NCBI GenBank assembly: GCA_003222895.1
Contig: QHXI01000049.1
Location: forward strand, 62,001-126,000
DNA length: 64,000 nt
Direction of reading: 5' to 3'
Source: Acidobacteriota bacterium
GTDB taxonomy: Bacteria; Acidobacteriota; Blastocatellia; Pyrinomonadales; Pyrinomonadaceae
How positions within the stretch are numbered: the first letter of the stretch is position 1; the number at the start of each line of letters is the position of its first letter. The position numbers and the translations under genes are program-made. Shown piece by piece: positions 1 through 64,000 of the stretch. Under the pieces are notes generated by a model, which was not told the origin of the DNA, searched no databases, and saw only the letters and a list, made by a program, of their open reading frames with translations.

Positions 1-303
1 GTGCTTTCGTCTGGGAATGCGCCGTCGATGAGTCTGGCAGTCGACCCTTGGTATGCACAGCCGCACCCTCGAGGCACGTTTCGATCCGTCTGCCGCATAC
101 CTGGAAATTTTTTGAACGAAGGAAGCTATTCAATCACTGCGATCGTCGGCAAATCTCCCCAAAATACACAAATACTTGAAGAGTCAATCGTCAGCTTTCA
201 AGTGCACGATACCGGTGAGATGCGCAAGGAATATTTGGGCTCGTGGGCTGGTCCCGTCGTCCGCCCACGACTGGCATGGAATACTAGGCATATCGAGTCT
301 TGA
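1..303 (+). CDS. C-terminal fragment of polysaccharide ABC-exporter ATPase (Wzt-type glycan-binding domain)
   Basis: The gene enters from the left edge, so only its last 100 residues are present and the GTG at position 1 is probably an internal codon. The fragment has the beta-rich pattern of the Wzt C-terminal carbohydrate-binding domain: the IPGNFLNEGSYSITAIVG strand pair, then a VSFQVHD strand and a closing GPVVRPRLAW segment that resembles family ends I know. In this family the N-terminal ATPase (missing here) powers glycan export through Wzm, and the C-terminal domain recognises the finished chain, often through a terminal modification such as a methyl group. That fits the many methyltransferases downstream. 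Family assignment is from memory of the fold pattern, not from a search. Confidence 0.7.
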   Translation: MLSSGNAPSMSLAVDPWYAQPHPRGTFRSVCRIPGNFLNEGSYSITAIVGKSPQNTQILEESIVSFQVHDTGEMRKEYLGSWAGPVVRPRLAWNTRHIES

Positions 304-325
304 CCGAAAAGCTGACAAGTGATTT

Positions 326-1333
326 ATGGGAATAGCAAAAGGTGCCGCCAGGATTTTGCTGAAAGAATCGCATCGCAGGCCATTTTCAGGTCGCGTACTA
401 GTTCTTGGCAAGCAGGACGTCTACTTTGATTATGAAACGCTTGAAAAAGCAGCGTGCGATTTTGGGGTTGAACTTTGCAAGTCCCGACCAGTCTCCTTAT
501 CGTTGAAACCAGAGCTGGCAGCCTTGAACTATATCTCTGATGAATCTTTTTTCCTATCGCTCGGCTTTTCTGAATACGCGGCTCTGGACTATTCCGACTA
601 CGAGTCGGCTGATTACGTTTTCGATCTGAATCGGAGTGATCTCCCCTCGCGACTAACTGAGTCGTTTGATTTTATTGCCGACTGTGGAACGATTGAGCAT
701 GTATTCCATCTCCCGAATGCTTTTGGAAATATTTTCAGAATGCTCAAGTCAAGCGGGCGAGTTGTTCATCTCGCACCCTCGTCAAATTACATGGACCACG
801 GATTCTACATGTTCTCTCCGACTTTATTTTGGGACTTCTACGCGGCAAACAAATTCGACATTAATGCTTTTCAGGTAATCAGGCATACGATAAATGCACA
901 TACAGATCCTTGGGAGGCTAGCGACTATCAACCGGGATGCCTGGAGGCCGTTTCCTTTGGTGGTTTGGATGATGGTATGTACGGAATCCTCTGCATTGCC
1001 ACAAAAACTGATGAATCAACCGGAGATGCAATTCCGCAGCAACACTACTTCGTGAAGAGGTGGACGCCTCAGGAAACCGTCACGCCCCCAGCCCCTGAAG
1101 CTGAAGTAATTGCCGAACGCGTCGCGGGTAATGTCCTAGACTACGTCCCTCCGAGTTCGTATTATCAACAGATCAAAAACGGTATTAGGCAAATCCCAGC
1201 TCTGTATAAGATGCTTCGGATTCCCTTTCGTTTTGGACGATTTCTAAAGACGTCTACACAGAGACAACAACCTCCTCCGCCACCCGAAGAAATCAAACGC
1301 GGATTGCGACTGGAGATCGTTGATCGTTATTAG
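326..1333 (+). CDS. SAM-dependent methyltransferase-like protein
   Basis: A 335-residue soluble protein starting 22 bp after the exporter ATPase. The central part resembles a class I methyltransferase: a strand RVLVLGKQD at residues 23-31, an acidic LDYSDYE region near 87-93 where SAM ribose would bind, and DFIADCGTIEHVFHLP from 115 as the motif around the fourth strand. The usual GxGxG loop is not clear, so it may be a divergent or substrate-restricted enzyme. The C-terminus has a proline-rich stretch (PPPPPEE) before the last helix. It probably modifies the exported glycan or a lipid-linked intermediate. Its end overlaps the next gene by 14 bp. Confidence 0.6.
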   Translation: MGIAKGAARILLKESHRRPFSGRVLVLGKQDVYFDYETLEKAACDFGVELCKSRPVSLSLKPELAALNYISDESFFLSLGFSEYAALDYSDYESADYVFDLNRSDLPSRLTESFDFIADCGTIEHVFHLPNAFGNIFRMLKSSGRVVHLAPSSNYMDHGFYMFSPTLFWDFYAANKFDINAFQVIRHTINAHTDPWEASDYQPGCLEAVSFGGLDDGMYGILCIATKTDESTGDAIPQQHYFVKRWTPQETVTPPAPEAEVIAERVAGNVLDYVPPSSYYQQIKNGIRQIPALYKMLRIPFRFGRFLKTSTQRQQPPPPPEEIKRGLRLEIVDRY

Positions 1334-1955
1334 ACAGAACGTGGAACACGCACAGCTTTATCTTAGACAGGCCGGTGATATTGCCCTGGGAATTGATTGG
1401 CAGCAGGTGGAACGCCTTGTCAGCCGGTTAGTCGAGTTGCGGAATCGCAGCGGACGGTTGTTTCTTCTCGGCGTCGGCGGCAGTGCGGCCAATTGCAGCC
1501 ACGCGGCAAATGACTTTCGTAAGATCGCCGGCATTGAAGCTTACAGTCCGTGCGATAACGTGGCCGAGTTGACCGCGCGCACGAACGATGATGGTTGGGA
1601 GACAGTATTCGAAGCATGGTTGCGCACTAGCCGCGCTAACGAGCGGGATGCCGTGTTTGTTATGTCGGTCGGTGGTGGAGATGCCGAGCGTGGAATTTCA
1701 GTTAACATTGTGCGCGCGCTTGACGAGGCGAAGCGGCGAGGCCTGGCGATTTATGGAATCGTCGGACGCGATGGCGGGTATACAAAGCGAGTAGGCGACG
1801 AAGTTGTTGTCATTCCGACCGTGGATGCCGCCCATGTGACGGCGCACACGGAAGCTTTTCAAGCGGTGGTGTGGCATTGTATCGTCAGCCATCCAGCTCT
1901 GATGGCCCACGAGATGAAGTGGGAGAGTGTCGAAAACACGAGCGTCCCGGCATGA
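1320..1955 (+). CDS. SIS-domain sugar isomerase, GmhA-like
   Basis: A 211-residue SIS-fold protein. The phosphosugar loop GVGGSAANCSHAANDF (residues 51-66) and the ELTARTND segment match sedoheptulose-7-phosphate isomerase. In the second loop the typical ISxSGxSxNV is replaced by SVGGGDAERGIS (116-127), and the C-terminal HIQE-type motif is HVTAHTEAFQ. The likely reaction is isomerisation of sedoheptulose 7-phosphate to a heptose 7-phosphate, though the altered loop allows another ketose phosphate. The start is TTG inside the end of the previous gene, and the stop overlaps the GmhB start as ATGA. The neighbours (GmhB, transaldolase, nucleotidyltransferase-kinase) support a heptose role. A second, more typical GmhA lies at 47836. 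Confidence 0.75.
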   Translation: MIVIRQNVEHAQLYLRQAGDIALGIDWQQVERLVSRLVELRNRSGRLFLLGVGGSAANCSHAANDFRKIAGIEAYSPCDNVAELTARTNDDGWETVFEAWLRTSRANERDAVFVMSVGGGDAERGISVNIVRALDEAKRRGLAIYGIVGRDGGYTKRVGDEVVVIPTVDAAHVTAHTEAFQAVVWHCIVSHPALMAHEMKWESVENTSVPA

Positions 1956-2482
1956 CGCGCGCCGTTTTCTTGGACCGAGACGGAGTAATTAATCGGGCCG
2001 TGGTCAGACAGGGCCGCCCCTACCCGCCATCCTCAGATGCAGAGCTTGAATATCTTCCCGGTGTCGCCGAAGCAACTGAGAAATTGAGTGCGGCCGGCTT
2101 TCGGCTTATCGTGGTTACGAACCAGCCTGACGTGACTACTGGTTTGCAACGGCGAGACGTAGTCGAAGCGATGCATGAGCGAATTCGCCGCGAACTGCAT
2201 GTCGATGACATCAAGGTTTGTTATCATGTCGACCAGGACACATGTTCCTGTAGAAAGCCCGAGCCCGGAATGCTTTTGGAAGCTGCGGTGAACTGGTCCA
2301 TCGATCTTCGCAAGTCGTATCTGGTTGGAGATCGCTGGCGTGATATCGCGGCTGGAAAGGCAGCAGGCTGCAAGACCGTGCTTGTGCGATCCGATTACGA
2401 TGAGAAGCAGCCTGATAACCCAGACGCGGTCGTCGATTCATTGCTAGAGGCGAGTGAACTAATTCTGGCGGGCCGGATCTAA
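1952..2482 (+). CDS. gmhB: D-glycero-D-manno-heptose 1,7-bisphosphate 7-phosphatase (GmhB family HAD)
   Basis: A 176-residue HAD phosphatase. The nucleophile motif FLDRDGVIN gives Asp8 and Asp10, TNQ is at 56-58, the zinc-loop residues are Cys90, His92, Cys98 and Cys100 followed by RKPEPG, and GDRWRDI is at 126-132. This arrangement is diagnostic of GmhB and histidinol-phosphate-type phosphatases. It removes the 7-phosphate from heptose 1,7-bisphosphate before nucleotide activation. I chose the ATG at 1952 because it overlaps the upstream stop as ATGA and puts the HAD motif at the usual N-terminal position; an in-frame start 81 bp upstream would add an unlikely extension. It is followed 8 bp later by a transaldolase. 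Confidence 0.88.
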   Translation: MTRAVFLDRDGVINRAVVRQGRPYPPSSDAELEYLPGVAEATEKLSAAGFRLIVVTNQPDVTTGLQRRDVVEAMHERIRRELHVDDIKVCYHVDQDTCSCRKPEPGMLLEAAVNWSIDLRKSYLVGDRWRDIAAGKAAGCKTVLVRSDYDEKQPDNPDAVVDSLLEASELILAGRI

Positions 2483-2490
2483 ACTTCAAT

Positions 2491-3264
2491 ATGCCGAGCT
2501 TGAAAGACTTAAAGGTTAAGTTGTTCGCTGATGGCGCGAATCTCGACATGATTTCGCGCATGGCGGCCAACCCGCTCATCAAGGGCTTTACCACCAATCC
2601 CACGCTGATGCGAAAGGCCGGCATCACGGACTACCGGGGATTTGCTCGGGACGTTCTGAACATAGTTAACGATCGTCCCGTCTCTTTCGAAGTGTTCTCG
2701 GATGATTTCGATGGGATGGAATTGCAGGCGCGCGAGATCGCGTCCTGGGGCGAGAATGTGTTTGTGAAAATTCCGATCACCAACACGCGCGGCGAGCCGA
2801 GCAAGCCGTTGATCAAGCGATTGTCCGAAGCCGGGGTTCAGATTAATGTCACGGCTTTGATGACCGCGGAACAAGTTGGCGGCATTCTCGACAGCTTTGT
2901 CGAAGGCACCCGAAATTTTGTTTCTCTTTTCGCGGGACGAATTGCCGACACCGGTCGCGATCCCATGCCCATCGTGAAGCGGGCCGTCGAAATAATGCGC
3001 AGTTCTCCGCAGGCGGAGTTAATCTGGGCCAGCCCGCGCGAATTGTTGAATGTGATTCAAGCTGACGAGGTCGGCTGTCACATCATCACGGCCACCGATG
3101 ACGTGTTAAAAAAACTTGAGGTCATCGGCAAAGATCTTGATGTCTTCTCACTCGAGACGGTGCATATGTTCTGGCAGGACGCGGAGAAGGCAGGCTACAC
3201 GATCGAGATTTCCCAACCAGCAGTGGCGTCCTCAACGACCGCCGTACAACATCGCACCAAATAA
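2491..3264 (+). CDS. Transaldolase-family protein
   Basis: A 257-residue TIM-barrel transaldolase, of the short type close to fructose-6-phosphate aldolase. Landmarks are FADGA (12-16), TTNPTLM (34-40), the Schiff-base Lys93 in VKIPIT and SLFAGRIADTGRDP (145-158). The family moves a dihydroxyacetone unit between sugar phosphates. Beside an SIS isomerase and GmhB it could supply sedoheptulose 7-phosphate, or another C7/C8 skeleton, from central sugar phosphates. Its place inside a polysaccharide operon, not a pentose-phosphate operon, suggests a dedicated biosynthetic role; that is inference. A 45-bp spacer follows before the next GTG start. Confidence 0.85.
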   Translation: MPSLKDLKVKLFADGANLDMISRMAANPLIKGFTTNPTLMRKAGITDYRGFARDVLNIVNDRPVSFEVFSDDFDGMELQAREIASWGENVFVKIPITNTRGEPSKPLIKRLSEAGVQINVTALMTAEQVGGILDSFVEGTRNFVSLFAGRIADTGRDPMPIVKRAVEIMRSSPQAELIWASPRELLNVIQADEVGCHIITATDDVLKKLEVIGKDLDVFSLETVHMFWQDAEKAGYTIEISQPAVASSTTAVQHRTK

Positions 3265-3309
3265 AGTTCTGATACATCTTTTGATTCAGCGAGGGAGATT
3301 CCAAATAAC

Positions 3310-4308
3310 GTGAGTAAAGTCTTGGTCACAGGGGGCGCCGGTTACGTTGGCTGTGTGCTGGTTCCCAAACTGCTTGGCGCCGGTCATGAGGTCATTGTTT
3401 ATGATCTGATGTTCTTTGGCGGAGATGGATTGCCAACGCACGATCGCCTTCAAGTAATCGAGGCGGACATTCGCGACACAGACAGCCTTGCGAAAGCGCT
3501 CGCCGGCGTGGACCAGGTAATACACCTGGCTTGCATCTCAAACGACACTCGTTTTGAGCTCGACCCAGGCTTGGGCAAATCAATTAACTACGATTGCTTT
3601 GAGCCGATGGTCAAGGCGGCGAAGGCGGCGGGCGTCAAGCGATTTATTTATGCGTCCACGAGTTCGGTGTACGGCGTAAGTGATGCGCCGGAAGTTCGCG
3701 AAGATCACCCATTAGTTCCGCTCACCGACTACAACAAGTTCAAAGGCATGTGCGAGCCGCTCTTGTTGCGTCACCAATCGCCCGACTTTACGACCGTCGT
3801 GATTCGACCGGCGACAGTTTGCGGCTACTCTCCGCGCATGCGTTTCGATCTGACAGTCAACATTCTAACGAACCACGCAGTCAACAAAGGTAAGATCACG
3901 GTCTTCGGCGGCAGGCAACAGCGGCCGAATATTCATGTCGATGACATCGCGGACCTTTACGTGAAGCTGCTTGAATATCCGTCGGAATTGATCGCTGGAG
4001 AAATCTTCAACGCCGGTTATCAAAACCACACGGTTTCGGAACTCGCGGACATGGTCAAAAAAGTAGTCGAAGATGAGATGCCGGAAAGAGCGCCGATCAA
4101 TATCGAGACGACGGCATCGGACGACCTGCGCTCATATCACGTTTCATCGACAAAGATCGCCGAGAAACTCGGCTATCAGCCCGAGCGTAGCGTCGAAGAT
4201 GCGGTGCGCGACTTGTGCAAAGCATTGAAGGCGGGAAAGCTGCCAAACAGTCTTGAAGACGATCGTTACATTAACGTCAGATATCTGAAAAAAGGCGGCG
4301 TCGGATGA
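3310..4308 (+). CDS. NAD-dependent sugar-nucleotide epimerase/dehydratase (extended SDR)
   Basis: A 332-residue extended SDR. The nucleotide-binding loop TGGAGYVG is at 7-14, the YASTSSVYG strand at 114-122 and the catalytic YNKFK pair at Tyr141/Lys145. The start codon is GTG. The protein is a paralogue of the SDR at 32421: both carry an R-x-DL-VNIL core segment, the FGG-x-Q-xRP substrate loop, and an RY-x-N motif near the end. The substrate is unknown. Its place between transaldolase and the nucleotidyltransferase-kinase suggests action on a heptose-type or related activated sugar. The stop overlaps the next SDR as ATGA. Confidence 0.8.
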   Translation: MSKVLVTGGAGYVGCVLVPKLLGAGHEVIVYDLMFFGGDGLPTHDRLQVIEADIRDTDSLAKALAGVDQVIHLACISNDTRFELDPGLGKSINYDCFEPMVKAAKAAGVKRFIYASTSSVYGVSDAPEVREDHPLVPLTDYNKFKGMCEPLLLRHQSPDFTTVVIRPATVCGYSPRMRFDLTVNILTNHAVNKGKITVFGGRQQRPNIHVDDIADLYVKLLEYPSELIAGEIFNAGYQNHTVSELADMVKKVVEDEMPERAPINIETTASDDLRSYHVSSTKIAEKLGYQPERSVEDAVRDLCKALKAGKLPNSLEDDRYINVRYLKKGGVG

Positions 4309-5309
4309 GCCTCAGCAAGGTTGCAGTGGTCACCGGAGGGGCTGGCTTTATCGGGAGCCACATGGTTGATCTGCTGCTCGAGCGCGGCTATCAAGTTCGC
4401 GTTATCGACAATCTGGTTGGCGGACGGCTTGAAAATGTTCAGCACCACCTACACGATCCTAACTTCGTTTTTCAACAGCAGGATCTTAGAGTTACCGCGC
4501 CTGACGATCCGATTTTCAAAGGGGCTGAATACGTATTTCATTTTGCCGGCATTGGCGACATCGTGCCCTCGATCGAACGCCCGGCTGAATATCTCTCCGC
4601 GAACGTGATGGGTACGGTTCACGCGCTGGAAGCGGCGCGTTACGCGGGCGTCAAGAAATTCGTCTACGCCGCATCCTCGTCATGTTATGGGATCGCCGAG
4701 GTGCCAACGAACGAAGATGCTCCGATACGACCTGAATATCCTTACGCACTCAGTAAGTACTGCGGCGAAGAAGCCGTGCTTCATTGGGGATTGGTATACA
4801 AGCTGCCGGTTATGTCGATCAGGATTTTTAACGCTTACGGTCCGCGTTCGAAAACCACGGGTGCATACGGAGCCGTCTTCGGAGTGTTTCTCGCGCAAAA
4901 ACTCGCCGGTATGCCATTCACGGTCGTTGGCGACGGGACGCAGACGCGCGACTTTGTGTTCGTGACTGATCTGGCGCGCGCATTTCTTTGCGCGGCCGAA
5001 TCAGATCGTTCAGGCGAGATCTACAACGTCGGCGCCGGCAATCCGCAGTCTGTCAATGCGTTGGTAGGACACCTGGGCGGCGAGGTGGTTCAAGTTCCAA
5101 AACGTCCGGGCGAACCCGACTGCACGTGGGCCGACATTTCGAAGATTCGATCGCAGCTTGGTTGGGAACCGAAAGTATCTTTTGAAGATGGCGTACGAGA
5201 AATGTTGCGCAACATAGATTATTGGCGCGAGGCTCCGGTGTGGAACCCCGCTTCAATTCAGAACGCGACCAAAACCTGGTTTGCAATGCTGTCGGACAAA
5301 AATCAGTAA
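4305..5309 (+). CDS. NAD-dependent epimerase/dehydratase, UDP-glucose 4-epimerase-like
   Basis: A 334-residue extended SDR with TGGAGFIGSH (10-19), the AASSSCYG strand (122-129), the YALSK catalytic pair (Tyr147/Lys151), and a GDGTQTRDFVFVTDLA C-terminal sugar-nucleotide segment typical of GalE and RmlB relatives. It probably epimerises or dehydrates a nucleotide sugar in the cytoplasm. The start is ATGA-coupled to the preceding SDR, and its stop (TAATG) is coupled to the nucleotidyltransferase-kinase gene, so the three are probably translated together. I cannot tell 4-epimerase from 4,6-dehydratase from motifs alone. Confidence 0.82.
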   Translation: MSLSKVAVVTGGAGFIGSHMVDLLLERGYQVRVIDNLVGGRLENVQHHLHDPNFVFQQQDLRVTAPDDPIFKGAEYVFHFAGIGDIVPSIERPAEYLSANVMGTVHALEAARYAGVKKFVYAASSSCYGIAEVPTNEDAPIRPEYPYALSKYCGEEAVLHWGLVYKLPVMSIRIFNAYGPRSKTTGAYGAVFGVFLAQKLAGMPFTVVGDGTQTRDFVFVTDLARAFLCAAESDRSGEIYNVGAGNPQSVNALVGHLGGEVVQVPKRPGEPDCTWADISKIRSQLGWEPKVSFEDGVREMLRNIDYWREAPVWNPASIQNATKTWFAMLSDKNQ

Positions 5310-6847
5310 TGAGCAAAGACGATTACCGCCGAAAACTGAAATCACGCGAAGAGTTGCGAGAACTTATCGGGGCCAGGCCGCGAACGAAATCTGTGATTAT
5401 GTGTCATGGAACTTTCGACCTGGTTCATCCCGGTCACGTCCGTCACTTAATGTATGCGAAAAGCAAAGCCGACACCTTGATCGCTAGTCTTACCTGCGAC
5501 GCCCACATTAAGAAGGCCAATTTTCGGCCGTTCGTTCCGCAACAACTGCGCGCGATGAATTTGGCCGCACTGGAGGTCGTCGATTATGTGATCATCGACG
5601 ACAATCCCACGCCGCTCGAAAACCTGTCGTTTCTGCAGCCGGATTATTTTGCCAAAGGGTATGAGTACCACGACGGCGGCATTCATCCACGCACGCTGGA
5701 AGAAATGGATGTGCTCAAGAGTTATGGCGGCGAAGTAATCTTTACGCCCGGGGACGTCGTCTATTCTTCGTCGAGCATGATCGAGGTCGGTCCTCCGAAT
5801 CTTTCTTCGGAGAAGCTGATGGCGCTGATGGAGTCTGAGAACATTACCTTTGACGATCTTCGGCGGGCGCTCGATTCGTTTCGCGGCATTCGGGTGCACG
5901 TTGTCGGCGACACGATCGTCGATTCCTACGTGTTTTGTTCGCTCACCGGCGGCGTAGCGAAAACCCCGACCTTTAGTTTGAAATACGACCAGCAGACTGA
6001 TTTCTCGGGCGGCGCCGCGGTCGTTGCCAAACATTTGCGCCGAGCTGGCGCCGAAGTGAAGTTTTCTACAGTCCTGGGAAATGATCAACTGAAAGATTTC
6101 GTACTCGACGATCTGCGGGGCGAAGGCATTCAGGTTAATCCGATCATCGACAATACGCGGCCGACGACGCAGAAAACTGTTTATATCGCCGGCGGCTATC
6201 GCATGCTGAAGGTAGACAAGCTGGATAACCGGCCGATCGGAGATCACATTCTCGAGGAACTAAAGCAATCGATCGCCCACGATCATGTCGACGCAGTAGT
6301 TTTCTCAGATTTTCGTCACGGCATTTTCAATCGCGAAACCATTCCTGAATTGTCAGGCAATCTGCGCGATGACGTTCTAAAAGTTGCCGATAGCCAGGTC
6401 GCGAGCCGGTGGGGAAATATTCTGGATTTCAGAGGCTTCGATCTGATAACGCCAAATGAGAAAGAAGCGCGGTTCGCTTTGGGCGATCAGGACTCGACCG
6501 TGCGGCCGATGGCGATGGAGCTTTATAAGCGCGCCGATTGTAAGACTTTGATTTTGAAATTAGGCGACCGCGGCATTCTTACTTATCGTGCACCAACGTC
6601 CGAAGTCCGCGCTTTTTTCACGGTTGATAGTTTCGTTGACAGACTTGTCGACGCCGTCGGGGCCGGGGACGCGCTGCTCTCTTACGCTACGCTTTCGATG
6701 GCCACCACGCAGTCGTCAGTCATTGCTTCGATCCTGGGCTCGGTAGCTGCCGCGTTGGCTTGCGAGCACGAAGGAAACAATCCGGTTGCTCCGGAAGATG
6801 TGCTCAAGAAGCTCAATGCGGTGGAGAGGCAGATACAGTACGCATGA
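5309..6847 (+). CDS. Bifunctional sugar nucleotidyltransferase / PfkB-family kinase, HldE-like with reversed domain order
   Basis: A 512-residue two-domain enzyme. Residues 25-165 are a cytidylyltransferase-like domain with the HxGH motif in HGTFDLVHPGHVRHL (33-47) and an SSSSMI motif near 153-158. Residues 195-512 are a PfkB/ribokinase domain with GDTIVDSYV (200-208), SGGAAVVAKHL (233-243) and the catalytic DAVGAGD (448-454, base Asp454). Classical HldE (heptose-7-phosphate kinase / heptose-1-phosphate adenylyltransferase) has the kinase first, so the order here is swapped. With GmhA- and GmhB-like genes upstream, an ADP-heptose-type activation is the simplest reading. The ATG at 5309 overlaps the upstream stop as TAATG; an earlier in-frame start at 5222 would lie inside the preceding gene. 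Confidence 0.85.
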   Translation: MSKDDYRRKLKSREELRELIGARPRTKSVIMCHGTFDLVHPGHVRHLMYAKSKADTLIASLTCDAHIKKANFRPFVPQQLRAMNLAALEVVDYVIIDDNPTPLENLSFLQPDYFAKGYEYHDGGIHPRTLEEMDVLKSYGGEVIFTPGDVVYSSSSMIEVGPPNLSSEKLMALMESENITFDDLRRALDSFRGIRVHVVGDTIVDSYVFCSLTGGVAKTPTFSLKYDQQTDFSGGAAVVAKHLRRAGAEVKFSTVLGNDQLKDFVLDDLRGEGIQVNPIIDNTRPTTQKTVYIAGGYRMLKVDKLDNRPIGDHILEELKQSIAHDHVDAVVFSDFRHGIFNRETIPELSGNLRDDVLKVADSQVASRWGNILDFRGFDLITPNEKEARFALGDQDSTVRPMAMELYKRADCKTLILKLGDRGILTYRAPTSEVRAFFTVDSFVDRLVDAVGAGDALLSYATLSMATTQSSVIASILGSVAAALACEHEGNNPVAPEDVLKKLNAVERQIQYA

Positions 6848-7773
6848 GGATCGTCGTAATCGGTCTGGGAGTTCAGGGAAAGAAAAGGAAGGCGGTTGCT
6901 GCAGACGATTTGGTTGCCTGCGTCGATCTGGCGCTTTCCGGCGCAGACTATCGATCGATCGAAGATGTTCCGCTGGCGTCGTTCGACGCGGCCCTCGTTT
7001 GTACGCCCGATCAGGCAAAGTTCGAGATCCTTCGCTACCTACTCGCTAACCGCAAGCACGTATTGGTGGAAAAACCTCTTCTGGCTGAGAGCGAGAAAGA
7101 TCTGCTCGATTTGGATGAACTCGCGCGCGCCAATCACGTGACGTGCTACACCGCCTACAATCATCGCTTCGAGCCTCACTTCGTGCGCCTCAAAGAAACG
7201 CTCAGCTCGGGCGTGCTTGGCAAGATTTATTTGATCCGAGTCTTTTATGGTAACGGGACCGCGCTTGATGTGAAACGATCGGTTTGGCGCGATCAAGGGT
7301 TAGGCGTGCTCTCAGATATCGGTTCGCACCTGATCGATACTATGCTCTTTTGGTTTGGCGAGATCGGTTCAGAGTTTCAGGTGTGGAGCTACGACAATTT
7401 CGAGAACGCAGCCTGCGATCACGTGCTGTTCGGATCGCGAGGAAATCCGACTATCGAATTGGAAGCGACGCTGTTGGCGTGGCGAAACACTTTTACGCTC
7501 GATGTTTTTGGCGATGCGGGGAGCGCCCACATTAACTGTCTTTGCAAGTGGGGACCAAGCACTTTCACACTTCGCAAGCGAGTTCTTCCCAGCGGCAGGC
7601 CGACCGAAGAAACAGAGACGCGGGAATGCGCGGACCCGACGTGGGCGCTGGAGTACGAACACTTCAAAGATCTGTGCAGCGCCGGGACAACGAATATCCA
7701 GAACGACATCATTATTAACCGCGTTATGCATCAACTCGCGCGCGAGGTCGACAGGAAGTTCATTTTGAAATGA
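6844..7773 (+). CDS. Gfo/Idh/MocA-family NAD(P)-dependent oxidoreductase
   Basis: A 309-residue oxidoreductase with the dinucleotide loop GLGVQG (7-12) and the family-defining EKP at 76-78 (HVLVEKPLL). A substrate-binding alpha/beta domain follows. Members oxidise or reduce a sugar or sugar-nucleotide hydroxyl, often at C3. It is ATGA-coupled to the nucleotidyltransferase-kinase upstream and overlaps the defective-looking dehydrogenase downstream by 4 bp, so the two may act on the same intermediate. I took the ATG at 6844 as the start, since the extra 28 residues offered by an upstream start would lie inside the kinase gene. Confidence 0.83.
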   Translation: MRIVVIGLGVQGKKRKAVAADDLVACVDLALSGADYRSIEDVPLASFDAALVCTPDQAKFEILRYLLANRKHVLVEKPLLAESEKDLLDLDELARANHVTCYTAYNHRFEPHFVRLKETLSSGVLGKIYLIRVFYGNGTALDVKRSVWRDQGLGVLSDIGSHLIDTMLFWFGEIGSEFQVWSYDNFENAACDHVLFGSRGNPTIELEATLLAWRNTFTLDVFGDAGSAHINCLCKWGPSTFTLRKRVLPSGRPTEETETRECADPTWALEYEHFKDLCSAGTTNIQNDIIINRVMHQLAREVDRKFILK

Positions 7774-9059
7774 TTGGATTTGCCGGACTATCACATTTGG
7801 GCGTCGTATCGGCAATCGCGACCGCCGCGAAAGGCTTCGAGGTTTTGGCTTACGATGGCGACGCCAGTCTTTGCGAGTCGCTCAATCGTGGACAAATTAG
7901 TTTTTTCGAGCCGGAACTAGAGAAGCTACTCAAGGTAAACCAATCGCGAATTCGTTTTGTCGCTGACGCCGCGGCCTTAACACAGTGTGACGTAATTTAT
8001 TTTTCGCGCGACGTTGCGACGGACGATCAGGGCCGCAGCAATCTTTCGCCGCTGACAGATTTGATTGAGCGAGTTGTTCCATCTGCCGCGATGGGCGCGA
8101 CCCTCGTGATCCTGAGCCAGGTGCCGCCGGGTTTTACTCGCCGGCTGGCAAAGAAAGTCGGACAATCATTCGCAGATCGTCAGTTACAAGTCTGCTATCA
8201 AGTGGAGACATTGATCTTTGGCCGCGCAGTTGAACGGGCCCTTTATCCCGAGCGTTTTATCATCGGTGCTGCCGATGGTCGCAGGGCACTTCCTCGAGCA
8301 TTCACCGAGTTACTCGCGGCATTCACCTGCCCTATCCTCACGATGCGCTATGAGAGTGCGGAGCTGGCAAAGATTTCCATTAACATGTGCCTGGTTTCAT
8401 CCGTCTCGGTCGCTAACACGATGGCGGAGCTATGCGAGAGGATCGGCGCCGACTGGTCTGAGATTGTTCCGGCACTTAAACTCGACAAGCGGATTGGCCC
8501 ACATGCTTATCTCAGTCCCGGTCTCGGTATCGCCGGTGGAAATCTCGAACGCGATCTCGCTACGGTCGTGGCGCTGGCCAATGAGTTTGGTGCGGATGAC
8601 GGGGTCGTGGACTCCTGGATTTCAAATAGCCGCTACCGCCGCGACTGGGTTTTGCAGCAGATGCACCAGCAAGTGCTCTCGAGGATTCAAAACCCGTTAA
8701 TCGCGATTTGGGGCTTGGCTTATAAACAAGATACGGACTCGACGAGAAATTCGCCGGCACTTTTCTTGATCGAGGCGCTCAAGCCCTTTCGCATTCAGGC
8801 CTACGATCCAAGCGTGAAGCTCGATCGCGTTTCCGCGGCAAATCTTAGGCAAACGGAGTCAGCCCTTGATGCTTGCGCCGGTGCTGATGTATTAGCGATC
8901 ATGACTCCGTGGAAAGAGTTTTCGGATATCAGTCTCGACGACATTAAGGTGTCCATGAAAGGCCGCTCGATCATTGATCCGTACGGCACGTTGAACGGCG
9001 ACGCCTGCATCGAAGCTGAGTTCTCGTACTTCAAACTTGGATCGGGAGATTGTGAGTAA
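7770..9059 (+). CDS. UDP-glucose/GDP-mannose dehydrogenase homologue lacking the catalytic Cys
   Basis: A 429-residue three-domain nucleotide-sugar dehydrogenase homologue. The N-terminal NAD loop is GFAGLSHLG (3-11). The central helix keeps Lys201 and Asn205 (AELAKISIN), which in the family assist catalysis. The C-terminal domain (YDPSV near 269 bp from the end) is present. At the active-site segment, where AlgD/UGDH read GGSCxPKD, this protein reads GGNLERD: the nucleophilic Cys is Asn258 and the following Lys is Arg261. The two-step oxidation to a uronic acid through a thioester should therefore be blocked. It may stop at an aldehyde, act as a simple reductase/epimerase, or be non-catalytic. 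Length is normal, with no frameshift. Confidence 0.8.
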   Translation: MIGFAGLSHLGVVSAIATAAKGFEVLAYDGDASLCESLNRGQISFFEPELEKLLKVNQSRIRFVADAAALTQCDVIYFSRDVATDDQGRSNLSPLTDLIERVVPSAAMGATLVILSQVPPGFTRRLAKKVGQSFADRQLQVCYQVETLIFGRAVERALYPERFIIGAADGRRALPRAFTELLAAFTCPILTMRYESAELAKISINMCLVSSVSVANTMAELCERIGADWSEIVPALKLDKRIGPHAYLSPGLGIAGGNLERDLATVVALANEFGADDGVVDSWISNSRYRRDWVLQQMHQQVLSRIQNPLIAIWGLAYKQDTDSTRNSPALFLIEALKPFRIQAYDPSVKLDRVSAANLRQTESALDACAGADVLAIMTPWKEFSDISLDDIKVSMKGRSIIDPYGTLNGDACIEAEFSYFKLGSGDCE

Positions 9060-9062
9060 CCA

Positions 9063-9959
9063 GTGGAACACCTTGAGTCGAAACCAACTTTGCCGGCGCG
9101 CGTCGTAGTTTTAGGCGCGACGGGATTTGTCGGTCAGGACCTGATAATGCGTTTGCAATCAAGAGGAATTGAGGTGCTGCCCCTGTCGTCGCGCGAAATC
9201 GATCTCGCGAAGCCCGAGGCTACCGAGAAACTAAAGAACCTTGTGCGCGATAGAGACTCGCTGGTTATCGTATCGGCGTTGACACCGGACAAAGGAAAAG
9301 ACGTGGCGACGCTGGTGCGCAATCTGTCGATGGTCCAAAACGTTGCCGCTTTTTTGGAAGAGACGCAATGCGCGCACGTCGTCTACATCAGTTCTGATGC
9401 CGTCTATGCAGATGATGCCAATCCTGTGAGAGAGACTTCCTGTTGCGATCCGTCGAGTTTTCACGGACTGATGCATCTAGTGCGTGAGCGCGTTCTGGCG
9501 GCTGCCGTTCAAAAGCAGGGAACCCCGCTGATGATTCTGCGTCCAACAGCAATCTACGGAGCTGCCGATACACACAACAGCTACGGCCCCAATCGGTTTT
9601 TGAGAACCGCGCTAAAAAATCGCGAGATCAAGTTGTTTGGCATGGGTGAAGAGAAACGTGACCATTTGTGTATCAAGGACCTCAGTGAAATTACGTTACT
9701 ATCCCTTGAACGACGAAGTCAGGGAGTATTGAATGTGGCTACCGGCGAATCGGTTTCGTTCTTCGATCTCGCTGAAATGATCAAAGCGCTTTGCGGCAAT
9801 GAGACGCGAATTGAAGGTTCGCCTCGCGCGAATCCGGTAACGCACCGGCATTTTGAGATTAGCGCTTTATACAAGGGGTTTCCGGAATTCAGATTCACAA
9901 TGTTGGCGGACGGCTTAACGGAATCGTTCGCGATCATGAAGCGTTCGCTCGTTGGTTAG
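9063..9959 (+). CDS. NAD-dependent epimerase-like SDR with altered catalytic pair
   Basis: A 298-residue extended SDR starting with GTG 3 bp after the dehydrogenase homologue. The NAD loop GATGFVG (18-24) and the VYISSDAVY strand (107-115) are intact. The position of the YxxxK pair reads HGLMH: His134 and His138 in SSFHGLMHLVRER, although the surrounding MxLxxERVL pattern aligns well with normal members. It probably still binds NAD and a sugar nucleotide, but the usual Tyr base is absent. It follows another dehydrogenase homologue with a lost catalytic residue, so the pair may share an unusual step. Function is not assignable. Confidence 0.75.
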   Translation: MEHLESKPTLPARVVVLGATGFVGQDLIMRLQSRGIEVLPLSSREIDLAKPEATEKLKNLVRDRDSLVIVSALTPDKGKDVATLVRNLSMVQNVAAFLEETQCAHVVYISSDAVYADDANPVRETSCCDPSSFHGLMHLVRERVLAAAVQKQGTPLMILRPTAIYGAADTHNSYGPNRFLRTALKNREIKLFGMGEEKRDHLCIKDLSEITLLSLERRSQGVLNVATGESVSFFDLAEMIKALCGNETRIEGSPRANPVTHRHFEISALYKGFPEFRFTMLADGLTESFAIMKRSLVG

Positions 9960-9977
9960 CGCTCGCGTACTCACGGT

Positions 9978-10442
9978 TTGATTGGAACAGTTTTGAGCGA
10001 GTCTCTTCCGAGCAAGCGGGTTGCCTCTATTTTCCTCCTGCGAGATGATAGTGCCCTTCTCTTGCAGCACCGTGACGACAAACCCGGGTTACCGTTGGCC
10101 GGCAAGTGGGCCCCGCCGGGTGGTCATTGCGACGCGAACGAAAATCTAGAGACTTGCGCTCGCCGCGAAATGCTCGAGGAAACCGGTTATGAATGCAGTG
10201 AGTTGAACCTGCTGGATACTATCGTTGATGACAACATCGAGAACGAGCCGCCTTATCTCTTAACCGCTTTTTGGACGCTCTATGACGGCCGGCAACGTTT
10301 GCGTTGTGGTGAAGGACAAGCCGTTGAGTTCGTGGCGCGGACCGACGTTTCGCACTATGACGTACCCGAATATCTGGTTCGAATTTGGGACCAGGCAATT
10401 GTCGTTTTGAAGAATCGAAGACTGCTTAAGGAGTGTAGATGA
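9978..10442 (+). CDS. NUDIX hydrolase
   Basis: A 154-residue Nudix protein. The complete Nudix box starts at Gly49 (GHCDANE, then REMLEETGYE), matching GX5EX7REUXEEXGU, with the preceding PPGG turn. The family hydrolyses nucleoside diphosphate derivatives, and in sugar loci it can act on GDP- or UDP-sugars. The start is TTG at 9978, chosen because no ATG or GTG precedes the first conserved strand. The stop overlaps the next gene as ATGA, so it belongs to the same transcript. The substrate is unknown; it may clear off-pathway nucleotide sugars. Confidence 0.87.
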   Translation: MIGTVLSESLPSKRVASIFLLRDDSALLLQHRDDKPGLPLAGKWAPPGGHCDANENLETCARREMLEETGYECSELNLLDTIVDDNIENEPPYLLTAFWTLYDGRQRLRCGEGQAVEFVARTDVSHYDVPEYLVRIWDQAIVVLKNRRLLKECR

Positions 10443-11431
10443 AAACTTACGTCATTCTTGGCGGCAACGGTGTATTTGGTGTTCAGGCCGCATTTTATCT
10501 GCTGGAAAATGCAAATCCGAAAAAGGTCATCTGTGTCGGACGCAACCCGGAGAAACCGGAAGCCTTCACGCTCAATGTGGGCCGTGGAGACCCGCGCTAC
10601 GTTTATCATCAAATTCATGTCGTCTACGAACAGGATCGTCTCTTTGAAATGTTCGATGCCGAAAGACCGGAAGTCATCATCAACTTCGCAGCGCAGGGTG
10701 AGGGCGCTGCTTCGTGGTCTAAGTTCTGGCGCTTCTATGAAACGAATTCGGTCGCGCTGGCGAAGATGACTGAAGAGTTGCTGCACCGTGATTACCTTGA
10801 GCGGTGGATTCAAATTGGAACTTCGGAACTCTACGGTTCATGCGATTTTCCCGCGAAAGAAGAAACACCGATTCAGCCCACCAGTCCTTATGCCGCGTCA
10901 AAGGCAGCGGCCGACATGCACCTTTTGTCGATCGCCAGGGTGCTCAAGTTTCCAATGAACATCATTCGACCTTCCAACGCCTACGCGCCGGGTCAACTCC
11001 TGCACCGCGTGATTCCGAAAGCTGTGCTGTGCGGATTGATAGGAGAGAAATTGCCTCTGCATGGCGGGGGCCGAGCGCGCAAGTCATACATTCACGCCAG
11101 AGATCTGGGGCGCGCGATTCATCTGGTGTCGGAAAAAGCGCCGCTGGGCACCGTTTATAACGCTGGACCTCCTGAACCGACGTCGATCCGCGATCTCGTC
11201 GCGAAGGTTGCGGAAGGTATGAACATTCCATTCGATCAATTGTGTGAAGTCAGCGGCGAACGTCTGGGACAGGACTCACAGTATTGGCTTGACAGCAGCG
11301 CGATCAAACGCGACGTCGGTTGGGAACCGACGATTGGACTGGAAGAAGGAATCAAGGAAATGGTCGATTGGGGCAAGAAGTATGTCGACTACCTGAAGAC
11401 TGTTCCCACGGGGTACGTCCTGCGAGCATGA
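10439..11431 (+). CDS. NAD-dependent epimerase/dehydratase, GDP-mannose 4,6-dehydratase-like
   Basis: A 330-residue extended SDR with GGNGVFG (8-14), an IGTSELYG strand (126-133) whose Ser-Glu pair resembles 4,6-dehydratases, and YAASK (Tyr151/Lys155). The C-terminal segment GRARKSYIHARDLGRA binds the sugar-nucleotide moiety. It probably forms a 4-keto-6-deoxy sugar or epimerises one. It lies directly before a split transketolase: in branched-chain or higher-carbon sugar pathways a keto sugar nucleotide is the acceptor for a two-carbon unit from a thiamine enzyme, which makes this pairing suggestive. A 23-bp gap follows. Confidence 0.8.
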   Translation: MKTYVILGGNGVFGVQAAFYLLENANPKKVICVGRNPEKPEAFTLNVGRGDPRYVYHQIHVVYEQDRLFEMFDAERPEVIINFAAQGEGAASWSKFWRFYETNSVALAKMTEELLHRDYLERWIQIGTSELYGSCDFPAKEETPIQPTSPYAASKAAADMHLLSIARVLKFPMNIIRPSNAYAPGQLLHRVIPKAVLCGLIGEKLPLHGGGRARKSYIHARDLGRAIHLVSEKAPLGTVYNAGPPEPTSIRDLVAKVAEGMNIPFDQLCEVSGERLGQDSQYWLDSSAIKRDVGWEPTIGLEEGIKEMVDWGKKYVDYLKTVPTGYVLRA

Positions 11432-11454
11432 GTCGCTCGCCTGCTGATCTATAA

Positions 11455-12294
11455 ATGATCAAAACGGAAATACTAACCGAGTCTTTTGACGCCGCGGCTT
11501 CACGGCGAAGGTGTCTGAAGTTTCGTCGACGCATGCTCGACATCTCCCAGACCGTAACCGCGCTGCATCTTGCCGGGGCTTTTTCGTGTCTCGAGATTGT
11601 CGACTGCATCTACTACGGATTGATGCGGCGCGATCAGTCCGGCGATTCCAGGGATACGTTTCTCCTCTCGAAAGGCCATGGTTCTTTGGCGCAGTACGTA
11701 GTGCTCGAGGATCTTGGTATCCTGCCGCGCGAGCAACTAGACAACTTCTGCCGGCCCGGTTACCTACTCGGCACGCATCCCGATTTCGGCATACCGGGAA
11801 TCGAAGCTGCTACGGGCTCGCTTGGCCATGGACTTCCCATCGCGGTCGGGATGGCATTGGCTGACAAAGTGCAATCAGCGGATCGGACCGTGTATGTAGT
11901 GTTAAGCGACGGCGAATTGCAGGAAGGCTCGACTTGGGAGGCCATGATGCTTGCGCCCTCTCTCGGCCTGCGGAACCTCGTTGCGGTAGTTGATCTGAAT
12001 GACTTCCAATCGCTGGGCCGCACCAGTGAAATTTTTCCTAATTTTTATCCGGTGGTAGACAAAGTGCAAGCCTTTGGCTGGGAAGCAGTCGAAGTGGACG
12101 GCCACGATCAGCAAACAATTTTCAATGCGGTGTCATCGCGCAGCGGCAACGCGCCCATGATGATCATCGCGCGAACTATCAAGGGCAAGGGCGTGAGTTA
12201 CATGGAGAACGTGCCCATCTGGCATTACCGTTCACCCTCGCCGGAAGAATATCAGCAAGCTTTGGCAGAGTTGTCAGGAGAAGAAGAAGCTTGA
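11455..12294 (+). CDS. Transketolase, N-terminal (ThDP pyrophosphate-binding) subunit
   Basis: A 279-residue subunit corresponding to the first third of transketolase. It has SKGHGSLAQY (72-81), GSLGHGLP (121-128) and the ThDP/Mg motif SDGELQEGSTWEA from 151 with the closing Asn172. The Pyr domain is supplied by the next gene, whose TTG start overlaps this stop. Split transketolases of this type are common in secondary-metabolite and polysaccharide loci. The likely role is transfer of a C2 ketol unit onto or from a sugar. Together with the transaldolase at 2491 it could build a heptulose or octulose skeleton. Confidence 0.88.
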   Translation: MIKTEILTESFDAAASRRRCLKFRRRMLDISQTVTALHLAGAFSCLEIVDCIYYGLMRRDQSGDSRDTFLLSKGHGSLAQYVVLEDLGILPREQLDNFCRPGYLLGTHPDFGIPGIEAATGSLGHGLPIAVGMALADKVQSADRTVYVVLSDGELQEGSTWEAMMLAPSLGLRNLVAVVDLNDFQSLGRTSEIFPNFYPVVDKVQAFGWEAVEVDGHDQQTIFNAVSSRSGNAPMMIIARTIKGKGVSYMENVPIWHYRSPSPEEYQQALAELSGEEEA

Positions 12295-13211
12295 GAGATA
12301 CGTTTGCGCGAACCCTTTATCAGGTCGCGAAGAAACAGCCTAACGTCTTTATCGTGGTCGCGGATATTTCGCCGGCCGGCAGCATGGCTCCGTTTCGCGA
12401 CGAGTTCCCGAATCAGTTCATCAATGTCGGTGTAGCAGAGCAGACCATGATAAGCCTTTGCGCCGGCCTTGCGTTGCGCGGTTGCCGTGCTTTTGCATAC
12501 ACGATCGCGACCTTCTCGATTTATCGTCCGTTTGAGCAAGTAAGGGTCGATCTTTGCTATCAAAATCTGCCCGTGACTGTGGTGGGAATTGGCGGCGGCG
12601 TTTCGTACTCGACGCTGGGCGGAACTCATCATGCGCAGGAGGACATCGCAGTCGTAGGCGCGATCCCGAACATGGCGGTTCTCGCGCCGTGTGATCCGTT
12701 GGAGACTGAAGCCGCGACGTGGGTATGCGCCGAACGAAATGGGCCAACGTATTTGCGATTGGGAAAAGCGGGCGAACCCAACCTGACGACTGACGCGCCT
12801 GAGCCTTTTGAATTTGGCAAAGTGCGCTTGATCCGAGAAGGCAAGGACGTTTGCATCATCTCGTATGGCCCGATTATGAAGATGGCCTGGGAAATTGCCG
12901 AACGAATTGAGCGCGAGCAAGGTCGAACTGTCGCGCTCGTTTCGGCGCACACAGTCAAGCCACTGGATCGAGTCGGCGTCAAACGCATTCTCGATCGGTT
13001 CGAAACTGTCGCCGTAATCGAAGAGCATTCACCGCGCGGAAGCTTAGGTGGTGAGGTGAAACAATTGGCCTGGGACGCAAGCGCAAAATGCCGCCTCGTG
13101 ACTTTCAGTTTGCGGGACGCATTTATTCATCAGTTTGGCTCACAGCGCGACATGTGGACGGCTCACGGTCTCGATCCAGAGATCATTTATCAAAGCATCG
13201 TCGCAGGTTGA
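12291..13211 (+). CDS. Transketolase, C-terminal (Pyr and C-domain) subunit
   Basis: A 306-residue subunit. VGVAEQ contains the ThDP-activating Glu50, TFSIYRPFEQVR is at 74-85 and THHAQEDIA at 112-120, followed by the transketolase C-terminal domain. It starts with TTG overlapping the stop of the N-terminal subunit, which couples their translation and fits an obligate heterodimer/heterotetramer. Without the preceding subunit it would have no pyrophosphate-binding half. The downstream methyltransferase begins about 20 bp later. Confidence 0.88.
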   Translation: MRDTFARTLYQVAKKQPNVFIVVADISPAGSMAPFRDEFPNQFINVGVAEQTMISLCAGLALRGCRAFAYTIATFSIYRPFEQVRVDLCYQNLPVTVVGIGGGVSYSTLGGTHHAQEDIAVVGAIPNMAVLAPCDPLETEAATWVCAERNGPTYLRLGKAGEPNLTTDAPEPFEFGKVRLIREGKDVCIISYGPIMKMAWEIAERIEREQGRTVALVSAHTVKPLDRVGVKRILDRFETVAVIEEHSPRGSLGGEVKQLAWDASAKCRLVTFSLRDAFIHQFGSQRDMWTAHGLDPEIIYQSIVAG

Positions 13212-13230
13212 TCGGGAGAATGCGGGAAGT

Positions 13231-13899
13231 TTGAAAACTGAAATCAATCTGCTTGATCGATATCCGCCGTCGTCGCGCACGGGAAAGGTCGGCGAACGCG
13301 CAATTCTCATTACCGAGGAACAACGGGAAATCTCTCGCCAATTCGGCGAGCAGTACTTCGATGGTGATCGCATGTATGGATACGGCGGCTACCATTATCA
13401 TCCTCGATTCTGGCAGGGAGTTGTGCGGCGAATTCGCGATTATTATCAGCTCGCGGAAGATGCGAGTTTGCTGGATATAGGCTGCGCCAAAGGTTTCATG
13501 CTTCACGATTTCAAAGAACTGATGCCGGACCTGACGATTGCCGGCCTCGATATTTCTGAATACGCAATTGCGCATGCGATGGAATCCGTGAAGCCGTTCG
13601 TTCGAGCGGGCAATGCGCGAGAGCTGCCTTACGATGACAACTCTTTCGATCTGGTGACCGCCATAAACACCGTGCACAACTTGCCACTCGAAGAATGTAA
13701 GCAGGCCCTTCGCGAAATTCAGCGGGTCTCGCGAAAACATTCGTTTGTGCAACTGGACGCTTATCGAACTCAAGAAGAGAAGGAACGTCTGGAACGATGG
13801 GTACTGACTTGCAAGACTTACATGCACGTCGACGAGTGGCGGAACTTGTTCGAACAGATTTGCTACACTGGCGATTACTATTGGTTTATCGCTGAATAG
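13231..13899 (+). CDS. Class I SAM-dependent methyltransferase
   Basis: A 222-residue methyltransferase. Motif I is LLDIGCAKGFML (80-91), the acidic residue after strand 2 is in IAGLDIS, and DNSFDLVTAINTVHNLP marks motif IV. I chose the TTG at 13231 with the purine-rich GCGGGAAG just upstream; a longer version beginning at 13135 would lie inside the transketolase gene. It resembles small-molecule or sugar methyltransferases of the Methyltransf_11 group. The acceptor could be the product of the transketolase module. It is followed by 36 bp and then the acyl-module SDR. Confidence 0.8.
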   Translation: MKTEINLLDRYPPSSRTGKVGERAILITEEQREISRQFGEQYFDGDRMYGYGGYHYHPRFWQGVVRRIRDYYQLAEDASLLDIGCAKGFMLHDFKELMPDLTIAGLDISEYAIAHAMESVKPFVRAGNARELPYDDNSFDLVTAINTVHNLPLEECKQALREIQRVSRKHSFVQLDAYRTQEEKERLERWVLTCKTYMHVDEWRNLFEQICYTGDYYWFIAE

Positions 13900-13935
13900 A
13901 ATGGCGGGCGGCTATTTGGCGGTCTGATTATTGAG

Positions 13936-14679
13936 ATGAGCAGTAAGCGCTTTGAGGGCCAGAGGATTTTGGTGTGTGGTGGAGCGACCGGAATCGGCGC
14001 AGCCACCGCCCGCCTGCTGGGATCAGAGGGCGCGACGGTTTGTATACAATATCGCCAACGTGAGACGGAGGCGAAAGAGATGTGCCGCCAGCTTCGCTCG
14101 GACGGCGCTTCGGTTGAAATATTCCCCGCCGACCTGACGGATTCGGATCAAGTGAAGAGTTTAATAAAGGACGTAGGCGTAATGCACGGGCTGGTACATT
14201 CGGTCTCACCCGCGCTCCCGAACGCGCTCTTTTATCAAATCAACTGGTCGGAGTACGAGCAACACTGGTCGACTGCTGTGGAAAGCGCCTACTGGCTGCT
14301 TAAACATAGTCTTGAATCCGAGTCTTGCGCTCTGCAAGCGGTCGTCTTTGTTCTCTCTAGCTATACGATTGGAGTCCCGCCAAAGAATTTGGCTCCTTAC
14401 ATCAGCGCCAAATATGCGTTGCTCGGTTTATGTAAGGTGATGGCCCTGGAGTTGGCTGAACGCGGCATCAGAATAAACTCGATTTCTCCGGGGTTTACCC
14501 CTACTCCCTTGACAGCTCATATTGAGCCTCGCTTACAGGACTTCGTGGCGCGCGGTATACCCATGCATCGTCTAGGCTCTTCGGAAGACGCCGCGATGGC
14601 TGCGGCTTTCTTATTAAGCAGTGAAAGTAGTTTCATCACAGGTGTAAATCTGCCAGTTAGTGGCGGGGCGGCGATGTGA
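13936..14679 (+). CDS. Short-chain dehydrogenase/reductase, FabG-like
   Basis: A 247-residue classical SDR. TGxxxGIG appears as GGATGIGAA (15-23), the catalytic Ser is in LSSY near 141-142, the YISAK pair is Tyr155/Lys159, and the NSISPGFTPTPLT substrate loop follows. FabG relatives reduce 3-ketoacyl thioesters; other classical SDRs oxidise sugar or steroid alcohols. Directly upstream of a MaoC-type hydratase, an FkbH-like protein and an acyl carrier protein, a 3-ketoacyl-ACP reductase role is the most economical reading, but this is contextual inference. Confidence 0.85.
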   Translation: MSSKRFEGQRILVCGGATGIGAATARLLGSEGATVCIQYRQRETEAKEMCRQLRSDGASVEIFPADLTDSDQVKSLIKDVGVMHGLVHSVSPALPNALFYQINWSEYEQHWSTAVESAYWLLKHSLESESCALQAVVFVLSSYTIGVPPKNLAPYISAKYALLGLCKVMALELAERGIRINSISPGFTPTPLTAHIEPRLQDFVARGIPMHRLGSSEDAAMAAAFLLSSESSFITGVNLPVSGGAAM

Positions 14680-14699
14680 CTAGCGAAGGTGTGAAATAG

Positions 14700-15152
14700 A
14701 TGTGCGCCGCTCACATAACGGTAGATCCGCTGACACAATCCGTAGCGCGCAATTTTTCTGAGCTTGCGGTCGGCGACAGGTGTACTGAGACGATTCGGAT
14801 TACGAATGATTTGGTGGAAGCTTTTATAAAGATGTCCGGTGATTCGGCGCCGGTTCATTCCGATGCTTCGTTAGCTCGACAGATGAATTATTCCGGCCGC
14901 GTCGTTCACGGATTACTAGTGACGCTTCGCTTTTCCCGGTTGCTCGGGATGTTCGTGCCTGGAACAATGTCGGTGATTCATTCCATCAGGTTCGATTACG
15001 TTCGACCAGTCATGATCGGCGATGAACTAACTTATTCAGTCACCATCGCGCGTTTGAGTGCCGCAGCTAAATTAGCGGTGTTAGATCTAGCGGCATCACG
15101 CGACGGAAAAATCTGCGCGAAAGGGGTGGCCCAATGCGTGCTGATCCAATGA
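14700..15152 (+). CDS. MaoC-like hot-dog dehydratase
   Basis: A 150-residue single hot-dog protein with the R-specific hydratase motif MSGDSAPVHSDASLA: Asp48 and His53 are the expected catalytic pair, with Ala where most members have Asn. GRVVHGLLV follows. Such enzymes add water to or remove it from trans-2-enoyl thioesters. Beside a FabG-like SDR and an ACP it could interconvert 3-hydroxyacyl- and enoyl-ACP for a short acyl decoration. Its end overlaps the FkbH-like gene by up to 19 bp, so the two are probably translationally coupled. Confidence 0.83.
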   Translation: MCAAHITVDPLTQSVARNFSELAVGDRCTETIRITNDLVEAFIKMSGDSAPVHSDASLARQMNYSGRVVHGLLVTLRFSRLLGMFVPGTMSVIHSIRFDYVRPVMIGDELTYSVTIARLSAAAKLAVLDLAASRDGKICAKGVAQCVLIQ

Positions 15153-16990
15153 GTTCCTCGGTCGCCGCAAACCCTTTGGCGCAAGCCAGGAAAACGGTGG
15201 CAGAAGATCCCGGCGCGGCTTACGAACTGATTCTTCAAAACAGCGATGCGTGGCTGAGCGTCTCGAGCTTTTTGTCTGCCGTGCAACTGCTGCAAAGAAT
15301 ACCTAGTGAGACACGCGAGCAGCGCGCGAAAATTGAGGTAAAGGTGGCACTGCTCGGCAATTGCACGCTTTCATACACGGCTGACGCGTTATCTTTGGCA
15401 CTGGGGCCAACGATTTTTCCCAAGATTTACACAGGAGATTTTGATCAATGGGCCATGGACTTGATCGACACCGCATCTGGTCTGGCAAACTTCGCGCCTG
15501 ACGTAGTTGTTGTTCATCTGTCTTCGTTAGGCTTTACCAAAGGCGGGACGGATCTGGCTGCCGTTCCAATCAAGCAAATAGAAGATGCTTTCCGATCGTT
15601 CGCAGATCGCTCGAATGCTCCGGTGATCACGATTTTGCCTGAGCCTCTGCGGGAGTGCACCGGCGGCAGTTCGCAAACCGATTGCTGGTACAACGAAACC
15701 AGGGAAGCGATCAGGCGCGCATCCAAGCACGCCCTCGGCAATCGCGCGATCACTCTGGATGCGGTTCCTACTCTGCTGGCGATGAACAGCGATTGGGCTG
15801 CCGCGCGTTATTGGAACAGCGCCAAAATTCCTTTGCATCCCAAGGCCTGTATCGCGCTCGGTCGTCGTCTTGCGCGGGTGATTGAAAACGTCACGTATCC
15901 GCGAATAAAAGTTATTGCCGTCGATTGCGACAATACTTTGTGGGGTGGAATAGTCGGAGAAGATGGATCGAAAGGGCTGCGCCTATCGCCATTTGACGAA
16001 AGCGCCGGCTATCTTAACTTGCAGCGATTACTGAAAGAGGCAGCCGCGAACGGTTTCCTGCTAGTAGCGCTATCAAAGAACGACGAAGAGAATGTGCGAG
16101 AGGTTTTTGACCAACGTCCGGAGATGATATTGAAACTCGAGGACTTCAGTCTTCTCAAGATCAATTGGGGGCCAAAGTCGCAAAACCTGCTCGCGGCTGC
16201 AAACGAACTAAATCTCGCCTTGGATAGTTTTCTGCTGATCGACGATTCACCTTTCGAACGCGGCGAAGTAGCTGCAGCCTTACCGGACGTGGTGATCGCA
16301 GAACTGCCGCCGGATCCCGACGAGTATGCTACGGCGATTACGCGCCTCGGCCTTTTGGAGCGACCGCTGTTGAGCGACGAGGACACGCGAAGGACGGAAC
16401 TCTATCGACAGGAGCAGGCCCGGCAAACCGCGCGCGAGGCTGTGATTTCGCCCGAAGAATTTCTCCGCGATCTGCAGTTGGAGGTTTTAGCAACGCCGGT
16501 GGGCGCAGAAAATCTCGACCGAGTTGCGCAGCTGGTTGCAAAGACGAACCAATTTAATTTGACTACGCGCCGGCACAGTCGAGACAAACTTGGCGCCTGG
16601 GCTTCAGATCCAAACGTTTACGCATATTGTTATCGAGTGTCCGATAGGTTTGGCGATGCGGGAATCACAGGTGTTTGTGTCGCCTTGCCGAAATCGGATC
16701 GAGTCTTCGAGCTCGATACCTTATTACTCAGTTGCCGGGTCATTGGGCGAACGGTTGAGCACGCTATCATGGAACATCTGCGCCAATGGCTTGCGGACCG
16801 GAAACCGGAGGAACTGCGGGGCGAATATCTTCCGACGCCAAAGAATGGTTTGGTCGCTGATCTTCTGCCGCGCTTTGGCTTTACACTCATCTCGAACGTG
16901 GGTGATCGCAAGCAGTACAGCTTAGACGATTTCCAGCGGCCGATCGCTAACGCTTTTGCAAAGATTGTAGAAGACCCCTTGACCGACTGA
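15134..16990 (+). CDS. FkbH-like HAD-superfamily IIIC protein
   Basis: A 618-residue FkbH homologue. An N-terminal SGNH-like region (about 70-240) precedes the HAD domain with IAVDCDNTLWGG (nucleophile Asp264, Asp266), SKNDEENV and FLLIDDSPFER; a C-terminal acyltransferase-like region carries AKTNQFNLTTRRH. Characterised FkbH-type proteins dephosphorylate 1,3-bisphosphoglycerate and load the glyceryl group onto an ACP. The adjacent ACP gene (14-bp gap) makes acyl-ACP loading very likely here. Two starts are possible: 15134, with AAGGGG 9-14 bp upstream, used here; or 15149, which forms an ATGA overlap with the MaoC stop and gives 613 residues. Confidence 0.87.
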   Translation: MRADPMSSSVAANPLAQARKTVAEDPGAAYELILQNSDAWLSVSSFLSAVQLLQRIPSETREQRAKIEVKVALLGNCTLSYTADALSLALGPTIFPKIYTGDFDQWAMDLIDTASGLANFAPDVVVVHLSSLGFTKGGTDLAAVPIKQIEDAFRSFADRSNAPVITILPEPLRECTGGSSQTDCWYNETREAIRRASKHALGNRAITLDAVPTLLAMNSDWAAARYWNSAKIPLHPKACIALGRRLARVIENVTYPRIKVIAVDCDNTLWGGIVGEDGSKGLRLSPFDESAGYLNLQRLLKEAAANGFLLVALSKNDEENVREVFDQRPEMILKLEDFSLLKINWGPKSQNLLAAANELNLALDSFLLIDDSPFERGEVAAALPDVVIAELPPDPDEYATAITRLGLLERPLLSDEDTRRTELYRQEQARQTAREAVISPEEFLRDLQLEVLATPVGAENLDRVAQLVAKTNQFNLTTRRHSRDKLGAWASDPNVYAYCYRVSDRFGDAGITGVCVALPKSDRVFELDTLLLSCRVIGRTVEHAIMEHLRQWLADRKPEELRGEYLPTPKNGLVADLLPRFGFTLISNVGDRKQYSLDDFQRPIANAFAKIVEDPLTD

Positions 16991-17003
16991 GGGCACGGAC
17001 TTT

Positions 17004-17252
17004 ATGCAGGCGACAAAGCAGGACGTTGAGCAAGTGTTTCGAATGGTATTCGAGCACGAAGATCTCGAAATCTTTCCGCAGATGACCGCGAATGACGTTG
17101 AGAACTGGGACAGCTTTCACCACTTGAACTTGATCCTGGCGCTTGAGGAACGCTTTGACGTGCGATTTTCATCGGAAGAGATCGCTGGAATGGAAAAGGT
17201 CGACGATCTATTTTGGATCCTTGGGCGGCATGGCGTAGAGGTTTCATGGTGA
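17004..17252 (+). CDS. Acyl carrier protein
   Basis: An 82-residue acidic four-helix carrier protein. The 4'-phosphopantetheine site is Ser37 in NWDSFHHLNLI, a DSF variant of the usual DSL. ACPs paired with FkbH-like proteins carry a glyceryl or related C3/C4 unit. It sits between the FkbH-like gene and a GNAT protein, which would be a natural acyltransferase to pass the bound acyl group to an amino sugar. A separate phosphopantetheinyl transferase would be needed and is not in this window. Confidence 0.88.
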   Translation: MQATKQDVEQVFRMVFEHEDLEIFPQMTANDVENWDSFHHLNLILALEERFDVRFSSEEIAGMEKVDDLFWILGRHGVEVSW

Positions 17253-17274
17253 TGCGCAACGTCAACATACCAAT

Positions 17275-18381
17275 GTGGCGATAGAAATCAGAGACCACTT
17301 CGCGATGCGGGATTGGGAAGTGATGCGCGACTTTCTCTCGCGGAATTATCGTCCCGACGTGGCCCTCTGTTGCCGATCGGTCTTTGAATGGCAATTCATG
17401 GTCCAACCGGATACTGGCGCCGCCAACATGTATTGTGCGTGGGATGGGGATCGTTTGATAGGTATCCAGGGCTATATTCCGGTGCAAATTTTTTGGGGTG
17501 CGACTGACAAACCGGTAAGTGGTGCGTGGACGATCAACTGGTACGTAGAAAAAGACTACAGGCGCGGCGTGGGTTGGTTACTAATGCGAAAGCTTCAGGA
17601 CGCTTTCCCGGTAGTAATGGGAATCGAAGCCAGCCCGGACAATCAGGTAATCGTTAACCGTTTAGGATGGACTTTCTATCCGAGCTTGCCCCGCTACTTG
17701 TCTGTGCTGGATCTGGAACAAGCCTCACAAATGCTTTGTCCGGAGGTTTCTGTCCAAGCGGACTTGCGCCCCCTTCTTTACGCCGGAGAAACTTTGGCCC
17801 GACCGCATTATCTCAATGAAGCTTCCGGCGACTACAATCCTGATTGGCGGCTGTATCCGCCGATGAGTTATGGAGTAATTCGCTCTCAATCGTATTTCGG
17901 ATGGCGCTATTTTGCTCATCCAGTGTTTAAGTATTTTATCGCAACGACCGGCTCGCTTGACCGGCCCGCTGTATGCGTTTACAGGATCGAACAATCTTCC
18001 GGTGATTTTAGAGCAAAGGTGGGGCGCATCGTCGATTTCTTCCATCCCATTGATTCTGAGGGATCGGAAAATGGAAAGGGGTTGATTCATGCTGTCCTTA
18101 ATAATCTGCGAGAGAAAGGTTGCGCATACGCGGACTGTTTCTGTTCAAGTCACACCTATGCGCAGACCTTGCTTGAGGCCGGATGGAGAATGCAGCCCGC
18201 AAGTCGCCAGTTATTACCAGTAAGATTATCTCCAATAGAGCGCAAAATGTTTACTTATAACATCGAGTGGGGAGTGGCAAAGCAATTACCAGTTCCGATC
18301 TTAGAAGACACTTATTTCACTAAGTCGGACGGCGATGCAGATCGGGCCGCCATGCTGCCCGAACTCCTTGAGAAGAGCTAA
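17275..18381 (+). CDS. GNAT-family N-acyltransferase-like protein
   Basis: A 368-residue protein. Its N-terminal half has the GNAT acyl-CoA/pantetheine loop as DYRRGVGWLLMRKL (RRGVG at 96-100), preceded by the SGAWTINWYVE strand. The C-terminal half (about 150-368) may be a second, degenerate GNAT repeat; it is otherwise unrecognised. The start is GTG at 17275, 22 bp after the ACP. The likely role is transfer of an acyl group (possibly from the adjacent ACP) to an amino or hydroxyl group of a nucleotide sugar. The overlap of family membership and position is good evidence; the substrate is a guess. Confidence 0.7.
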   Translation: MAIEIRDHFAMRDWEVMRDFLSRNYRPDVALCCRSVFEWQFMVQPDTGAANMYCAWDGDRLIGIQGYIPVQIFWGATDKPVSGAWTINWYVEKDYRRGVGWLLMRKLQDAFPVVMGIEASPDNQVIVNRLGWTFYPSLPRYLSVLDLEQASQMLCPEVSVQADLRPLLYAGETLARPHYLNEASGDYNPDWRLYPPMSYGVIRSQSYFGWRYFAHPVFKYFIATTGSLDRPAVCVYRIEQSSGDFRAKVGRIVDFFHPIDSEGSENGKGLIHAVLNNLREKGCAYADCFCSSHTYAQTLLEAGWRMQPASRQLLPVRLSPIERKMFTYNIEWGVAKQLPVPILEDTYFTKSDGDADRAAMLPELLEKS

Positions 18382-18404
18382 AAGAGAAAGGAACGAAACC
18401 GCAG

Positions 18405-19169
18405 ATGGAGACGTCCGAGATCAATGAATTCAACAGTTACTCCCAGGACCTGGATATAGAAAGCCAATTGGAAGCTTTCTTTAAGAAACATGAGATTAGT
18501 CCCCTCGATGCTGTCAGGCGCTTTCCGATTTACTCGCGCCGGATCCATCTGAGGCGTTTCCTCGCACACTATGAACTATTTCGTCAGACAATTGACTTGC
18601 CGGGAGACATTGTCGAGTTGGGCTTCTTTAGGGGATTGTCGTTGATGAGTTGGGCAAACTTTCTGGAAGTTCACCAGGTTAGCGACCGGCGCAAAAGAGT
18701 ATTGGGATTTGACACGGGCGAAGGATTGACCGGCGTTGGTTCAGAGGATGAAAGCGAGAGCGGTAAGGATGTTGCGGTTCCGGGAACATTCGCCGTGGCT
18801 GGAGGCGGCTGCGAATTAAAAGAGGCTATAGAAATTTTTGACCACGACCGGTTCGTGCCGTGGAAGCCCAGAGTGGAATTAACTTACGGGGACGTGCGCC
18901 AGACAGTTCCTGCCTACGTGGAGCAGAATCCCGGCCTGAGAATCTCTCTGCTTCATTTTGACATGGATATTTATGAGCCTACCAAAGTCGGTCTTGAACA
19001 CTTGTTCCCGAAGGTTGTGAAGAACGGTATTGTCGTCTTTGACGAATATGGCGTTCTCGAATGGCCGGGTGAAACAAAGGCCGTTGACGAATTCTTCGCG
19101 GGGACAGATTACGTCGTTAAGAAGTTTCCCTGGGCACCGTCGCCGGGTGGTTACGTAATCAAGCTATGA
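18405..19169 (+). CDS. TylF/MycF-type O-methyltransferase
   Basis: A 254-residue methyltransferase. GDIVELGFFRGLSL (67-80) is motif I, LGFDTGEGLTG follows strand 2, and the metal/catalytic signature LLHFDMDIYEPT plus VFDEYGVLEWPGE matches the TylF/MycF family, Mg-dependent enzymes that methylate hydroxyls of 6-deoxy sugars. That supports O-methylated deoxy sugars in the product. It is preceded by 23 bp and followed by 36 bp, all on the same strand. The ATG at 18405 has AAAGGAACGAAACC upstream as a reasonable ribosome site. Confidence 0.82.
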   Translation: METSEINEFNSYSQDLDIESQLEAFFKKHEISPLDAVRRFPIYSRRIHLRRFLAHYELFRQTIDLPGDIVELGFFRGLSLMSWANFLEVHQVSDRRKRVLGFDTGEGLTGVGSEDESESGKDVAVPGTFAVAGGGCELKEAIEIFDHDRFVPWKPRVELTYGDVRQTVPAYVEQNPGLRISLLHFDMDIYEPTKVGLEHLFPKVVKNGIVVFDEYGVLEWPGETKAVDEFFAGTDYVVKKFPWAPSPGGYVIKL

Positions 19170-19205
19170 AATTCACGTCAGAGGACTGTACGAGGTCGAA
19201 TTAGA

Positions 19206-19904
19206 ATGGTTGATATTGGTCGCTACAATGCGGATCCCGAAAGCTACCAGCGATTGGTAGATGAACTCTATGCAAACAATCCAAGCATTACTCTGCCGCC
19301 CGAATATGCTTCATTCATAAAAGACAATCTGTTGAGGTTTCTGATTCGCCTCGCGCGCTACAAGTTCGTGGCACGACTTGTCAAGAAATCCGATCGGGTT
19401 TTGGAAGTAGGTTGCGGCTCAGGTCTCGGAAGCATCTTTTTGAGTCAGCATTGCGCGCACGTGACTGGGCTTGAAGTGCGCACGACTGAAATCGAAGAGG
19501 CGAAGTTGATCAATCGCCGCCCAAACGTTGATTTCGTGGTCGGCGATCTGTTTGAGTTGGAAACCTCTGAAAAATTCGATGTGGTCGTCAACCTCGACGT
19601 AATAGAACATATGCCGCTTGAACAGGGGCGAGAATTCGTCGCGGTAATGAGTCGGCACATGAAGGCCGCTGGAATGTTAGTCATCGGCACGCCCAGCATT
19701 TACTCATACGAATACCAAAGCCCATTGAGCAAGGCTTCGCATATCAAGTGTTACGACCAGGACGAATTGGTGTCGCTGGTGGATGAACACTTCGGGCGTA
19801 CGCTGGCCTTTTCAATGAACGACGAAGTGGTTCACACTGGTTTTTCGAAGATGGCATGGTACTATTTCGTACTCGCATTTTTGCCGCGAAAGAGCGCCCA
19901 TTAG
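19206..19904 (+). CDS. Class I SAM-dependent methyltransferase
   Basis: A 232-residue methyltransferase with motif I RVLEVGCGSGLGSIFLS (64-80), a second-strand acidic residue in VTGLEVRTTEIE, and KFDVVVNLDVIEHMPLEQGR as motif IV/V. It resembles UbiG/Methyltransf_23 proteins common in glycan clusters. The acceptor is unknown. It ends 17 bp before the chosen aminotransferase start; a longer aminotransferase reading frame would overlap it by 49 bp. Confidence 0.82.
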   Translation: MVDIGRYNADPESYQRLVDELYANNPSITLPPEYASFIKDNLLRFLIRLARYKFVARLVKKSDRVLEVGCGSGLGSIFLSQHCAHVTGLEVRTTEIEEAKLINRRPNVDFVVGDLFELETSEKFDVVVNLDVIEHMPLEQGREFVAVMSRHMKAAGMLVIGTPSIYSYEYQSPLSKASHIKCYDQDELVSLVDEHFGRTLAFSMNDEVVHTGFSKMAWYYFVLAFLPRKSAH

Positions 19905-19921
19905 TCAGGAACATCCACGAC

Positions 19922-21037
19922 ATGTCAATGGTGGCAAGTAATATCAAGACTAAGGTTCCGTTTCTCGATCTGCGCGTCACTGACGACAATGAACGTCAGA
20001 ATCTGTTAGCCGCGGTTGACGCAATGCTTCGCCATGGGCGAATCGTGCTCGGACCGGAGGTTCAGGAATTAGAACGCGAAATCGCACTCAGGTGCGGAAG
20101 AAAATATGGCGTCGGCGTCAACTCCGGCACCGATGCCTTGTATTTGGGTTTGAAGAGCCTCGGCATCGGAAAGGGCGATGAGGTAATTACGACCGTGCTG
20201 TCCTGGATCGCGACAGCAAATGCAATAGCGCTCACCGGAGCAACTCCGATATTTGCGGACATTGATGACGATCTTAACGTTGATCCTGCGAGGGTCGAAC
20301 GGTTGATCACACCCCGCACGAAGGCTCTAATGTCGGTGCACTACACGGGTAAAATGTGCCGCATGACTCAGCTGATGCAGATTGCGAACGAGCATAACTT
20401 GCTCGTAGTTGAAGACGCCTCGCAAGCATTTGACGCGCGCTACCAGGGCCGCATCGCCGGTTCGTTCGGCGATATCGCCTGTTTCAGCATGAATCCGATG
20501 AAGGTTTTTGCGGCCTGCGGTGAAGCAGGAATGGTTGTCACCGATCGCGAAGATATTTATGAAAAATTGATCTCTCTGCGTTACAACGGCACCATTAACC
20601 GCGAAGAATGCGTCGAGACTAGTCTTAACGGTCGGCTGGATACTCTACAAGCAGCTATCCTGCTGCGTCGGCTGGACGGCGTCAAAGATATCATTCAGAA
20701 GCGACGGGAGATCGCGAGCTGGTACGATCCGCAACTGAAAGATGTCGTTGGCATTCCGAAAGAAGCCGGCGGAGAAGAGGACGTTTACTACACTTATCAG
20801 ATACGCGCTGATCGGCGGAATGAATTGAAGACTTTTCTAGAAACCAGGGGAATCGAAACGAAGATTCAACACCCGTACCTGATGGCCGATCAACCTGCCT
20901 ATCAGCATTTGCAGCAGAAGATATTCCCAAATGCCCGCCGATTGGTCGAACGAATTCTTTGTATTCCCGCTCATGAAAAGTTGACGCGCGCCGACATTGA
21001 CTATGTAGCCAGCAACATTCGAGAGTTTTACGGGTGA
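19922..21037 (+). CDS. DegT/DnrJ/EryC1/StrS-family sugar aminotransferase
   Basis: A 371-residue PLP aminotransferase. It has VPFLDL near the N-terminus, NSGTDAL (67-73) for the phosphate cup, VVEDASQAF with Asp165 facing the pyridine nitrogen, and the Schiff-base Lys194 in FSMNPMKVFAACGEAG. It converts a keto sugar nucleotide to an amino sugar in the cytoplasm. A free amine would be the acceptor for the GNAT/ACP module just upstream. The ATG at 19922 avoids the overlap with the methyltransferase gene. Its stop overlaps the GTG start of the WbuC gene. A second member lies at 45696. Confidence 0.88.
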   Translation: MSMVASNIKTKVPFLDLRVTDDNERQNLLAAVDAMLRHGRIVLGPEVQELEREIALRCGRKYGVGVNSGTDALYLGLKSLGIGKGDEVITTVLSWIATANAIALTGATPIFADIDDDLNVDPARVERLITPRTKALMSVHYTGKMCRMTQLMQIANEHNLLVVEDASQAFDARYQGRIAGSFGDIACFSMNPMKVFAACGEAGMVVTDREDIYEKLISLRYNGTINREECVETSLNGRLDTLQAAILLRRLDGVKDIIQKRREIASWYDPQLKDVVGIPKEAGGEEDVYYTYQIRADRRNELKTFLETRGIETKIQHPYLMADQPAYQHLQQKIFPNARRLVERILCIPAHEKLTRADIDYVASNIREFYG

Positions 21038-21537
21038 CATTCGCGATGTCCACGATCTCTTTTCCAGACCAGGATATTATCGAAATAGACGAGGCGCAGA
21101 TCGAGAAGCTAAAAATCAGCGCCGCAGAGTCTCCGCTGAAGCGGGCGCGAATCTGTCTTCATCATAGTCATCACGACAAGGTTCAGGAGATGGTCATTGC
21201 CTTTTGTCGCGGCACTTATAATCCTCCTCATCGACATCAAAATAAGAGCGAATCGTTTCACGTAATTGAAGGAAATCTGGTGGTGGTATTTTTTGACGAT
21301 GACGGCCAAGTAACGCAACGAATAAAATTGGGACCGCCTGGATCGGCCGGTGCGGCCTTTCTTTACCGTTTGGCGAGTACGTTGTGGCACACGGTGGTGC
21401 CTCTGTCAGAATTCGTCGTTATCCACGAGACCACATCCGGACCTTTTCTTAAGAGCGAAAATGAGGTCGCGGACTGGGCCCCGAACCAGTCAGATCAGAA
21501 TGGCGTGGATGACTTCCTGCGGAGAATTACTAGTTGA
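21034..21537 (+). CDS. wbuC: WbuC-family cupin metalloprotein
   Basis: A 167-residue cupin. HHSHHDKVQEMVIAF, then PPHRHQNKSESFHVIEG with the metal-binding His-Glu set, then LASTLWHTVVP, fit WbuC as I remember it from O-antigen loci. The biochemical role of WbuC is not settled; it is usually found with amino-sugar genes. GTG at 21034 gives overlap with the aminotransferase stop; an ATG 12 bp later is an alternative. It is followed by a 124-bp spacer, one of the longer gaps in the left half of the locus, with a hairpin next to the following start. Confidence 0.75.
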   Translation: MTFAMSTISFPDQDIIEIDEAQIEKLKISAAESPLKRARICLHHSHHDKVQEMVIAFCRGTYNPPHRHQNKSESFHVIEGNLVVVFFDDDGQVTQRIKLGPPGSAGAAFLYRLASTLWHTVVPLSEFVVIHETTSGPFLKSENEVADWAPNQSDQNGVDDFLRRITS

Positions 21538-21643
21538 GCATTTTGTGGAGCGACGCGTCGTTATGCAGCCCCCGCAGGTCAATCCACTCGCACCTTCCTC
21601 GCTACCTAAAGGCGGTAACCGGCGGATAGAATAGGCGCGAAGC

Positions 21644-21659
21644 AAGGCTCTCCAGCCTT
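21644..21659 (+). other. Short hairpin abutting a glycosyltransferase start
   Basis: Six-base arms AAGGCT (21644-21649) and AGCCTT (21654-21659) with a CTCC loop end 2 bp before the ATG at 21662. The arms cover the place where a Shine-Dalgarno sequence would sit, and none is visible. It could dampen initiation or act as a weak attenuator after the WbuC gene. The arm length is short, so a chance origin is possible. Confidence 0.3.
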
Positions 21660-21661
21660 TT

Positions 21662-22678
21662 ATGAAGATGGGCACACTCTCAGTTGTCATGTCGAGCTAC
21701 AACTACGGCTCGTATATTGGGGACGCGCTTGAGGCGATTCTGTCGCAATCGTTTCGTCCGATGGAGGTCATCGTCGTGGATGACGCTTCGACGGACGACA
21801 GCGCCGACGTTGTTAATCAGTTTGCGCGACGCGATCCGATCATCAAACTTGTGCGCAACGAGCGGAACATGGGAGTGCATTACGTCGCCGAGAAGGGTAT
21901 CAATTTGGCGTGCGGTGAATATTTGTATGGAGCTGCCGCCGATGATCGGATCTTACCCGGCTTCTTTGAAAAGTCGATGCGTCTTTTGGAGCAATACCCG
22001 GAAGCGGGGCTGTGTAGCACGGATATTGGCTACATAAACGCGCAAGGACATATCGTCGGAGAGTATCGAGCAGGCGTCGTCGATCAAACTTCGTTCCTTT
22101 CACCCTCTGGGATTTTGAAGAGCCTTTACAAAGACCCCGCGTACATCGTTGGCGGCAGTACTATTTTTCGCCGAGCCGCGCTGGATGAAGCAGGAGGATT
22201 TCCGCCTCAACTCCTGAGTCTGTGTGATTGGTTTACTGAGCGCGCGATCGCCCTAAAACACGGAGCTTGTTACATACCTGAGGTTTTGTATTTGTGGCGA
22301 ATGACTGAAGGTCAGTATTCCGCGACCTGTTACAAAAATCCGTGGGAAATGTTAAAGGTCGTCGACCAGGCGGTCGAACTCATGCAATCACCTCGATACA
22401 GCGACACGTTTCCGCCTGACTTCGTCGATTACTGGGTCAACCGGTTTGGTGGGGAAGTGATAGATGAAGCCTTGACCGGATTACACGACTACCAATACGC
22501 ATTTATGGAACAGTTTGGCAAATGCGTGAAGCCTTCGGGATTAGTAAATAGACTGCTTCGGCGAACTCTTTGGTCAATGACGCGATACGCTCTGTCATTC
22601 TCCAAGTCGTCTCTCACGCGAGGTCTAAGTCCGATCCGGGAGAAGTCCCGCGCAGGGGTTAATAAGCAGAGTAATTAA
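21662..22678 (+). CDS. Glycosyltransferase family 2
   Basis: A 338-residue GT-A glycosyltransferase. The N-terminus LSVVMSSYNYGSYIGDALEA, VVDDASTDDS (metal and nucleotide-sugar region) and AAADDRI acidic motif are typical of GT2; a GGSTIFRRAALDEAGGF acceptor-side segment follows. It transfers a sugar from a nucleotide donor at the inner face of the membrane. It has no transmembrane segment that I can see. A second in-frame ATG lies 6 bp downstream, so the start is uncertain by two residues. Confidence 0.85.
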   Translation: MKMGTLSVVMSSYNYGSYIGDALEAILSQSFRPMEVIVVDDASTDDSADVVNQFARRDPIIKLVRNERNMGVHYVAEKGINLACGEYLYGAAADDRILPGFFEKSMRLLEQYPEAGLCSTDIGYINAQGHIVGEYRAGVVDQTSFLSPSGILKSLYKDPAYIVGGSTIFRRAALDEAGGFPPQLLSLCDWFTERAIALKHGACYIPEVLYLWRMTEGQYSATCYKNPWEMLKVVDQAVELMQSPRYSDTFPPDFVDYWVNRFGGEVIDEALTGLHDYQYAFMEQFGKCVKPSGLVNRLLRRTLWSMTRYALSFSKSSLTRGLSPIREKSRAGVNKQSN

Positions 22679-22701
22679 ACGCTGCGTTGCGAAAAGCGAT
22701 T

Positions 22702-23499
22702 ATGCAGACTCACAGTGAACGAATAACTTTTTCTTTTGGCAAGAACTGGCGCGATTACGTCGACACGATTAATGAAAACTCGATTCAGCAGGCGACGAAT
22801 GACATCGAAGAATGGTTGCGAGACCACCCGGTCTCAGGCAAGACCGTCTTGGATATTGGAAGTGGCTCCGGCATTCATTCGCTCTGCTTTTTCATGATGG
22901 GCGCGAGAGAAATAGTCTCGCTCGATGTAGATCCATACAGCGTCGAGTCCACGCGGTTGTTATGGCAGAGGGCAGGCAGCCCTGCCAATTGGAAAGTAAT
23001 TGGTGGATCGATTCTCGATGCAGAATTTGTGGGAAGTTTGGGCCAACATGAAATTGTCTATTCGTGGGGAGTGCTTCACCATACCGGCGCGATGTGGCAA
23101 GCTATCGACAATGCTTGTTCACTTGTTCAGCCCGGTGGTCGCTTGTGGATTGCGCTTTATGTGAAGGGTCCAACGTATCCGAAGCACTTGGCGTTAAAGC
23201 AATCATATAATCGCGCATCCTGGTTGGGGAAAAAGGTCATGGTATGGAAGTACGTCTTGCAGCACTGCATGATCCCTCGCTGGAAGGCAGGTATTAATCC
23301 CTTTGCATGGAATACGACGGGCGAGCGAGGGATGAATGTTTACCACGATATCGTTGACTGGTTGGGCGGCCTGCCCTATGAAGTAGCGAGCACGGATGAA
23401 GTCGTGGGTTTTTGCAAGGATAGGTGCTTTGCGCTCGAAAGAGTTCTCGAAGCCGGCGAACAGAGCAATAACATCTACCTGTTTTCGCGTACCGCATGA
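22702..23499 (+). CDS. Class I SAM-dependent methyltransferase
   Basis: A 265-residue methyltransferase with TVLDIGSGSGIHSLCFF as motif I, SLDVDPYSVEST after strand 2, and IVYSWGVLHHTGAMWQAI as motif IV. The C-terminal half has the KxxxWxxYxxxR style found in class I sugar or lipid methyltransferases. I chose the ATG at 22702 over a TTG at 22687. It ends 30 bp before an AsnB-type gene. The acceptor is not predictable. Confidence 0.8.
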   Translation: MQTHSERITFSFGKNWRDYVDTINENSIQQATNDIEEWLRDHPVSGKTVLDIGSGSGIHSLCFFMMGAREIVSLDVDPYSVESTRLLWQRAGSPANWKVIGGSILDAEFVGSLGQHEIVYSWGVLHHTGAMWQAIDNACSLVQPGGRLWIALYVKGPTYPKHLALKQSYNRASWLGKKVMVWKYVLQHCMIPRWKAGINPFAWNTTGERGMNVYHDIVDWLGGLPYEVASTDEVVGFCKDRCFALERVLEAGEQSNNIYLFSRTA

Positions 23500-23529
23500 G
23501 TGATTGTTGCTCCCGTCTAAATCGACAAT

Positions 23530-25428
23530 ATGTGTGGAATTGCAGGAATAATTCGTTGGCGGGGCGCTTTGCAGCGCCACGGCGAGCTCGAGCGCATGAC
23601 TGCGGCAGTTGCGCACCGCGGCCCGGATGGTGTCGGCTTCCTGCGTCGTGAGGGCGTCGGGTTGGGCCATCGTCGATTGGCCATTATTGATCCTGAACTC
23701 GGCATCCAGCCGATGTCCGACGAAGACGAGTCTGTTTGGATCACTTACAACGGCGAACTCTACAACTATCGCGAACTGAAAGATCAGCTTTCAAAACGTG
23801 GCCACCGTTTTGTCACTAACTCAGATACCGAAGTCGTCATCCACGCCTATGCCGAATGGGGCGCAGATTGCGTTAAGAAGTTTCGTGGAATGTTTGCGTT
23901 TGGGTTGGCCGACTTCCGTTCGCGAAAGCTGATGCTCGCGCGCGATCACTTCGGTATCAAACCTATGTACTACCGAGTGGGTGATGGCTATGTAGGCTTT
24001 GCTTCGGAGCTTTCGGCGTTGCGTGAAGTCGACGATGTGGTTCCTAAAGGAAATCTGAAGGCTATCGATTTATACCTGCGCTTTAATTATGTACCAACGC
24101 CTCATACGATTTACCAGGAAGTTTACAAGCTGCCGCCGGCCAGTTACATGACGATCGATTTCGATGGTAGTCGATCGGATCCGGTGACCTATTGGGATTT
24201 ACGATTCGCGCAGCGAAACGGCGGGTCTGAGGACGCATGGCTGGAGCGCGCCGAAGACACGATTCGCAATTCAGTCAAAGCTCACCTGGTTGCCGATGTG
24301 CCATTTGGAGTTTTTCTTTCCGGAGGTGTCGATTCAACGCTTATTGCATGGGAGATGAGCCAATTGCTTGATACCCCGGTTCAGGCTTTTGCGATCGGCT
24401 TCAATGAGGAGGAGTATTCAGAGCTCAAGTACGCCGAACAGGCAGCGGCCGGTTGCGGCATCGAGTTGCACACTGAGATCGTTCGCGATGATGCGCTGGA
24501 AATTCTTCCGGATCTCGTCTCGCATTACGGTGAACCGTTCGGCGACAGTTCGTGCATTCCGACTTGGTACGTCTCACGTTTAGCGCGCGAGCACGTGCCG
24601 ATGGTTCTGTCCGGCGATGGTGGCGATGAAGCTTTTGGCGGATATTGGCGTTATGAACATTGGATGCAAACCGGTCCGACGATCGAGGGCAAACGGTTAC
24701 TTAAATCGGCAGCGGAAGCGACGCGCCAACTTGCGCCCCGCGCGGGTTTCTATTGGCTACGGCAAGCGATGAGGCAGTTCAGGTTGCCCGTCAATACACT
24801 TGCCGACTGGCAACAATTGATGCTGTTTGTCGGTGAACAAGCTCGACGCGAGTTGTGGCGTCCCGAGTACCACGACGTATTCAATCATAGTTCTGAACTG
24901 TTTGCTGACGCGGATGAAAAGGCACACAGTTGGCATCGCCTCGCTTACGCGCAGTATGTCGATTATCGAACTTACCTTCCTTGTGACATCCTGACGAAGG
25001 TCGACGTCGCCAGCATGTATCACGGATTGGAAGTGCGCACACCTTTAGTGGATCATTGTGTAATGGAATTTGCCGCTGGTTTGCCGGTCCCACAACGATA
25101 TCGCGAGGGGGGGCCCGGGAAAGCTGTTGGTAAATATGTGACGAAGAAAATCCTGGAGAAAGTCTTTCCGCGCGAATTTGTGCATCGCCGCAAGATGGGT
25201 TTCGGCATTCCCCAACCAGAATGGTTTTCCGAAGGACGCGCGGGACGAAGTTTATGGCAACGGGTAACGGCCGACGATAACGCTCCCCTCTTTGAGTGTT
25301 TCGATCGCGAGAAGATTCGCGGCCTGCTCGATCGTCACACGCCGGCGTCTGACAATTCACTCCCTTTGTGGTTGTTCCTCGTGCTCGGACTCTGGCTGGA
25401 GCAAAACCCCACGGTTTCATTTGTTTGA
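23530..25428 (+). CDS. asnB: Glutamine-hydrolysing asparagine synthase-like amidotransferase
   Basis: A 632-residue AsnB-family protein. Cys2 is the N-terminal nucleophile (MCGIAGI), RGPDG and the glutamine-binding YNGELYNY segment follow, and the synthetase PP-loop SGGVDS lies at 264-269. It is full length with both active sites intact. In polysaccharide loci such proteins amidate carboxyl groups of uronic acids or sugar-linked acids; a true asparagine synthetase is the alternative. A second copy lies 5.5 kb downstream at 28976. The stop is 3 bp before the next glycosyltransferase. Confidence 0.87.
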   Translation: MCGIAGIIRWRGALQRHGELERMTAAVAHRGPDGVGFLRREGVGLGHRRLAIIDPELGIQPMSDEDESVWITYNGELYNYRELKDQLSKRGHRFVTNSDTEVVIHAYAEWGADCVKKFRGMFAFGLADFRSRKLMLARDHFGIKPMYYRVGDGYVGFASELSALREVDDVVPKGNLKAIDLYLRFNYVPTPHTIYQEVYKLPPASYMTIDFDGSRSDPVTYWDLRFAQRNGGSEDAWLERAEDTIRNSVKAHLVADVPFGVFLSGGVDSTLIAWEMSQLLDTPVQAFAIGFNEEEYSELKYAEQAAAGCGIELHTEIVRDDALEILPDLVSHYGEPFGDSSCIPTWYVSRLAREHVPMVLSGDGGDEAFGGYWRYEHWMQTGPTIEGKRLLKSAAEATRQLAPRAGFYWLRQAMRQFRLPVNTLADWQQLMLFVGEQARRELWRPEYHDVFNHSSELFADADEKAHSWHRLAYAQYVDYRTYLPCDILTKVDVASMYHGLEVRTPLVDHCVMEFAAGLPVPQRYREGGPGKAVGKYVTKKILEKVFPREFVHRRKMGFGIPQPEWFSEGRAGRSLWQRVTADDNAPLFECFDREKIRGLLDRHTPASDNSLPLWLFLVLGLWLEQNPTVSFV

Positions 25429-25431
25429 GAA

Positions 25432-26682
25432 ATGAAGATGTTATCGCAGCCTGAAGAAACGCTTGCGGGTACGGGCGACCTAAAGGGCGTGCGCATCATC
25501 GTCGTCTTAGGTCACTTCATTCTTGGGGGCGCTGAACGGCAGGCTTTGTTGCTTGCCCGCCATCTCTTTCACGATCTAGGAGCCGACCTCGAGGTTTGGG
25601 GAACTGGAGAGCCCGGCAGGGTATCGCAACTGTGCACTGACCACGGAATTCCCTGGCGCACGGCGCCGGTCCCTGTGCCGTGGTCCCCGAGAGTAGTGAC
25701 CCGCATCAGGAATCTCGCGAGTTTCACCAGAGCGCTACGTCGCGCACGACCGGACGTCATACTGCCGTTCATGTTTTATCCGAGCTTGGCCTCAGGCATT
25801 GTGTGGCGGTTGGCGGGCGCGCGCGTCTGCATTTGGAACCAGCGCTGCGAAGGAAGAGATCGAGCAGGCCGAATTGCTGAAAAACTGGGCACGCTCTTAA
25901 CGCGACAATTTGTCGCGAATTCCGCGCTTGGCCGTGACTTTCTCGTCGACACACTCGGTGTTAGTCCATCTGCCGTGAACGTGATCTATAACGGCGTGCA
26001 GCTCCAGCCCAGCCAGTTGGACAGAGCACAATGGCGTAAGCATCTGGGCGTGGACGACGATACTTTTTTGGCTTGCATGGTCGCGAACCTGCACCAGTTC
26101 AAAGATCATGAGACGTTGCTAAGGGCTTGGCGCATTGTCGTGAACCAAATGAATGCGATGAAACGCGAAGCGGTGCTACTTTTAGCGGGCGCTTTCTTTG
26201 CAACTGAAAAACCTCTGAAGTCGCTCGCTTTTGATCTGAAGTTGGACCGTAGCGTTCAGTTTCTCGGTGGCGTAAAAGACATTTCGGGCCTGCTTGGCGC
26301 CGTCGATCTTGGCGTGCACAGTTCAGTGAATGAGGGCGTTCCGAACGGCGTCCTGGAATGCATGGCTGCTGGGCTTGCGGTAACCGGAACTGATTATCCT
26401 GGATTACGCGAAGCGCTGGGCAAGGAGGGCTATCGGTTTCTTGCTCCGGCATTTGATCCTCGCGCACTTGCTAGCCAGATTATTTTGCTCGCGTCGAATG
26501 ATGAATTGAGATCGCAAGCAGGAGCCGCCAACCGCTTGCGAATCGACGCAGAGTTTCCGCCGGTCATGATGTATCAGAAAATGGTTTCGTTAATCGCTGA
26601 GGGATTGCGGTTCGGGAAGGGACGGGCGATCGACAGACACGGACAGGCGTTCAATATCCATGTTTCAGAAAAGTCCTCATAA
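25432..26682 (+). CDS. Glycosyltransferase family 4 (copy 1 of a tandem pair)
   Basis: A 416-residue GT-B enzyme. The N-terminal acceptor domain has GHFILGGAERQALLLARHL, and the C-terminal donor domain has the E-x7-E motif EGVPNGVLE followed by CMAAGLAVTGTDYPGLREAL. It is clearly paralogous to the next gene: both share CIWNQRC, an NS-x-x-G-x-DFL segment and a YNGV motif at matching places. It probably adds one sugar residue to the lipid-linked chain from a nucleotide-sugar donor. Start ATG at 25432; a second ATG 6 bp on is possible. Confidence 0.87.
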   Translation: MKMLSQPEETLAGTGDLKGVRIIVVLGHFILGGAERQALLLARHLFHDLGADLEVWGTGEPGRVSQLCTDHGIPWRTAPVPVPWSPRVVTRIRNLASFTRALRRARPDVILPFMFYPSLASGIVWRLAGARVCIWNQRCEGRDRAGRIAEKLGTLLTRQFVANSALGRDFLVDTLGVSPSAVNVIYNGVQLQPSQLDRAQWRKHLGVDDDTFLACMVANLHQFKDHETLLRAWRIVVNQMNAMKREAVLLLAGAFFATEKPLKSLAFDLKLDRSVQFLGGVKDISGLLGAVDLGVHSSVNEGVPNGVLECMAAGLAVTGTDYPGLREALGKEGYRFLAPAFDPRALASQIILLASNDELRSQAGAANRLRIDAEFPPVMMYQKMVSLIAEGLRFGKGRAIDRHGQAFNIHVSEKSS

Positions 26683-26730
26683 GAAGAAAGGAAATCTCGT
26701 TACCTTCTTGATGTATCGATAGATAAACAA

Positions 26731-28002
26731 TTGGATAATTACCATACGAATAACTCAGTTCACTCGGATTTCCGGAAATTACTCGTTTCCCAAGCGACTG
26801 AAATTAGCAGCGACATGCTGGCTAAACCGAACCGACTGCAGGGCGTTCGCACAATAATGGTCATGGGTGATTTGGGGACCGGTGGCACCCAGCGCCAAGT
26901 GTTGTTGTTGGCTCAACACCTTCGTGAGTATGAGGGTGCAGATGTTGAAGTCTGGGCCTTTGGCGGAGAAGTTGGAGCGACGGCACGAGCGTGCGAAGCT
27001 CGAAACATTCCCTGGCGGATAGTTCATTTGAATTGGTTTACGAGCCGAAAGGATCGAAAGATACGCGACGTTGCGCGCTTTACCGGAGAACTGAGGCGCG
27101 CCAAAGCTGATGTCATCCTATCGTATCTGATGGCTCCAAATGTAGTGTGTAGTTTGGTGTGGCGGTTGACTGGAGCGAAGCTGTGCATCTGGAATCAGCG
27201 TTGCGCAGGCGTGGATCGGCTTGGCGCCAGAATTGAAAGATTAGCGGTTTCGCGCACCTCGAAATTTATTTCGAACTCTGAAGCTGGCGCTGATTTTCTA
27301 ATGAACACACTGAACGCTCCAGGGAACAAGGTACACGTGGTTTACAATGGTGTTCGGAAGGAACTACCGGTAAAGGATAGGCGCACGTGGCGAACTGATT
27401 TAGTGCTCGACGAGGAAGCATTCGCGGCCTGCATGATTGCGAATCTTAGCATCTACAAAGATCATGCGACTCTTTTGCGGGCGTGGCGCCTGGTAGTCGA
27501 TGAGTTTGAATCTCAGGGTCGCGAGTGCGCGTTGTTGCTGGCCGGCCGTTTCGATCAGTCTCAACACGGCTTGAAGGCCCTGGCGTTTGATCTCAATTTG
27601 GGCAAGACCGTACGATTTCTCGGAGAGGTTCAGGACGTTGCTGGTCTTATAACCGCGTGTGATCTCGGTATTTTGAGTTCATTGGCAGAAGGCAATTCGA
27701 ATGCAGTGCTTGAATGCATGGCTCACGGGCTTGCTGTTGCCGGAACCGACAACCCGGGGATGCGCGAGGCATTAAGCACCTTGAATCATGAATTTCTGGC
27801 AGCGCCTCGCGACGCCGAGGGTTTGGCTGATCGCATCTTGCGCCTGGCGTTCAATCCGGATGTTCGTGACAATGTAGGAACGGCCAATCGACACCGCATC
27901 GAAGACAGATTTGACCCGCAGAAAAATTTCGCGCAGACAGCGGCATTCATAGTTGAGGGCCTGGAAGAAAATCGCGTGCGACGCAAACCCGCAAGTACAT
28001 AA
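26731..28002 (+). CDS. Glycosyltransferase family 4 (copy 2 of a tandem pair)
   Basis: A 423-residue GT-B enzyme similar to the preceding protein throughout: GDLGTGGTQRQVLLLAQHL near the N-terminus, CIWNQRCAGVDR mid-protein and EGNSNAVLECMAHGLAVAG in the donor site. The pair most likely arose by tandem duplication and then diverged in acceptor or linkage. The TTG at 26731 adds 28 residues not found in copy 1; the ATG at 26815 gives an N-terminus more like copy 1 and may be the real start. A 48-bp spacer separates the copies. Confidence 0.84.
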   Translation: MDNYHTNNSVHSDFRKLLVSQATEISSDMLAKPNRLQGVRTIMVMGDLGTGGTQRQVLLLAQHLREYEGADVEVWAFGGEVGATARACEARNIPWRIVHLNWFTSRKDRKIRDVARFTGELRRAKADVILSYLMAPNVVCSLVWRLTGAKLCIWNQRCAGVDRLGARIERLAVSRTSKFISNSEAGADFLMNTLNAPGNKVHVVYNGVRKELPVKDRRTWRTDLVLDEEAFAACMIANLSIYKDHATLLRAWRLVVDEFESQGRECALLLAGRFDQSQHGLKALAFDLNLGKTVRFLGEVQDVAGLITACDLGILSSLAEGNSNAVLECMAHGLAVAGTDNPGMREALSTLNHEFLAAPRDAEGLADRILRLAFNPDVRDNVGTANRHRIEDRFDPQKNFAQTAAFIVEGLEENRVRRKPAST

Positions 28003-28111
28003 CAACTCGACTGGAGTAACAAAAGGCTCGATGGTAGTCAATTGAGAAAGTTAGTTGATCGAGCCGTTTTCTAAACGAGTTGCAGATGCCCTACGAGTCA
28101 GGTGTTTATTA

Positions 28112-28969
28112 ATGAAGAAAGAGATTAGAAAATTTTTTCAGCGACGCAACCATATAAAAAGCGAGCAAAGGGCCGTCAACGAGATTCCCAAACTGTCCGG
28201 CAACAGCAATTCTCTAAGAACTTTTTCGTCTAATGATCTGGCCGCGATTTTTTCTCGGGAGGACATCGGGCAGGATTGGGCCACGGTGGCGCCTGAATTG
28301 GAACACGTTTGTCGGATCGAGGACGGCACGACCGGCGGAGTAAATCCAGGCGATAGACGAGCTGTCTGGTATCTAATCAGAGGACTGAATGTGCGATCGG
28401 TCCTGGAGATTGGGACGCACGTAGGCGCATCAACAGTTCACATTGCGTCGGCGCTGAAAAACATGCGCGCGAAAGATTCCGAGATCGAGCGGAAACTGGT
28501 CACTCTTGACGTATGCGACGTCAACAGCGACGTCTCGGGCTGGTGGAAGCAGTATGGATTGAGTTCATCGCCCGGAGACATGATCCGAGCGATGAAGTGC
28601 GACGATGTGGTGACTTTCGTTACTGAGAGTTCCTTGACGTTCCTGGATCGCTGCAACGAAAAATTCGATTTCGTTTTTCTTGATGGTGATCATTCGGCGG
28701 CCACCGTTTACCAGGAGCTTCCCCGGGCCTTGAAAGTACTTAGTCAGAATGGGGTGATCCTGCTTCACGATTATTTTCCAAACAATCGACCGCTTTGGAG
28801 CAACGGTTCATTGATTGCAGGACCGTATTTGGGAACGAAGCGATTACGTAGCGAGGGAGTTGCGATCAAGATAATTCCTTTAGGCGCATTACCATGGCCG
28901 ACGAAGCTCGGTTCGACCGTGACCAGCCTGGCGCTGGTGACGCGCGATCTTTCCGGCGCAGGTTCCTGA
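28112..28969 (+). CDS. SAM-dependent methyltransferase (cephalosporin hydroxylase/Methyltransf_24-like)
   Basis: A 285-residue methyltransferase. VRSVLEIGTHVGASTVHIASAL is motif I, VTLDVCDVNSDV follows strand 2, and FDFVFLDGDHSAATVYQELPRAL is the family signature with the GDH metal/catalytic triad. GVILLHDYFP closes the core. I preferred the ATG at 28112 to a TTG at 28055. The basic N-terminal 30 residues (MKKEIRKFFQRRNH) may contact the membrane or partner. It ends 6 bp before the second AsnB gene. Confidence 0.8.
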   Translation: MKKEIRKFFQRRNHIKSEQRAVNEIPKLSGNSNSLRTFSSNDLAAIFSREDIGQDWATVAPELEHVCRIEDGTTGGVNPGDRRAVWYLIRGLNVRSVLEIGTHVGASTVHIASALKNMRAKDSEIERKLVTLDVCDVNSDVSGWWKQYGLSSSPGDMIRAMKCDDVVTFVTESSLTFLDRCNEKFDFVFLDGDHSAATVYQELPRALKVLSQNGVILLHDYFPNNRPLWSNGSLIAGPYLGTKRLRSEGVAIKIIPLGALPWPTKLGSTVTSLALVTRDLSGAGS

Positions 28970-28975
28970 AAAAGT

Positions 28976-30991
28976 ATGTGCGGAATTTGTGGAGTTTGGG
29001 GCGGCGCAAGCCGTGACGTTATCAGCCCGATGGTGGACGCCATGCATCATCGTGGCCCGGACGATTCAGGTGTATTTGGAAATGGAAGAATCGTTCTGGG
29101 AATGACACGTCTGGCGATCATTGACACCTCGACTGGCGGACATCAACCGATGCAGTCACCCGACGGCCAAATCACGATCGTCTATAACGGCGAACTCTAC
29201 AACTTTCAAAGCGAGCGAGCCCTGCTGGAAAAGAAAGGCTACTCGTTTCGCTCTCACTCAGACACAGAGGTTGTGCTGCGCCTATATGAGCATTACGGAG
29301 ATGATTTTCTCCACAGATTGCGCGGCATGTTCGCTCTCGCGATCTATGATCAACGCCAGGGTCCCGGGCGCGAGCGTTTGTTGCTGGCGCGCGATCAGAT
29401 GGGGATTAAGCCTTTGCTCTATGCGCGAGCCGGCGAGCGTTTGATCTTTGCGTCGGAACTAAAAGCTATCTTAGCCAGCGGGTTGATTCAAACCGACGTC
29501 GATCCTGAATCGCTGAGACTTCTGCTCACTTACGGCTCGGTCTATCAACCGCGCACAATTTTGCGCGGCGTCAAAATGTTGCTGCCGGCTCATCGCCTGA
29601 TCGTTACCAACAGCGGTGAGCAGGTGGAGCGATATTGGTCGCTTGGGTTAGATCGACGGCCAGAGTTGCGGCGCGCTCACTATCAGGAGCAAGTGGCGGA
29701 AATCGAACGCGTGCTGGCTGAATCGGTGCGGCTGCAAATGATTTCAGACGTGCCGTTGGGTGCATTTCTTTCCGGCGGGTTGGATTCGTCGCTGCTGGTC
29801 GCATTAATGGCCCGCGAAATCGGCAACGGCCGCGTCAAGACGTTTTCGGTAGGTTTCGAATCCGAGGGCCAGGCGATTGACGAAACCGACCACGCGGAAA
29901 GAACCTCGCGGTTCATTGGAACTGATCACACCAGGGTAGTAGTCACGGCCAACGATGTGCGCGATCGGATCAATCACATCGCTGCGGCGTTGGATCAACC
30001 GACAGTTGATGGCGTCAACAGTTATTTTGTTTCCCTGGCGGCGCGAAAAGCGGTAACCGTTGCTATTTCCGGGACCGGAGGCGACGAATTGTTCGCCGGC
30101 TATCCATGGTTCGCCGAGATGGTCGCAGACGATCTGCGGCAGCGCAACGCGCAAAAATGGAAGGCCGTGATGCGACAAGCAATCGCTCCAGCGGTGCATC
30201 TTTCGGTCTTCGACGATCTCTCACCCGGTAGAATACAGAACCGTCTCGAACAACTTCGATACACCACGGATTTTCGGACGCGGTACGTTGAGAGCTACAA
30301 CATATTCGGTCGCGAGGGCGCGTCGCGACTGTTGTCGGATACGCTGCGCGCTGAGGCGCGAGCCGGCCGTTCAGCTTTCCACGATCTGGGTCAAGTCGAC
30401 GAGTTGCCTCATGGAACGCCGATCGAGCGAGTCACCGGAGTGTGCTTGCGCGGTTATACTACCAACCAACTGTTACGCGACATCGATGCAGCTTCGATGT
30501 CTCACAGCCTCGAGGTGCGCGTGCCGTATCTCGACCCGGTTGTCGCTGAAGCGGCTCTGTCGCTGCCTGATGAAGCGAAATTAGGCCCACCTGCCGCCCA
30601 GCGGGGGATCGACGAAAGAACTTACCGTGAATCGGGAACGAAGCGGATCTTGCTCGACATCGCAGCCGCGTTTTTGCCGAAAGGATATGATTCAATCACC
30701 AAGCGTGGTTTCGGAATGCCGTTCGATAGTTGGCTGCGGGGATCTCTGAATGAAGTGTTGCTCGACTCACTCTCAGAAGACCGGGTGCGACGCCGAGGGC
30801 TGTTGAACCCGGTGGCCGTGACGGCAATCCGAAATGACTTCGCTACCGGTGATCAGCCGTGGCCGCGACCATGGTTGCTAATGATGCTGGAGTTGTGGTT
30901 CCAGCAAGTACTGGATCGTTCGCGAAGTTTACAAGTCAAAGAAACGCGAACGTCCCCTTCTGATTTCCTGGAGCGTCACAAAGTGGCGTAA
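28976..30991 (+). CDS. asnB: Glutamine-hydrolysing asparagine synthase-like amidotransferase (second copy)
   Basis: A 671-residue AsnB-family protein with Cys2 (MCGICGVWGG), HHRGPDDSG, IVYNGELYNFQ and the PP-loop SGGLDS at 266-271. Both glutaminase and synthetase sites look intact. It differs from the first copy in its spacing and C-terminus, so it is an older paralogue and not a recent duplicate. Two amidotransferases around a GT4 pair suggest two different amide-forming steps in the glycan, or one amidation and one amino-acid decoration. A 30-bp spacer follows. Confidence 0.87.
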   Translation: MCGICGVWGGASRDVISPMVDAMHHRGPDDSGVFGNGRIVLGMTRLAIIDTSTGGHQPMQSPDGQITIVYNGELYNFQSERALLEKKGYSFRSHSDTEVVLRLYEHYGDDFLHRLRGMFALAIYDQRQGPGRERLLLARDQMGIKPLLYARAGERLIFASELKAILASGLIQTDVDPESLRLLLTYGSVYQPRTILRGVKMLLPAHRLIVTNSGEQVERYWSLGLDRRPELRRAHYQEQVAEIERVLAESVRLQMISDVPLGAFLSGGLDSSLLVALMAREIGNGRVKTFSVGFESEGQAIDETDHAERTSRFIGTDHTRVVVTANDVRDRINHIAAALDQPTVDGVNSYFVSLAARKAVTVAISGTGGDELFAGYPWFAEMVADDLRQRNAQKWKAVMRQAIAPAVHLSVFDDLSPGRIQNRLEQLRYTTDFRTRYVESYNIFGREGASRLLSDTLRAEARAGRSAFHDLGQVDELPHGTPIERVTGVCLRGYTTNQLLRDIDAASMSHSLEVRVPYLDPVVAEAALSLPDEAKLGPPAAQRGIDERTYRESGTKRILLDIAAAFLPKGYDSITKRGFGMPFDSWLRGSLNEVLLDSLSEDRVRRRGLLNPVAVTAIRNDFATGDQPWPRPWLLMMLELWFQQVLDRSRSLQVKETRTSPSDFLERHKVA

Positions 30992-31021
30992 TTCGCTTGC
31001 TTCACTATCGATCAGTTACTG

Positions 31022-32260
31022 ATGAATCCTCAGTTTGAATCCGACGAGTTTCCCGGTAAACCAAGAATTCTGTTTATTGGTGGCGGCGATAGCAGTCACA
31101 CACACTCCTGGATCGATCTCCTTGAAGGCCAGCCGTTCAACGTCCGTTTGTTTTCGACCGCGCATACCATTCCGCCTGCCGAATGGAAAGTCAAAACGTA
31201 TGTGACGGCTTATAACGGCCCGGCGCTAAATCCGGACACGAGAGCACGTTTGTACGACCGCGGTAAAATCAACCGACTGGTCGCTCGGACGCTTGCGCGC
31301 GTGGGTAAGAGGGTGCGGAATGGGCCAGATTATTCCGAACGCTGGTTGGCTGAAATTATTAGAAGTTGGCGGCCACACCTCATTCACACGCTCGGGCTTG
31401 AGCCGGCAAGTTATTTCTATGCTCACGTACGGGCGGCCAATAACCTGGCGGATTTTGGGAAGTGGATCGTGACCGTACGCGGCGGTCCCGATCTGGCTCT
31501 TCATCGTTTGCTGCCGGAATATGAATCGCGCATTCGCGAAGTCCTGACCAACTGTGGCAAGCTAATCGCCGACAATCAGCTCAATTATGATTACGCGTTA
31601 GCGAACGGGTTAAGCCAGGAGCAGGTCTCGTCACTCGGTATAGTTCCAGGAACCGGAGGCATCGACGTTGAGGAGATCGAATCACGTTGGCACGATCTAC
31701 CTTCGCAGCGGCGGATAATACTCTGGCCGAAAGCCTATGAGTGTCCGCAGAGCAAAGCCTTGCCGGTGCTTGAGGCTCTGCGATTAGCCTGGCATCGGTT
31801 GCCGCCGTTCGAGCTGCATATGGTGGCGGCTTACGGTGAAGTGCGAATGTGGTTTCAGACGCTGCCGCCACAGTTGCGCGAACGCTGTGTGGTTCGGGAG
31901 AGAATTCCGCGCGCCGAAATTCTTCAGTTGATGGCCCGCGCGCGCGTGATGCTCGCACCGACGCTTAGCGATGGAACACCTAATTCAATGTTCGAAGCAA
32001 TGGCGGCTGGGGCCGTACCGATCGTTTCTCCATTAGACACGATCCGAGCGGTGGTCGAAGCAGAAGAGAATGTGCTGTTTGCGCGCAACTTGTATCCGGA
32101 AGAAATTGCGGCGGCGCTGGTGCGCTCAATGACCGACGATCGGCTGGTAGACGCGATCGCTCGGACCAATCTGGAACTGGTGAAACGAATTGCAGATCGA
32201 AACGAAATAAGAGCAAAGGTCTTGAATTTTTATCATTCTTTAGTGCGTACCATTGGTTAA
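31022..32260 (+). CDS. Glycosyltransferase family 4
   Basis: A 412-residue GT-B glycosyltransferase. The N-terminus has ILFIGGGDSSHTHSWIDLL, a phosphate-binding Gly-rich turn, and the C-terminal donor motif is DGTPNSMFEAMAAGAVPIVSP, where Glu at the end of the E/D-x7-E pattern is conserved. It probably adds a sugar at the cytoplasmic face. It is followed by a 160-bp spacer containing a short gene remnant, which may mark a junction between modules. Confidence 0.83.
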   Translation: MNPQFESDEFPGKPRILFIGGGDSSHTHSWIDLLEGQPFNVRLFSTAHTIPPAEWKVKTYVTAYNGPALNPDTRARLYDRGKINRLVARTLARVGKRVRNGPDYSERWLAEIIRSWRPHLIHTLGLEPASYFYAHVRAANNLADFGKWIVTVRGGPDLALHRLLPEYESRIREVLTNCGKLIADNQLNYDYALANGLSQEQVSSLGIVPGTGGIDVEEIESRWHDLPSQRRIILWPKAYECPQSKALPVLEALRLAWHRLPPFELHMVAAYGEVRMWFQTLPPQLRERCVVRERIPRAEILQLMARARVMLAPTLSDGTPNSMFEAMAAGAVPIVSPLDTIRAVVEAEENVLFARNLYPEEIAAALVRSMTDDRLVDAIARTNLELVKRIADRNEIRAKVLNFYHSLVRTIG

Positions 32261-32272
32261 CCCGAATTATCG

Positions 32273-32317
32273 ATGAAAGTATTAATCATCGTGCCTTGCA
32301 CTCAAGACTCCGGCTGA
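32273..32317 (+). pseudogene. Possible 5' remnant of a lost gene (14 codons)
   Basis: In the 160-bp spacer, an ATG opens a frame reading MKVLIIVPCTQDSG and then TGA. This resembles the first beta-strand of GT2 or SDR-like proteins (MKVLIIxPC), with nothing coding-like after it. The most likely explanation is the leftover start of a gene deleted during cassette exchange; chance is also possible because it is so short. Confidence 0.3.
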
Positions 32318-32420
32318 GGGTTGGATACTCGCGTAAGACGATGACTGATGTTATAGATGTAGGTCCAAGCATCGATTTGATTCATAGACTTTCCGATCTG
32401 GTAGGGAGAACATTTCGTAA

Positions 32421-33374
32421 ATGAACATACTGGTGGTAGGCGGCGCTGGATACGTTGGCGGGGCAGTCACAGACTTGCTCCAACAAACAGAACACAACGT
32501 ACGGGTATTTGACGCGCTATTATACGAAGAGTGTTATCGGAAGCCAGTTGACTTTGTTTATGGAGATGTGCGCGACACAGATAGGATCAAATCACAGCTG
32601 AAATGGGCTGACGCTGTCGTCTGGCTAGCTGCATTGGTTGGCGATCCAGCCTGTGCCCTTCATCCTGACGTGAGTGTGGAAATCAATCAGAAATCGCTCA
32701 AGACTGTGGCCGAAAACTTTAATGGGCGCATCGTTTTCCTTTCAACTTGCTCGGTTTATGGTGCTCAAGATAATGTTCTGGATGAAAGCTCACCACTGAA
32801 CCCGCTGTCGGTCTATGCTGTGACTAAGCAGGAGGCTGAGCAGTACCTGTCGGGTAAGAATGCGATCATATTTCGACTGGGTACTCTCTTCGGGGTCGGC
32901 GATTTGTTTTCCCGAATTAGACTGGATCTGGTTGTTAACATCCTCACCGTGAAAGCACACCGCACGGGCAACATCAAGGTTTTTGGCGGGGATCAATTTC
33001 GTCCGCTGCTACACGTACGCGATGCCGCCCGGGCGATTGTGGACCACCTCGAGACCGAGCACACAGGAATATATAATCTTCACCGACAGAACGTTCGGAT
33101 TATCGATCTAGCGTATCAAGTTCGCAATCATTTTCCCGATCTGGTTATTGAGCAAACGGAAATGCCCTTTCAGGACACGCGCAACTATCGGGTTAGCAGC
33201 GACAAAGCGCAGAATGTTTTGGGGTTTAGGCCGGCCGTCTCCATTGACGATGGCATTGAAGACATCAAGAGACTACTCGAAACGGGCCGTCTTAAGGACG
33301 TAGAGAACCCGCGTTATACGAATCAGGGATTTCTCTCGATCTACAATACTCATCTTCGTGAACAGGTAGTATAG
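32421..33374 (+). CDS. NAD-dependent epimerase/dehydratase (extended SDR)
   Basis: A 317-residue extended SDR with VVGGAGYVGG at the N-terminus, an LSTCSVYG strand and the YAVTK catalytic pair. Its C-terminal half resembles the SDR at 3310 (R-x-RLDLVVNIL, FGGDQFRPLLHV, and an RYTN motif near the end). It begins a new group after the 160-bp spacer, with a GGAG element 12 bp upstream of the ATG (GTAGGGAGAACATTTCGTAA). The substrate is not identifiable. Group context: a cupin, an RmlD-like reductase and a WecB-type epimerase follow. Confidence 0.8.
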   Translation: MNILVVGGAGYVGGAVTDLLQQTEHNVRVFDALLYEECYRKPVDFVYGDVRDTDRIKSQLKWADAVVWLAALVGDPACALHPDVSVEINQKSLKTVAENFNGRIVFLSTCSVYGAQDNVLDESSPLNPLSVYAVTKQEAEQYLSGKNAIIFRLGTLFGVGDLFSRIRLDLVVNILTVKAHRTGNIKVFGGDQFRPLLHVRDAARAIVDHLETEHTGIYNLHRQNVRIIDLAYQVRNHFPDLVIEQTEMPFQDTRNYRVSSDKAQNVLGFRPAVSIDDGIEDIKRLLETGRLKDVENPRYTNQGFLSIYNTHLREQVV

Positions 33375-33392
33375 AGTAATTGAATTAACAAA

Positions 33393-33839
33393 ATGGAAGC
33401 TGAACAACCAAGACTAATCGAAGGCGATCTAGCAGTTGACGATCGTGGCAGCGTCGCCTTCGTGAACGAGTTTGATTTTTCAAAGGTAAAGCGATCGTAC
33501 CTGATCACCAATCACAGGGCTGGTTTTGTCCGGGCCTGGCATGCGCACCGGCGTGAGACAAAATATCTAACCGTAACTCGCGGGGCAGCAATCGTGGGGG
33601 CAGTACAAATTGATAATTGGCAATCGCCGTCGGCGCATCTTGACGTCCATCGATATGTGCTCTCGGCAGAAAAACCTGCAGTCCTTTATATTCCCGCTGG
33701 CTACGCCAACGGCTTCATGTCCTTAACTGATGACGCGACGCTGATGTTTTTTTCCACCTCGAGCATCGCCGAGAGTCGCGGCGACGACGTGCGCTATGAT
33801 GCGCGATATTGGGACATTTGGACTGTCATCGAACGCTGA
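33393..33839 (+). CDS. RmlC/WxcM-like sugar-nucleotide cupin
   Basis: A 148-residue cupin. DDRGSVAFVNEF, an FVRAWHAHRRETKYL segment and YIPAGYANGFMSL match RmlC-like 3,5-epimerases and the shorter 3,4-ketoisomerases (FdtA/QdtA). The His in AWHAH is the expected catalytic base. It acts on a 4-keto-6-deoxy sugar nucleotide in the cytoplasm. Together with the following RmlD-like reductase it could complete an L-sugar. Which sugar cannot be told. Confidence 0.75.
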   Translation: MEAEQPRLIEGDLAVDDRGSVAFVNEFDFSKVKRSYLITNHRAGFVRAWHAHRRETKYLTVTRGAAIVGAVQIDNWQSPSAHLDVHRYVLSAEKPAVLYIPAGYANGFMSLTDDATLMFFSTSSIAESRGDDVRYDARYWDIWTVIER

Positions 33840-33848
33840 AGAAAAGGT

Positions 33849-34775
33849 ATGAAACAGAGAGTATTAATATTGGGTGGGTCTGGAATGCTCGGTTCTATGG
33901 TTGTGGATTATCTCGCGCGCGATGTTGACCTGGATATTACCGCTACCACGCGAAGCCGAAAGATATCTGCCATGTGCGCGGAAAAACATACCAAGGTGCG
34001 ATGGCAGGAATTTGAGGCATCAAGCCTCGCCGAGCGCCCAGATTTGTTTCAGCAGTGCGAGTGGGTGATAAACTGCATTGGAATAATAAAACCGCTGATT
34101 CACGACGACGATGCTTCTGAAGTTGAGCGGGCATTGCGCATCAATGCGCTATTTCCGCACTTACTCGCAAGTTGGACCATGAATCGCGCGCGCGTGTTGC
34201 AGATTGCCACTGACTGTGTTTATTCAGGCAGCAAAGGACATTATGTCGAAAGCGCTGCGCACGATGCTCTGGATGTTTACGGCAAAACCAAAAGCATCGG
34301 CGAGGTTTACGCGCCTCATGTGAACCATCTACGTTGCTCTATTGTCGGTCCTGAATTGAAAGAGCCGCGTTCACTGATGGAATGGTTCCTTGGTCAGCCG
34401 CGCGGTGCGTCGGTCAATGGTTTTGTAAATCACAACTGGAACGGTGTGACAACGCTCCATTTTGCCAAACTATGCGGCGGCATCATAAAGGAAGATATCG
34501 AGCTCCCTCATCTACACCACGTAATTCCCGAAGGCCATGTAACGAAGTACGAAATGCTGAAACATTTTGCGCGGTGTTATGGGCGTGATGACGTGACCAT
34601 CAGCCAGACGAAAGCAACAACCATTATTGACCGTACTTTGGCAACTGAGAATCACGCTCTGAACCTTCGGCTCTGGAATGCGGCCGGCTATTTAGAGGCG
34701 CCGACTGTTCCTGAAATGATTGCGGAATTGGCATCGGGCAGTGGCGTAGCTCATCAACTATCTGTCTCAAGGTAA
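33849..34775 (+). CDS. dTDP-4-dehydrorhamnose reductase-like SDR (RmlD family)
   Basis: A 308-residue SDR of the RmlD substrate-binding type. The N-terminal loop VLILGGSGMLGSM, IATDCVYSGSKGHY and the YGKTK pair with a SIGE continuation are conserved. A reductase of a 4-keto intermediate is expected. With a cupin upstream and a WecB/FnlC-type 2-epimerase downstream, the set recalls the FnlB/FnlC half of UDP-L-FucNAc synthesis, where a single fused protein usually carries both the SDR and cupin functions; here they are separate genes. Confidence 0.8.
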   Translation: MKQRVLILGGSGMLGSMVVDYLARDVDLDITATTRSRKISAMCAEKHTKVRWQEFEASSLAERPDLFQQCEWVINCIGIIKPLIHDDDASEVERALRINALFPHLLASWTMNRARVLQIATDCVYSGSKGHYVESAAHDALDVYGKTKSIGEVYAPHVNHLRCSIVGPELKEPRSLMEWFLGQPRGASVNGFVNHNWNGVTTLHFAKLCGGIIKEDIELPHLHHVIPEGHVTKYEMLKHFARCYGRDDVTISQTKATTIIDRTLATENHALNLRLWNAAGYLEAPTVPEMIAELASGSGVAHQLSVSR

Positions 34776-34791
34776 AGGTTCTGAAAGTTTG

Positions 34792-35586
34792 ATGACGCGG
34801 CAAAGTTTTCGCTCCAGCATGAAGAAAGCAATCAAAGCAACTCTGGAGAAGACTGCTGTTGGAAGATCGGCGCTCAACAGGTATCTGGTCTTTCGAACAA
34901 GCCAGGCGGCCAAACAATCAACGGTCGACTTGCAGGCACAACTCGAACAATCTGAAAGAGGGCTAGAGTCTGTCGGTCAGTGGTGGAACAGGTGCCATTC
35001 CGAAAATGAAGAGTTTGGTTATTGGCTTACCGGCAGCAGCGGGTCTCAGGTCTGGTCAAGCCTCAACGTGGAAGATCGAATTGGACCCGGAACTACGGTT
35101 TTGAATATTGGTGTAGGACAGGGCCATTGTACTCGCGGGTTAGTCGAACTAGGTTGTCGGGTTCATGCGCTCGATATCTCGCCCGTCGCCCTGAAGCGAA
35201 TCAGCGACTGTGTGATAGCCGTCTGGTTGCCATCACAGTTGCATGACTTGCCTTCCGATACTTTCGATCTGGCGATTTCGCATTTGGTCGCTCAACACAT
35301 GTCGGATGCCGATCTGAATCAGCAAATTAGAGAGGTAGTGAGATCCCTGAAGGCTGACGGCGTGTTTGCGATGCAATTCGCATTTTGTCTTAGCGGCAAT
35401 GATAAAGATATCGAAGAGACTCCGGGAGCATTAAAAGCCGGGAGTATTCGCCGGTCGCTCGAAACGGTTAAGAGTATGATCACAAACGCCGGAGGGCGAT
35501 TGGTTTGGTCGACAAAAATCGCCGAGTTTCCAGAACATAATGCCGGTTGGTATGCAGTTAATATTCAAAGACAGGTTGAATCTTGA
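34792..35586 (+). CDS. Class I SAM-dependent methyltransferase
   Basis: A 264-residue methyltransferase. TTVLNIGVGQGHCTRGLVELG is motif I with an Asn in place of the usual Asp/Glu at strand 1, VHALDISPVALKRI follows, and DTFDLAISHLVAQHM is motif IV. The ATG at 34792 was taken in preference to a TTG 3 bp earlier. The first 35 residues are basic (RSSMKKAIKATLEK), compatible with membrane or glycan contact. It lies between the RmlD-like and WecB-like genes, so a methylated amino sugar is possible. Confidence 0.78.
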   Translation: MTRQSFRSSMKKAIKATLEKTAVGRSALNRYLVFRTSQAAKQSTVDLQAQLEQSERGLESVGQWWNRCHSENEEFGYWLTGSSGSQVWSSLNVEDRIGPGTTVLNIGVGQGHCTRGLVELGCRVHALDISPVALKRISDCVIAVWLPSQLHDLPSDTFDLAISHLVAQHMSDADLNQQIREVVRSLKADGVFAMQFAFCLSGNDKDIEETPGALKAGSIRRSLETVKSMITNAGGRLVWSTKIAEFPEHNAGWYAVNIQRQVES

Positions 35587-35661
35587 AAGCCAAGGCGTCT
35601 TTGCTAGCCCCAATAACTTTCAAGATCGTTTCGTCACTGCCGGCCTAAGCGAATCCAACTA

Positions 35662-36738
35662 ATGAAGATATTGACTGTATTGGGCACGCGCCCTGAGATA
35701 ATTCGACTGAGCCGTATCATTGGGAAACTTGATCGCCTTTGCGATCATGTGCTGATCCACACGGGCCAAAATTACGACCCAGGCCTCAGCGATATCTTTT
35801 TCAGCGGACTGAGCGTGCGACAGCCGAATCATTATCTGGGTATTCGAGGGGAAAGTTTCGGCGATCAGATTGGCAAAATCCTTGCGGCGAGTGAATCAAT
35901 TCTGCGCTCGGAACGTCCCGATCGCGTTTTGATTCTTGGGGATACGAATAGCAGTTTGATTGCCATCATCGCGAAGCGGATGGGTATTACTGTTTTTCAC
36001 ATGGAGGCGGGGAATCGCTGTTATGACGACCGTGTACCCGAAGAGGTTAATCGCAGAATCATCGACCACAGTAGCGATGTCCTCATGCCTTACACTGAGC
36101 GCAGCCGGAAGAATCTGTTGCGCGAGGGCATCGAAGGTAACCGCATTTACGTAACCGGCAATCCCATCTACGAGGTCATTAACCATTATGATCGGACAAT
36201 TCAAGAGTCGAAAATTCATAAGCAGTTGGGTCTGGAGCCAAACAAATATTTTCTGGTCACAATGCATCGCGAGGAAAACGTAGATATTGAAGAGCGCTTG
36301 CATTCGCTCGTGCGCGCACTGGAACTTTTGCAGGCTAAATACGAACTGCCCGTGATTTGCAGTACACATCCGCGCACGCGGGCGCGGATGGAGCGCTTTC
36401 AGGTCGACACGAAGAACTCGCGGGTCCAGTTTCACGAACCCTTCGGCTTCTTTGACTTCATTGCGCTTGAACGAAATGCTTTCTGCGTGTTGAGCGATAG
36501 CGGAACCGTACAGGAGGAATGTTGTATCTTTAAAGTTGCCAACGTGACCATTCGCGATGTGACCGAACGTCCCGAAACAATCGAAGCCGGCAGCAACATC
36601 CTCAGCGGTGCAGGCGTCGAGGACATTCAGCGCGCCGTCGCCACCGTCCTCGACCAGAAGCCCGATTGGCACGCCCCGCCGGAGTACCTGGTTCCCCACG
36701 TGAGTTCCGCGGTGGTCAAAATCTTGCTGGGATACTAA
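35662..36738 (+). CDS. wecB: UDP-N-acetylglucosamine 2-epimerase family protein (WecB/FnlC-type)
   Basis: A 358-residue non-hydrolysing 2-epimerase. It has GTRPEIIRLSRII, HTGQNYD, FHMEAGNRCYDDRVPEEVNR, MHREENVD and SDSGTVQEECC, all expected active-site segments. The NRCYDDRVPEE version resembles WbjD/FnlC enzymes (UDP-L-FucNAc/L-QuiNAc pathway) more than housekeeping WecB. It inverts C2 of a UDP-N-acetyl sugar in the cytoplasm. A glycosyltransferase starts 23 bp later, probably using the product. Confidence 0.85.
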   Translation: MKILTVLGTRPEIIRLSRIIGKLDRLCDHVLIHTGQNYDPGLSDIFFSGLSVRQPNHYLGIRGESFGDQIGKILAASESILRSERPDRVLILGDTNSSLIAIIAKRMGITVFHMEAGNRCYDDRVPEEVNRRIIDHSSDVLMPYTERSRKNLLREGIEGNRIYVTGNPIYEVINHYDRTIQESKIHKQLGLEPNKYFLVTMHREENVDIEERLHSLVRALELLQAKYELPVICSTHPRTRARMERFQVDTKNSRVQFHEPFGFFDFIALERNAFCVLSDSGTVQEECCIFKVANVTIRDVTERPETIEAGSNILSGAGVEDIQRAVATVLDQKPDWHAPPEYLVPHVSSAVVKILLGY

Positions 36739-36761
36739 TCAGGATCACGTCCCGCTTTAAC

Positions 36762-37976
36762 ATGAAGATTGCGATTGTCTCTGAATGGTTGCCGCCGTCC
36801 GCGACTGGCCAGGGCCTGCTCATTTATCGCATGCTGGAAGGGATCGATCCGAACCGCTATTGCCTCATCTCAGGCGTCGAATACAGCCCGAACGATCCGG
36901 ACACGGGTTACGCGCAGAGGTTACCCGCTACTTACCAAAAATTCACCGAAGGACCGCGCCTAACCAGGGGTTACCGTTACGGGCTGACACCGATACGCGA
37001 ATTCATCAATTTTCCGCTGACAGTTTGGGATCGCGCCCGGCAAATCTCCGCGCTGGTTTTGCGAGAGCAATGCGATGCTATCGTGGCGTTCACCGGCCAC
37101 GCCAGTGATCTTCCGGCCGCGTGTCTCGCAGCAAAACGGACACGTATTCCGTTTTATCCTTACGTGCTTGATCACTATTCATACCGCGAATGGCGTAACC
37201 GCGTGACTGGTTTTTGGGCGCGGCGGCTCGAGGGTCTCGTCATGAAGCGAGCCACCAGAGTGATCGTCACAAACGAAGTACTCAGTTCCGATTTGCATCG
37301 ACGCTTTGGAATCGAGCCTAAGGTGATTCATAACTCAATCGATCTATCGGGCTATGAAGATGCGAGCCTTGATCCGGAACCGTTAGGCGCGGAAATAAAA
37401 ATCGTTTTTACCGGGGATGTCTACGAAGCTCATTACGATGCGTTTCGTAGTTTGCTGGCCGGGCTGCAATTGCTAAAGCGGAACGACATCCGACTGCACT
37501 TGTACACACCGCGGACGAGTGCCGAATTGGCGGACAAGGGAATCGCCGGTCCCATCGTTTTTCATAAACCGTTGGCCATGGAAGAGATGATTCGAATTCA
37601 GCGCGATGCGCACATACTTTTTCTTCCGCTGGCATTTAACTCGCCATACCCCGGATTGGTTAAAACTTCGGCCACGACGAAAATGGGAGAGTATATGGCG
37701 ACTCAGCGCCCTATTCTCGTCCTCGCTCCATCCGATTCGTTTGTTTCGTGGTATTTCAGAACTCATGATTGCGGGTTTGTCGTCGACAGTTGCGACGCCA
37801 TGTCAATCGCAGAGACAATTGAGCGGGTTCTCGGCAGTCGCGATCTGGTTCAGCAGGTGATCACTCGAGCCTGGGAGCAAGCACACCGCGACTTTGATAT
37901 CAAGAAAGCTCGCGAGCAGTTCTGGAATCTGATCGCACGCGATCGTCCAGTCAACCCTCTCGCTGGAGTGAATTGA
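36762..37976 (+). CDS. Glycosyltransferase (GT-B, family 4-like)
   Basis: A 404-residue protein beginning MKIAIVSEWLPPSATGQG, the Gly-rich turn of GT-B enzymes. The middle has RVIVTNEVLSSDLHRRFG and VIHNSIDL, typical of the domain linker, and the C-terminal half has ATTKMGEYMATQRPILVLAP in place of a clean E-x7-E motif. The start ATG at 36762 was chosen; an upstream in-frame start would lie inside the epimerase gene. The next gene overlaps its stop by 4 bp. Confidence 0.8.
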   Translation: MKIAIVSEWLPPSATGQGLLIYRMLEGIDPNRYCLISGVEYSPNDPDTGYAQRLPATYQKFTEGPRLTRGYRYGLTPIREFINFPLTVWDRARQISALVLREQCDAIVAFTGHASDLPAACLAAKRTRIPFYPYVLDHYSYREWRNRVTGFWARRLEGLVMKRATRVIVTNEVLSSDLHRRFGIEPKVIHNSIDLSGYEDASLDPEPLGAEIKIVFTGDVYEAHYDAFRSLLAGLQLLKRNDIRLHLYTPRTSAELADKGIAGPIVFHKPLAMEEMIRIQRDAHILFLPLAFNSPYPGLVKTSATTKMGEYMATQRPILVLAPSDSFVSWYFRTHDCGFVVDSCDAMSIAETIERVLGSRDLVQQVITRAWEQAHRDFDIKKAREQFWNLIARDRPVNPLAGVN

Positions 37977-39103
37977 GACGACTATCGATAAACGGCACTG
38001 CTGGCGATCAGCAGATCCTGGCGTTAAGCTATCCAGCGACGCAGATGAACCAACAGCAAGACAATCCGCATAACAATGGATCGCCGCTCGTTTCGATCAT
38101 CATTCCGGCGTACAACTATGGTCGCTTCATTGGCGAAACGCTGAGCAGTGTTCGCAGCCAGACATATCATAACTGGGAGTGCATCGTTGTCGACGATGGG
38201 TCTACCGACAACACACGCGAAGTCGTTGAGCAATACATCAGAGACGACCATCGGTTTCGTTATGTTTATCAGGCCAACGCCGGACCGGGAACCGCCCGCG
38301 ACAATGGATTAAGAAATGCCAAAGGCAAGTATATCCAGTTTTGGGACTCTGATGATCTAATCGAGCGCCGCAAGATCGAGTTGCATGTCGACTATCTCAA
38401 GTCGCATCCCGAAGTCGATTTGGTGTATGGCAGTGTTCGCTATTTTAGAGCTGACCGTCCGGGCGAGTTGAGATATTCCAATCTGCTTGACGACAAAGAT
38501 TGGATGCCTAGAATTTCCGGGTCCGGCAAACCTCTCTTCAAGGCGATTCTCACCGACAATATCATGGTGGTCGAGGCGCCGCTGTTTAAGAAGGAAGTCG
38601 CCGATGAGGTTGGTCCGTTTGACAACCGTCTCTATCCAGCGGAAGACTGGGAATACTTCATACGAGTTGCGGAGTTAGGAAAATGCTTTCACTATTTTGC
38701 TCCGGAAGAAACGCTTGTTCTCGTCAGGTGGCACCCCGACAGCATTAGCCAGAACCAACGTTCGCGGCGGGCGGTGATTTTGTTGCGAGAGAAATATGCG
38801 GCGACGCTTCGCGACGAGGAACTCATCGAGCTTAACTCTCGTTTATTGGCTGAGTATCGGGCTTTGATAAAGCACGAGATAATCCAACGCGCCATAGGCG
38901 AAGTAAAAAATGGACACAGCATCAAGGGCGCCTGGCAACTTACGAGGGTTGGCCTGCGCTCGGGAAAAGCGAAAGAGCTATTCAAAATGCTTTTTTGCAG
39001 TGCGGCCGCTTTTTTTGCGCCGCGAGCCACGTTTGAAGAGACAATCACGGCTCCCGCAAGCAATACGGTCGCGGCAATTTTTCGGCGGCGCCGACCGAAC
39101 TGA
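37973..39103 (+). CDS. Glycosyltransferase family 2
   Basis: A 376-residue GT-A glycosyltransferase: SIIIPAYNYGRFIGETLSSV, VVDDGSTDNT and the DxD-like FWDSDDLI are clear. The TTG at 37973 overlaps the upstream stop and has GGAG 7-10 bp before it; an ATG at 38045 would shorten the protein by 24 residues and has no visible ribosome site. No membrane helices are apparent. A 142-bp spacer without recognisable content follows. Confidence 0.84.
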   Translation: MRRLSINGTAGDQQILALSYPATQMNQQQDNPHNNGSPLVSIIIPAYNYGRFIGETLSSVRSQTYHNWECIVVDDGSTDNTREVVEQYIRDDHRFRYVYQANAGPGTARDNGLRNAKGKYIQFWDSDDLIERRKIELHVDYLKSHPEVDLVYGSVRYFRADRPGELRYSNLLDDKDWMPRISGSGKPLFKAILTDNIMVVEAPLFKKEVADEVGPFDNRLYPAEDWEYFIRVAELGKCFHYFAPEETLVLVRWHPDSISQNQRSRRAVILLREKYAATLRDEELIELNSRLLAEYRALIKHEIIQRAIGEVKNGHSIKGAWQLTRVGLRSGKAKELFKMLFCSAAAFFAPRATFEETITAPASNTVAAIFRRRRPN

Positions 39104-39245
39104 CTCTCGCGACCGCACCCTGAAACTGGAGCTTTCGACGTACTCAAACAAAAACGTGCTTTCGTCAAACAGTCCGATCGCGCTTGCAGAATTTCGGCGC
39201 CGTTTGAGTTGCCCTGCGCGGATGCTTTATTTTGAAGCTTGAGAA

Positions 39246-40226
39246 ATGGTTGTAAGTACGGCTGAGAAATCTGAGCTGACCTCAACGCCAGTGGAATCGC
39301 TTCCTCGGCTATTCGTTATCGTTCCCACGTACAATCGCTGGGGCGAAGCCAGAAAGTCGCTTGAATGCCTGGCGCGCAGTTCCTATGCGAATTTTGGGAT
39401 CATACTGGTTGAAGACGGTTGTGTGGACGAGACTGTTGCGAGTTGCCGCGAGCAATTTCCGGATGTCGAGATGCTTCATGGTGATGGAACTCTTTGGTGG
39501 AGCGGAGCAATCAATCTTGGTACGCAGTACGCGTTGGACAATGGCGCCGAACTAATTATGTGGATCAATGATGATGTCCTTGTAGCGCCTGATACGATTG
39601 AAAGGCTGGTGGCAACCATACGACGCAACGGAGTCCGCACGGTCGCTTGCGCGCGGACGAAGTCAACCGACCCGAATATTCCAGACTGGAAAGGCGAGGC
39701 TCCCGCCTGGCACCCTGATGCCGGGAAGAACCTCAGGGAACTTCCTGAATATGGAGACGTCTCGATACAGCATCCACCCGGCGGACGCGCGGTCGTGATT
39801 CCGGCACAATGCTTTCGAGATGTTGGATTCATCGACGTGAAGAATTTTCCACACTACTGGGCCGATCACGACTTTCATTATCGCGCGATGCAGGCCGGCT
39901 ACAAGTACTTCATCACCGCAGAAAGCTTTGTGTGGAATGTTCCCAATGAGCCGAGACGGGAACTCAAGCAAGAGTTTTCACTTGGTTGGATGGGGTGGTT
40001 TCTCACTGACCGGCGTTCGTCGATGAATATGCCTACGCTGCGCCGGTTGCTCAAGCGTCATTTGCCGCGGCACGAGTATCGGAAGATCTTCTATCCACTT
40101 CTATTTCGACATCTAAAGTGGCTTGCTTACGAATGGCTCATTAGAAAACCTTTGCTGCACCGGCCCCTGCGCGCTGTGAAAAATGCATTCTCCAAAGCCG
40201 AACCGAACAGTTCGCCGGGCAGATAA
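39246..40226 (+). CDS. Glycosyltransferase family 2 (rhamnosyltransferase-like)
   Basis: A 326-residue GT2 enzyme. The N-terminal LFVIVPTYNRWGEARKSLE, the GDGTLWWSGAINLG loop and the acidic MWINDDVLV motif are typical of rhamnosyl- and galactofuranosyl-transferase-like GT2 proteins. The C-terminal basic helices may attach it to the membrane. Donor and acceptor are unknown. It follows a 142-bp gap and precedes a divergent GT-A protein by 20 bp. Confidence 0.83.
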   Translation: MVVSTAEKSELTSTPVESLPRLFVIVPTYNRWGEARKSLECLARSSYANFGIILVEDGCVDETVASCREQFPDVEMLHGDGTLWWSGAINLGTQYALDNGAELIMWINDDVLVAPDTIERLVATIRRNGVRTVACARTKSTDPNIPDWKGEAPAWHPDAGKNLRELPEYGDVSIQHPPGGRAVVIPAQCFRDVGFIDVKNFPHYWADHDFHYRAMQAGYKYFITAESFVWNVPNEPRRELKQEFSLGWMGWFLTDRRSSMNMPTLRRLLKRHLPRHEYRKIFYPLLFRHLKWLAYEWLIRKPLLHRPLRAVKNAFSKAEPNSSPGR

Positions 40227-40246
40227 ATGTAGTGGGATTTGGTTGA

Positions 40247-41191
40247 ATGACGAATCGGAAAAGACTAAGGGATTTAAAGGGTATCCGCGGCGTGCTGTAT
40301 AGGCTAGAGCAGTTAGAGCAGCGTGCGAGCTTCGCTCTCTCTGGATTTAGTAACTTCGTCAAGTTGCGATCTCATGCGAATGGTTCAAAGCCCGCAATAG
40401 CCGCCGTCGTGGTTGGGCGCAACGACGACTACATGTCCGACTTCAAAGAACGCCTCTATGCGACGGTAGCCTGGAATATCGAGCACCTTGTTGACGAAGT
40501 CGTATTTGTCGAATGGAATCCGCCGGCCAATCGCCAACTGTTAAGCTTTGAACTTGCGCAACGGTTTGAAAAAGTTCGCTCGTATGTGGTTCCTTCGAAG
40601 ATTCACCACGAACTGTGCGAGAATGCGCAGGTAAAGTTGTTGGAGTATCACGCCAAAAACGTCGGTATTCGCAGGGCGCGATCTCCCTGGATCATGTCAA
40701 CGAACGCCGACGCTGCAGTCGCGTTTGATGCGATCAGGACGATCGCAAACGCGCAGCTTGAACCAGACGTGGTCTGGACAGCCGAAAGGGTCGACATTCC
40801 CTGGCATGAAGGTCGCCAGGACGAGATCAGTATCTGGAACAGTCTGCGTTACCGCCGGGTCATACCTTACAGCGAGTTAGGAACGGGTGAGTTTTGTCTC
40901 ACCAGCAGGGAAATGTGGCATCGAATCCGCGGCTTTGACGAACTGATGGTGAGACACCGGATTGGGTGCGACGTGCGCGGCACCGCGCAAATGTTAGCGT
41001 ACGGCGGACGGATCAAAAGGGCAGGAACAGTCCTGCATTTGACGCACCCTACCTCCTGCACTGAGAGCCGGCAGCCGCATCATGGAGAACAGGCGACGCC
41101 GGAAGGAGTTCCATATCACAACAGTGAGAATTGGGGGTTGGGAAATCTGAAAGAAATTAAGTTGGCTGAGCGAGTCTGGCAATTGTCTTAA
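40247..41191 (+). CDS. Divergent GT-A-fold glycosyltransferase-like protein
   Basis: A 314-residue protein that I do not recognise as a named family. AAVVVGRNDDYMSDFKERL resembles the first GT-A strand and turn, VVFVEWNPPANR the second, and KNVGIRRARSPWIMSTNADAA the N-x-G...D-x-D-like region of GT2 enzymes, with NADA where the metal motif would be. It could be an active transferase with an altered metal site or a non-catalytic partner. The neighbours on both sides are glycan enzymes, consistent with a role in chain assembly. Confidence 0.6.
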   Translation: MTNRKRLRDLKGIRGVLYRLEQLEQRASFALSGFSNFVKLRSHANGSKPAIAAVVVGRNDDYMSDFKERLYATVAWNIEHLVDEVVFVEWNPPANRQLLSFELAQRFEKVRSYVVPSKIHHELCENAQVKLLEYHAKNVGIRRARSPWIMSTNADAAVAFDAIRTIANAQLEPDVVWTAERVDIPWHEGRQDEISIWNSLRYRRVIPYSELGTGEFCLTSREMWHRIRGFDELMVRHRIGCDVRGTAQMLAYGGRIKRAGTVLHLTHPTSCTESRQPHHGEQATPEGVPYHNSENWGLGNLKEIKLAERVWQLS

Positions 41192-41228
41192 TGAACTTAA
41201 AAATGATCTGATTGTATTTAGCAACCAT

Positions 41229-42068
41229 ATGGCGAGAATGAAAGATTTGGTGCTGGGTGGCGAAGGGCTGATCGGAAGCACCCTAATCGGGGAACTCAAC
41301 CGCAGAGGCCATGAAACAGTCTCGCTCGATCTGAAGAGCGGCTGCGATCTTCGCTATGTTGACGACGAGCCGTTTCGTAACTGTGATCGAGTTTGGTTTC
41401 TGGCGTGGGATACCGGAGGAGTGAAATACATCGAAGCCGCCGACAGCCAGCATGAACAATTCAAACATAACTCTGAGTTGTGCGCTCGTGTCTTCGATGC
41501 GCTCTTTCGCACCCGCACGCCATTTCTGTTTGTCAGCTCTCAGCTTGCGGGGTTGCCGAACGCGTATGGAATGACCAAAGCAATAGCCGCGAATTGGAGT
41601 CTCCAACTCGGTGGCAAAGTCGCCAGACTTTGGAATACATACGGCTGGGAACATCCGAGCAGGCGTAGTCACGTGATTACCGATCTCGTCTTGTCGGCAT
41701 TGACAAGCAAACACGTTGCTTGCCAGACGAACGGTCGTGAGCGGCGCAGGTTTATCTATAAGAGCGACTGTGTTGAAGCGCTGATTGCGCTGGCAGACAG
41801 CTCGCAGCAAACCGCGGAAATCGCCGGCGGCGAATGGGTCACGATCGCGCGGGTTGCGGAAGAGATAGCGCGACAAACGAACGCGGAGATCGCCCTCGGC
41901 CAGCGAGACGGCTCAGAAGTTATGATTGATCCCGATCTGCTTCTTCCCAACTGGCAACCGAAAGTCGATCTGAGCGAGGGAATCGCAAAAGTGATCCGCG
42001 ACGCGCGCGCCTATCTTGCCGTGGAGAATGGCAAAGCGACAAAGGCTCAACAACAAGCCGTTAGTTAA
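41229..42068 (+). CDS. NAD-dependent epimerase/dehydratase-like SDR
   Basis: A 279-residue SDR-type protein, shorter than usual for extended SDRs. VLGGEGLIGSTLIGEL is the NAD loop (G-x-x-G-x-x-G), FLFVSSQLAG replaces the usual S-x-VYG strand and YGMTK is the Tyr/Lys pair. The C-terminal substrate domain is small. It may epimerise or reduce a nucleotide sugar. Its reading frame ends 10 bp before the next methyltransferase start. Confidence 0.75.
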   Translation: MARMKDLVLGGEGLIGSTLIGELNRRGHETVSLDLKSGCDLRYVDDEPFRNCDRVWFLAWDTGGVKYIEAADSQHEQFKHNSELCARVFDALFRTRTPFLFVSSQLAGLPNAYGMTKAIAANWSLQLGGKVARLWNTYGWEHPSRRSHVITDLVLSALTSKHVACQTNGRERRRFIYKSDCVEALIALADSSQQTAEIAGGEWVTIARVAEEIARQTNAEIALGQRDGSEVMIDPDLLLPNWQPKVDLSEGIAKVIRDARAYLAVENGKATKAQQQAVS

Positions 42069-42078
42069 CTCCGTAGAA

Positions 42079-42723
42079 ATGATGCAAACGAACAACCCGC
42101 ATACTCTGGGACCGGCGGCTCTCTATCGCAGACTGGGGCGACGCCGTCAGCTTCGGCGCCTGGTGGATCGCATTGCCGTCACCCGGCCGCTTAGACTGCT
42201 GGTGGGCGCCGGCCCAAAGCGATTTACCGGATGGATCGAGACCGATCAGGAATTTTTGAACATTAGCTCACCGGCAGACTGGGATCGTCTTTTTCGACCC
42301 TCATCCATTGATCGCATTCTGGCTGAACACGTGGTCGAACATCTCAACGAAATGGAATGGCGAACGGCGCTCTGCCAGTGTCGCATTTACCTGAAGCCTG
42401 ACGGCATCTTTAGAGTTGCCGTTCCGGATGGCTTTCATCCTGATCCCGCGTATGTGGACGCGGTCAAACCGGGCGGAAGGGGTCCGGGCTCTGACGATCA
42501 TAAAATTCTCTACAACTATCGAACGTTCGGAGCGATTGCTTCGTCGGAAGGTTTCGAGTGCGAGTTTCTCGAGTACTTTGACGAACATGGACAATTTATT
42601 CGCCGCCCCTGGAACGTGGACGACGGATTCATCGAGCGCTCAGAAAATCACGACCCGCGCAACAAAGAACGCCCGCTCTCTTATACGAGTCTGATTGTTG
42701 ACCTGCGTCCAACAACACGATAG
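42079..42723 (+). CDS. SAM-dependent methyltransferase-like protein (COG4627 type)
   Basis: A 214-residue protein. RLLVGAGPKRFTGWIETD is the SAM-binding motif I region, SIDRILAEHVVEHLNEMEWR the motif IV-V region and FRVAVPDGFHPDP the following strand, a pattern I know from predicted SAM-dependent methyltransferases in glycan loci. The ATG at 42079 was preferred; an upstream in-frame start would overlap the SDR gene by 53 bp. Some members of this group lack demonstrated methyltransferase activity, so the function is not certain. Confidence 0.7.
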   Translation: MMQTNNPHTLGPAALYRRLGRRRQLRRLVDRIAVTRPLRLLVGAGPKRFTGWIETDQEFLNISSPADWDRLFRPSSIDRILAEHVVEHLNEMEWRTALCQCRIYLKPDGIFRVAVPDGFHPDPAYVDAVKPGGRGPGSDDHKILYNYRTFGAIASSEGFECEFLEYFDEHGQFIRRPWNVDDGFIERSENHDPRNKERPLSYTSLIVDLRPTTR

Positions 42724-42764
42724 CGAATAAAAACTACGACCTTCCTCAGCGTTGCTTCCTGAAG

Positions 42765-43862
42765 ATGCGGATACTGATTCTCGATACCTATTACCCGTCG
42801 TTTCTGTCCCATTTTTATCAGCAACACGGCGAGGTTGCGGCGCTCTGCTATGAAGAACAGTGGCGCGCGCTGCAAGATGAGTGTTTCGGAACCGCAGATT
42901 TCTATTCAAGTAATCTAAAGCGGCTGGGCCATGACGCCGCGGAAGTCATTGCGAATTCTGAACCTTTACAGTTGCAGTGGCTGCGAGAACACGGCATTGA
43001 ACCTGGCCGGCGTCGAGGATTGCTGTCGCGTCTGCGAGGGCGGGTCAGAAACGAATGGTTCGAGGCGACCCTGGCGGCCCAGATCAGAAATTATCGGCCG
43101 GACGTTTTCTATGTTCAGGACATGAACTGTCTCAGCTCCGCTTTCATAAAAGAGATGAAGGCGTTCGCGAAGATTGTAGTAGGTCAGATCGCCTGTCCGA
43201 TTGTGCCGGGAGTGAGCTTTCGCGAATATGATTTGGTCCTGTCATCCTTTCCCCACTTCGTGACAGAGTTTCGAGCCGAAGGGCTGAGGAGCGAATATTT
43301 CAATCTGGGATTTGAACCCAAGATTCTCGGGCGGCTAACTAATGGATCGCCTCGTTACGCAACCGTGTTTGTCGGCAGCCTGCTCGCAAGCCATTCGCGT
43401 AGAATAAGCTTCCTCGAAAGAATAGCTTCAAGAGTTCCGGTTGATACCTGGGGACCGGGAATGGAAACGTTAAGTTCCGATTCGCCGTTGCGAGAAAAAT
43501 ATCATGGCGAAGCCTGGGCCCTCGGAATGTACGAAGTGCTACATCGCGCGGATATTGTCTTAAATCACCACATTGATTTGGCGCAGTCCTACGCGAACAA
43601 TATGCGGCTCTATGAGACCACCGGCGTAGGCAGTCTGCTGGTTACCGATTGGAAGGAAAACCTGGGCGACTTGTTCGAGCCGGGCCGCGAAGTTGTGGCT
43701 TATCAAAATCCGGACGAATGCGCGGAACTGATTGCGTACTATCTCGAGCACGAGAACGAGCGCAAACAAATTGCGCAGGCCGGCCAACAGCGCACGTTGG
43801 GAGAGCACACTTACTACCATCGAATGCAAGAATTGATCGGCATACTCGAACGGTGTTTATGA
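42765..43862 (+). CDS. CgeB-like glycosyltransferase (family 1-type)
   Basis: A 365-residue GT-B protein. The N-terminus MRILILDTYYPSFLSHFYQ, the central VVGQIACPIVPGVSF and DLVLSSFPHFVTEF segments, and the C-terminal YANNMRLYETTGVGSLLVTDW, where the R-x-YE part corresponds to the donor-site Glu, fit the CgeB/Glycos_transf_1_2 group. It has no apparent membrane segments. It probably adds a sugar or modifies the chain end. A 57-bp gap follows. Confidence 0.78.
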   Translation: MRILILDTYYPSFLSHFYQQHGEVAALCYEEQWRALQDECFGTADFYSSNLKRLGHDAAEVIANSEPLQLQWLREHGIEPGRRRGLLSRLRGRVRNEWFEATLAAQIRNYRPDVFYVQDMNCLSSAFIKEMKAFAKIVVGQIACPIVPGVSFREYDLVLSSFPHFVTEFRAEGLRSEYFNLGFEPKILGRLTNGSPRYATVFVGSLLASHSRRISFLERIASRVPVDTWGPGMETLSSDSPLREKYHGEAWALGMYEVLHRADIVLNHHIDLAQSYANNMRLYETTGVGSLLVTDWKENLGDLFEPGREVVAYQNPDECAELIAYYLEHENERKQIAQAGQQRTLGEHTYYHRMQELIGILERCL

Positions 43863-43919
43863 TCCGAGAATTTATTGGCGCGTCGGCAATACTTTGACTT
43901 TCGCTGCTAGCCAGGCTTT

Positions 43920-44696
43920 ATGCTTTCGCCATTTACAATGCTACAACGCGCGCGCGCCTGGTTTTACCGGCTGCGTATGAAAGCCCGTGGAATTCAGCAG
44001 GTATCAGATGATTATCGACTCCTGAAAGCGGGACAGCCGCTAACGGCCGAGGGCTGGAAAGTCCCATCGGCAGCAGCTTGGCAACACCGTGAATTCGAAA
44101 GGCTGTTGGGGGATGTTCGATCCGGAAATCCTCGCATAGATTTTCAGATAGCCGCCGAGGCGATCAAAGCCACCGGTCACGATAATCCTCGAATCATTGA
44201 GGTCGGTTGTGGCAGCGGCTACTATAGCGAGGCTTTGTCGTTATTGCTTGGTCGTCGGATTCGGTACGTCGGCATCGATTTTTCACCGGCAATGGTTAGT
44301 TTGGCGCGAGCCAAATTTGACGAGGGTGAGTTCCTGGCCGGAGACGCATGCCATCTGCCTCTACGAAACGAGTGTTGTGACATTCTGCTTAATGGCACTT
44401 CGATCATGCACATTGCGAACTATCGCGCGGCGATCGCCGAAAGCGTTAGAACCAGTCGCGAATGGTGTATCTTCCATACGGTGCCGCTGGTTGCACGGCG
44501 TGAGACGACCATTATGCATAAGCTCGCCTACGGACAACGTGTCGTCGAAGTTGTTTTCAATCAGACAGAGTTCGAATCGATGCTGAGTGAGAGCGGGCTC
44601 GTGATTAATCGGACTTTCCAAAGCATTCCCTACGACGTGAGCGAGATCCTGAATGAACCGAGTTGGACAGTAACGTATCTATGCCGAAAAAGATAA
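43920..44696 (+). CDS. Class I SAM-dependent methyltransferase
   Basis: A 258-residue methyltransferase. RIIEVGCGSGYYSEALSLL is motif I (91-109), YVGIDFSPAMVSLAR follows strand 2, and CHLPLRNECCDILLNGTSIMHI is motif IV. The N-terminal 30 residues are basic and aromatic. It resembles ubiquinone/sugar methyltransferases of Methyltransf_11 type. The last bases overlap possible upstream starts of the next SDR. The acceptor is unknown. Confidence 0.8.
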   Translation: MLSPFTMLQRARAWFYRLRMKARGIQQVSDDYRLLKAGQPLTAEGWKVPSAAAWQHREFERLLGDVRSGNPRIDFQIAAEAIKATGHDNPRIIEVGCGSGYYSEALSLLLGRRIRYVGIDFSPAMVSLARAKFDEGEFLAGDACHLPLRNECCDILLNGTSIMHIANYRAAIAESVRTSREWCIFHTVPLVARRETTIMHKLAYGQRVVEVVFNQTEFESMLSESGLVINRTFQSIPYDVSEILNEPSWTVTYLCRKR

Positions 44697-44698
44697 AC

Positions 44699-45682
44699 AT
44701 GGCGGATCAGTTCAGGGGGAAGAAGGTCCTCATCACTGGGGGCCTCGGCTTCATCGGCTCTAATCTGGCCCGCAAGTTGGTTGAGTTCGACGCAAAGATA
44801 ACTATTGTTGACAGCTTGATCGAAGAATACGGCGGCAATCTTTTTAATATCGACGGCTTTAAAGATCGTCTGCGAGTGAATATCGCCGATGTCCGCGATC
44901 CCCACAGCATGGCATATCTGGTCCGGGATCACGATTATCTTTTCAACCTTGCCGGGCAAACCAGTCATATGGATTCGATGACTGATCCCGATACGGACCT
45001 GGAGATCAATTGCCGGGCGCAGCTATCGATTCTGGAAGCTTGCCGCCGGCACAACCCAACCGTGAAAATCGTGTTCGCGGGAACCCGTCAAATCTACGGC
45101 AAGCCTGACTATCTGCCGGTTAATGAGGCCCATGCGATTAGACCGGTCGACGTAAACGGCATCAACAAGATGGCGGGGGAGCATTATCACATTCTCTATA
45201 ACAATGTGTACGGCATTCCCGCGTGCGCCTTGCGACTTACGAACACCTACGGTCCGCGGATGCGCGTGAAGGACGCCCGTCAAACTTTCCTCGGTGTATG
45301 GATTCGACGGATAATCGAAGGTGAAACATTCGAGGTTTGGGGAGGAGATCAGTTAAGGGATTTCACCTATGTGGATGACGCGGTGGAAGCCTTGATGCTG
45401 GCCGCCACGAGCGATGAGGCAAACGGCCGGGTGTTCAATCTAGGCGGCTTTCGACCATTCTCTCTCAACGAAATGGCGGATTTGTTGGTCGAAAAATATG
45501 GCGGCGGCAAATACCAGATTTGCGAGTTTCCCGCCGACCGCAAACAGATTGATATTGGAAGCTTCTATTCTGATTTTTCCAGCATCCGCGAAAGTCTCGG
45601 TTGGGAACCGACCATTTCTGAAGCCGAGGGACTCGCGGCGACGATCAAATTTTATCAAGCACACCTGAAACATTACCTCTAG
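44699..45682 (+). CDS. NAD-dependent epimerase-like SDR with Asn at the catalytic Tyr position
   Basis: A 327-residue extended SDR. ITGGLGFIGSN (12-22) is the NAD loop and VFAGTRQIYG the strand before the active site. Where others read YxxxK, this protein reads NGINK (Asn143/Lys147) in DVNGINKMAGEHYH. The Lys is kept but the Tyr base is not. The substrate segment GGDQLRDFTYVDDAVEA is normal. I chose the ATG at 44699, 2 bp after the methyltransferase stop; the ATG at 44681 and a TTG at 44663 are other in-frame options. An aminotransferase follows 13 bp later, so a keto sugar could pass between them. Confidence 0.78.
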   Translation: MADQFRGKKVLITGGLGFIGSNLARKLVEFDAKITIVDSLIEEYGGNLFNIDGFKDRLRVNIADVRDPHSMAYLVRDHDYLFNLAGQTSHMDSMTDPDTDLEINCRAQLSILEACRRHNPTVKIVFAGTRQIYGKPDYLPVNEAHAIRPVDVNGINKMAGEHYHILYNNVYGIPACALRLTNTYGPRMRVKDARQTFLGVWIRRIIEGETFEVWGGDQLRDFTYVDDAVEALMLAATSDEANGRVFNLGGFRPFSLNEMADLLVEKYGGGKYQICEFPADRKQIDIGSFYSDFSSIRESLGWEPTISEAEGLAATIKFYQAHLKHYL

Positions 45683-45695
45683 TTTCGACAAGCCG

Positions 45696-46823
45696 ATGTT
45701 GACTATTCCACAATGTGATCCACGCGCAGGATACCTGGCGCATAAAGAAGAAATCGACCAGGCGATCTCCCGAGTTCTTGAAAGCGGTCGTTACATCCTC
45801 GGGAAAGAGCTGGCCACCTTCGAGCAAGAGTTTGCCGCTTACATCGGCGTGTCGCACGCAATCGGTGTGGCGAGCGGCACCGATGCGTTGCATCTGGCAT
45901 TGCGCGCTTGCGGAATCGGACCCGGTGATTTTGTGGTCACCGTTTCCAATACAGCAGTTGCAACGGTCGCGGCAATTGAACTCGCCGGCGCTAATCCGGT
46001 ACTGGTGGACGTTGATCCCGATACGTTCACAATGTCTGCGGAACGGTTCGAAGTGGCGATCCAAAGCTTACCCCCCGATCAGCCGAAGGCGGTCATCCCA
46101 GTTCACCTCTATGGCCACCCCGGCAGCTTTGGCGAGATTCTGGCAGTCGCTGGAAGATATGGAGTGAAAGTTGTCGAAGATTGCGCGCAATCTCACGGCG
46201 CCCTTTTCCAGGGAAAGAAGACAGGTTCTTTTGGCGACGTTGCGGCGTTTAGTTTTTATCCCACAAAGAATCTGAGCGCGATCGGCGATGGTGGAATCAT
46301 CCTGACCAGCGATGCGGACATCGCCGAGCGGGCGGGACTACTAAGAGAATATGGATGGCAAGAGCGTTACGTTAGTTATTTTCCCGGCACCAATAGCCGG
46401 CTCGATGAGCTTCAGGCGGCTGTCTTACGCGTGAAACTCAAATACCTTGATGAGGGAAATCATCGGCGGCAAGTGATCGCGAAGAAATATGAGAGCGCGC
46501 TGTCGGAATTTGATTTACGACTTCCAGCGACGGTTCCAGGCGCGACGCACGTGTATCATCAGTTTGTGATCCGCGCGAACAATCGCGACGAACTGAAACA
46601 ACATTTGGCAAACAACGGCATCGGCACACTGATTCACTACCCTGTGCCAATCCACCAGCAACCGGCGTATGCCGGCCGCATTCGCATTTCGGCTCAACTC
46701 GAGCAAACTGAATTAATAGCGGGCGAGATCCTTAGCCTTCCGATGTTTCCTGAATTGCCCGACGCCCATGTCGAAGCTGTGTGCGATCATATTGCGAGTC
46801 TGGAACGGCTCGCGTTCGTTTAA
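45696..46823 (+). CDS. DegT/DnrJ/EryC1/StrS-family sugar aminotransferase
   Basis: A 375-residue PLP aminotransferase with the SGTDALHLAL cup, VVEDCAQSHGA (Asp facing the cofactor) and the Schiff-base Lys in FSFYPTKNLSAIGDGG. It probably forms a 3- or 4-amino sugar from the keto sugar of the preceding SDR. Compared with the copy at 19922 it is more typical around the Lys (TKNLSAIGDGG). Its stop overlaps the next gene as TAATG. Confidence 0.88.
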   Translation: MLTIPQCDPRAGYLAHKEEIDQAISRVLESGRYILGKELATFEQEFAAYIGVSHAIGVASGTDALHLALRACGIGPGDFVVTVSNTAVATVAAIELAGANPVLVDVDPDTFTMSAERFEVAIQSLPPDQPKAVIPVHLYGHPGSFGEILAVAGRYGVKVVEDCAQSHGALFQGKKTGSFGDVAAFSFYPTKNLSAIGDGGIILTSDADIAERAGLLREYGWQERYVSYFPGTNSRLDELQAAVLRVKLKYLDEGNHRRQVIAKKYESALSEFDLRLPATVPGATHVYHQFVIRANNRDELKQHLANNGIGTLIHYPVPIHQQPAYAGRIRISAQLEQTELIAGEILSLPMFPELPDAHVEAVCDHIASLERLAFV

Positions 46824-47800
46824 TGCGTTACTTTTGCACCTATTTCGATTCGAATTATCTCGTGCGGGGGCTTGCCCTCTATCGCTCACTCCTGCGCCAC
46901 GCCGGGCCTTTTCAGATGTGGGTGCTCTGCTTTGATGATGTGTCTTGTCACACCTTACGAACCTTGAAGCTGGACAATCTGATCCCGATTTCACTGTCTG
47001 AGTTCGAGGCGGGCGATGATGAACTTCTCGAGGCCAAAAAAGATCGGAACACGGTCGAATATTACTTCACATGTTCTCCTTCGTTGCTGTTATACGTGCT
47101 GAAGAACTGGCGCGAAGTGGACGTCCTTTGTTATCTGGATGCGGATCTATTCTTCTACAGCGATCCGGCGCCGATTTATGATGAGCTCAGTGATAATTCA
47201 ATTCTGATCATTCCGCATCGGTTTCCTGATAATGCGCTGTGGCGTGCGGAGAAGTACGGCAAATTCAACGTCGGGTTGCTCGCGTTTAGAAATGATTCAT
47301 CTGGCCGGCAATGTCTTGACTGGTGGCGCGAGCGGTGCCTCGAGTGGTGTTACGATCGAATTGAACCGGGTCGATTTGCAGACCAGAAATATCTCGACGA
47401 TTGGCCTGAGCGCTTTGAAAAGGTAGTGGTGCTTGAGCACAAAGGCGCCAACCTGGCTCCGTGGAATTTCATGAATTATGAAATTGAGATGGCGGACGGC
47501 ATTGCTACGGTCGATGGCGCTCCCTTGATTTTTTATCACTTCCACGGCGTAAAAATACTTGGACGACGACTCTATGACACGGCGTCAGCCGGCGATTACG
47601 AGCGGATGCCTTCGCGGCTCAAACAGTGGCTTTATCCCCGTTACATCGCGGAACTCAAACGCACAGAACAGTGGATTCGAAGTTTGGTTCCCGAAGTTGA
47701 GTTGGGTTATTCGAGTATCAGGACCGAGTCCTATGGGTTTCGCGGAGTGGTTTCAAAGCTGCTTCGCGGACAGGTTATGATTGATTACAAACGCTTTTAG
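46823..47800 (+). CDS. GT-A glycosyltransferase-like protein (family 8-type)
   Basis: A 325-residue protein. CYLDADLFFYSDP has a DxD motif (106-108) in the setting seen in GT8-like enzymes and proteins annotated as glycosyl transferase/nucleotide-diphospho-sugar transferases. The N-terminal TYFDSNYLVRGLALYRSLL and the later NVGLLAFRND and WNFMNYEI segments support this. The start ATG at 46823 is TAATG-coupled to the aminotransferase. It may transfer an amino sugar. Confidence 0.78.
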   Translation: MRYFCTYFDSNYLVRGLALYRSLLRHAGPFQMWVLCFDDVSCHTLRTLKLDNLIPISLSEFEAGDDELLEAKKDRNTVEYYFTCSPSLLLYVLKNWREVDVLCYLDADLFFYSDPAPIYDELSDNSILIIPHRFPDNALWRAEKYGKFNVGLLAFRNDSSGRQCLDWWRERCLEWCYDRIEPGRFADQKYLDDWPERFEKVVVLEHKGANLAPWNFMNYEIEMADGIATVDGAPLIFYHFHGVKILGRRLYDTASAGDYERMPSRLKQWLYPRYIAELKRTEQWIRSLVPEVELGYSSIRTESYGFRGVVSKLLRGQVMIDYKRF

Positions 47801-47835
47801 CATTTTACGAGGCGTAGGAGACCGCAACGGAATGT

Positions 47836-48345
47836 TTGGCTTCGATCCTGGCCGCGGCAAATCTCATCGCCGAAGCTTTTAAAAACGGACACAAGATTCT
47901 GTTGTGCGGCAATGGCGGCAGCGCCGCGGATTGTCAGCACATGGCCGCGGAATTTGTCGGCGTGTTGCGGAAGGAATTTCCGCGCGCCGGTTTGCCGGCA
48001 ATTGCATTGACCACCGACACGTCGTTCTTAACCGCGTACACGAACGATTGCGGATTTGAATCGGTGTTCGAACATCAGGTGAAAGCGCTGGGCCAGGCGA
48101 ACGATGTCTTGATCGGAATCAGCACGAGTGGCAATTCTGTGAATGTCTTGAGAGCGATTCGGGCCGCGCAGTCAATCGGGATGCGTACTATCGGATTGAC
48201 GGGTGAACGAGGAGAGCTGACCACGGCCGCCGAGGTCGCGATCTGCGTTCCGAGTTCAGACACCCAACACATTCAGGAAGCGCACAGCGCAATCGAACAC
48301 ATCATCTGCGAATTGGTCGAGCGCAGCTTGTTTGCTAGCGAATAG
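47836..48345 (+). CDS. gmhA: Phosphoheptose isomerase (GmhA family)
   Basis: A 169-residue SIS protein with ILLCGNGGSAADCQHMAAEF, ALTTDTSFLTAYTND, GISTSGNSVNVLRA and HIQEAHSAIEH, all canonical for sedoheptulose-7-phosphate isomerase. It is about 20 residues short at the N-terminus compared with usual members. The only in-frame standard start is TTG at 47836; the frame is open upstream to a stop at 47815-47817, and an ATG at 47832 is out of frame. It may be slightly truncated or start from an unusual codon. It sits with a Gmd-type dehydratase, which suggests a GDP-heptose or 6-deoxyheptose branch. Confidence 0.85.
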   Translation: MASILAAANLIAEAFKNGHKILLCGNGGSAADCQHMAAEFVGVLRKEFPRAGLPAIALTTDTSFLTAYTNDCGFESVFEHQVKALGQANDVLIGISTSGNSVNVLRAIRAAQSIGMRTIGLTGERGELTTAAEVAICVPSSDTQHIQEAHSAIEHIICELVERSLFASE

Positions 48346-48362
48346 TTGCTGATAGGTCTCAG

Positions 48363-49388
48363 ATGGCACCGCGAGTACTCATCACAGGAATCACGGGCCA
48401 GGACGGAAGTTATCTTGCAGACTATCTTCTGTCGCTGGGATACGAGGTGCATGGGATTGCGCGCCGCGTTGCCCTCGAAGATCCCGAACGGCATTTCACT
48501 CGCATTTTGCATTTGGTGGATCGAATTCAGATTCACTCTGGAAGTTTGGAAAGCTATCCGAGCATCTTCAGCATAATCAGTCGTAATCAATTTGATGAGT
48601 GCTATCACCTGGCCGCGCAAAGTTTCGTAGCTGAAAGTTTCCAGGACGGCTTCTCGACGATGAACATTAACATCAACGGGACGCATTACGTTCTGGCGGC
48701 GCTTAAGGAGCTGCAGCCGGAGTGCCGGATGTATTTTGCCGGATCTTCAGAGATGTTCGGCAAGGTGCATGAGACGCCGCAGCGCGAAACCACGCCGTTT
48801 CATCCGCGTTCGCCTTACGGCATCAGTAAAGTCGCCGGCTTTGAGTTGACCCGAAACTATCGTGAGGCGTTCGGCATGTTCTGCTTGAGCGGAATTCTTT
48901 TTAATCACGAAGGGCCGCGGCGCGGCTTTGAATTTGTAACTCGCAAGATCACCAGCACGGTAGCGCGAATAAAATTGGGACTCGCGAACGAATTGAGATT
49001 GGGAAATCTGGAAGCAAAGCGGGACTGGGGTCATGCGGCAGATTACGTGCGCGCGATGCATCTGATGCTGCAGCAGCCGGAACCCGATGACTATGTAATC
49101 GCGACGGGAGAAACCCACAGCGTGCGCGAGTTTTGCGAGTCCGCATTCGCTATCGCCGGACTGGACTACCGCGACCATGTGAAGATCGACAAGTTCTTCT
49201 ATCGTCCGGCGGAGACCGATTTGTTGGTCGGCGATGCGTCAAAAGCTCGGCGCGTGCTTGGCTGGCAGCCCACATATTCATTCTCCGATTTGGTCACCGA
49301 AATGGTTCAGTCTGACATCGCAGCGTTGGAGCCAAATCGACGAAACGAGAAATCCGAGAGGCTGTCCGCCGGAGGCAATAATGGCTGA
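48363..49388 (+). CDS. gmd: GDP-mannose 4,6-dehydratase family protein
   Basis: A 341-residue extended SDR. ITGITGQDGSYLADYLL (7-23) is the Gmd-specific NADP loop, CYHLAAQSFV, AGSSEMFGKV and the PYGISK pair (Tyr152/Lys156) follow, and FVTRKIT contacts GDP in known structures. It converts GDP-D-mannose to the 4-keto-6-deoxy form; DmhA-type members do the same on GDP-D-glycero-D-manno-heptose. The GmhA gene 17 bp upstream makes the heptose version worth considering. The last bases overlap the next start. Confidence 0.86.
   Translation: MAPRVLITGITGQDGSYLADYLLSLGYEVHGIARRVALEDPERHFTRILHLVDRIQIHSGSLESYPSIFSIISRNQFDECYHLAAQSFVAESFQDGFSTMNININGTHYVLAALKELQPECRMYFAGSSEMFGKVHETPQRETTPFHPRSPYGISKVAGFELTRNYREAFGMFCLSGILFNHEGPRRGFEFVTRKITSTVARIKLGLANELRLGNLEAKRDWGHAADYVRAMHLMLQQPEPDDYVIATGETHSVREFCESAFAIAGLDYRDHVKIDKFFYRPAETDLLVGDASKARRVLGWQPTYSFSDLVTEMVQSDIAALEPNRRNEKSERLSAGGNNG
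49371..49375 (+). promoter_or_regulatory. Strong Shine-Dalgarno inside the gmd end
   Basis: GGAGG five bases before the ATG at 49381, within the last codons of the dehydratase gene. It decides the start of the small downstream protein, because longer in-frame alternatives have no such site. Confidence 0.6.
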
Positions 49389-49830
49389 AACGTTAGGTTC
49401 GCTCTGCGACAAGCTGACCACGATCAAGCTCAAGCTCTGGCATACCGAAGATCCTGATCGGCTTCAGAGTTTGGAAAAGCAGGAGGAGCAACTGCACGCG
49501 GAGATCGAGGAATTTATCGGGGGCGCAATCGCCGGAACGATTCCGCTTGAGCGGCTGACCTTCGCGGCGAACAAAGTCTATAAGAAGGACGGCAACGACA
49601 CGTCGGATTTTCGCGGCACGCTCGGACAGATGTTTTCACAACTTGCCGATACGAATTGCAAACTCTGGCACGTGCAGGAGAAGGTCTATGAGTTCGAGGC
49701 AATTCCCGTCGATCAGAAAGACGCCGTGATTAAGGAACTGGCGATTGTGAATCTGGAACGAAACCAATCCATCGATCGGCTTGATCAAGAGTTTCGCAAA
49801 GTGGTGGAACAGGTTCGTAGTAAGAATTAG
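49381..49830 (+). CDS. Small helical protein of unknown function (DUF4254-like)
   Basis: A 149-residue, highly charged, mostly helical protein with no signal peptide. It contains two related segments, TTIKLKLWHTED near residue 13 and ADTNCKLWHVQEKVYEF near 87, so it may be an internal duplication; NLERNQSIDRLD lies near the end. The KLWH plus NQ-x-IDRLD combination recalls DUF4254-type proteins that accompany glycosyltransferases, from memory only. It sits between the dehydratase and Mpl and has a strong ribosome site. It could be a scaffold or regulator of the glycan enzymes; function is unknown. Confidence 0.6.
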   Translation: MAETLGSLCDKLTTIKLKLWHTEDPDRLQSLEKQEEQLHAEIEEFIGGAIAGTIPLERLTFAANKVYKKDGNDTSDFRGTLGQMFSQLADTNCKLWHVQEKVYEFEAIPVDQKDAVIKELAIVNLERNQSIDRLDQEFRKVVEQVRSKN

Positions 49831-49859
49831 TCTTGGCTTTTTCTCCCGCCAATAATCAA

Positions 49860-51263
49860 ATGCACTATCACCTGATCGGAATTTGCGGCACTGCGATGGC
49901 TTCGCTCGCCGGGATGCTGCAGGCTCGGGGGCACCGGGTGACAGGCTCAGACGAAAACGTTTATCCGCCGATGTCGACGATGCTCGAATCGATCGGCATT
50001 CAGCTCATGAAAGGTTATGCAGCCCCGCATGTCGAATCTCCCGACTGCGTGGTTGTTGGCAACGCGATTCCCCGCGGCAATCCAGAAGTTGAAGAGACCC
50101 TCAATCGTCGCCTGCTGTATCGTTCGCTGCCTGAAGTCTTGAAAGAGGAATTCATTCGCGGGCGTCGATCGCTGGTCATCGCCGGTACGCACGGCGAGAC
50201 AACCACGACCAGCCTGGCAGCTTGGGTAATCGATCAGGCAGGATTGAATCCTTCATTTCTGGTCGGCGGAGTCGTACAGAATTTTGGCGTCAGCTTTCGC
50301 GTCACCGACAGCGATTATTTCATCATCGAAGGCGACGAATACGACACGGCCTACTTCGACAAAGGCCCGAAGTTCATGCATTACCTGCCTGAAGTTGCCA
50401 TCGTTAACAACATCGAATTCGATCACGCGGACATTTACAAAGATCTCGAAGCGGTTGAGTTGGCGTTTCGGCGCTTGATGAATCTCGTTCCCGGCAGTGG
50501 CAAGTTGATCGTGGGCTGGGATAGCGAGCCGGTGCGCGACGTGGTGGCGTCATTCGGTGCAAAACTGTTCACTCAACTGGAAACGTTCGGCACGGGTGAC
50601 GACGCGAAATGGCAGGCGCGCAACATTCAATTCGCAGACGGCGTGACGGGCTTTACGGTATGGCGCGAAGGATCGAAGTGGGCGGATTTTTCGACGCCCT
50701 TGATTGGCGACTTCAACGTGCGCAACTGTCTGGCAGCGATTGTTGCGGCGAACGCGTGGGGAGTTGAGCGGCAAACGATTGCCAACGCGCTGGCAACTTT
50801 CCAGAGCGTGCGGCGTCGTTTAGAAGTGCGCGGCGAAGTAAACGGCATCACCGTGATCGATGATTTCGCGCATCATCCGACCGCCGTGCGCGAAACCCTG
50901 GTTGCGTTACGAACGAAATACCCGACGCGCCGGCTAATCGCGGTATTTGAACCGCGCTCGCGCACTTCATGTCACGCAACTTTTCAAGACACTTATGTTG
51001 ATGCGTTTGCTGCGGCTGATTACGTAGTCGTATCGCGCGTCTATGATGTGCAGCGCGCTGCGGAAATGGGCGGCGTACTGGACATCGAGAAACTCATCGA
51101 AGACATCTCGGCGCGAAACAAAGCTGCACACGCGATCACCCATGTGAGTGAGATTGTCGAGAAGCTGAAGAGCGAACTTCGTTCCGGCGACGTCGTGGCG
51201 ATAATGTCCAACGGAGCGTTCGACGGAATACATGAGAAGCTGTTGGCAGCGCTGCGTTCTTAA
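49860..51263 (+). CDS. mpl: UDP-N-acetylmuramate:L-Ala-gamma-D-Glu-meso-DAP ligase (Mpl) with altered P-loop
   Basis: A 467-residue Mur-ligase. MHYHLIGICGTAMASLAG (1-18), GSDENVYPPMS, EGDEYDTAYFD, NNIEFDHADIY and DDFAHHPTAV are specific for Mpl, the recycling enzyme that reattaches murein tripeptide to UDP-MurNAc. The ATP-binding loop reads GTHGETTTTS (109-118), with Glu113 where Mur ligases have Lys. All other landmarks look intact. The ATG at 49860 matches family N-termini; a TTG at 49833 would add nine residues. It is the last gene of the plus-strand block and is convergent with the 5'-nucleotidase. Confidence 0.88.
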   Translation: MHYHLIGICGTAMASLAGMLQARGHRVTGSDENVYPPMSTMLESIGIQLMKGYAAPHVESPDCVVVGNAIPRGNPEVEETLNRRLLYRSLPEVLKEEFIRGRRSLVIAGTHGETTTTSLAAWVIDQAGLNPSFLVGGVVQNFGVSFRVTDSDYFIIEGDEYDTAYFDKGPKFMHYLPEVAIVNNIEFDHADIYKDLEAVELAFRRLMNLVPGSGKLIVGWDSEPVRDVVASFGAKLFTQLETFGTGDDAKWQARNIQFADGVTGFTVWREGSKWADFSTPLIGDFNVRNCLAAIVAANAWGVERQTIANALATFQSVRRRLEVRGEVNGITVIDDFAHHPTAVRETLVALRTKYPTRRLIAVFEPRSRTSCHATFQDTYVDAFAAADYVVVSRVYDVQRAAEMGGVLDIEKLIEDISARNKAAHAITHVSEIVEKLKSELRSGDVVAIMSNGAFDGIHEKLLAALRS

Positions 51264-51275
51264 CAAAAAGAATTG

Positions 51276-51369
51276 GCCACAGATTTACGCAGATAACACA
51301 GATAGGAATAAGCTGCGACTAAATTACTCAAACTACTATTCATCCGTGAAATCTGTGTCTATCTGTGGC
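51276..51369. repeat. Imperfect inverted repeat between convergent genes (copy 1)
   Basis: The arms start GCCACAGATTTACGCAGAT (from 51276) and end ATCTGTGTCTATCTGTGGC (to 51369), separated by AT-rich sequence. The 9 outer bases pair exactly, and ACACAGAT pairs further inside. It lies between the 3' ends of Mpl and the minus-strand 5'-nucleotidase, so in RNA it could end transcription from both sides. A relative is at 61082. Confidence 0.65.
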
Positions 51370-51377
51370 TGAAATTC

Positions 51378-53063
51378 TCACTGCGCTCCCACAATCCGCC
51401 AGTTGTTGTCTGTTTGAGTCGGAATCGTTTTGTTCTTCTCGACCCAATCGATGATCAATTCGCGCACTTCGGCGCTTGAGCGATTAACGACCGGCGCGTC
51501 TTTGTACATCGTGAAGCCGCCGCCGCCGTTAACGCGATAGTTGTTCGTAACTACGCGCAACTTTTGCGTTGGCGAGAGAGGCTGGCCTTTGAACTTTAGA
51601 TTTAGCATGCGCTGACCGAACGGTTTTGTAACGTCAAGGTCATAAGTCACTCCTTGGGCCACGTCGAAGTTGTAGCCAGGGATCCTCGTATCAACTAAGT
51701 CATTCAAACTCTTGCCCGGCTGATATTCTTTGAAGTAACGCGCCGAATGTTCGAGCGCATCTTTCAACTGCTGTCCGGTCAACTCCAAGGTCACCAGAGT
51801 GTTTTCATATTCGTATAGTCCGGCGATGTCGCGCACAGTGACTGCGGCTTTCGGAATGCGTGCCCGATCATTGAAGCACGCGGCCATTGAAACGTCGGCC
51901 TTTCCGGCTTCGAGTTGCACACGCTGAATTAGATCGATGATCGCAGTGTCATGAAAGCGGCAACCTTGGGAAGTCAGCTCTTCGGTTGATTCACCAATCG
52001 CGCGGCCCAACCAGGCTTGTGTTTCTTTGTCATAAGGCTCGCCGAGCTTTGCGATTTCCGAATCGATCTCCGTTTTTTCAGTGACCGGAATTAGGCTGGC
52101 GGATTTTGCGATGACGTGCCAGCTACCCCGGTCATCCTTTTCCAAATAGAGATCGACGCGCGCAACATGGCTGGCCCAACGATTTGCCTGGGTCAAGAGC
52201 ACGCCGTTCACTGAGAGATCATTTACCGGTCGATGCGTGTGTCCCATCAAAATCACATCGACGCCGGGAACCTGACGGGCGATTGCAATCGCAGCGTTCT
52301 CGTTTGGCACTTGTGACGGGTTGGGAATTCCCGTGCGCAGGTCTTCTTCGATGCCCATGTGCATTGCGATCACGACGACGTCAACCTTTTCATCGTGGCG
52401 CAATAACTGGACCCATTTTTTTGCCTCGCTGACAGTTTCGTGGAATTCCAGATGTGCATAGTTCGGTTTGTTCTCCCAATTCGGAATTCCTGGCGTAGTT
52501 AAACCAAGCACGCCGATACGCACGCCCTGAATTTCTTTAACGAGGTAAGGCTTGTAGTGCGTCATGAGCTCGCCGGGTTTGGCGCCTGCGAGCCCGACGC
52601 CGAACTCATCATAAGTATTCGCTGAGAGCCACGGAAATTTTGCTTCGCTGCGCGCCTTCTCCAGCACCTGCAGGCCAAAGTTGTATTCATGATTGCCGAC
52701 GGTCATCGAGTCGTAATGCAGAGCGTTCATCGCGAGCATCATCGGATCGGGCGGCGTGTTGTTGCGTTTGTTGTGAAAATATTCGAGCGGCGTACCCTGG
52801 ATCGTGTCGCCGGAATCAACCAGCAACAGATCGGGATCGTTCTTGCGCGCTTCCTTAATCAGTGTCGCAACTTTCGTGATGCCGACGTTGTCATATTTAT
52901 TCGTGTAGTAATCGATCGGAAACACGCGGCCGTGCATGTCAGTCGTACTGAGGATGACGACGTGCGCGCGCTTGGAGTTGGGTTGCTGGCCCGCGGTGAT
53001 CACAGCGCAGGCCAACAGAACGATTGAGACTGAGATCGAAAGAATTTTCTTGGTTGATTTCAT
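51378..53063 (-). CDS. Secreted 5'-nucleotidase / 2',3'-cyclic phosphodiesterase family metallophosphatase
   Basis: A 561-residue protein. Residues 1-25 form a signal peptide (basic MKSTKK, hydrophobic SVSIVLLACAVIT, then AGQ). The metallophosphatase core has TTDMHG (Asp42/His44), DSGDTIQG, VGNHEYNFG, an AMHMG segment and GHTHRP, so all metal ligands are present. The C-terminal 5'-nucleotidase domain follows (YEYENTLVTLELTGQQLKDALE, NNYRVNGGGGF). It hydrolyses nucleotides or related phosphoesters in the periplasm. I took the Met at 53063 because it begins a good signal peptide; the 17 upstream in-frame residues do not. Confidence 0.87.
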   Translation of the reverse strand: MKSTKKILSISVSIVLLACAVITAGQQPNSKRAHVVILSTTDMHGRVFPIDYYTNKYDNVGITKVATLIKEARKNDPDLLLVDSGDTIQGTPLEYFHNKRNNTPPDPMMLAMNALHYDSMTVGNHEYNFGLQVLEKARSEAKFPWLSANTYDEFGVGLAGAKPGELMTHYKPYLVKEIQGVRIGVLGLTTPGIPNWENKPNYAHLEFHETVSEAKKWVQLLRHDEKVDVVVIAMHMGIEEDLRTGIPNPSQVPNENAAIAIARQVPGVDVILMGHTHRPVNDLSVNGVLLTQANRWASHVARVDLYLEKDDRGSWHVIAKSASLIPVTEKTEIDSEIAKLGEPYDKETQAWLGRAIGESTEELTSQGCRFHDTAIIDLIQRVQLEAGKADVSMAACFNDRARIPKAAVTVRDIAGLYEYENTLVTLELTGQQLKDALEHSARYFKEYQPGKSLNDLVDTRIPGYNFDVAQGVTYDLDVTKPFGQRMLNLKFKGQPLSPTQKLRVVTNNYRVNGGGGFTMYKDAPVVNRSSAEVRELIIDWVEKNKTIPTQTDNNWRIVGAQ

Positions 53064-53144
53064 TAGAAGTGCTGTTCCTGGTGATAAAGGCGTTTCATTC
53101 ACACCTCGCTTCACCGAGATGCCCGAGGATAGTAACCAACTACA

Positions 53145-53232
53145 GAAACCGTTTCAACGGTTTCGGGACAAGCCGTTAAAACGGCTGATTGAAAATCGGG
53201 ACGCGCGTGTTCACCTCGCTAAAGCGAGGTGA
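53145..53232. repeat. Three consecutive near-perfect hairpins
   Basis: Palindromes at 53145-53164 (GAAACCGTT, TC loop), 53171-53186 (AGCCGTT, AA loop) and 53211-53232 (TCACCTCGCT, AA loop). All have 7-10-bp arms and two-base loops, unlike a standard terminator since no T tract follows. They fill the spacer between two minus-strand genes. A partial copy of the third arm (ACACCTCGCTTCACCGAG) lies at 53101. Confidence 0.75.
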
Positions 53233-53246
53233 GAATGAAAGGATAA

Positions 53247-54293
53247 CTAAACGTGTTCGGCAATCGCGGACTCCGCATCCCGCGCGATGGCTCGCAGCGA
53301 AAGGCCGCGATGAACCAACAACGCGACGCCGACAGCCGCCCAGAAAACATCGCGCGCTTTGCGGACGATCGCCAACGTTACGCCGACAACTTCCGTGAAT
53401 TGCAGCACCTTCGAAACTTTTCCGGTGCCGGCTTCGTCAACTCCCATACGCAACGGAATGAATTTGAACGCCATGGTGATGACGCGATTGACGGATTCAA
53501 GAATGAACGCAGTGAACAATGTTGGAGGTTGTTGCGGACTGATGAAGCTTAGCGTGGTGTAAATTTCAATGACACCGGCGAAGTGAAAACAAGCTTCCAA
53601 AAATAAGATTGGCAGAAAACGCGATCCGTTGCGTTGATAAAAACCGTAGACGCGATCTTCAAGACTGCGGCTTTTCGCGACCCATTGTTTGTTCAGTCCT
53701 CGTCTATTTAAGAAACTAGTGGCGCCGCTGATGAATCGCATCTGCTTGCGGATCAGTAGAGCGCCGAGCGCAATCACAATTGCGATCACGGCAAGCGTTA
53801 TCAAGCTCGCGAGTCGCAATCCTTTCGTCAGGCCAAAGCTCAAAAGCAACGCCAGCATTCCTGAGAAAACAAAGACGACAACTGACAGACTGTAGAAAAT
53901 ATTTTCGATCACGATGGCTGAGAATCCCGCCATCAGCGGAATGCGATCGCGAATCAGCGCGGGCTTGGCCGGCTCTGAAATAACAAAGCTGGCGAACGGC
54001 AGAATGTTTCCGATCGCGTCGCCCATCAGGCGCGCGCGCAACGCGTCCCAAAAGCGCAAACGGTACGGTTGCTCGACGCACAGCATCCAGGCAATCGAAC
54101 GAACGATGTGACGAACCGACGAGATCGCGATGATCAGAACGAAGCCCGCGCCTAATCGGCCGACGCCCTCGACGATTTGATCGACGCCTGCTTTCTTGAC
54201 GAAGTAAACGAACAACGCCACGCCGGCGATGGCGAAGACGATCCCAAGCGGCGTGAAAGTTTTTCGGCGTTTCTGTACGGTTGTCTCTGTCAC
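53247..54293 (-). CDS. LPG-synthase-type transmembrane flippase-like protein (UPF0104)
   Basis: A 348-residue integral membrane protein with about eight hydrophobic helices: a first at 14-32, then segments near 50-66, 122-150 and 157-177, and others to 330. The sequence pattern, including SEPAKPALIRDR and a FKFIPLRMGVDEAGT loop, fits the lysylphosphatidylglycerol-synthase transmembrane family (related to MprF N-domains). In other bacteria such proteins move or make aminoacyl-lipids or act on hopanoids; here only the membrane half exists, so synthesis is not supported. It is divergent from the acyl-CoA dehydrogenase. Confidence 0.75.
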   Translation of the reverse strand: MTETTVQKRRKTFTPLGIVFAIAGVALFVYFVKKAGVDQIVEGVGRLGAGFVLIIAISSVRHIVRSIAWMLCVEQPYRLRFWDALRARLMGDAIGNILPFASFVISEPAKPALIRDRIPLMAGFSAIVIENIFYSLSVVVFVFSGMLALLLSFGLTKGLRLASLITLAVIAIVIALGALLIRKQMRFISGATSFLNRRGLNKQWVAKSRSLEDRVYGFYQRNGSRFLPILFLEACFHFAGVIEIYTTLSFISPQQPPTLFTAFILESVNRVITMAFKFIPLRMGVDEAGTGKVSKVLQFTEVVGVTLAIVRKARDVFWAAVGVALLVHRGLSLRAIARDAESAIAEHV

Positions 54294-54447
54294 TTACTTG
54301 TAAGAAACCAACATATGATGTCGGCTGTGGGTTGTCCAAAGAGCAATGTTCGTACCCCGTTAATTGTGACCAAATCGTTAGATTCTGACGCCAATCTCCT
54401 CTGCGTCGCAGTCGGACAAATCCGACACGTGGATGAGTCTAATAGAC

Positions 54448-54733
54448 TGGAGCGCAAGCGTCCCGCTTGCAAGCGTGAGCAAGCGAGGGTGCTCCGGGAA
54501 ATTTGTGTTTCTGGGAAAGGGAATCGTCCCGGAGCGACGAAATGTTTATAGCCAGGCGAGCTAAAACTTTTCTCCAGCTCCCGGAGGAGCGGAAGGTTTC
54601 AGGATTAACATTCGGCTCCTCCGGAGCCGGGTGCGCATGAGGGCGGTTGCAAACTATAAACATGTGGCCGCTCCGCGGCCAAGAACATCATTCAGAATTA
54701 CTCCACTCAGCAAGCGAGGACGCTTGCACTCCA
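54448..54733. repeat. Nested palindromic element of about 290 bp with inverted ends
   Basis: The ends, TGGAGCGCAAGCGTCCCGCT (from 54448) and the matching right arm ending at 54733, are inverted copies of 23-24 bp with one substitution and one indel. Inside lie a 9-bp inverted pair (GCTCCGGGA 54491, TCCCGGAGC 54527), a 10-bp pair (ATGTTTATAG 54542, CTATAAACAT 54654), and three hairpins at 54577-54590, 54613-54629 and 54665-54681, two of which share a TCC loop. It occupies most of the 530-bp spacer between divergent genes. No ORF of a mobile element is inside; it could be a non-autonomous element or a REP-like cluster. Confidence 0.8.
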
Positions 54734-54748
54734 ATCAGACTTTCGTTT

Positions 54749-54778
54749 TTGCGTTTTGCTTAGTCGGTTGATTATCAT
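54749..54778 (+). promoter_or_regulatory. Candidate sigma-70-type promoter for the acyl-CoA dehydrogenase
   Basis: TTGCGT (54749-54754) and TATCAT (54773-54778) with an 18-bp spacer lie about 45 bp before the ATG at 54824 and just outside the palindromic element. Both boxes match four of six consensus bases. This is a weak pattern call; no transcript data exist. Confidence 0.3.
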
Positions 54779-54823
54779 GTCGATTCAAATATCGACCAGC
54801 AATTTTCCCGCGGTTCGTACATC

Positions 54824-56005
54824 ATGACTCAAACTCAAACTGCAATTGAACAATCGTTCGCGCGTCCGCTGACGACGCTTTCTGAAGATGAACAGATGTT
54901 TCGCGATAGCGTGCGCGAATTTGCCGAAGGCGAGATTCGCAAACGCGTCGAACAGATGGACGAGCAGGGTTACCTGGAACCTGCGTTAATGAAACAATGC
55001 TTCGACTTGGGGCTGATGGGAATTGAAACGCCGGAAGAATTCGGCGGCGCGGGCGGCTCGTTCTTCCAGGCGATTCTGGCGGTCGAAGAGCTTTCGCGCG
55101 TCGATGCATCGGTGGGCGTGTTCGTCGACGTGCAAAATACTTTGGTTAATAACGCAATCTTCAAGTGGGCGAATCCTCAGCAGAAGAAAAGATATCTGAC
55201 GCAATTGGCTGCTGAAAAAGTCGGGGCCTACGCTTTGAGTGAAGCCGGATCCGGCTCGGACGCCTTTGCGATGCAGACGCGCGCAGTCGATAACGGCGAT
55301 CATTTCGTTTTGAATGGCCGCAAACTTTGGATCACGAATGGTAAGGAAGCCGAGATTTTCGTTTTGTTCGCGAACGCGAATCCGGAAGCTGGCTATCGCG
55401 GCATCACTGCGTTTATCGTCGAGAAGAGCTTCGAAGGATTCACCGTCGGTAAGAAAGAAAACAAGCTCGGCATTCGCGCGTCGTCGACGACTGAATTGAT
55501 TTTGGAAGACTGCAAGGTGCCGACGGAAAACGTGCTCGGCGAGGTTGGCAAGGGTTACAAAACTTCGATTGAAACACTGAACGAAGGACGCATCGGCATT
55601 GGCGCGCAGATGATTGGGATCGCGCGCGGCGCTTTGGAGAGCTCGCTTCGCTACACGACTGAGCGGCAGCAATTCGGCAAGAGCATCAACGAATTTCAGG
55701 GCGTGCAATTTCAACTCGCGGACATGGCCACGGAATTGGAAGCCGCGCGGCTGATGGTTTATAACGCGGCGCGCATGAAAGACGCCGGACAGAACTTTGT
55801 TAAGGAAGCCGCGATGGCTAAGCTTTATTCGTCGCGCGCCGCTGAAAAGATCACTTCGAAGGCTATTGAACTTTACGGCGGTTATGGTTACGTCAAAGAT
55901 TATCCGGTCGAGAAGTACTGGCGCGATTCGAAGATCGGCTCGATCTATGAAGGCACTTCGAACATGCAGTTGCAGACGATCGCGAAACTGATCATTAAGA
56001 ATTGA
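54824..56005 (+). CDS. Acyl-CoA dehydrogenase
   Basis: A 393-residue flavoenzyme of short/branched-chain acyl-CoA dehydrogenase type. LSEAGSGSDAFAMQT and LWITNGKEAEIFVLFA bind FAD and substrate, ERQQFGKSINEFQGVQFQLADMA is the C-terminal signature, and YEGTSNMQLQTIAK carries the catalytic Glu376. It oxidises acyl-CoA to enoyl-CoA in the cytoplasm, consistent with the branched-chain E1 downstream (amino-acid degradation). All domains are full length. An 8-bp repeat array begins at its stop codon. Confidence 0.9.
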   Translation: MTQTQTAIEQSFARPLTTLSEDEQMFRDSVREFAEGEIRKRVEQMDEQGYLEPALMKQCFDLGLMGIETPEEFGGAGGSFFQAILAVEELSRVDASVGVFVDVQNTLVNNAIFKWANPQQKKRYLTQLAAEKVGAYALSEAGSGSDAFAMQTRAVDNGDHFVLNGRKLWITNGKEAEIFVLFANANPEAGYRGITAFIVEKSFEGFTVGKKENKLGIRASSTTELILEDCKVPTENVLGEVGKGYKTSIETLNEGRIGIGAQMIGIARGALESSLRYTTERQQFGKSINEFQGVQFQLADMATELEAARLMVYNAARMKDAGQNFVKEAAMAKLYSSRAAEKITSKAIELYGGYGYVKDYPVEKYWRDSKIGSIYEGTSNMQLQTIAKLIIKN

Positions 56006-56094
56006 TCCATTGATCCATTGGATCATTGAATTACACATCAATGAGTCAATGAATAAATGAACCAATGAATCAATGAGCAAATGAAACAATGAGT
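56005..56094. repeat. 8-bp repeat array: three inverted copies, then seven direct copies
   Basis: Three copies of ATCCATTG-like units (56005-56028) are followed, after 10 bp, by seven CAATGARY-like units with an exact 8-bp period (56039-56094). The second set is the reverse complement of the first in consensus. Each direct unit has an ATG (56041, 56049, 56057, 56065, 56073, 56081, 56089), and each of the first six reads three codons and then a TGA that overlaps the next unit's ATG. The seventh ATG starts the next gene. Too short-period for a CRISPR. Confidence 0.9.
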
Positions 56095-56397
56095 CAATCT
56101 CGCATCGAAGTTTTCGAACAAATGCTCGTCGCCGATCCGGCGAACACGATGGTCTTGTTCGGGTTAGCGAAGGAATACGAGAAGGCCGGCGACGATCGGA
56201 AATTGATCGAGACGCTGGAGCGTTACCTCGCGAGTGCGGACGATGAAGGCAACGCGTATGGCATGTTGGCGCGGGCCTTTGAACGAACCAAACGGATCGA
56301 CAAGGCGCGCGAAGCCTATCAACGGGGCGTTGAAGTAGCCATGGCCCACGGTCATCCGGGCATGGCGGAAGAGTATCGACAGATGTTGGAAAATTGA
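56089..56397 (+). CDS. Small TPR (tetratricopeptide) protein
   Basis: A 102-residue protein of about two and a half TPR units: VLFGLAKEYEKAGDDRKLIETLERYL, then AYGMLARAFERTKRIDKAREAYQRGVEVA show the W/L-G-A/Y-A-F pattern. It is cytoplasmic, with no signal peptide. TPRs mediate protein-protein contact; the partner is unknown. Its ATG lies in the last unit of the 8-bp repeat array and no Shine-Dalgarno is seen, so translation may depend on reinitiation from the upstream mini-ORFs. Confidence 0.75.
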   Translation: MSQSRIEVFEQMLVADPANTMVLFGLAKEYEKAGDDRKLIETLERYLASADDEGNAYGMLARAFERTKRIDKAREAYQRGVEVAMAHGHPGMAEEYRQMLEN

Positions 56398-56420
56398 TTT
56401 TGAGTGCCGTTAGGCATGAA

Positions 56421-56549
56421 ATATTTATAGGTCCGCTGATATCTCTGTTTTCACAGCCCATTTATGGGCTACAGAAATATTTCGCTCCTATAAAGGAGCT
56501 TGAGTATTTTCTCCACCGCAGGGCCATAAATATTTTGCCGCTCTGCGGC
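56421..56549. repeat. Second modular palindromic element
   Basis: Contains ATATTTATAG (56421) and its near-complement CCATAAATAT (to 56533), and hairpins AGCCCAT-TT-ATGGGCT (56455-56470), GCTCCT-ATAA-AGGAGC (56484-56499) and GCCGC-TCT-GCGGC (56537-56549). The last lies 12 bp before the ATG of the E1 gene. The motif order and loops resemble the larger element at 54448. It fills the 164-bp spacer between the TPR and E1 genes. Confidence 0.75.
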
Positions 56550-56561
56550 TAAGAAGCAATC

Positions 56562-58826
56562 ATGAGCGACACGAAGGTTCTCAGACTTGTAAAGAAATCT
56601 GAAGACGGCTTGCCCGAAAAGGCCTTCACCGCGAAGACTGTGGCGAAGGCAGAGCCTAAAGCGTCTCCGATTACCGTCTTGAAACCTGCGCCTTCTCGCA
56701 GAGCGCCGAAGCCGCCAAAGCAAAGACGGGAGAGAGAACTGCCAAAGCTCAGCCGCGAAGAAATGCTGAAGATGTTTCGCACGATGTATGCATCACGGCG
56801 GCTCGACGACAAAGAAATTCAGATGAAGGGCCAGAACCGCATCTTTTTTCAGATCAGCGGCGCCGGTCATGAAGCGATTCTGACCGCGGCTGGAATGTGC
56901 TTGAAGCCGGGCCACGATTGGTTCTATCCGTACTATCGCGATCGCGCGTTATGCTTGCAGTTGGGAATGACGCCGCTCGAGATGCTGCTCGAGTCGGTTG
57001 GCGCTGAAGCTGATCCAAATTCGCACGGCCGGCAGATGCCTTCGCATTGGGGCCACAAAAAACTCAACATCGTTTCGCAGTCATCGCCGACGGGCACTCA
57101 ACTCTTGCAGGCGGTCGGGTGTGCTGAAGCGGGTTATCGCATCAAGCTGGTCAAGGAACTGAAGAAGCGCACCAGGAAATTTCATAACGATGAAGTAGTT
57201 TATGTTTCGCTCGGCGATGGCACATCGAGCGAAGGCGAGTTCTGGGAAGCCTTGAACACCGCGTGCAATTTGCGTCTGCCGGTTGTGTTTCTGCTTGAAG
57301 ACAACGGCTACGCGATCAGCGTCCCGGTTGAAGTACAGACCGCGGGCGGCGATGTCTCGAAATTGATTTCGGGATTTCCGAATCTCTACCGGCAACGCTG
57401 CGACGGCACCGATCCAGTTGAATCGTTAGCCGTGATGCGCCGCGCGGTTGATAACTGTCGCAAGAATCGCGGGCCTTCATTTGTTCACGCGAAAGTTATC
57501 CGGCCGTATTCGCATTCGCTTTCAGATGATGAAAAGCTTTATCGCGCCGAGGCGGAACGCGTCGCCGATGCTGAACACGATCCGATTAAGCGGCTCGGCG
57601 CTTTGATGGTTCAGGAAGGCGCCAGCGTTGACGAGCTGCAGAACATCAAAGACGAAATCGACCGCGAGATCAGCGAGGCTGCCGACAAAGCCCTCGCCAG
57701 TCCACAGCCGGCTGCGGAAACGGTGATGGATTTCATCTACTCGCCGACTGTCGATCCGACTTCAAAAGAATTCGACACCGAAGACCGCGTCGAGCTGAGC
57801 GGCAATCCCGGCACGATGGTCGATCTCATCAATCGCTGTATGCACGCAGAGATGAAACGCGATCCCCGCATGCTGGTGTTCGGCGAAGACGTGGCCGATT
57901 GTTCGCGCGAGAAATCTCTGGAAGAGGTGAAGGGCAAAGGCGGCGTTTTCAAAGTTACGGCGAACCTGCAGCGCGAGTTTGGCAGTGCTCGCGTTTACAA
58001 CTCGCCGCTTGCCGAAGCGAACATTGTCGGCCGGGCGATCGGTCTGGCGACGCGCGGACTGAAGCCGGTGGTCGAGATCCAGTTCTTTGATTATATCTGG
58101 CCAGCTTTTCATCAAATTCGCAACGAATTGGCGTTGATGCGTTGGCGATCGGGCAATGAATTTTCATCGCCAATGGTGATTCGCGTTCCCGTGGGTGGTT
58201 ATCTGAAAGGCGGCGCTATCTATCACTCGCAATCGGGCGTGTCTCTCTTCACCCAGATTCCCGGACTGCGCGTGGTCTATCCGTCGAACGCGCTGGACGC
58301 AAATGGATTGCTGCGCACTTCGATTCGCTGTGACGATCCGGTTATTTTCCTTGAGCACAAACACCTGTATCGCCAGGCCTACAACAAATCGCCTTATCCC
58401 GGCGACGACTTCATGATTCCGTTTGGCAAAGCAAAGACGGTGCGCGAAGGAACTGACATTTCGATCATTACCTATGGTGCGCTGGTCCAACGCTCAGTCG
58501 TGGCCGCGAAGGAAGCCGAGAAGCAAGGCATCAGCGTTGAGATAATCGATCTGCGCACGATGAGTCCTTACGACTGGAACGCAATCGCCGAATCAGTGAA
58601 GAAGACTTCGCGGGTGATCGTAGCGCACGAAGATTCTCTATCGTGGGGATACGGTGCAGAGATCGCCGCGCGTATTTCAAATGAACTCTTCGATTATCTC
58701 GACGCTCCAGTTCAAAGAGTAGCCGCGCTCGACACGTTTGTCGCTTACGCGCCGCAACTGGAAGACGCAATCCTGCCGCAGAGCGCGGATGTGTTGAAGG
58801 CGATCGTGGAACTGCGTGGTTACTAG
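56562..58826 (+). CDS. Fused 2-oxoacid dehydrogenase E1 (alpha-beta fusion, branched-chain type)
   Basis: A 754-residue ThDP enzyme in which the alpha and beta subunits are joined. Residues 1-60 are a basic Ala/Pro-rich leader; the alpha part (to about 400) has the ThDP motif [15 protein letters not shown] and closing EDNGYAISV; the beta part (from about 415) has [29 protein letters not shown] and [11 protein letters not shown]. It decarboxylates branched-chain 2-oxoacids (2-oxoisovalerate type) and passes the acyl group to E2; E2 and E3 are not in this window. The acyl-CoA dehydrogenase upstream could oxidise the product. Confidence 0.88.
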
Positions 58827-58840
58827 CCTCGTAGCCTCCC

Positions 58841-59192
58841 ATGAAACTACCAAACGGAAAGCTAGCAATTGTAGATATCCGAAAATTGCGGGATTACTGT
58901 CTAAATACGGATAATCCTCGCGGTAGTGCCGAAGGCAAGAGTATTTGCGCGGGTACTTGGAATCACAGTCAGCGCCGCGTCGGAGTTGCGCAATAAGCTC
59001 CTGGAAATTGCAGCCACAGAAGACACCAAGGAAGGCGGGCTTGATCTTTATGGCCAACGATATACGATAGACTTCACGATGGCTACCGAGACTGGAAAGG
59101 CCAACGTTCGAAGTGGATGGATAATCCTGCACGGCGAAAGCAGGCCGCGTTTGACCACTTGTTACGTGAAGAAGAGAAAACGCAATGGATAG
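58841..59192 (+). pseudogene. Frameshifted DUF6883-like gene
   Basis: Reading from ATG 58841 gives MKLPNGKLAIVDIRKLRDYC and on to NPRG, and a second frame from 58926 continues as PKARVFARVLGI and ends CYVKKRKRNG. Joined, with one base skipped near 58925-58928 (PRGS, then PKARVF), they match what I remember of the DUF6883 pattern (ending in a RLTTCYV-type motif) at the expected length of about 117 residues. So a single extra base interrupts it. It may be a true pseudogene, an assembly error or, less likely, programmed frameshifting. It overlaps the next gene by 8 bp, as expected for a coupled pair. Confidence 0.7.
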
Positions 59193-59415
59193 GAATAAGA
59201 TTAAACTGCTAGATACGGTCGCACTCATTGACGACTTACCTGAGCGTAAGCTAAAGCGTGGCGAAGTTGGAACAGTTGTCGAACTTCTCGCGCCCGACGT
59301 TTTCGAAGTGGAGTTTTCGGATGACGACGGAGAGACATACGCTGAACTCGCTTTACCCGCGGAAAAGTTGATCGTGCTTCACAATCAAGGTGAGAAGTTG
59401 AAAATCGTTGCCTAA
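59185..59415 (+). CDS. DUF4926-like small protein
   Basis: A 76-residue protein: IKLLDTVALIDDLPERKLKR, GEVGTVVELLAPDVFEVEF and a DDDGETYAELALP segment match the DUF4926 pattern as I know it, a small beta-barrel-like domain often beside DUF6883. Together they look like a two-gene module of unknown function, possibly an antitoxin/immunity-like pair. Its partner upstream is frameshifted. The ATG at 59185 lies within the partner's end. Confidence 0.7.
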   Translation: MDRNKIKLLDTVALIDDLPERKLKRGEVGTVVELLAPDVFEVEFSDDDGETYAELALPAEKLIVLHNQGEKLKIVA

Positions 59416-59459
59416 CTACATGCGAACACCTTCGACTTCTTTTCTTCGCTTCCCCTTCG

Positions 59460-60017
59460 ATGACTCCGAAATTTTTCAAATCACCTTCCGATTTCCGCAA
59501 GTGGCTCGCCGCCAATCATTCCAAATCAAAAGAGCTCTGGGTCGGCTTCCACAAAAAGAATTCAGGCAAGCCCAGCATCACCTGGCCTGAGTCCGTCGAT
59601 GAAGCGCTCTGCTTCGGTTGGATCGACGGCATTCGCAAGCGCATCGATGACGACAGTTACGTGATTCGTTTCACGCCGCGCAGACCCGGCAGCGTCTGGA
59701 GCGCGGTGAATATTCGCAATGTTGAGCGATTGATTAATGAAAAGCGAATGCAGCCCGCCGGATTGAAGGCATATGGCGCGCGAAAGGAAGATCGCTCCGG
59801 CATCTATTCCTACGAACAACGAAGTCCTGAACTCACGGAGCCCTACGCCGGGATCTTCAAGCGCAACCAAGCCGCCTGGAAATTCTTTCAGGCTCAGCCG
59901 CCGTCATACCGAAAGATGATGAACTGGTGGATTGTCAGCGCGAAACTGGAGCAGACAAGGCGTAATCGACTTAACCAACTCATCGAAGCATCAGCTGAGA
60001 GAAGACGGATCAGTTAA
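59460..60017 (+). CDS. YdeI/OmpD-associated family protein
   Basis: A 185-residue soluble protein. FFKSPSDFRKWLAANHSKSK, ELWVGFHKKNSGKPSITWPE, EALCFGWIDGIRKRIDDDSY and RFTPRRPGSVWSAVN are the hallmarks of the YdeI/YyaQ-like family (bacteriocin-protection annotation). Biochemical function is not established; some members protect against cationic peptides. It has no signal peptide and stands alone, with a 324-bp spacer before bactofilin. Confidence 0.82.
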   Translation: MTPKFFKSPSDFRKWLAANHSKSKELWVGFHKKNSGKPSITWPESVDEALCFGWIDGIRKRIDDDSYVIRFTPRRPGSVWSAVNIRNVERLINEKRMQPAGLKAYGARKEDRSGIYSYEQRSPELTEPYAGIFKRNQAAWKFFQAQPPSYRKMMNWWIVSAKLEQTRRNRLNQLIEASAERRRIS

Positions 60018-60341
60018 GCCGATTACGCGACGATAACGCCGCCTGATTCACACCTCGAGGTTGCGAGTTCACACACTTTCCGGCCAGCTTCGCGGTCGCC
60101 GATCCAGCCTCGTCATCGCCTCCTCGGTCGACATTGTTATCAATTGGACCATCCGACAACTTATTGCTGGACAGCCTGCCCGCCTTTGTTTATTATTGTC
60201 GCCCCGCTCCGACGGCGGTTCTCCATGCAGATTGGCCAACGCGGCCAGTTTCCAGTTTAGCCAACTGATCGTGCGACGATGTCGCCACTCGCCTGGCGTC
60301 AGTGACGACCTCTCGCCGATTCATTAACCGGAGGTTTTTTT
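60018..60341. other. 324-bp spacer upstream of bactofilin
   Basis: No gene that I can support. A plus-strand open frame at 60061-60327 (88 codons) has no recognisable pattern and many Arg/Ser/Pro codons, so I treat it as chance. I find no convincing sigma-70 promoter, but the bactofilin start has a clear ribosome site and must be transcribed from somewhere here. Confidence 0.6.
60330..60334 (+). promoter_or_regulatory. Shine-Dalgarno of the bactofilin gene
   Basis: GGAGG seven bases before the ATG at 60342, followed by a T7 run. It is the best ribosome site in the right part of the window and fixes the start. Confidence 0.7.
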
Positions 60342-60995
60342 ATGCTCAGAATGGGAAAGAATCCAACAGAAGAAAAGAGCCCGACCCCAGCCGATGACGG
60401 CTATGCGACCCGCAGTTATTCTCCATATCAAAGTCAAAGCACCGAAAGCTATGCCCGCCCGGCAACCGAAACATCACTACCGGGAAAAGCCTTGACTGAA
60501 AGCGAAAACATCGCCCGCGAAATCAAGGACGGAAGCCTGAGCGGCTTTGTCGGCAGCGGCACCGTAATCACCGGTGAAGCTTCATTCAAATCGATGCTTC
60601 GCGTTGACGGCCGCTTCTCGGGCCGCGTGACTTCGGCGACCGGGACGTTGATTGTCGGCGCCGGCGGTCAGGTGGATGCGAACATCGAAGTTTCCGTGGC
60701 GACCATTCATGGCGTTGTCAACGGAGACATCATCGCGGGACAGCGAATTGAATTGGGCCGCGCCGCGAAGCTCAGCGGCAACATTACGACCCCGTCACTG
60801 ATGATTGAACAGGGCGCGGTATTCGAAGGAAGCTGTAAGATGGTCCAATCAAAAGCTGCCACCGACAAAACCCCAAAGGTTGAGCGGAAAGAGAACGTGC
60901 TCGACGCTTCAAAGCTTGATTCGGTCAAGACCGAAGCAGCAAAGAAAGTTGACGACGGCAAGGCGGTTGCCCACGTCACAGCCGCAGTTGGCTAA
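60342..60995 (+). CDS. Bactofilin (polymer-forming cytoskeletal protein)
   Basis: A 217-residue bactofilin. The core (about 67-165) is a run of short Gly/Val strands: GFVGSGTVITGEASFKSMLR, VDGRFSGRVTS, LIVGAGGQVDANIEV, THGVVNGDIIAG, RIELGRAAKLSGNI, and so on, the beta-helix of the family. N- and C-terminal ends are disordered and charged. It polymerises into filaments that place cell-envelope enzymes or shape the cell. It stands alone, with a terminator after it. Confidence 0.9.
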   Translation: MLRMGKNPTEEKSPTPADDGYATRSYSPYQSQSTESYARPATETSLPGKALTESENIAREIKDGSLSGFVGSGTVITGEASFKSMLRVDGRFSGRVTSATGTLIVGAGGQVDANIEVSVATIHGVVNGDIIAGQRIELGRAAKLSGNITTPSLMIEQGAVFEGSCKMVQSKAATDKTPKVERKENVLDASKLDSVKTEAAKKVDDGKAVAHVTAAVG

Positions 60996-61025
60996 GCTTC
61001 AAGACGCCAATACGGGTTCTCGGAA

Positions 61026-61059
61026 AGAGGCGGACTTTGCGGTCCGTCTCTTTTGTTTT
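61026..61059 (+). terminator. Rho-independent terminator after bactofilin
   Basis: Arms AGAGGCGGAC (61026-61035) and GTCCGTCTCT (61042-61051) with a TTTGCG loop and one G-T pair, followed by TTTGTTTT. It is 30 bp after the bactofilin stop and has the standard form. Confidence 0.8.
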
Positions 61060-61081
61060 GGTGAGTCGCTTCAGAAAAAGA

Positions 61082-61169
61082 TTAGCCGCGGATGAACGCA
61101 GATTGGCGCCGATATGAAAATCAATGATCTACTCCTAATCCGCATCCATCTGTGTGAATCTGTGGCTAA
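61082..61169. repeat. Imperfect inverted repeat (copy 2 of the CCACAGAT family)
   Basis: Left arm TTAGCCGCGGATGAACGCAG (from 61082) and right arm CACACAGATTC-complement reading TGTGTGAATCTGTGGCTAA (to 61169); the outer TTAGCC and GGCTAA pair exactly and inner parts pair imperfectly. It is similar to the repeat at 51276 (shared CAGAT and TGTGGC elements). It lies between the bactofilin terminator and the next gene. Confidence 0.65.
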
Positions 61170-61236
61170 CTAGACGTTTCTTCACCCCGCGACATTCGCC
61201 CTCACAGGCGGTACAATTCCTTCCCAACTGCTGGTC

Positions 61237-63411
61237 ATGAAAATCAAGGGCCTTCGAATTTCAATTCTTTGTGCGCTCGTCTTCGGTTTGGCTATGACGG
61301 CGACCGCTCAACCCCTGCGAAAGACCTTCGCCGCGGCGATCTCAAACAGCGTCCTGTTGAAGATCATTCGTTACGAAGATCAGCGAAATTGGAATGACGA
61401 ACTGAAGTCGTTGCTGAGCGACAAAGATGCAAAGGTTCGCAAGCGCGCCGCGCTGGCCGCCGGACGGATTGGCGACGAGCGAGCAGTGCCGGCGCTGGCT
61501 GACATGCTGCTAACAGATCGGGACACCGAAGTGCGTCAGATGGCGGCGTTTGCGTTAGGGGAAATCGAATCGCCTGCTGGTGCTTACGCGTTGACTGAAG
61601 TGCTGAAACGTCGCGGCAATGACTCCGCCGACGGTTTAGTTCATGCGCGGGCCGTGGAAGCCCTGGGAAAAATTGTCGCTGCGATGGTCGCCACCGCACC
61701 TAATGGCGGGGGCTCCGCCAAAGCGCCGGAGGACGATCGGCTCGACATTATGCGCGCCGCAATTGTCGATGCGCTTAGATTTGAAGACAGCCGTCGTGCG
61801 CAATCCGATCGTCTCACGATTCTGCTGGGACTCACTGCGGTATTGCGGATTAAGCCTGACGGCGCCGGCCCACTCGCCGCGCGATTCTTGGATTATTCCG
61901 ATCCGCAGATCGTCGCCGCGGCGCTGAACACAATGGCGCGGCTGCGTCTGAAAGATGGAAACGAGCGCGTGCGCCAACTGCTTGGTAATGGCGATGCGGT
62001 GGTGCGCGCCAATGCCGCGCGAGTGATCGGCGCTGCTGAACACAAGGAAGCATTCGATGAAGTTCTCTCTCGTGCATTAAGCGATCCCGACGTGCGAGTG
62101 CGCGTGAGCGCGATCCGTGCTCTGGCAAGTTTGAAAGACGCGCGCGCAGCAGATCCACTAATCAAGCGCGGCAATTCGCTGCTGGATTCAGAGCGACAGA
62201 ATCCCGCTGCGCGAAATGAACTCCTGGAAATTGCGACGACCCTCGGCCGCTTATTGGCCAATTCTCTGAACGCCGACGCCATCTTCTTTCTTCGGGATAT
62301 GCATGCACGGACCAAAGGCGAGGCAGTCGAAGTCGAGGTCGCGTTTGCGCGGATCGCTCCCGGAATTTACTTAACCAATCCCGGCGAGGATAAGGTTCTC
62401 GTAGTCGGTTCCTCTTGGCGACAGATTTCGCGTCGCGCTCAAGCGCTGGCTGCCTTTCGCGAAGTGATCACTGGAGCAGCGGCAGGCAGGGCCGGTGACG
62501 ATGTGCTCAAAGCCGCGCAAAAAGAATTGGCGTCAATGCTCGACCGGCGAACCACGCCGCCCTTGGCTGTTTCGGACGTGCTGCAAGCCTACAACAGTTA
62601 CAAAACCGCGGATGCGAATCAGTATGCGAAAAACTTTCTGCAAGCGAAGGACGTGATCGTTCGCGGGACCGCGGCGGAAATTCTTGGCGCGACGTCAAGC
62701 GAAGCGAACACGCGCGCGTTGGCTGAAGCGTTGCCACGAGCTTTGCGCGATCGCGACTTGAACGATGCGGCGTTGGCGATTCTTGACGCGCTGGGGAAGC
62801 AGAAGAACGCGGCGGCGAATGATGCGATCAAGACGGCGCTCAACTCTGAAGATCATTTGATTCGACGCAAAGCGGTCGCGCTCCTGAAAGCCAACGGCGC
62901 CGGTAATTTTTCAAATCGAATTGGACTGGTGAAGACGCGCTACCGCGATGCCGATTATCGGCGTGGGATAGCACGCATTGGCAGAAAGGTAACAGCGACT
63001 GTCGTAACCAGCAAAGGCGCTTTTACTATTGAACTACTTCCCGACGAAGCATCGCTAACGGTCGACAATTTTATTCAGCTGGCCAGGAAAGGTTTTTTCA
63101 ACGGACAGACAATTCCACGCGTTGTGCCTAACTTCGTGGTGCAGGCGGGCGATCCGCGCGGCGATCAGAACGGCGGGCCTGGTTACCAGATTCGCTGTGA
63201 GATTAACGAAGTTCCCTACGAACGCGCTGCGGTCGGCATGGCGCTATCGGGGAAAGACACGGGCGGCTCGCAATGGTTTGTGACGCATTCGCCACAGCCG
63301 CATCTCGATGGCGGCTACACCGTTTTTGGCCGAGTGATTCGCGGCATGGACGTAGTCGATAAGATTGCGCGCGGCGACGTGATCCGTCGGGTGATCATTA
63401 GTGAGAAATAA
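61237..63411 (+). CDS. HEAT-repeat protein fused to a cyclophilin-type peptidyl-prolyl isomerase
   Basis: A 724-residue secreted protein. Residues 1-24 are a signal peptide (ISILCALVFGLAMTATAQ). The middle (about 40-560) is a series of HEAT-like helical repeats: RKRAALAAGRIGDERAVPAL, EVRQMAAFALGEIESPAGAY, and others. The C-terminal 140 residues are a cyclophilin domain: GAFTIELLPDEASLTVDNFI, FFNGQTIPRVVPNFVVQAGD, GSQWFVTHSPQPHLDGGYTVFG. The isomerase core residues of the family (Arg, Phe, Gln, Trp and His) appear in order. It is likely a periplasmic folding factor, with the HEAT solenoid for client binding. Confidence 0.88.
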   Translation: MKIKGLRISILCALVFGLAMTATAQPLRKTFAAAISNSVLLKIIRYEDQRNWNDELKSLLSDKDAKVRKRAALAAGRIGDERAVPALADMLLTDRDTEVRQMAAFALGEIESPAGAYALTEVLKRRGNDSADGLVHARAVEALGKIVAAMVATAPNGGGSAKAPEDDRLDIMRAAIVDALRFEDSRRAQSDRLTILLGLTAVLRIKPDGAGPLAARFLDYSDPQIVAAALNTMARLRLKDGNERVRQLLGNGDAVVRANAARVIGAAEHKEAFDEVLSRALSDPDVRVRVSAIRALASLKDARAADPLIKRGNSLLDSERQNPAARNELLEIATTLGRLLANSLNADAIFFLRDMHARTKGEAVEVEVAFARIAPGIYLTNPGEDKVLVVGSSWRQISRRAQALAAFREVITGAAAGRAGDDVLKAAQKELASMLDRRTTPPLAVSDVLQAYNSYKTADANQYAKNFLQAKDVIVRGTAAEILGATSSEANTRALAEALPRALRDRDLNDAALAILDALGKQKNAAANDAIKTALNSEDHLIRRKAVALLKANGAGNFSNRIGLVKTRYRDADYRRGIARIGRKVTATVVTSKGAFTIELLPDEASLTVDNFIQLARKGFFNGQTIPRVVPNFVVQAGDPRGDQNGGPGYQIRCEINEVPYERAAVGMALSGKDTGGSQWFVTHSPQPHLDGGYTVFGRVIRGMDVVDKIARGDVIRRVIISEK

Positions 63412-63412
63412 A

Positions 63413-64000
63413 TTGGACCACAGAGGACACAGAGAAGAGCAAAGGGATAAGCGCAAAGAGCCAAGGCCGATTGCTCGGATCTTACTACGGCTCAAAAATC
63501 ACCTTGCGCTTTGCGCTTTGCCCTCTGCCCTTTTCCTCTGTGTCCTCTGTGGTTCAATCAGCCTCGCTAAGAACTCGGTCCCGAATAATCAATCGCGCCA
63601 GCCGCTGCCGCCCGAAAAACGAATCAGCTATCAGATCAAACTCGCGCTGGATTTCGAGCAACGCACGTACACCGGCAGCGAACGAGTGCATTGGGTGAAT
63701 CGCGGCGACCACCCGACGTCGATCATCTACCTTCACCTCTACTCGAATATGCGCGCGCCCGACTACGCTGCGCCGACGGCGAAGAATGACGCTGGGCAAA
63801 TCGTTTCAGACGAGCCGCGACTGAATATTTCCGAAGTGCGCCTGGCCAACAACGATGTGCCCGTCCCGTTCACGCTTGATGACGATGCGAGCACGCTCCG
63901 AATTAATTTGCGCGAATCGGTCCAACCCGGAAACGCGGTCGACATTCAGATCAAATTCAAAGGCAGCGTGCCGGAAATCGATCCTGAAGAGACCGGACTG
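63413..64000 (+). CDS. N-terminal part of an M1-type metallopeptidase (truncated by the window)
   Basis: A plus-strand frame runs off the right edge. Its first recognisable part reads ISYQIKLALDFEQRTYTGSE, then HPTSIIYLHLYSN and later LRINLRESVQPGNAVDIQIKF, the N-terminal beta-sandwich of M1 aminopeptidases. The HEXXH site would be beyond the window. Only TTG starts exist upstream: 63413 (49 residues before the conserved part) or 63518, which would start directly before the FLCVLCGS hydrophobic segment. That segment looks like a signal peptide with a lipobox-like LCG and lies in the right arm of an inverted repeat. Confidence 0.65.
   Translation, partial: MDHRGHREEQRDKRKEPRPIARILLRLKNHLALCALPSALFLCVLCGSISLAKNSVPNNQSRQPLPPEKRISYQIKLALDFEQRTYTGSERVHWVNRGDHPTSIIYLHLYSNMRAPDYAAPTAKNDAGQIVSDEPRLNISEVRLANNDVPVPFTLDDDASTLRINLRESVQPGNAVDIQIKFKGSVPEIDPEETGL
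63417..63553. repeat. Long inverted repeat (CCACAGAGGACACAGAG family)
   Basis: Perfect 18-bp arms ACCACAGAGGACACAGAG (63417-63434) and their complement (63536-63553), with further weaker pairing inside (CAAAGGGATAAGCGC against GCGCTTTGCCCTCTGCCC). It follows the HEAT-cyclophilin stop by 6 bp and covers the possible N-terminus of the M1 peptidase. Confidence 0.8.

Follow-up and report, generated by a model that had tools for sequence, protein, structure and literature searches.

An FkbH-ACP module with a MaoC-SDR pair and a tandem GNAT in an Acidobacteriota glycan locus: a possible route to lactyl decoration

Introduction

FkbH proteins and stand-alone ACPs supply glyceryl-ACP in polyketide loci (FkbH/FkbJ; Mad7/Mad8 and Mad14/Mad12), and that FkbH makes glyceryl-ACP is established (PMC7489565). 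From there the unit passes either to methoxymalonyl, by way of two further dehydrogenases and an O-methyltransferase, or to a tetronate by way of FabH-like and Agg4/5 enzymes. The acylation of sugars by carrier-bound groups is known from the viosamine island of Pseudomonas syringae flagellin glycosylation, with its acp, vioS, vioR and vioB genes (PMC3927599). In Dlt D-alanylation (DltA-D) a carrier-bound small acyl group reaches a surface polymer, and MBOAT/SGNH pathways other than Dlt are stated to lack a carrier protein (PMC12148441).

The window analysed here, a stretch of 64,000 nucleotides from an Acidobacteriota bacterium, has five consecutive genes in a glycan locus that bring together an SDR, a MaoC-type protein, an FkbH-family protein, an ACP and a GNAT. 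For the starter unit of bryostatin, FkbH, ACP, KR and DH activities have reportedly been proposed to make lactyl. Our reading of the window module, to which we give a probability of about 0.45, is that it makes lactyl-ACP from a glycolysis intermediate and that the GNAT N-acylates an amino sugar of a surface glycan. A search of a paper library with few subscription journals turned up no account of glycan acylation that involves FkbH.

The module and its proteins

The five open reading frames of the original prediction are present where it had placed them, all on the plus strand and tightly packed, and two further genes that matter to the argument lie downstream:

13936-14679, plus strand: SDR, FabG-like reductase, 247 aa (PF13561, 1.6e-43)
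14700-15152, plus strand: MaoC-type hydratase/dehydratase, 150 aa (PF01575, 4.9e-11)
15134-16990, start probably 15149, plus strand: FkbH-family protein with SGNH-like, HAD-IIIC and GNAT-like domains (TIGR01686)
17004-17252, plus strand: stand-alone ACP, Ser37 in NWDSF (NCBIfam ACP models, ~1e-5)
17275-18381, plus strand: tandem-GNAT acyltransferase, 368 aa (AlphaFold model, pTM 0.81)
18405-19169, plus strand: TylF-type O-methyltransferase (PF05711, 3.4e-14)
19856-21037, plus strand: DegT sugar aminotransferase (PF01041, 1.8e-100)

From the SDR onward the spacings are 20, −19 (−4 if FkbH begins at its second ATG), 13, 22 and 23 bp. The MaoC and FkbH genes thus overlap by 4 to 19 bp depending on the FkbH start. 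Translation of FkbH probably begins at the second ATG (15149), which shares an ATGA with the stop codon of MaoC. The gap between FkbH and ACP, put at 14 bp in the original prediction, measures 13 bp (16991-17003). Composition gives no sign of a recent gain of the module, the GC content of module (52.7%) and window (53.0%) being without contrast. A promoter and terminator scan gave sites no commoner than in shuffled sequence, and Rfam and tRNA scans gave no matches.

The SDR has its active site intact, with GGATGIG (GxxxGxG) at residue 15 and Tyr155-x3-Lys159, and its closest solved structures are 3-oxoacyl-ACP reductases. The usual substrates of such FabG-like SDRs are beta-keto and not alpha-keto thioesters, a point against the reduction of pyruvyl-ACP proposed below. 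The MaoC protein scores 42.7 bits against PF01575 (cut-off 27) and matches the (R)-specific enoyl-CoA hydratase 1iq6 (1.3e-11); its Asp48 and His53 correspond to the dyad of (R)-hydratases and are invariant in an alignment of 13 FkbH-linked MaoCs.

The FkbH protein scores 297.1 bits against TIGR01686, for which the curated cut-off is 146.65, and keeps the HAD motifs (DxDxT, Ser, Lys, Asp) as D264/D266/T268, S314, K348 and D370/D371. Asp264 and Asp266 are intact as predicted, their numbers becoming 259 and 261 if translation starts at 15149. In its AF2 model (pLDDT 89) the SGNH and HAD portion resembles BF1531 (3slr, Z 34.5, 361 residues), and the C-terminal domain, residues 449-601, is of GNAT-like fold and carries Cys534. 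This cysteine is identical in 124 of 124 aligned FkbHs, and we infer that it is the acyl acceptor. The ACP gives weak matches to ACP models and has its serine, Ser37, intact; the WDS motif is found in most FkbH-adjacent ACPs. With catalytic residues and Ser37 kept, and with the pair recurring elsewhere, the expectation of an intact FkbH-ACP pair is borne out. That FkbH charges this ACP with glyceryl taken from 1,3-bisphosphoglycerate is well supported by its family membership and very probable.

For the fifth protein there is no Pfam or NCBIfam match. An AlphaFold model made with 24 homologues (pLDDT 78, pTM 0.81) has two GNAT domains in one chain, and so the earlier GNAT call was right, the protein being a tandem GNAT. 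The model aligns with Eis2 (Z 20.4, 310 aligned, 3.9 Å) and with N-myristoyltransferase (NMT; Z 20.9, 317 aligned, 5.1 Å).

FkbH neighbourhoods and their recurring parts

The neighbourhoods of 131 FkbH genes from several phyla were compared (loci numbered with L). The sources were the family and phylum of the window, ten named loci and samples of two other phyla built around G496, a Proteobacteria genome, and G498, a Verrucomicrobia genome. Genes were called crudely as six-frame ORFs and sorted into groups with iterated profiles that started from the window, L112 and L125. Within 5 kb and on the same strand as FkbH an ACP is found in 102 of the 131 loci, an MBOAT in 42, an SDR in 28 and a MaoC in 16, window included. 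The chance expectation for MaoC near FkbH is estimated at about 0.5 loci, from roughly 4 profile matches per genome of about 5 Mb. Within 3 kb of FkbH, 23 loci have a VOC protein on the same strand and 11, the window among them, a member of the GNAT family.

FkbH is present once in the window genome and absent from six genomes of the same genus (0/6), as is expected of a variable surface-glycan locus. The window FkbH shares some 30-41% identity with its relatives and forms its own long isolated branch in the FkbH tree. A scan of named genomes with it found 10 distant relatives (33-40% identity), none of which has a MaoC. Among named replicons, FkbH-ACP is paralleled in a polysaccharide context by plasmid unnamed3 of Niveispirillum cyanobacteriorum, which has a HAD-IIIC phosphatase, an ACP, a WcbI-family acetyltransferase and an SDR; a plasmid search with the window SDR as query returned generic SDRs only.

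Outside the window, an SDR is present in 10 of the 15 MaoC-bearing FkbH loci, against 17 of the 115 without MaoC (Fisher p 4.7e-5). In L208 a MaoC-SDR fusion stands as one ORF beside FkbH. L190 has a long ORF at the position of the MBOAT gene, and the MaoC domain forms the C-terminus of this ORF. MaoC is beside FkbH in L181, L187, L188 and L209 with no SDR detected, L209 having an aldo/keto reductase. In the SDR tree the MaoC-adjacent SDRs, that of the window included, group together with support 95/98, and the second SDRs of L191 and L206 fall outside this group. In the MaoC tree the FkbH-linked MaoCs lie on one side and 34 unlinked ones on the other, at 85/79, below the support level starred in the trees. 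The window MaoC, like the window FkbH, is on a long isolated branch, so how the two group with other linked genes is not firm. The FkbH tree scatters the MaoC-bearing loci, with 11 label changes of which at least 9 are forced by well-supported branches. When 209 Pseudomonadota genomes were scanned with a profile of the linked MaoCs, five matches exceeded 150 bits, all beside FkbH (four of them were in the profile and the fifth, L190, was not), and none fell between 117 and 158 bits. Because MaoCs and SDRs group while their FkbH partners scatter, the pair looks like a dedicated cassette that has joined or left different FkbH lineages. As a cassette recurrent across FkbH loci, it bears out the suggestion that SDR and MaoC belong functionally with FkbH-ACP, and it is likely that they act on the ACP-bound unit.

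What the pair can be exchanged for is seen in L096, which reads MBOAT-FkbH-ACP-MaoC-SDR, and its relatives L097 and L099, which read MBOAT-FkbH-ACP-VOC. If MaoC-SDR and VOC modify one and the same ACP-bound unit, as the gene orders make it look, such a swap is to be expected. The VOC proteins of L097 and L099 match PF13669, the family of methylmalonyl-CoA epimerase, and a VOC beside FkbH could invert C2 of the glyceryl group. Examples near FkbH are L097:10683-11159, L082:8601-9029, L211:6649-7065 and L125:8481-8981.

GNAT homologues adjoin FkbH in 10 other loci, mostly 3' of FkbH(-ACP). MBOAT is found in none of the 11 GNAT loci and in 42 of the 120 others (p 0.012); such exclusion would be expected of alternative final transferases, and the distribution of the two genes fits their being so. 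FkbH-ACP-SGNH-MBOAT sets occur in L112, L113, L115, L116, L118, L075, L128, L130 and L131, and look like Dlt-type systems of polymer acylation in which FkbH replaces the adenylation enzyme.

MaoC, SDR, ACP, FkbH and GNAT occur together only in the window among the 131 loci. The search for the same gene order that had been proposed thus returned the exact five-gene order once, and returned its parts repeatedly, as FkbH-ACP, as MaoC-SDR and as FkbH-ACP-GNAT(-TylF). The five-gene set is a new combination of recurring parts and not an isolated oddity.

The surrounding glycan locus

Around the module lie epimerases, dehydratases, glycosyltransferases, methyltransferases and a WbuC cupin; the glycosyltransferase and DegT neighbours agree with the glycan setting given to it originally. 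Nor do homologous loci keep these genes apart from glycan genes: in 55 of the 131 loci, glycosyltransferase, DegT, epimerase, deacetylase or asparagine-synthetase-type genes stand no more than 5 kb from FkbH. The DegT protein at 19856-21037 is near the WbpE, QdtB and perosamine synthase structures and is a possible source of the amino acceptor. A second DegT aminotransferase gene is at 45696-46823, and after it comes a 339-aa protein without a Pfam match (46781-47800).

Genes for SIS, HAD, transaldolase, HldE-like and GMD-like proteins at 1320-7773 and 47836-49388 suggest a supply of heptose or 6-deoxyheptose. A split transketolase pair (11455-13211), which also looks like part of the heptose supply, precedes the module, and such a pair stands directly beside FkbH in L209 (6758-8498). 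It was rejected as a part of the module, being beside FkbH in just this one of the 130 other loci, and a role in sugar supply is more likely. The glycan locus has two asparagine-synthetase-like genes (23530-25428 and 28976-30991), and such genes are near FkbH also in L122, L123 and L124.

Proposed pathway and its alternatives

The original prediction of a reduced or dehydrated short acyl chain can, by inference from the analysis, be sharpened to a predicted lactyl-ACP. By analogy with characterised FkbH proteins, FkbH would move glyceryl from 1,3-bisphosphoglycerate, probably via Cys534, to the phosphopantetheine of the ACP. MaoC-type enzymes remove a beta-hydroxyl together with the alpha-proton, and the MaoC protein would on chemical grounds take water from across C2-C3 of glyceryl-ACP, which has a 3-hydroxyl, to give enol-pyruvyl and so pyruvyl-ACP. 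The SDR with NAD(P)H would then reduce pyruvyl-ACP to lactyl-ACP, and the tandem GNAT would transfer the ACP-bound lactyl to the amine of a DegT-made sugar, with TylF perhaps methylating the lactyl hydroxyl or the sugar. The lactyl logic comes from what has reportedly been proposed for bryostatin. Lactyl as the product has about an even chance, and N-acylation of the DegT sugar is slightly favoured; the two methyltransferase genes between GNAT and DegT are a point against the DegT product as acceptor. No ketosynthase or acyl-AMP ligase is found among the window proteins scanned, and so chain extension is not required; viosamine-type extension was rejected for want of a ketosynthase among them.

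A rival outcome, unlikely in our estimate, is that glyceryl itself is transferred, possibly after O-methylation by TylF, and that the SDR and MaoC proteins have some other place in the glycan pathway or work on a different ACP-bound acid. In its favour, glyceryl-ACP is what FkbH is established to make, MaoC is in none of the 10 other FkbH-GNAT loci (0/10), and TylF is found 3' of FkbH-ACP-GNAT in the window, L125 and L080. It sits poorly with the position of SDR and MaoC directly upstream of FkbH, the MaoC gene even overlapping it, and with the recurrence of the MaoC-SDR pair with FkbH in many loci, the L208 fusion among them. A distinctly unlikely case is the loading by FkbH of some other phosphorylated C2-C4 acid, from which MaoC and SDR would build, for example, a 3-hydroxyacyl or unsaturated group. 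The divergence of the window FkbH from its relatives, on its own branch, and the likeness of SDR and MaoC to fatty-acid reductase and hydratase would suit it, whereas the retention of motifs conserved across the FkbH family and the lack of ketosynthase and acyl-AMP ligase among the scanned window proteins speak against it.

That the genes are fortuitous neighbours, a variable glycan locus having gathered unrelated sugar-modifying genes of which only FkbH, ACP and GNAT cooperate, would accord with the absence of FkbH from the same-genus genomes and with the full set being seen once in 131 loci. Against it stand the 15 other loci with MaoC close to FkbH and the way MaoCs and SDRs fall into clades, and it is improbable.

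Returning to lactyl-ACP and its transfer by the GNAT, we would tentatively place them, at somewhat under even odds for the whole, within a widespread, as yet undescribed carrier-protein decoration of glycans. In this, FkbH-ACP would draw a three-carbon unit from glycolysis, swappable tailoring (MaoC-SDR to lactyl, or a VOC epimerase) would modify it, and swappable transferases (a cytosolic GNAT, or Dlt-like MBOAT/SGNH) would deliver it, the window being the lactyl-plus-GNAT version. If true, there would be a direct link between glycolysis and the acylation of surface sugars, a gene signature for predicting lactyl or glyceryl substituents would be at hand, and carrier-protein-dependent MBOAT/SGNH acylation would extend beyond Dlt.

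Relation to known systems

The viosamine island, like the window, has a stand-alone ACP, a ketoreductase, an acyltransferase and a methyltransferase in a glycan locus, and it acylates a dideoxy sugar at its 4-amino group, a role similar to that proposed here. Its carbon comes from a ketosynthase III as 3-hydroxybutyryl, however, and it is without FkbH and without MaoC. The polyketide glyceryl-ACP loci share FkbH and the stand-alone ACP, and differ in that the window has MaoC, SDR and GNAT in a glycan locus. The methoxymalonyl-ACP route (FkbG-K) was rejected for the window, no acyl-CoA dehydrogenase (FkbI) or 3-hydroxyacyl-CoA dehydrogenase (FkbK) domain being found in the scanned neighbours, as was the tetronate glycerate-utilisation operon, with no FabH-like or ketosynthase domain there. 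The activities reportedly proposed for bryostatin's starter are the same four as those of FkbH, ACP, SDR and MaoC of the window, but in polyketide synthase domains, and with the product extended by a ketosynthase.

FdhC-type GNATs of O-antigen sugars (5ktc) put a hydroxyacyl group onto an amino sugar, as is proposed for the window GNAT, and are single GNATs using acyl-CoA whereas that of the window is a tandem; the 5ktc match is to the C-terminal domain of FkbH and not to the window GNAT. Dlt resembles the proposal in delivering a carrier-bound small acyl to a surface polymer, and uses the adenylation enzyme DltA and D-Ala where FkbH stands here. Near the window module, with its GNAT, neither an MBOAT nor an SGNH transferase gene was found. 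The FkbH-ACP-SGNH-MBOAT relatives L112, L115, L116 and L118 look Dlt-like. ACP-dependent acylation of amino sugars (PMC3927599) and glyceryl-ACP are thus already known. Against the papers searched, the five-gene combination and the FkbH-tied MaoC-SDR cassette are new, as are the Dlt-like FkbH-ACP-SGNH-MBOAT loci, since the other MBOAT/SGNH pathways are described as carrier-free (PMC12148441).
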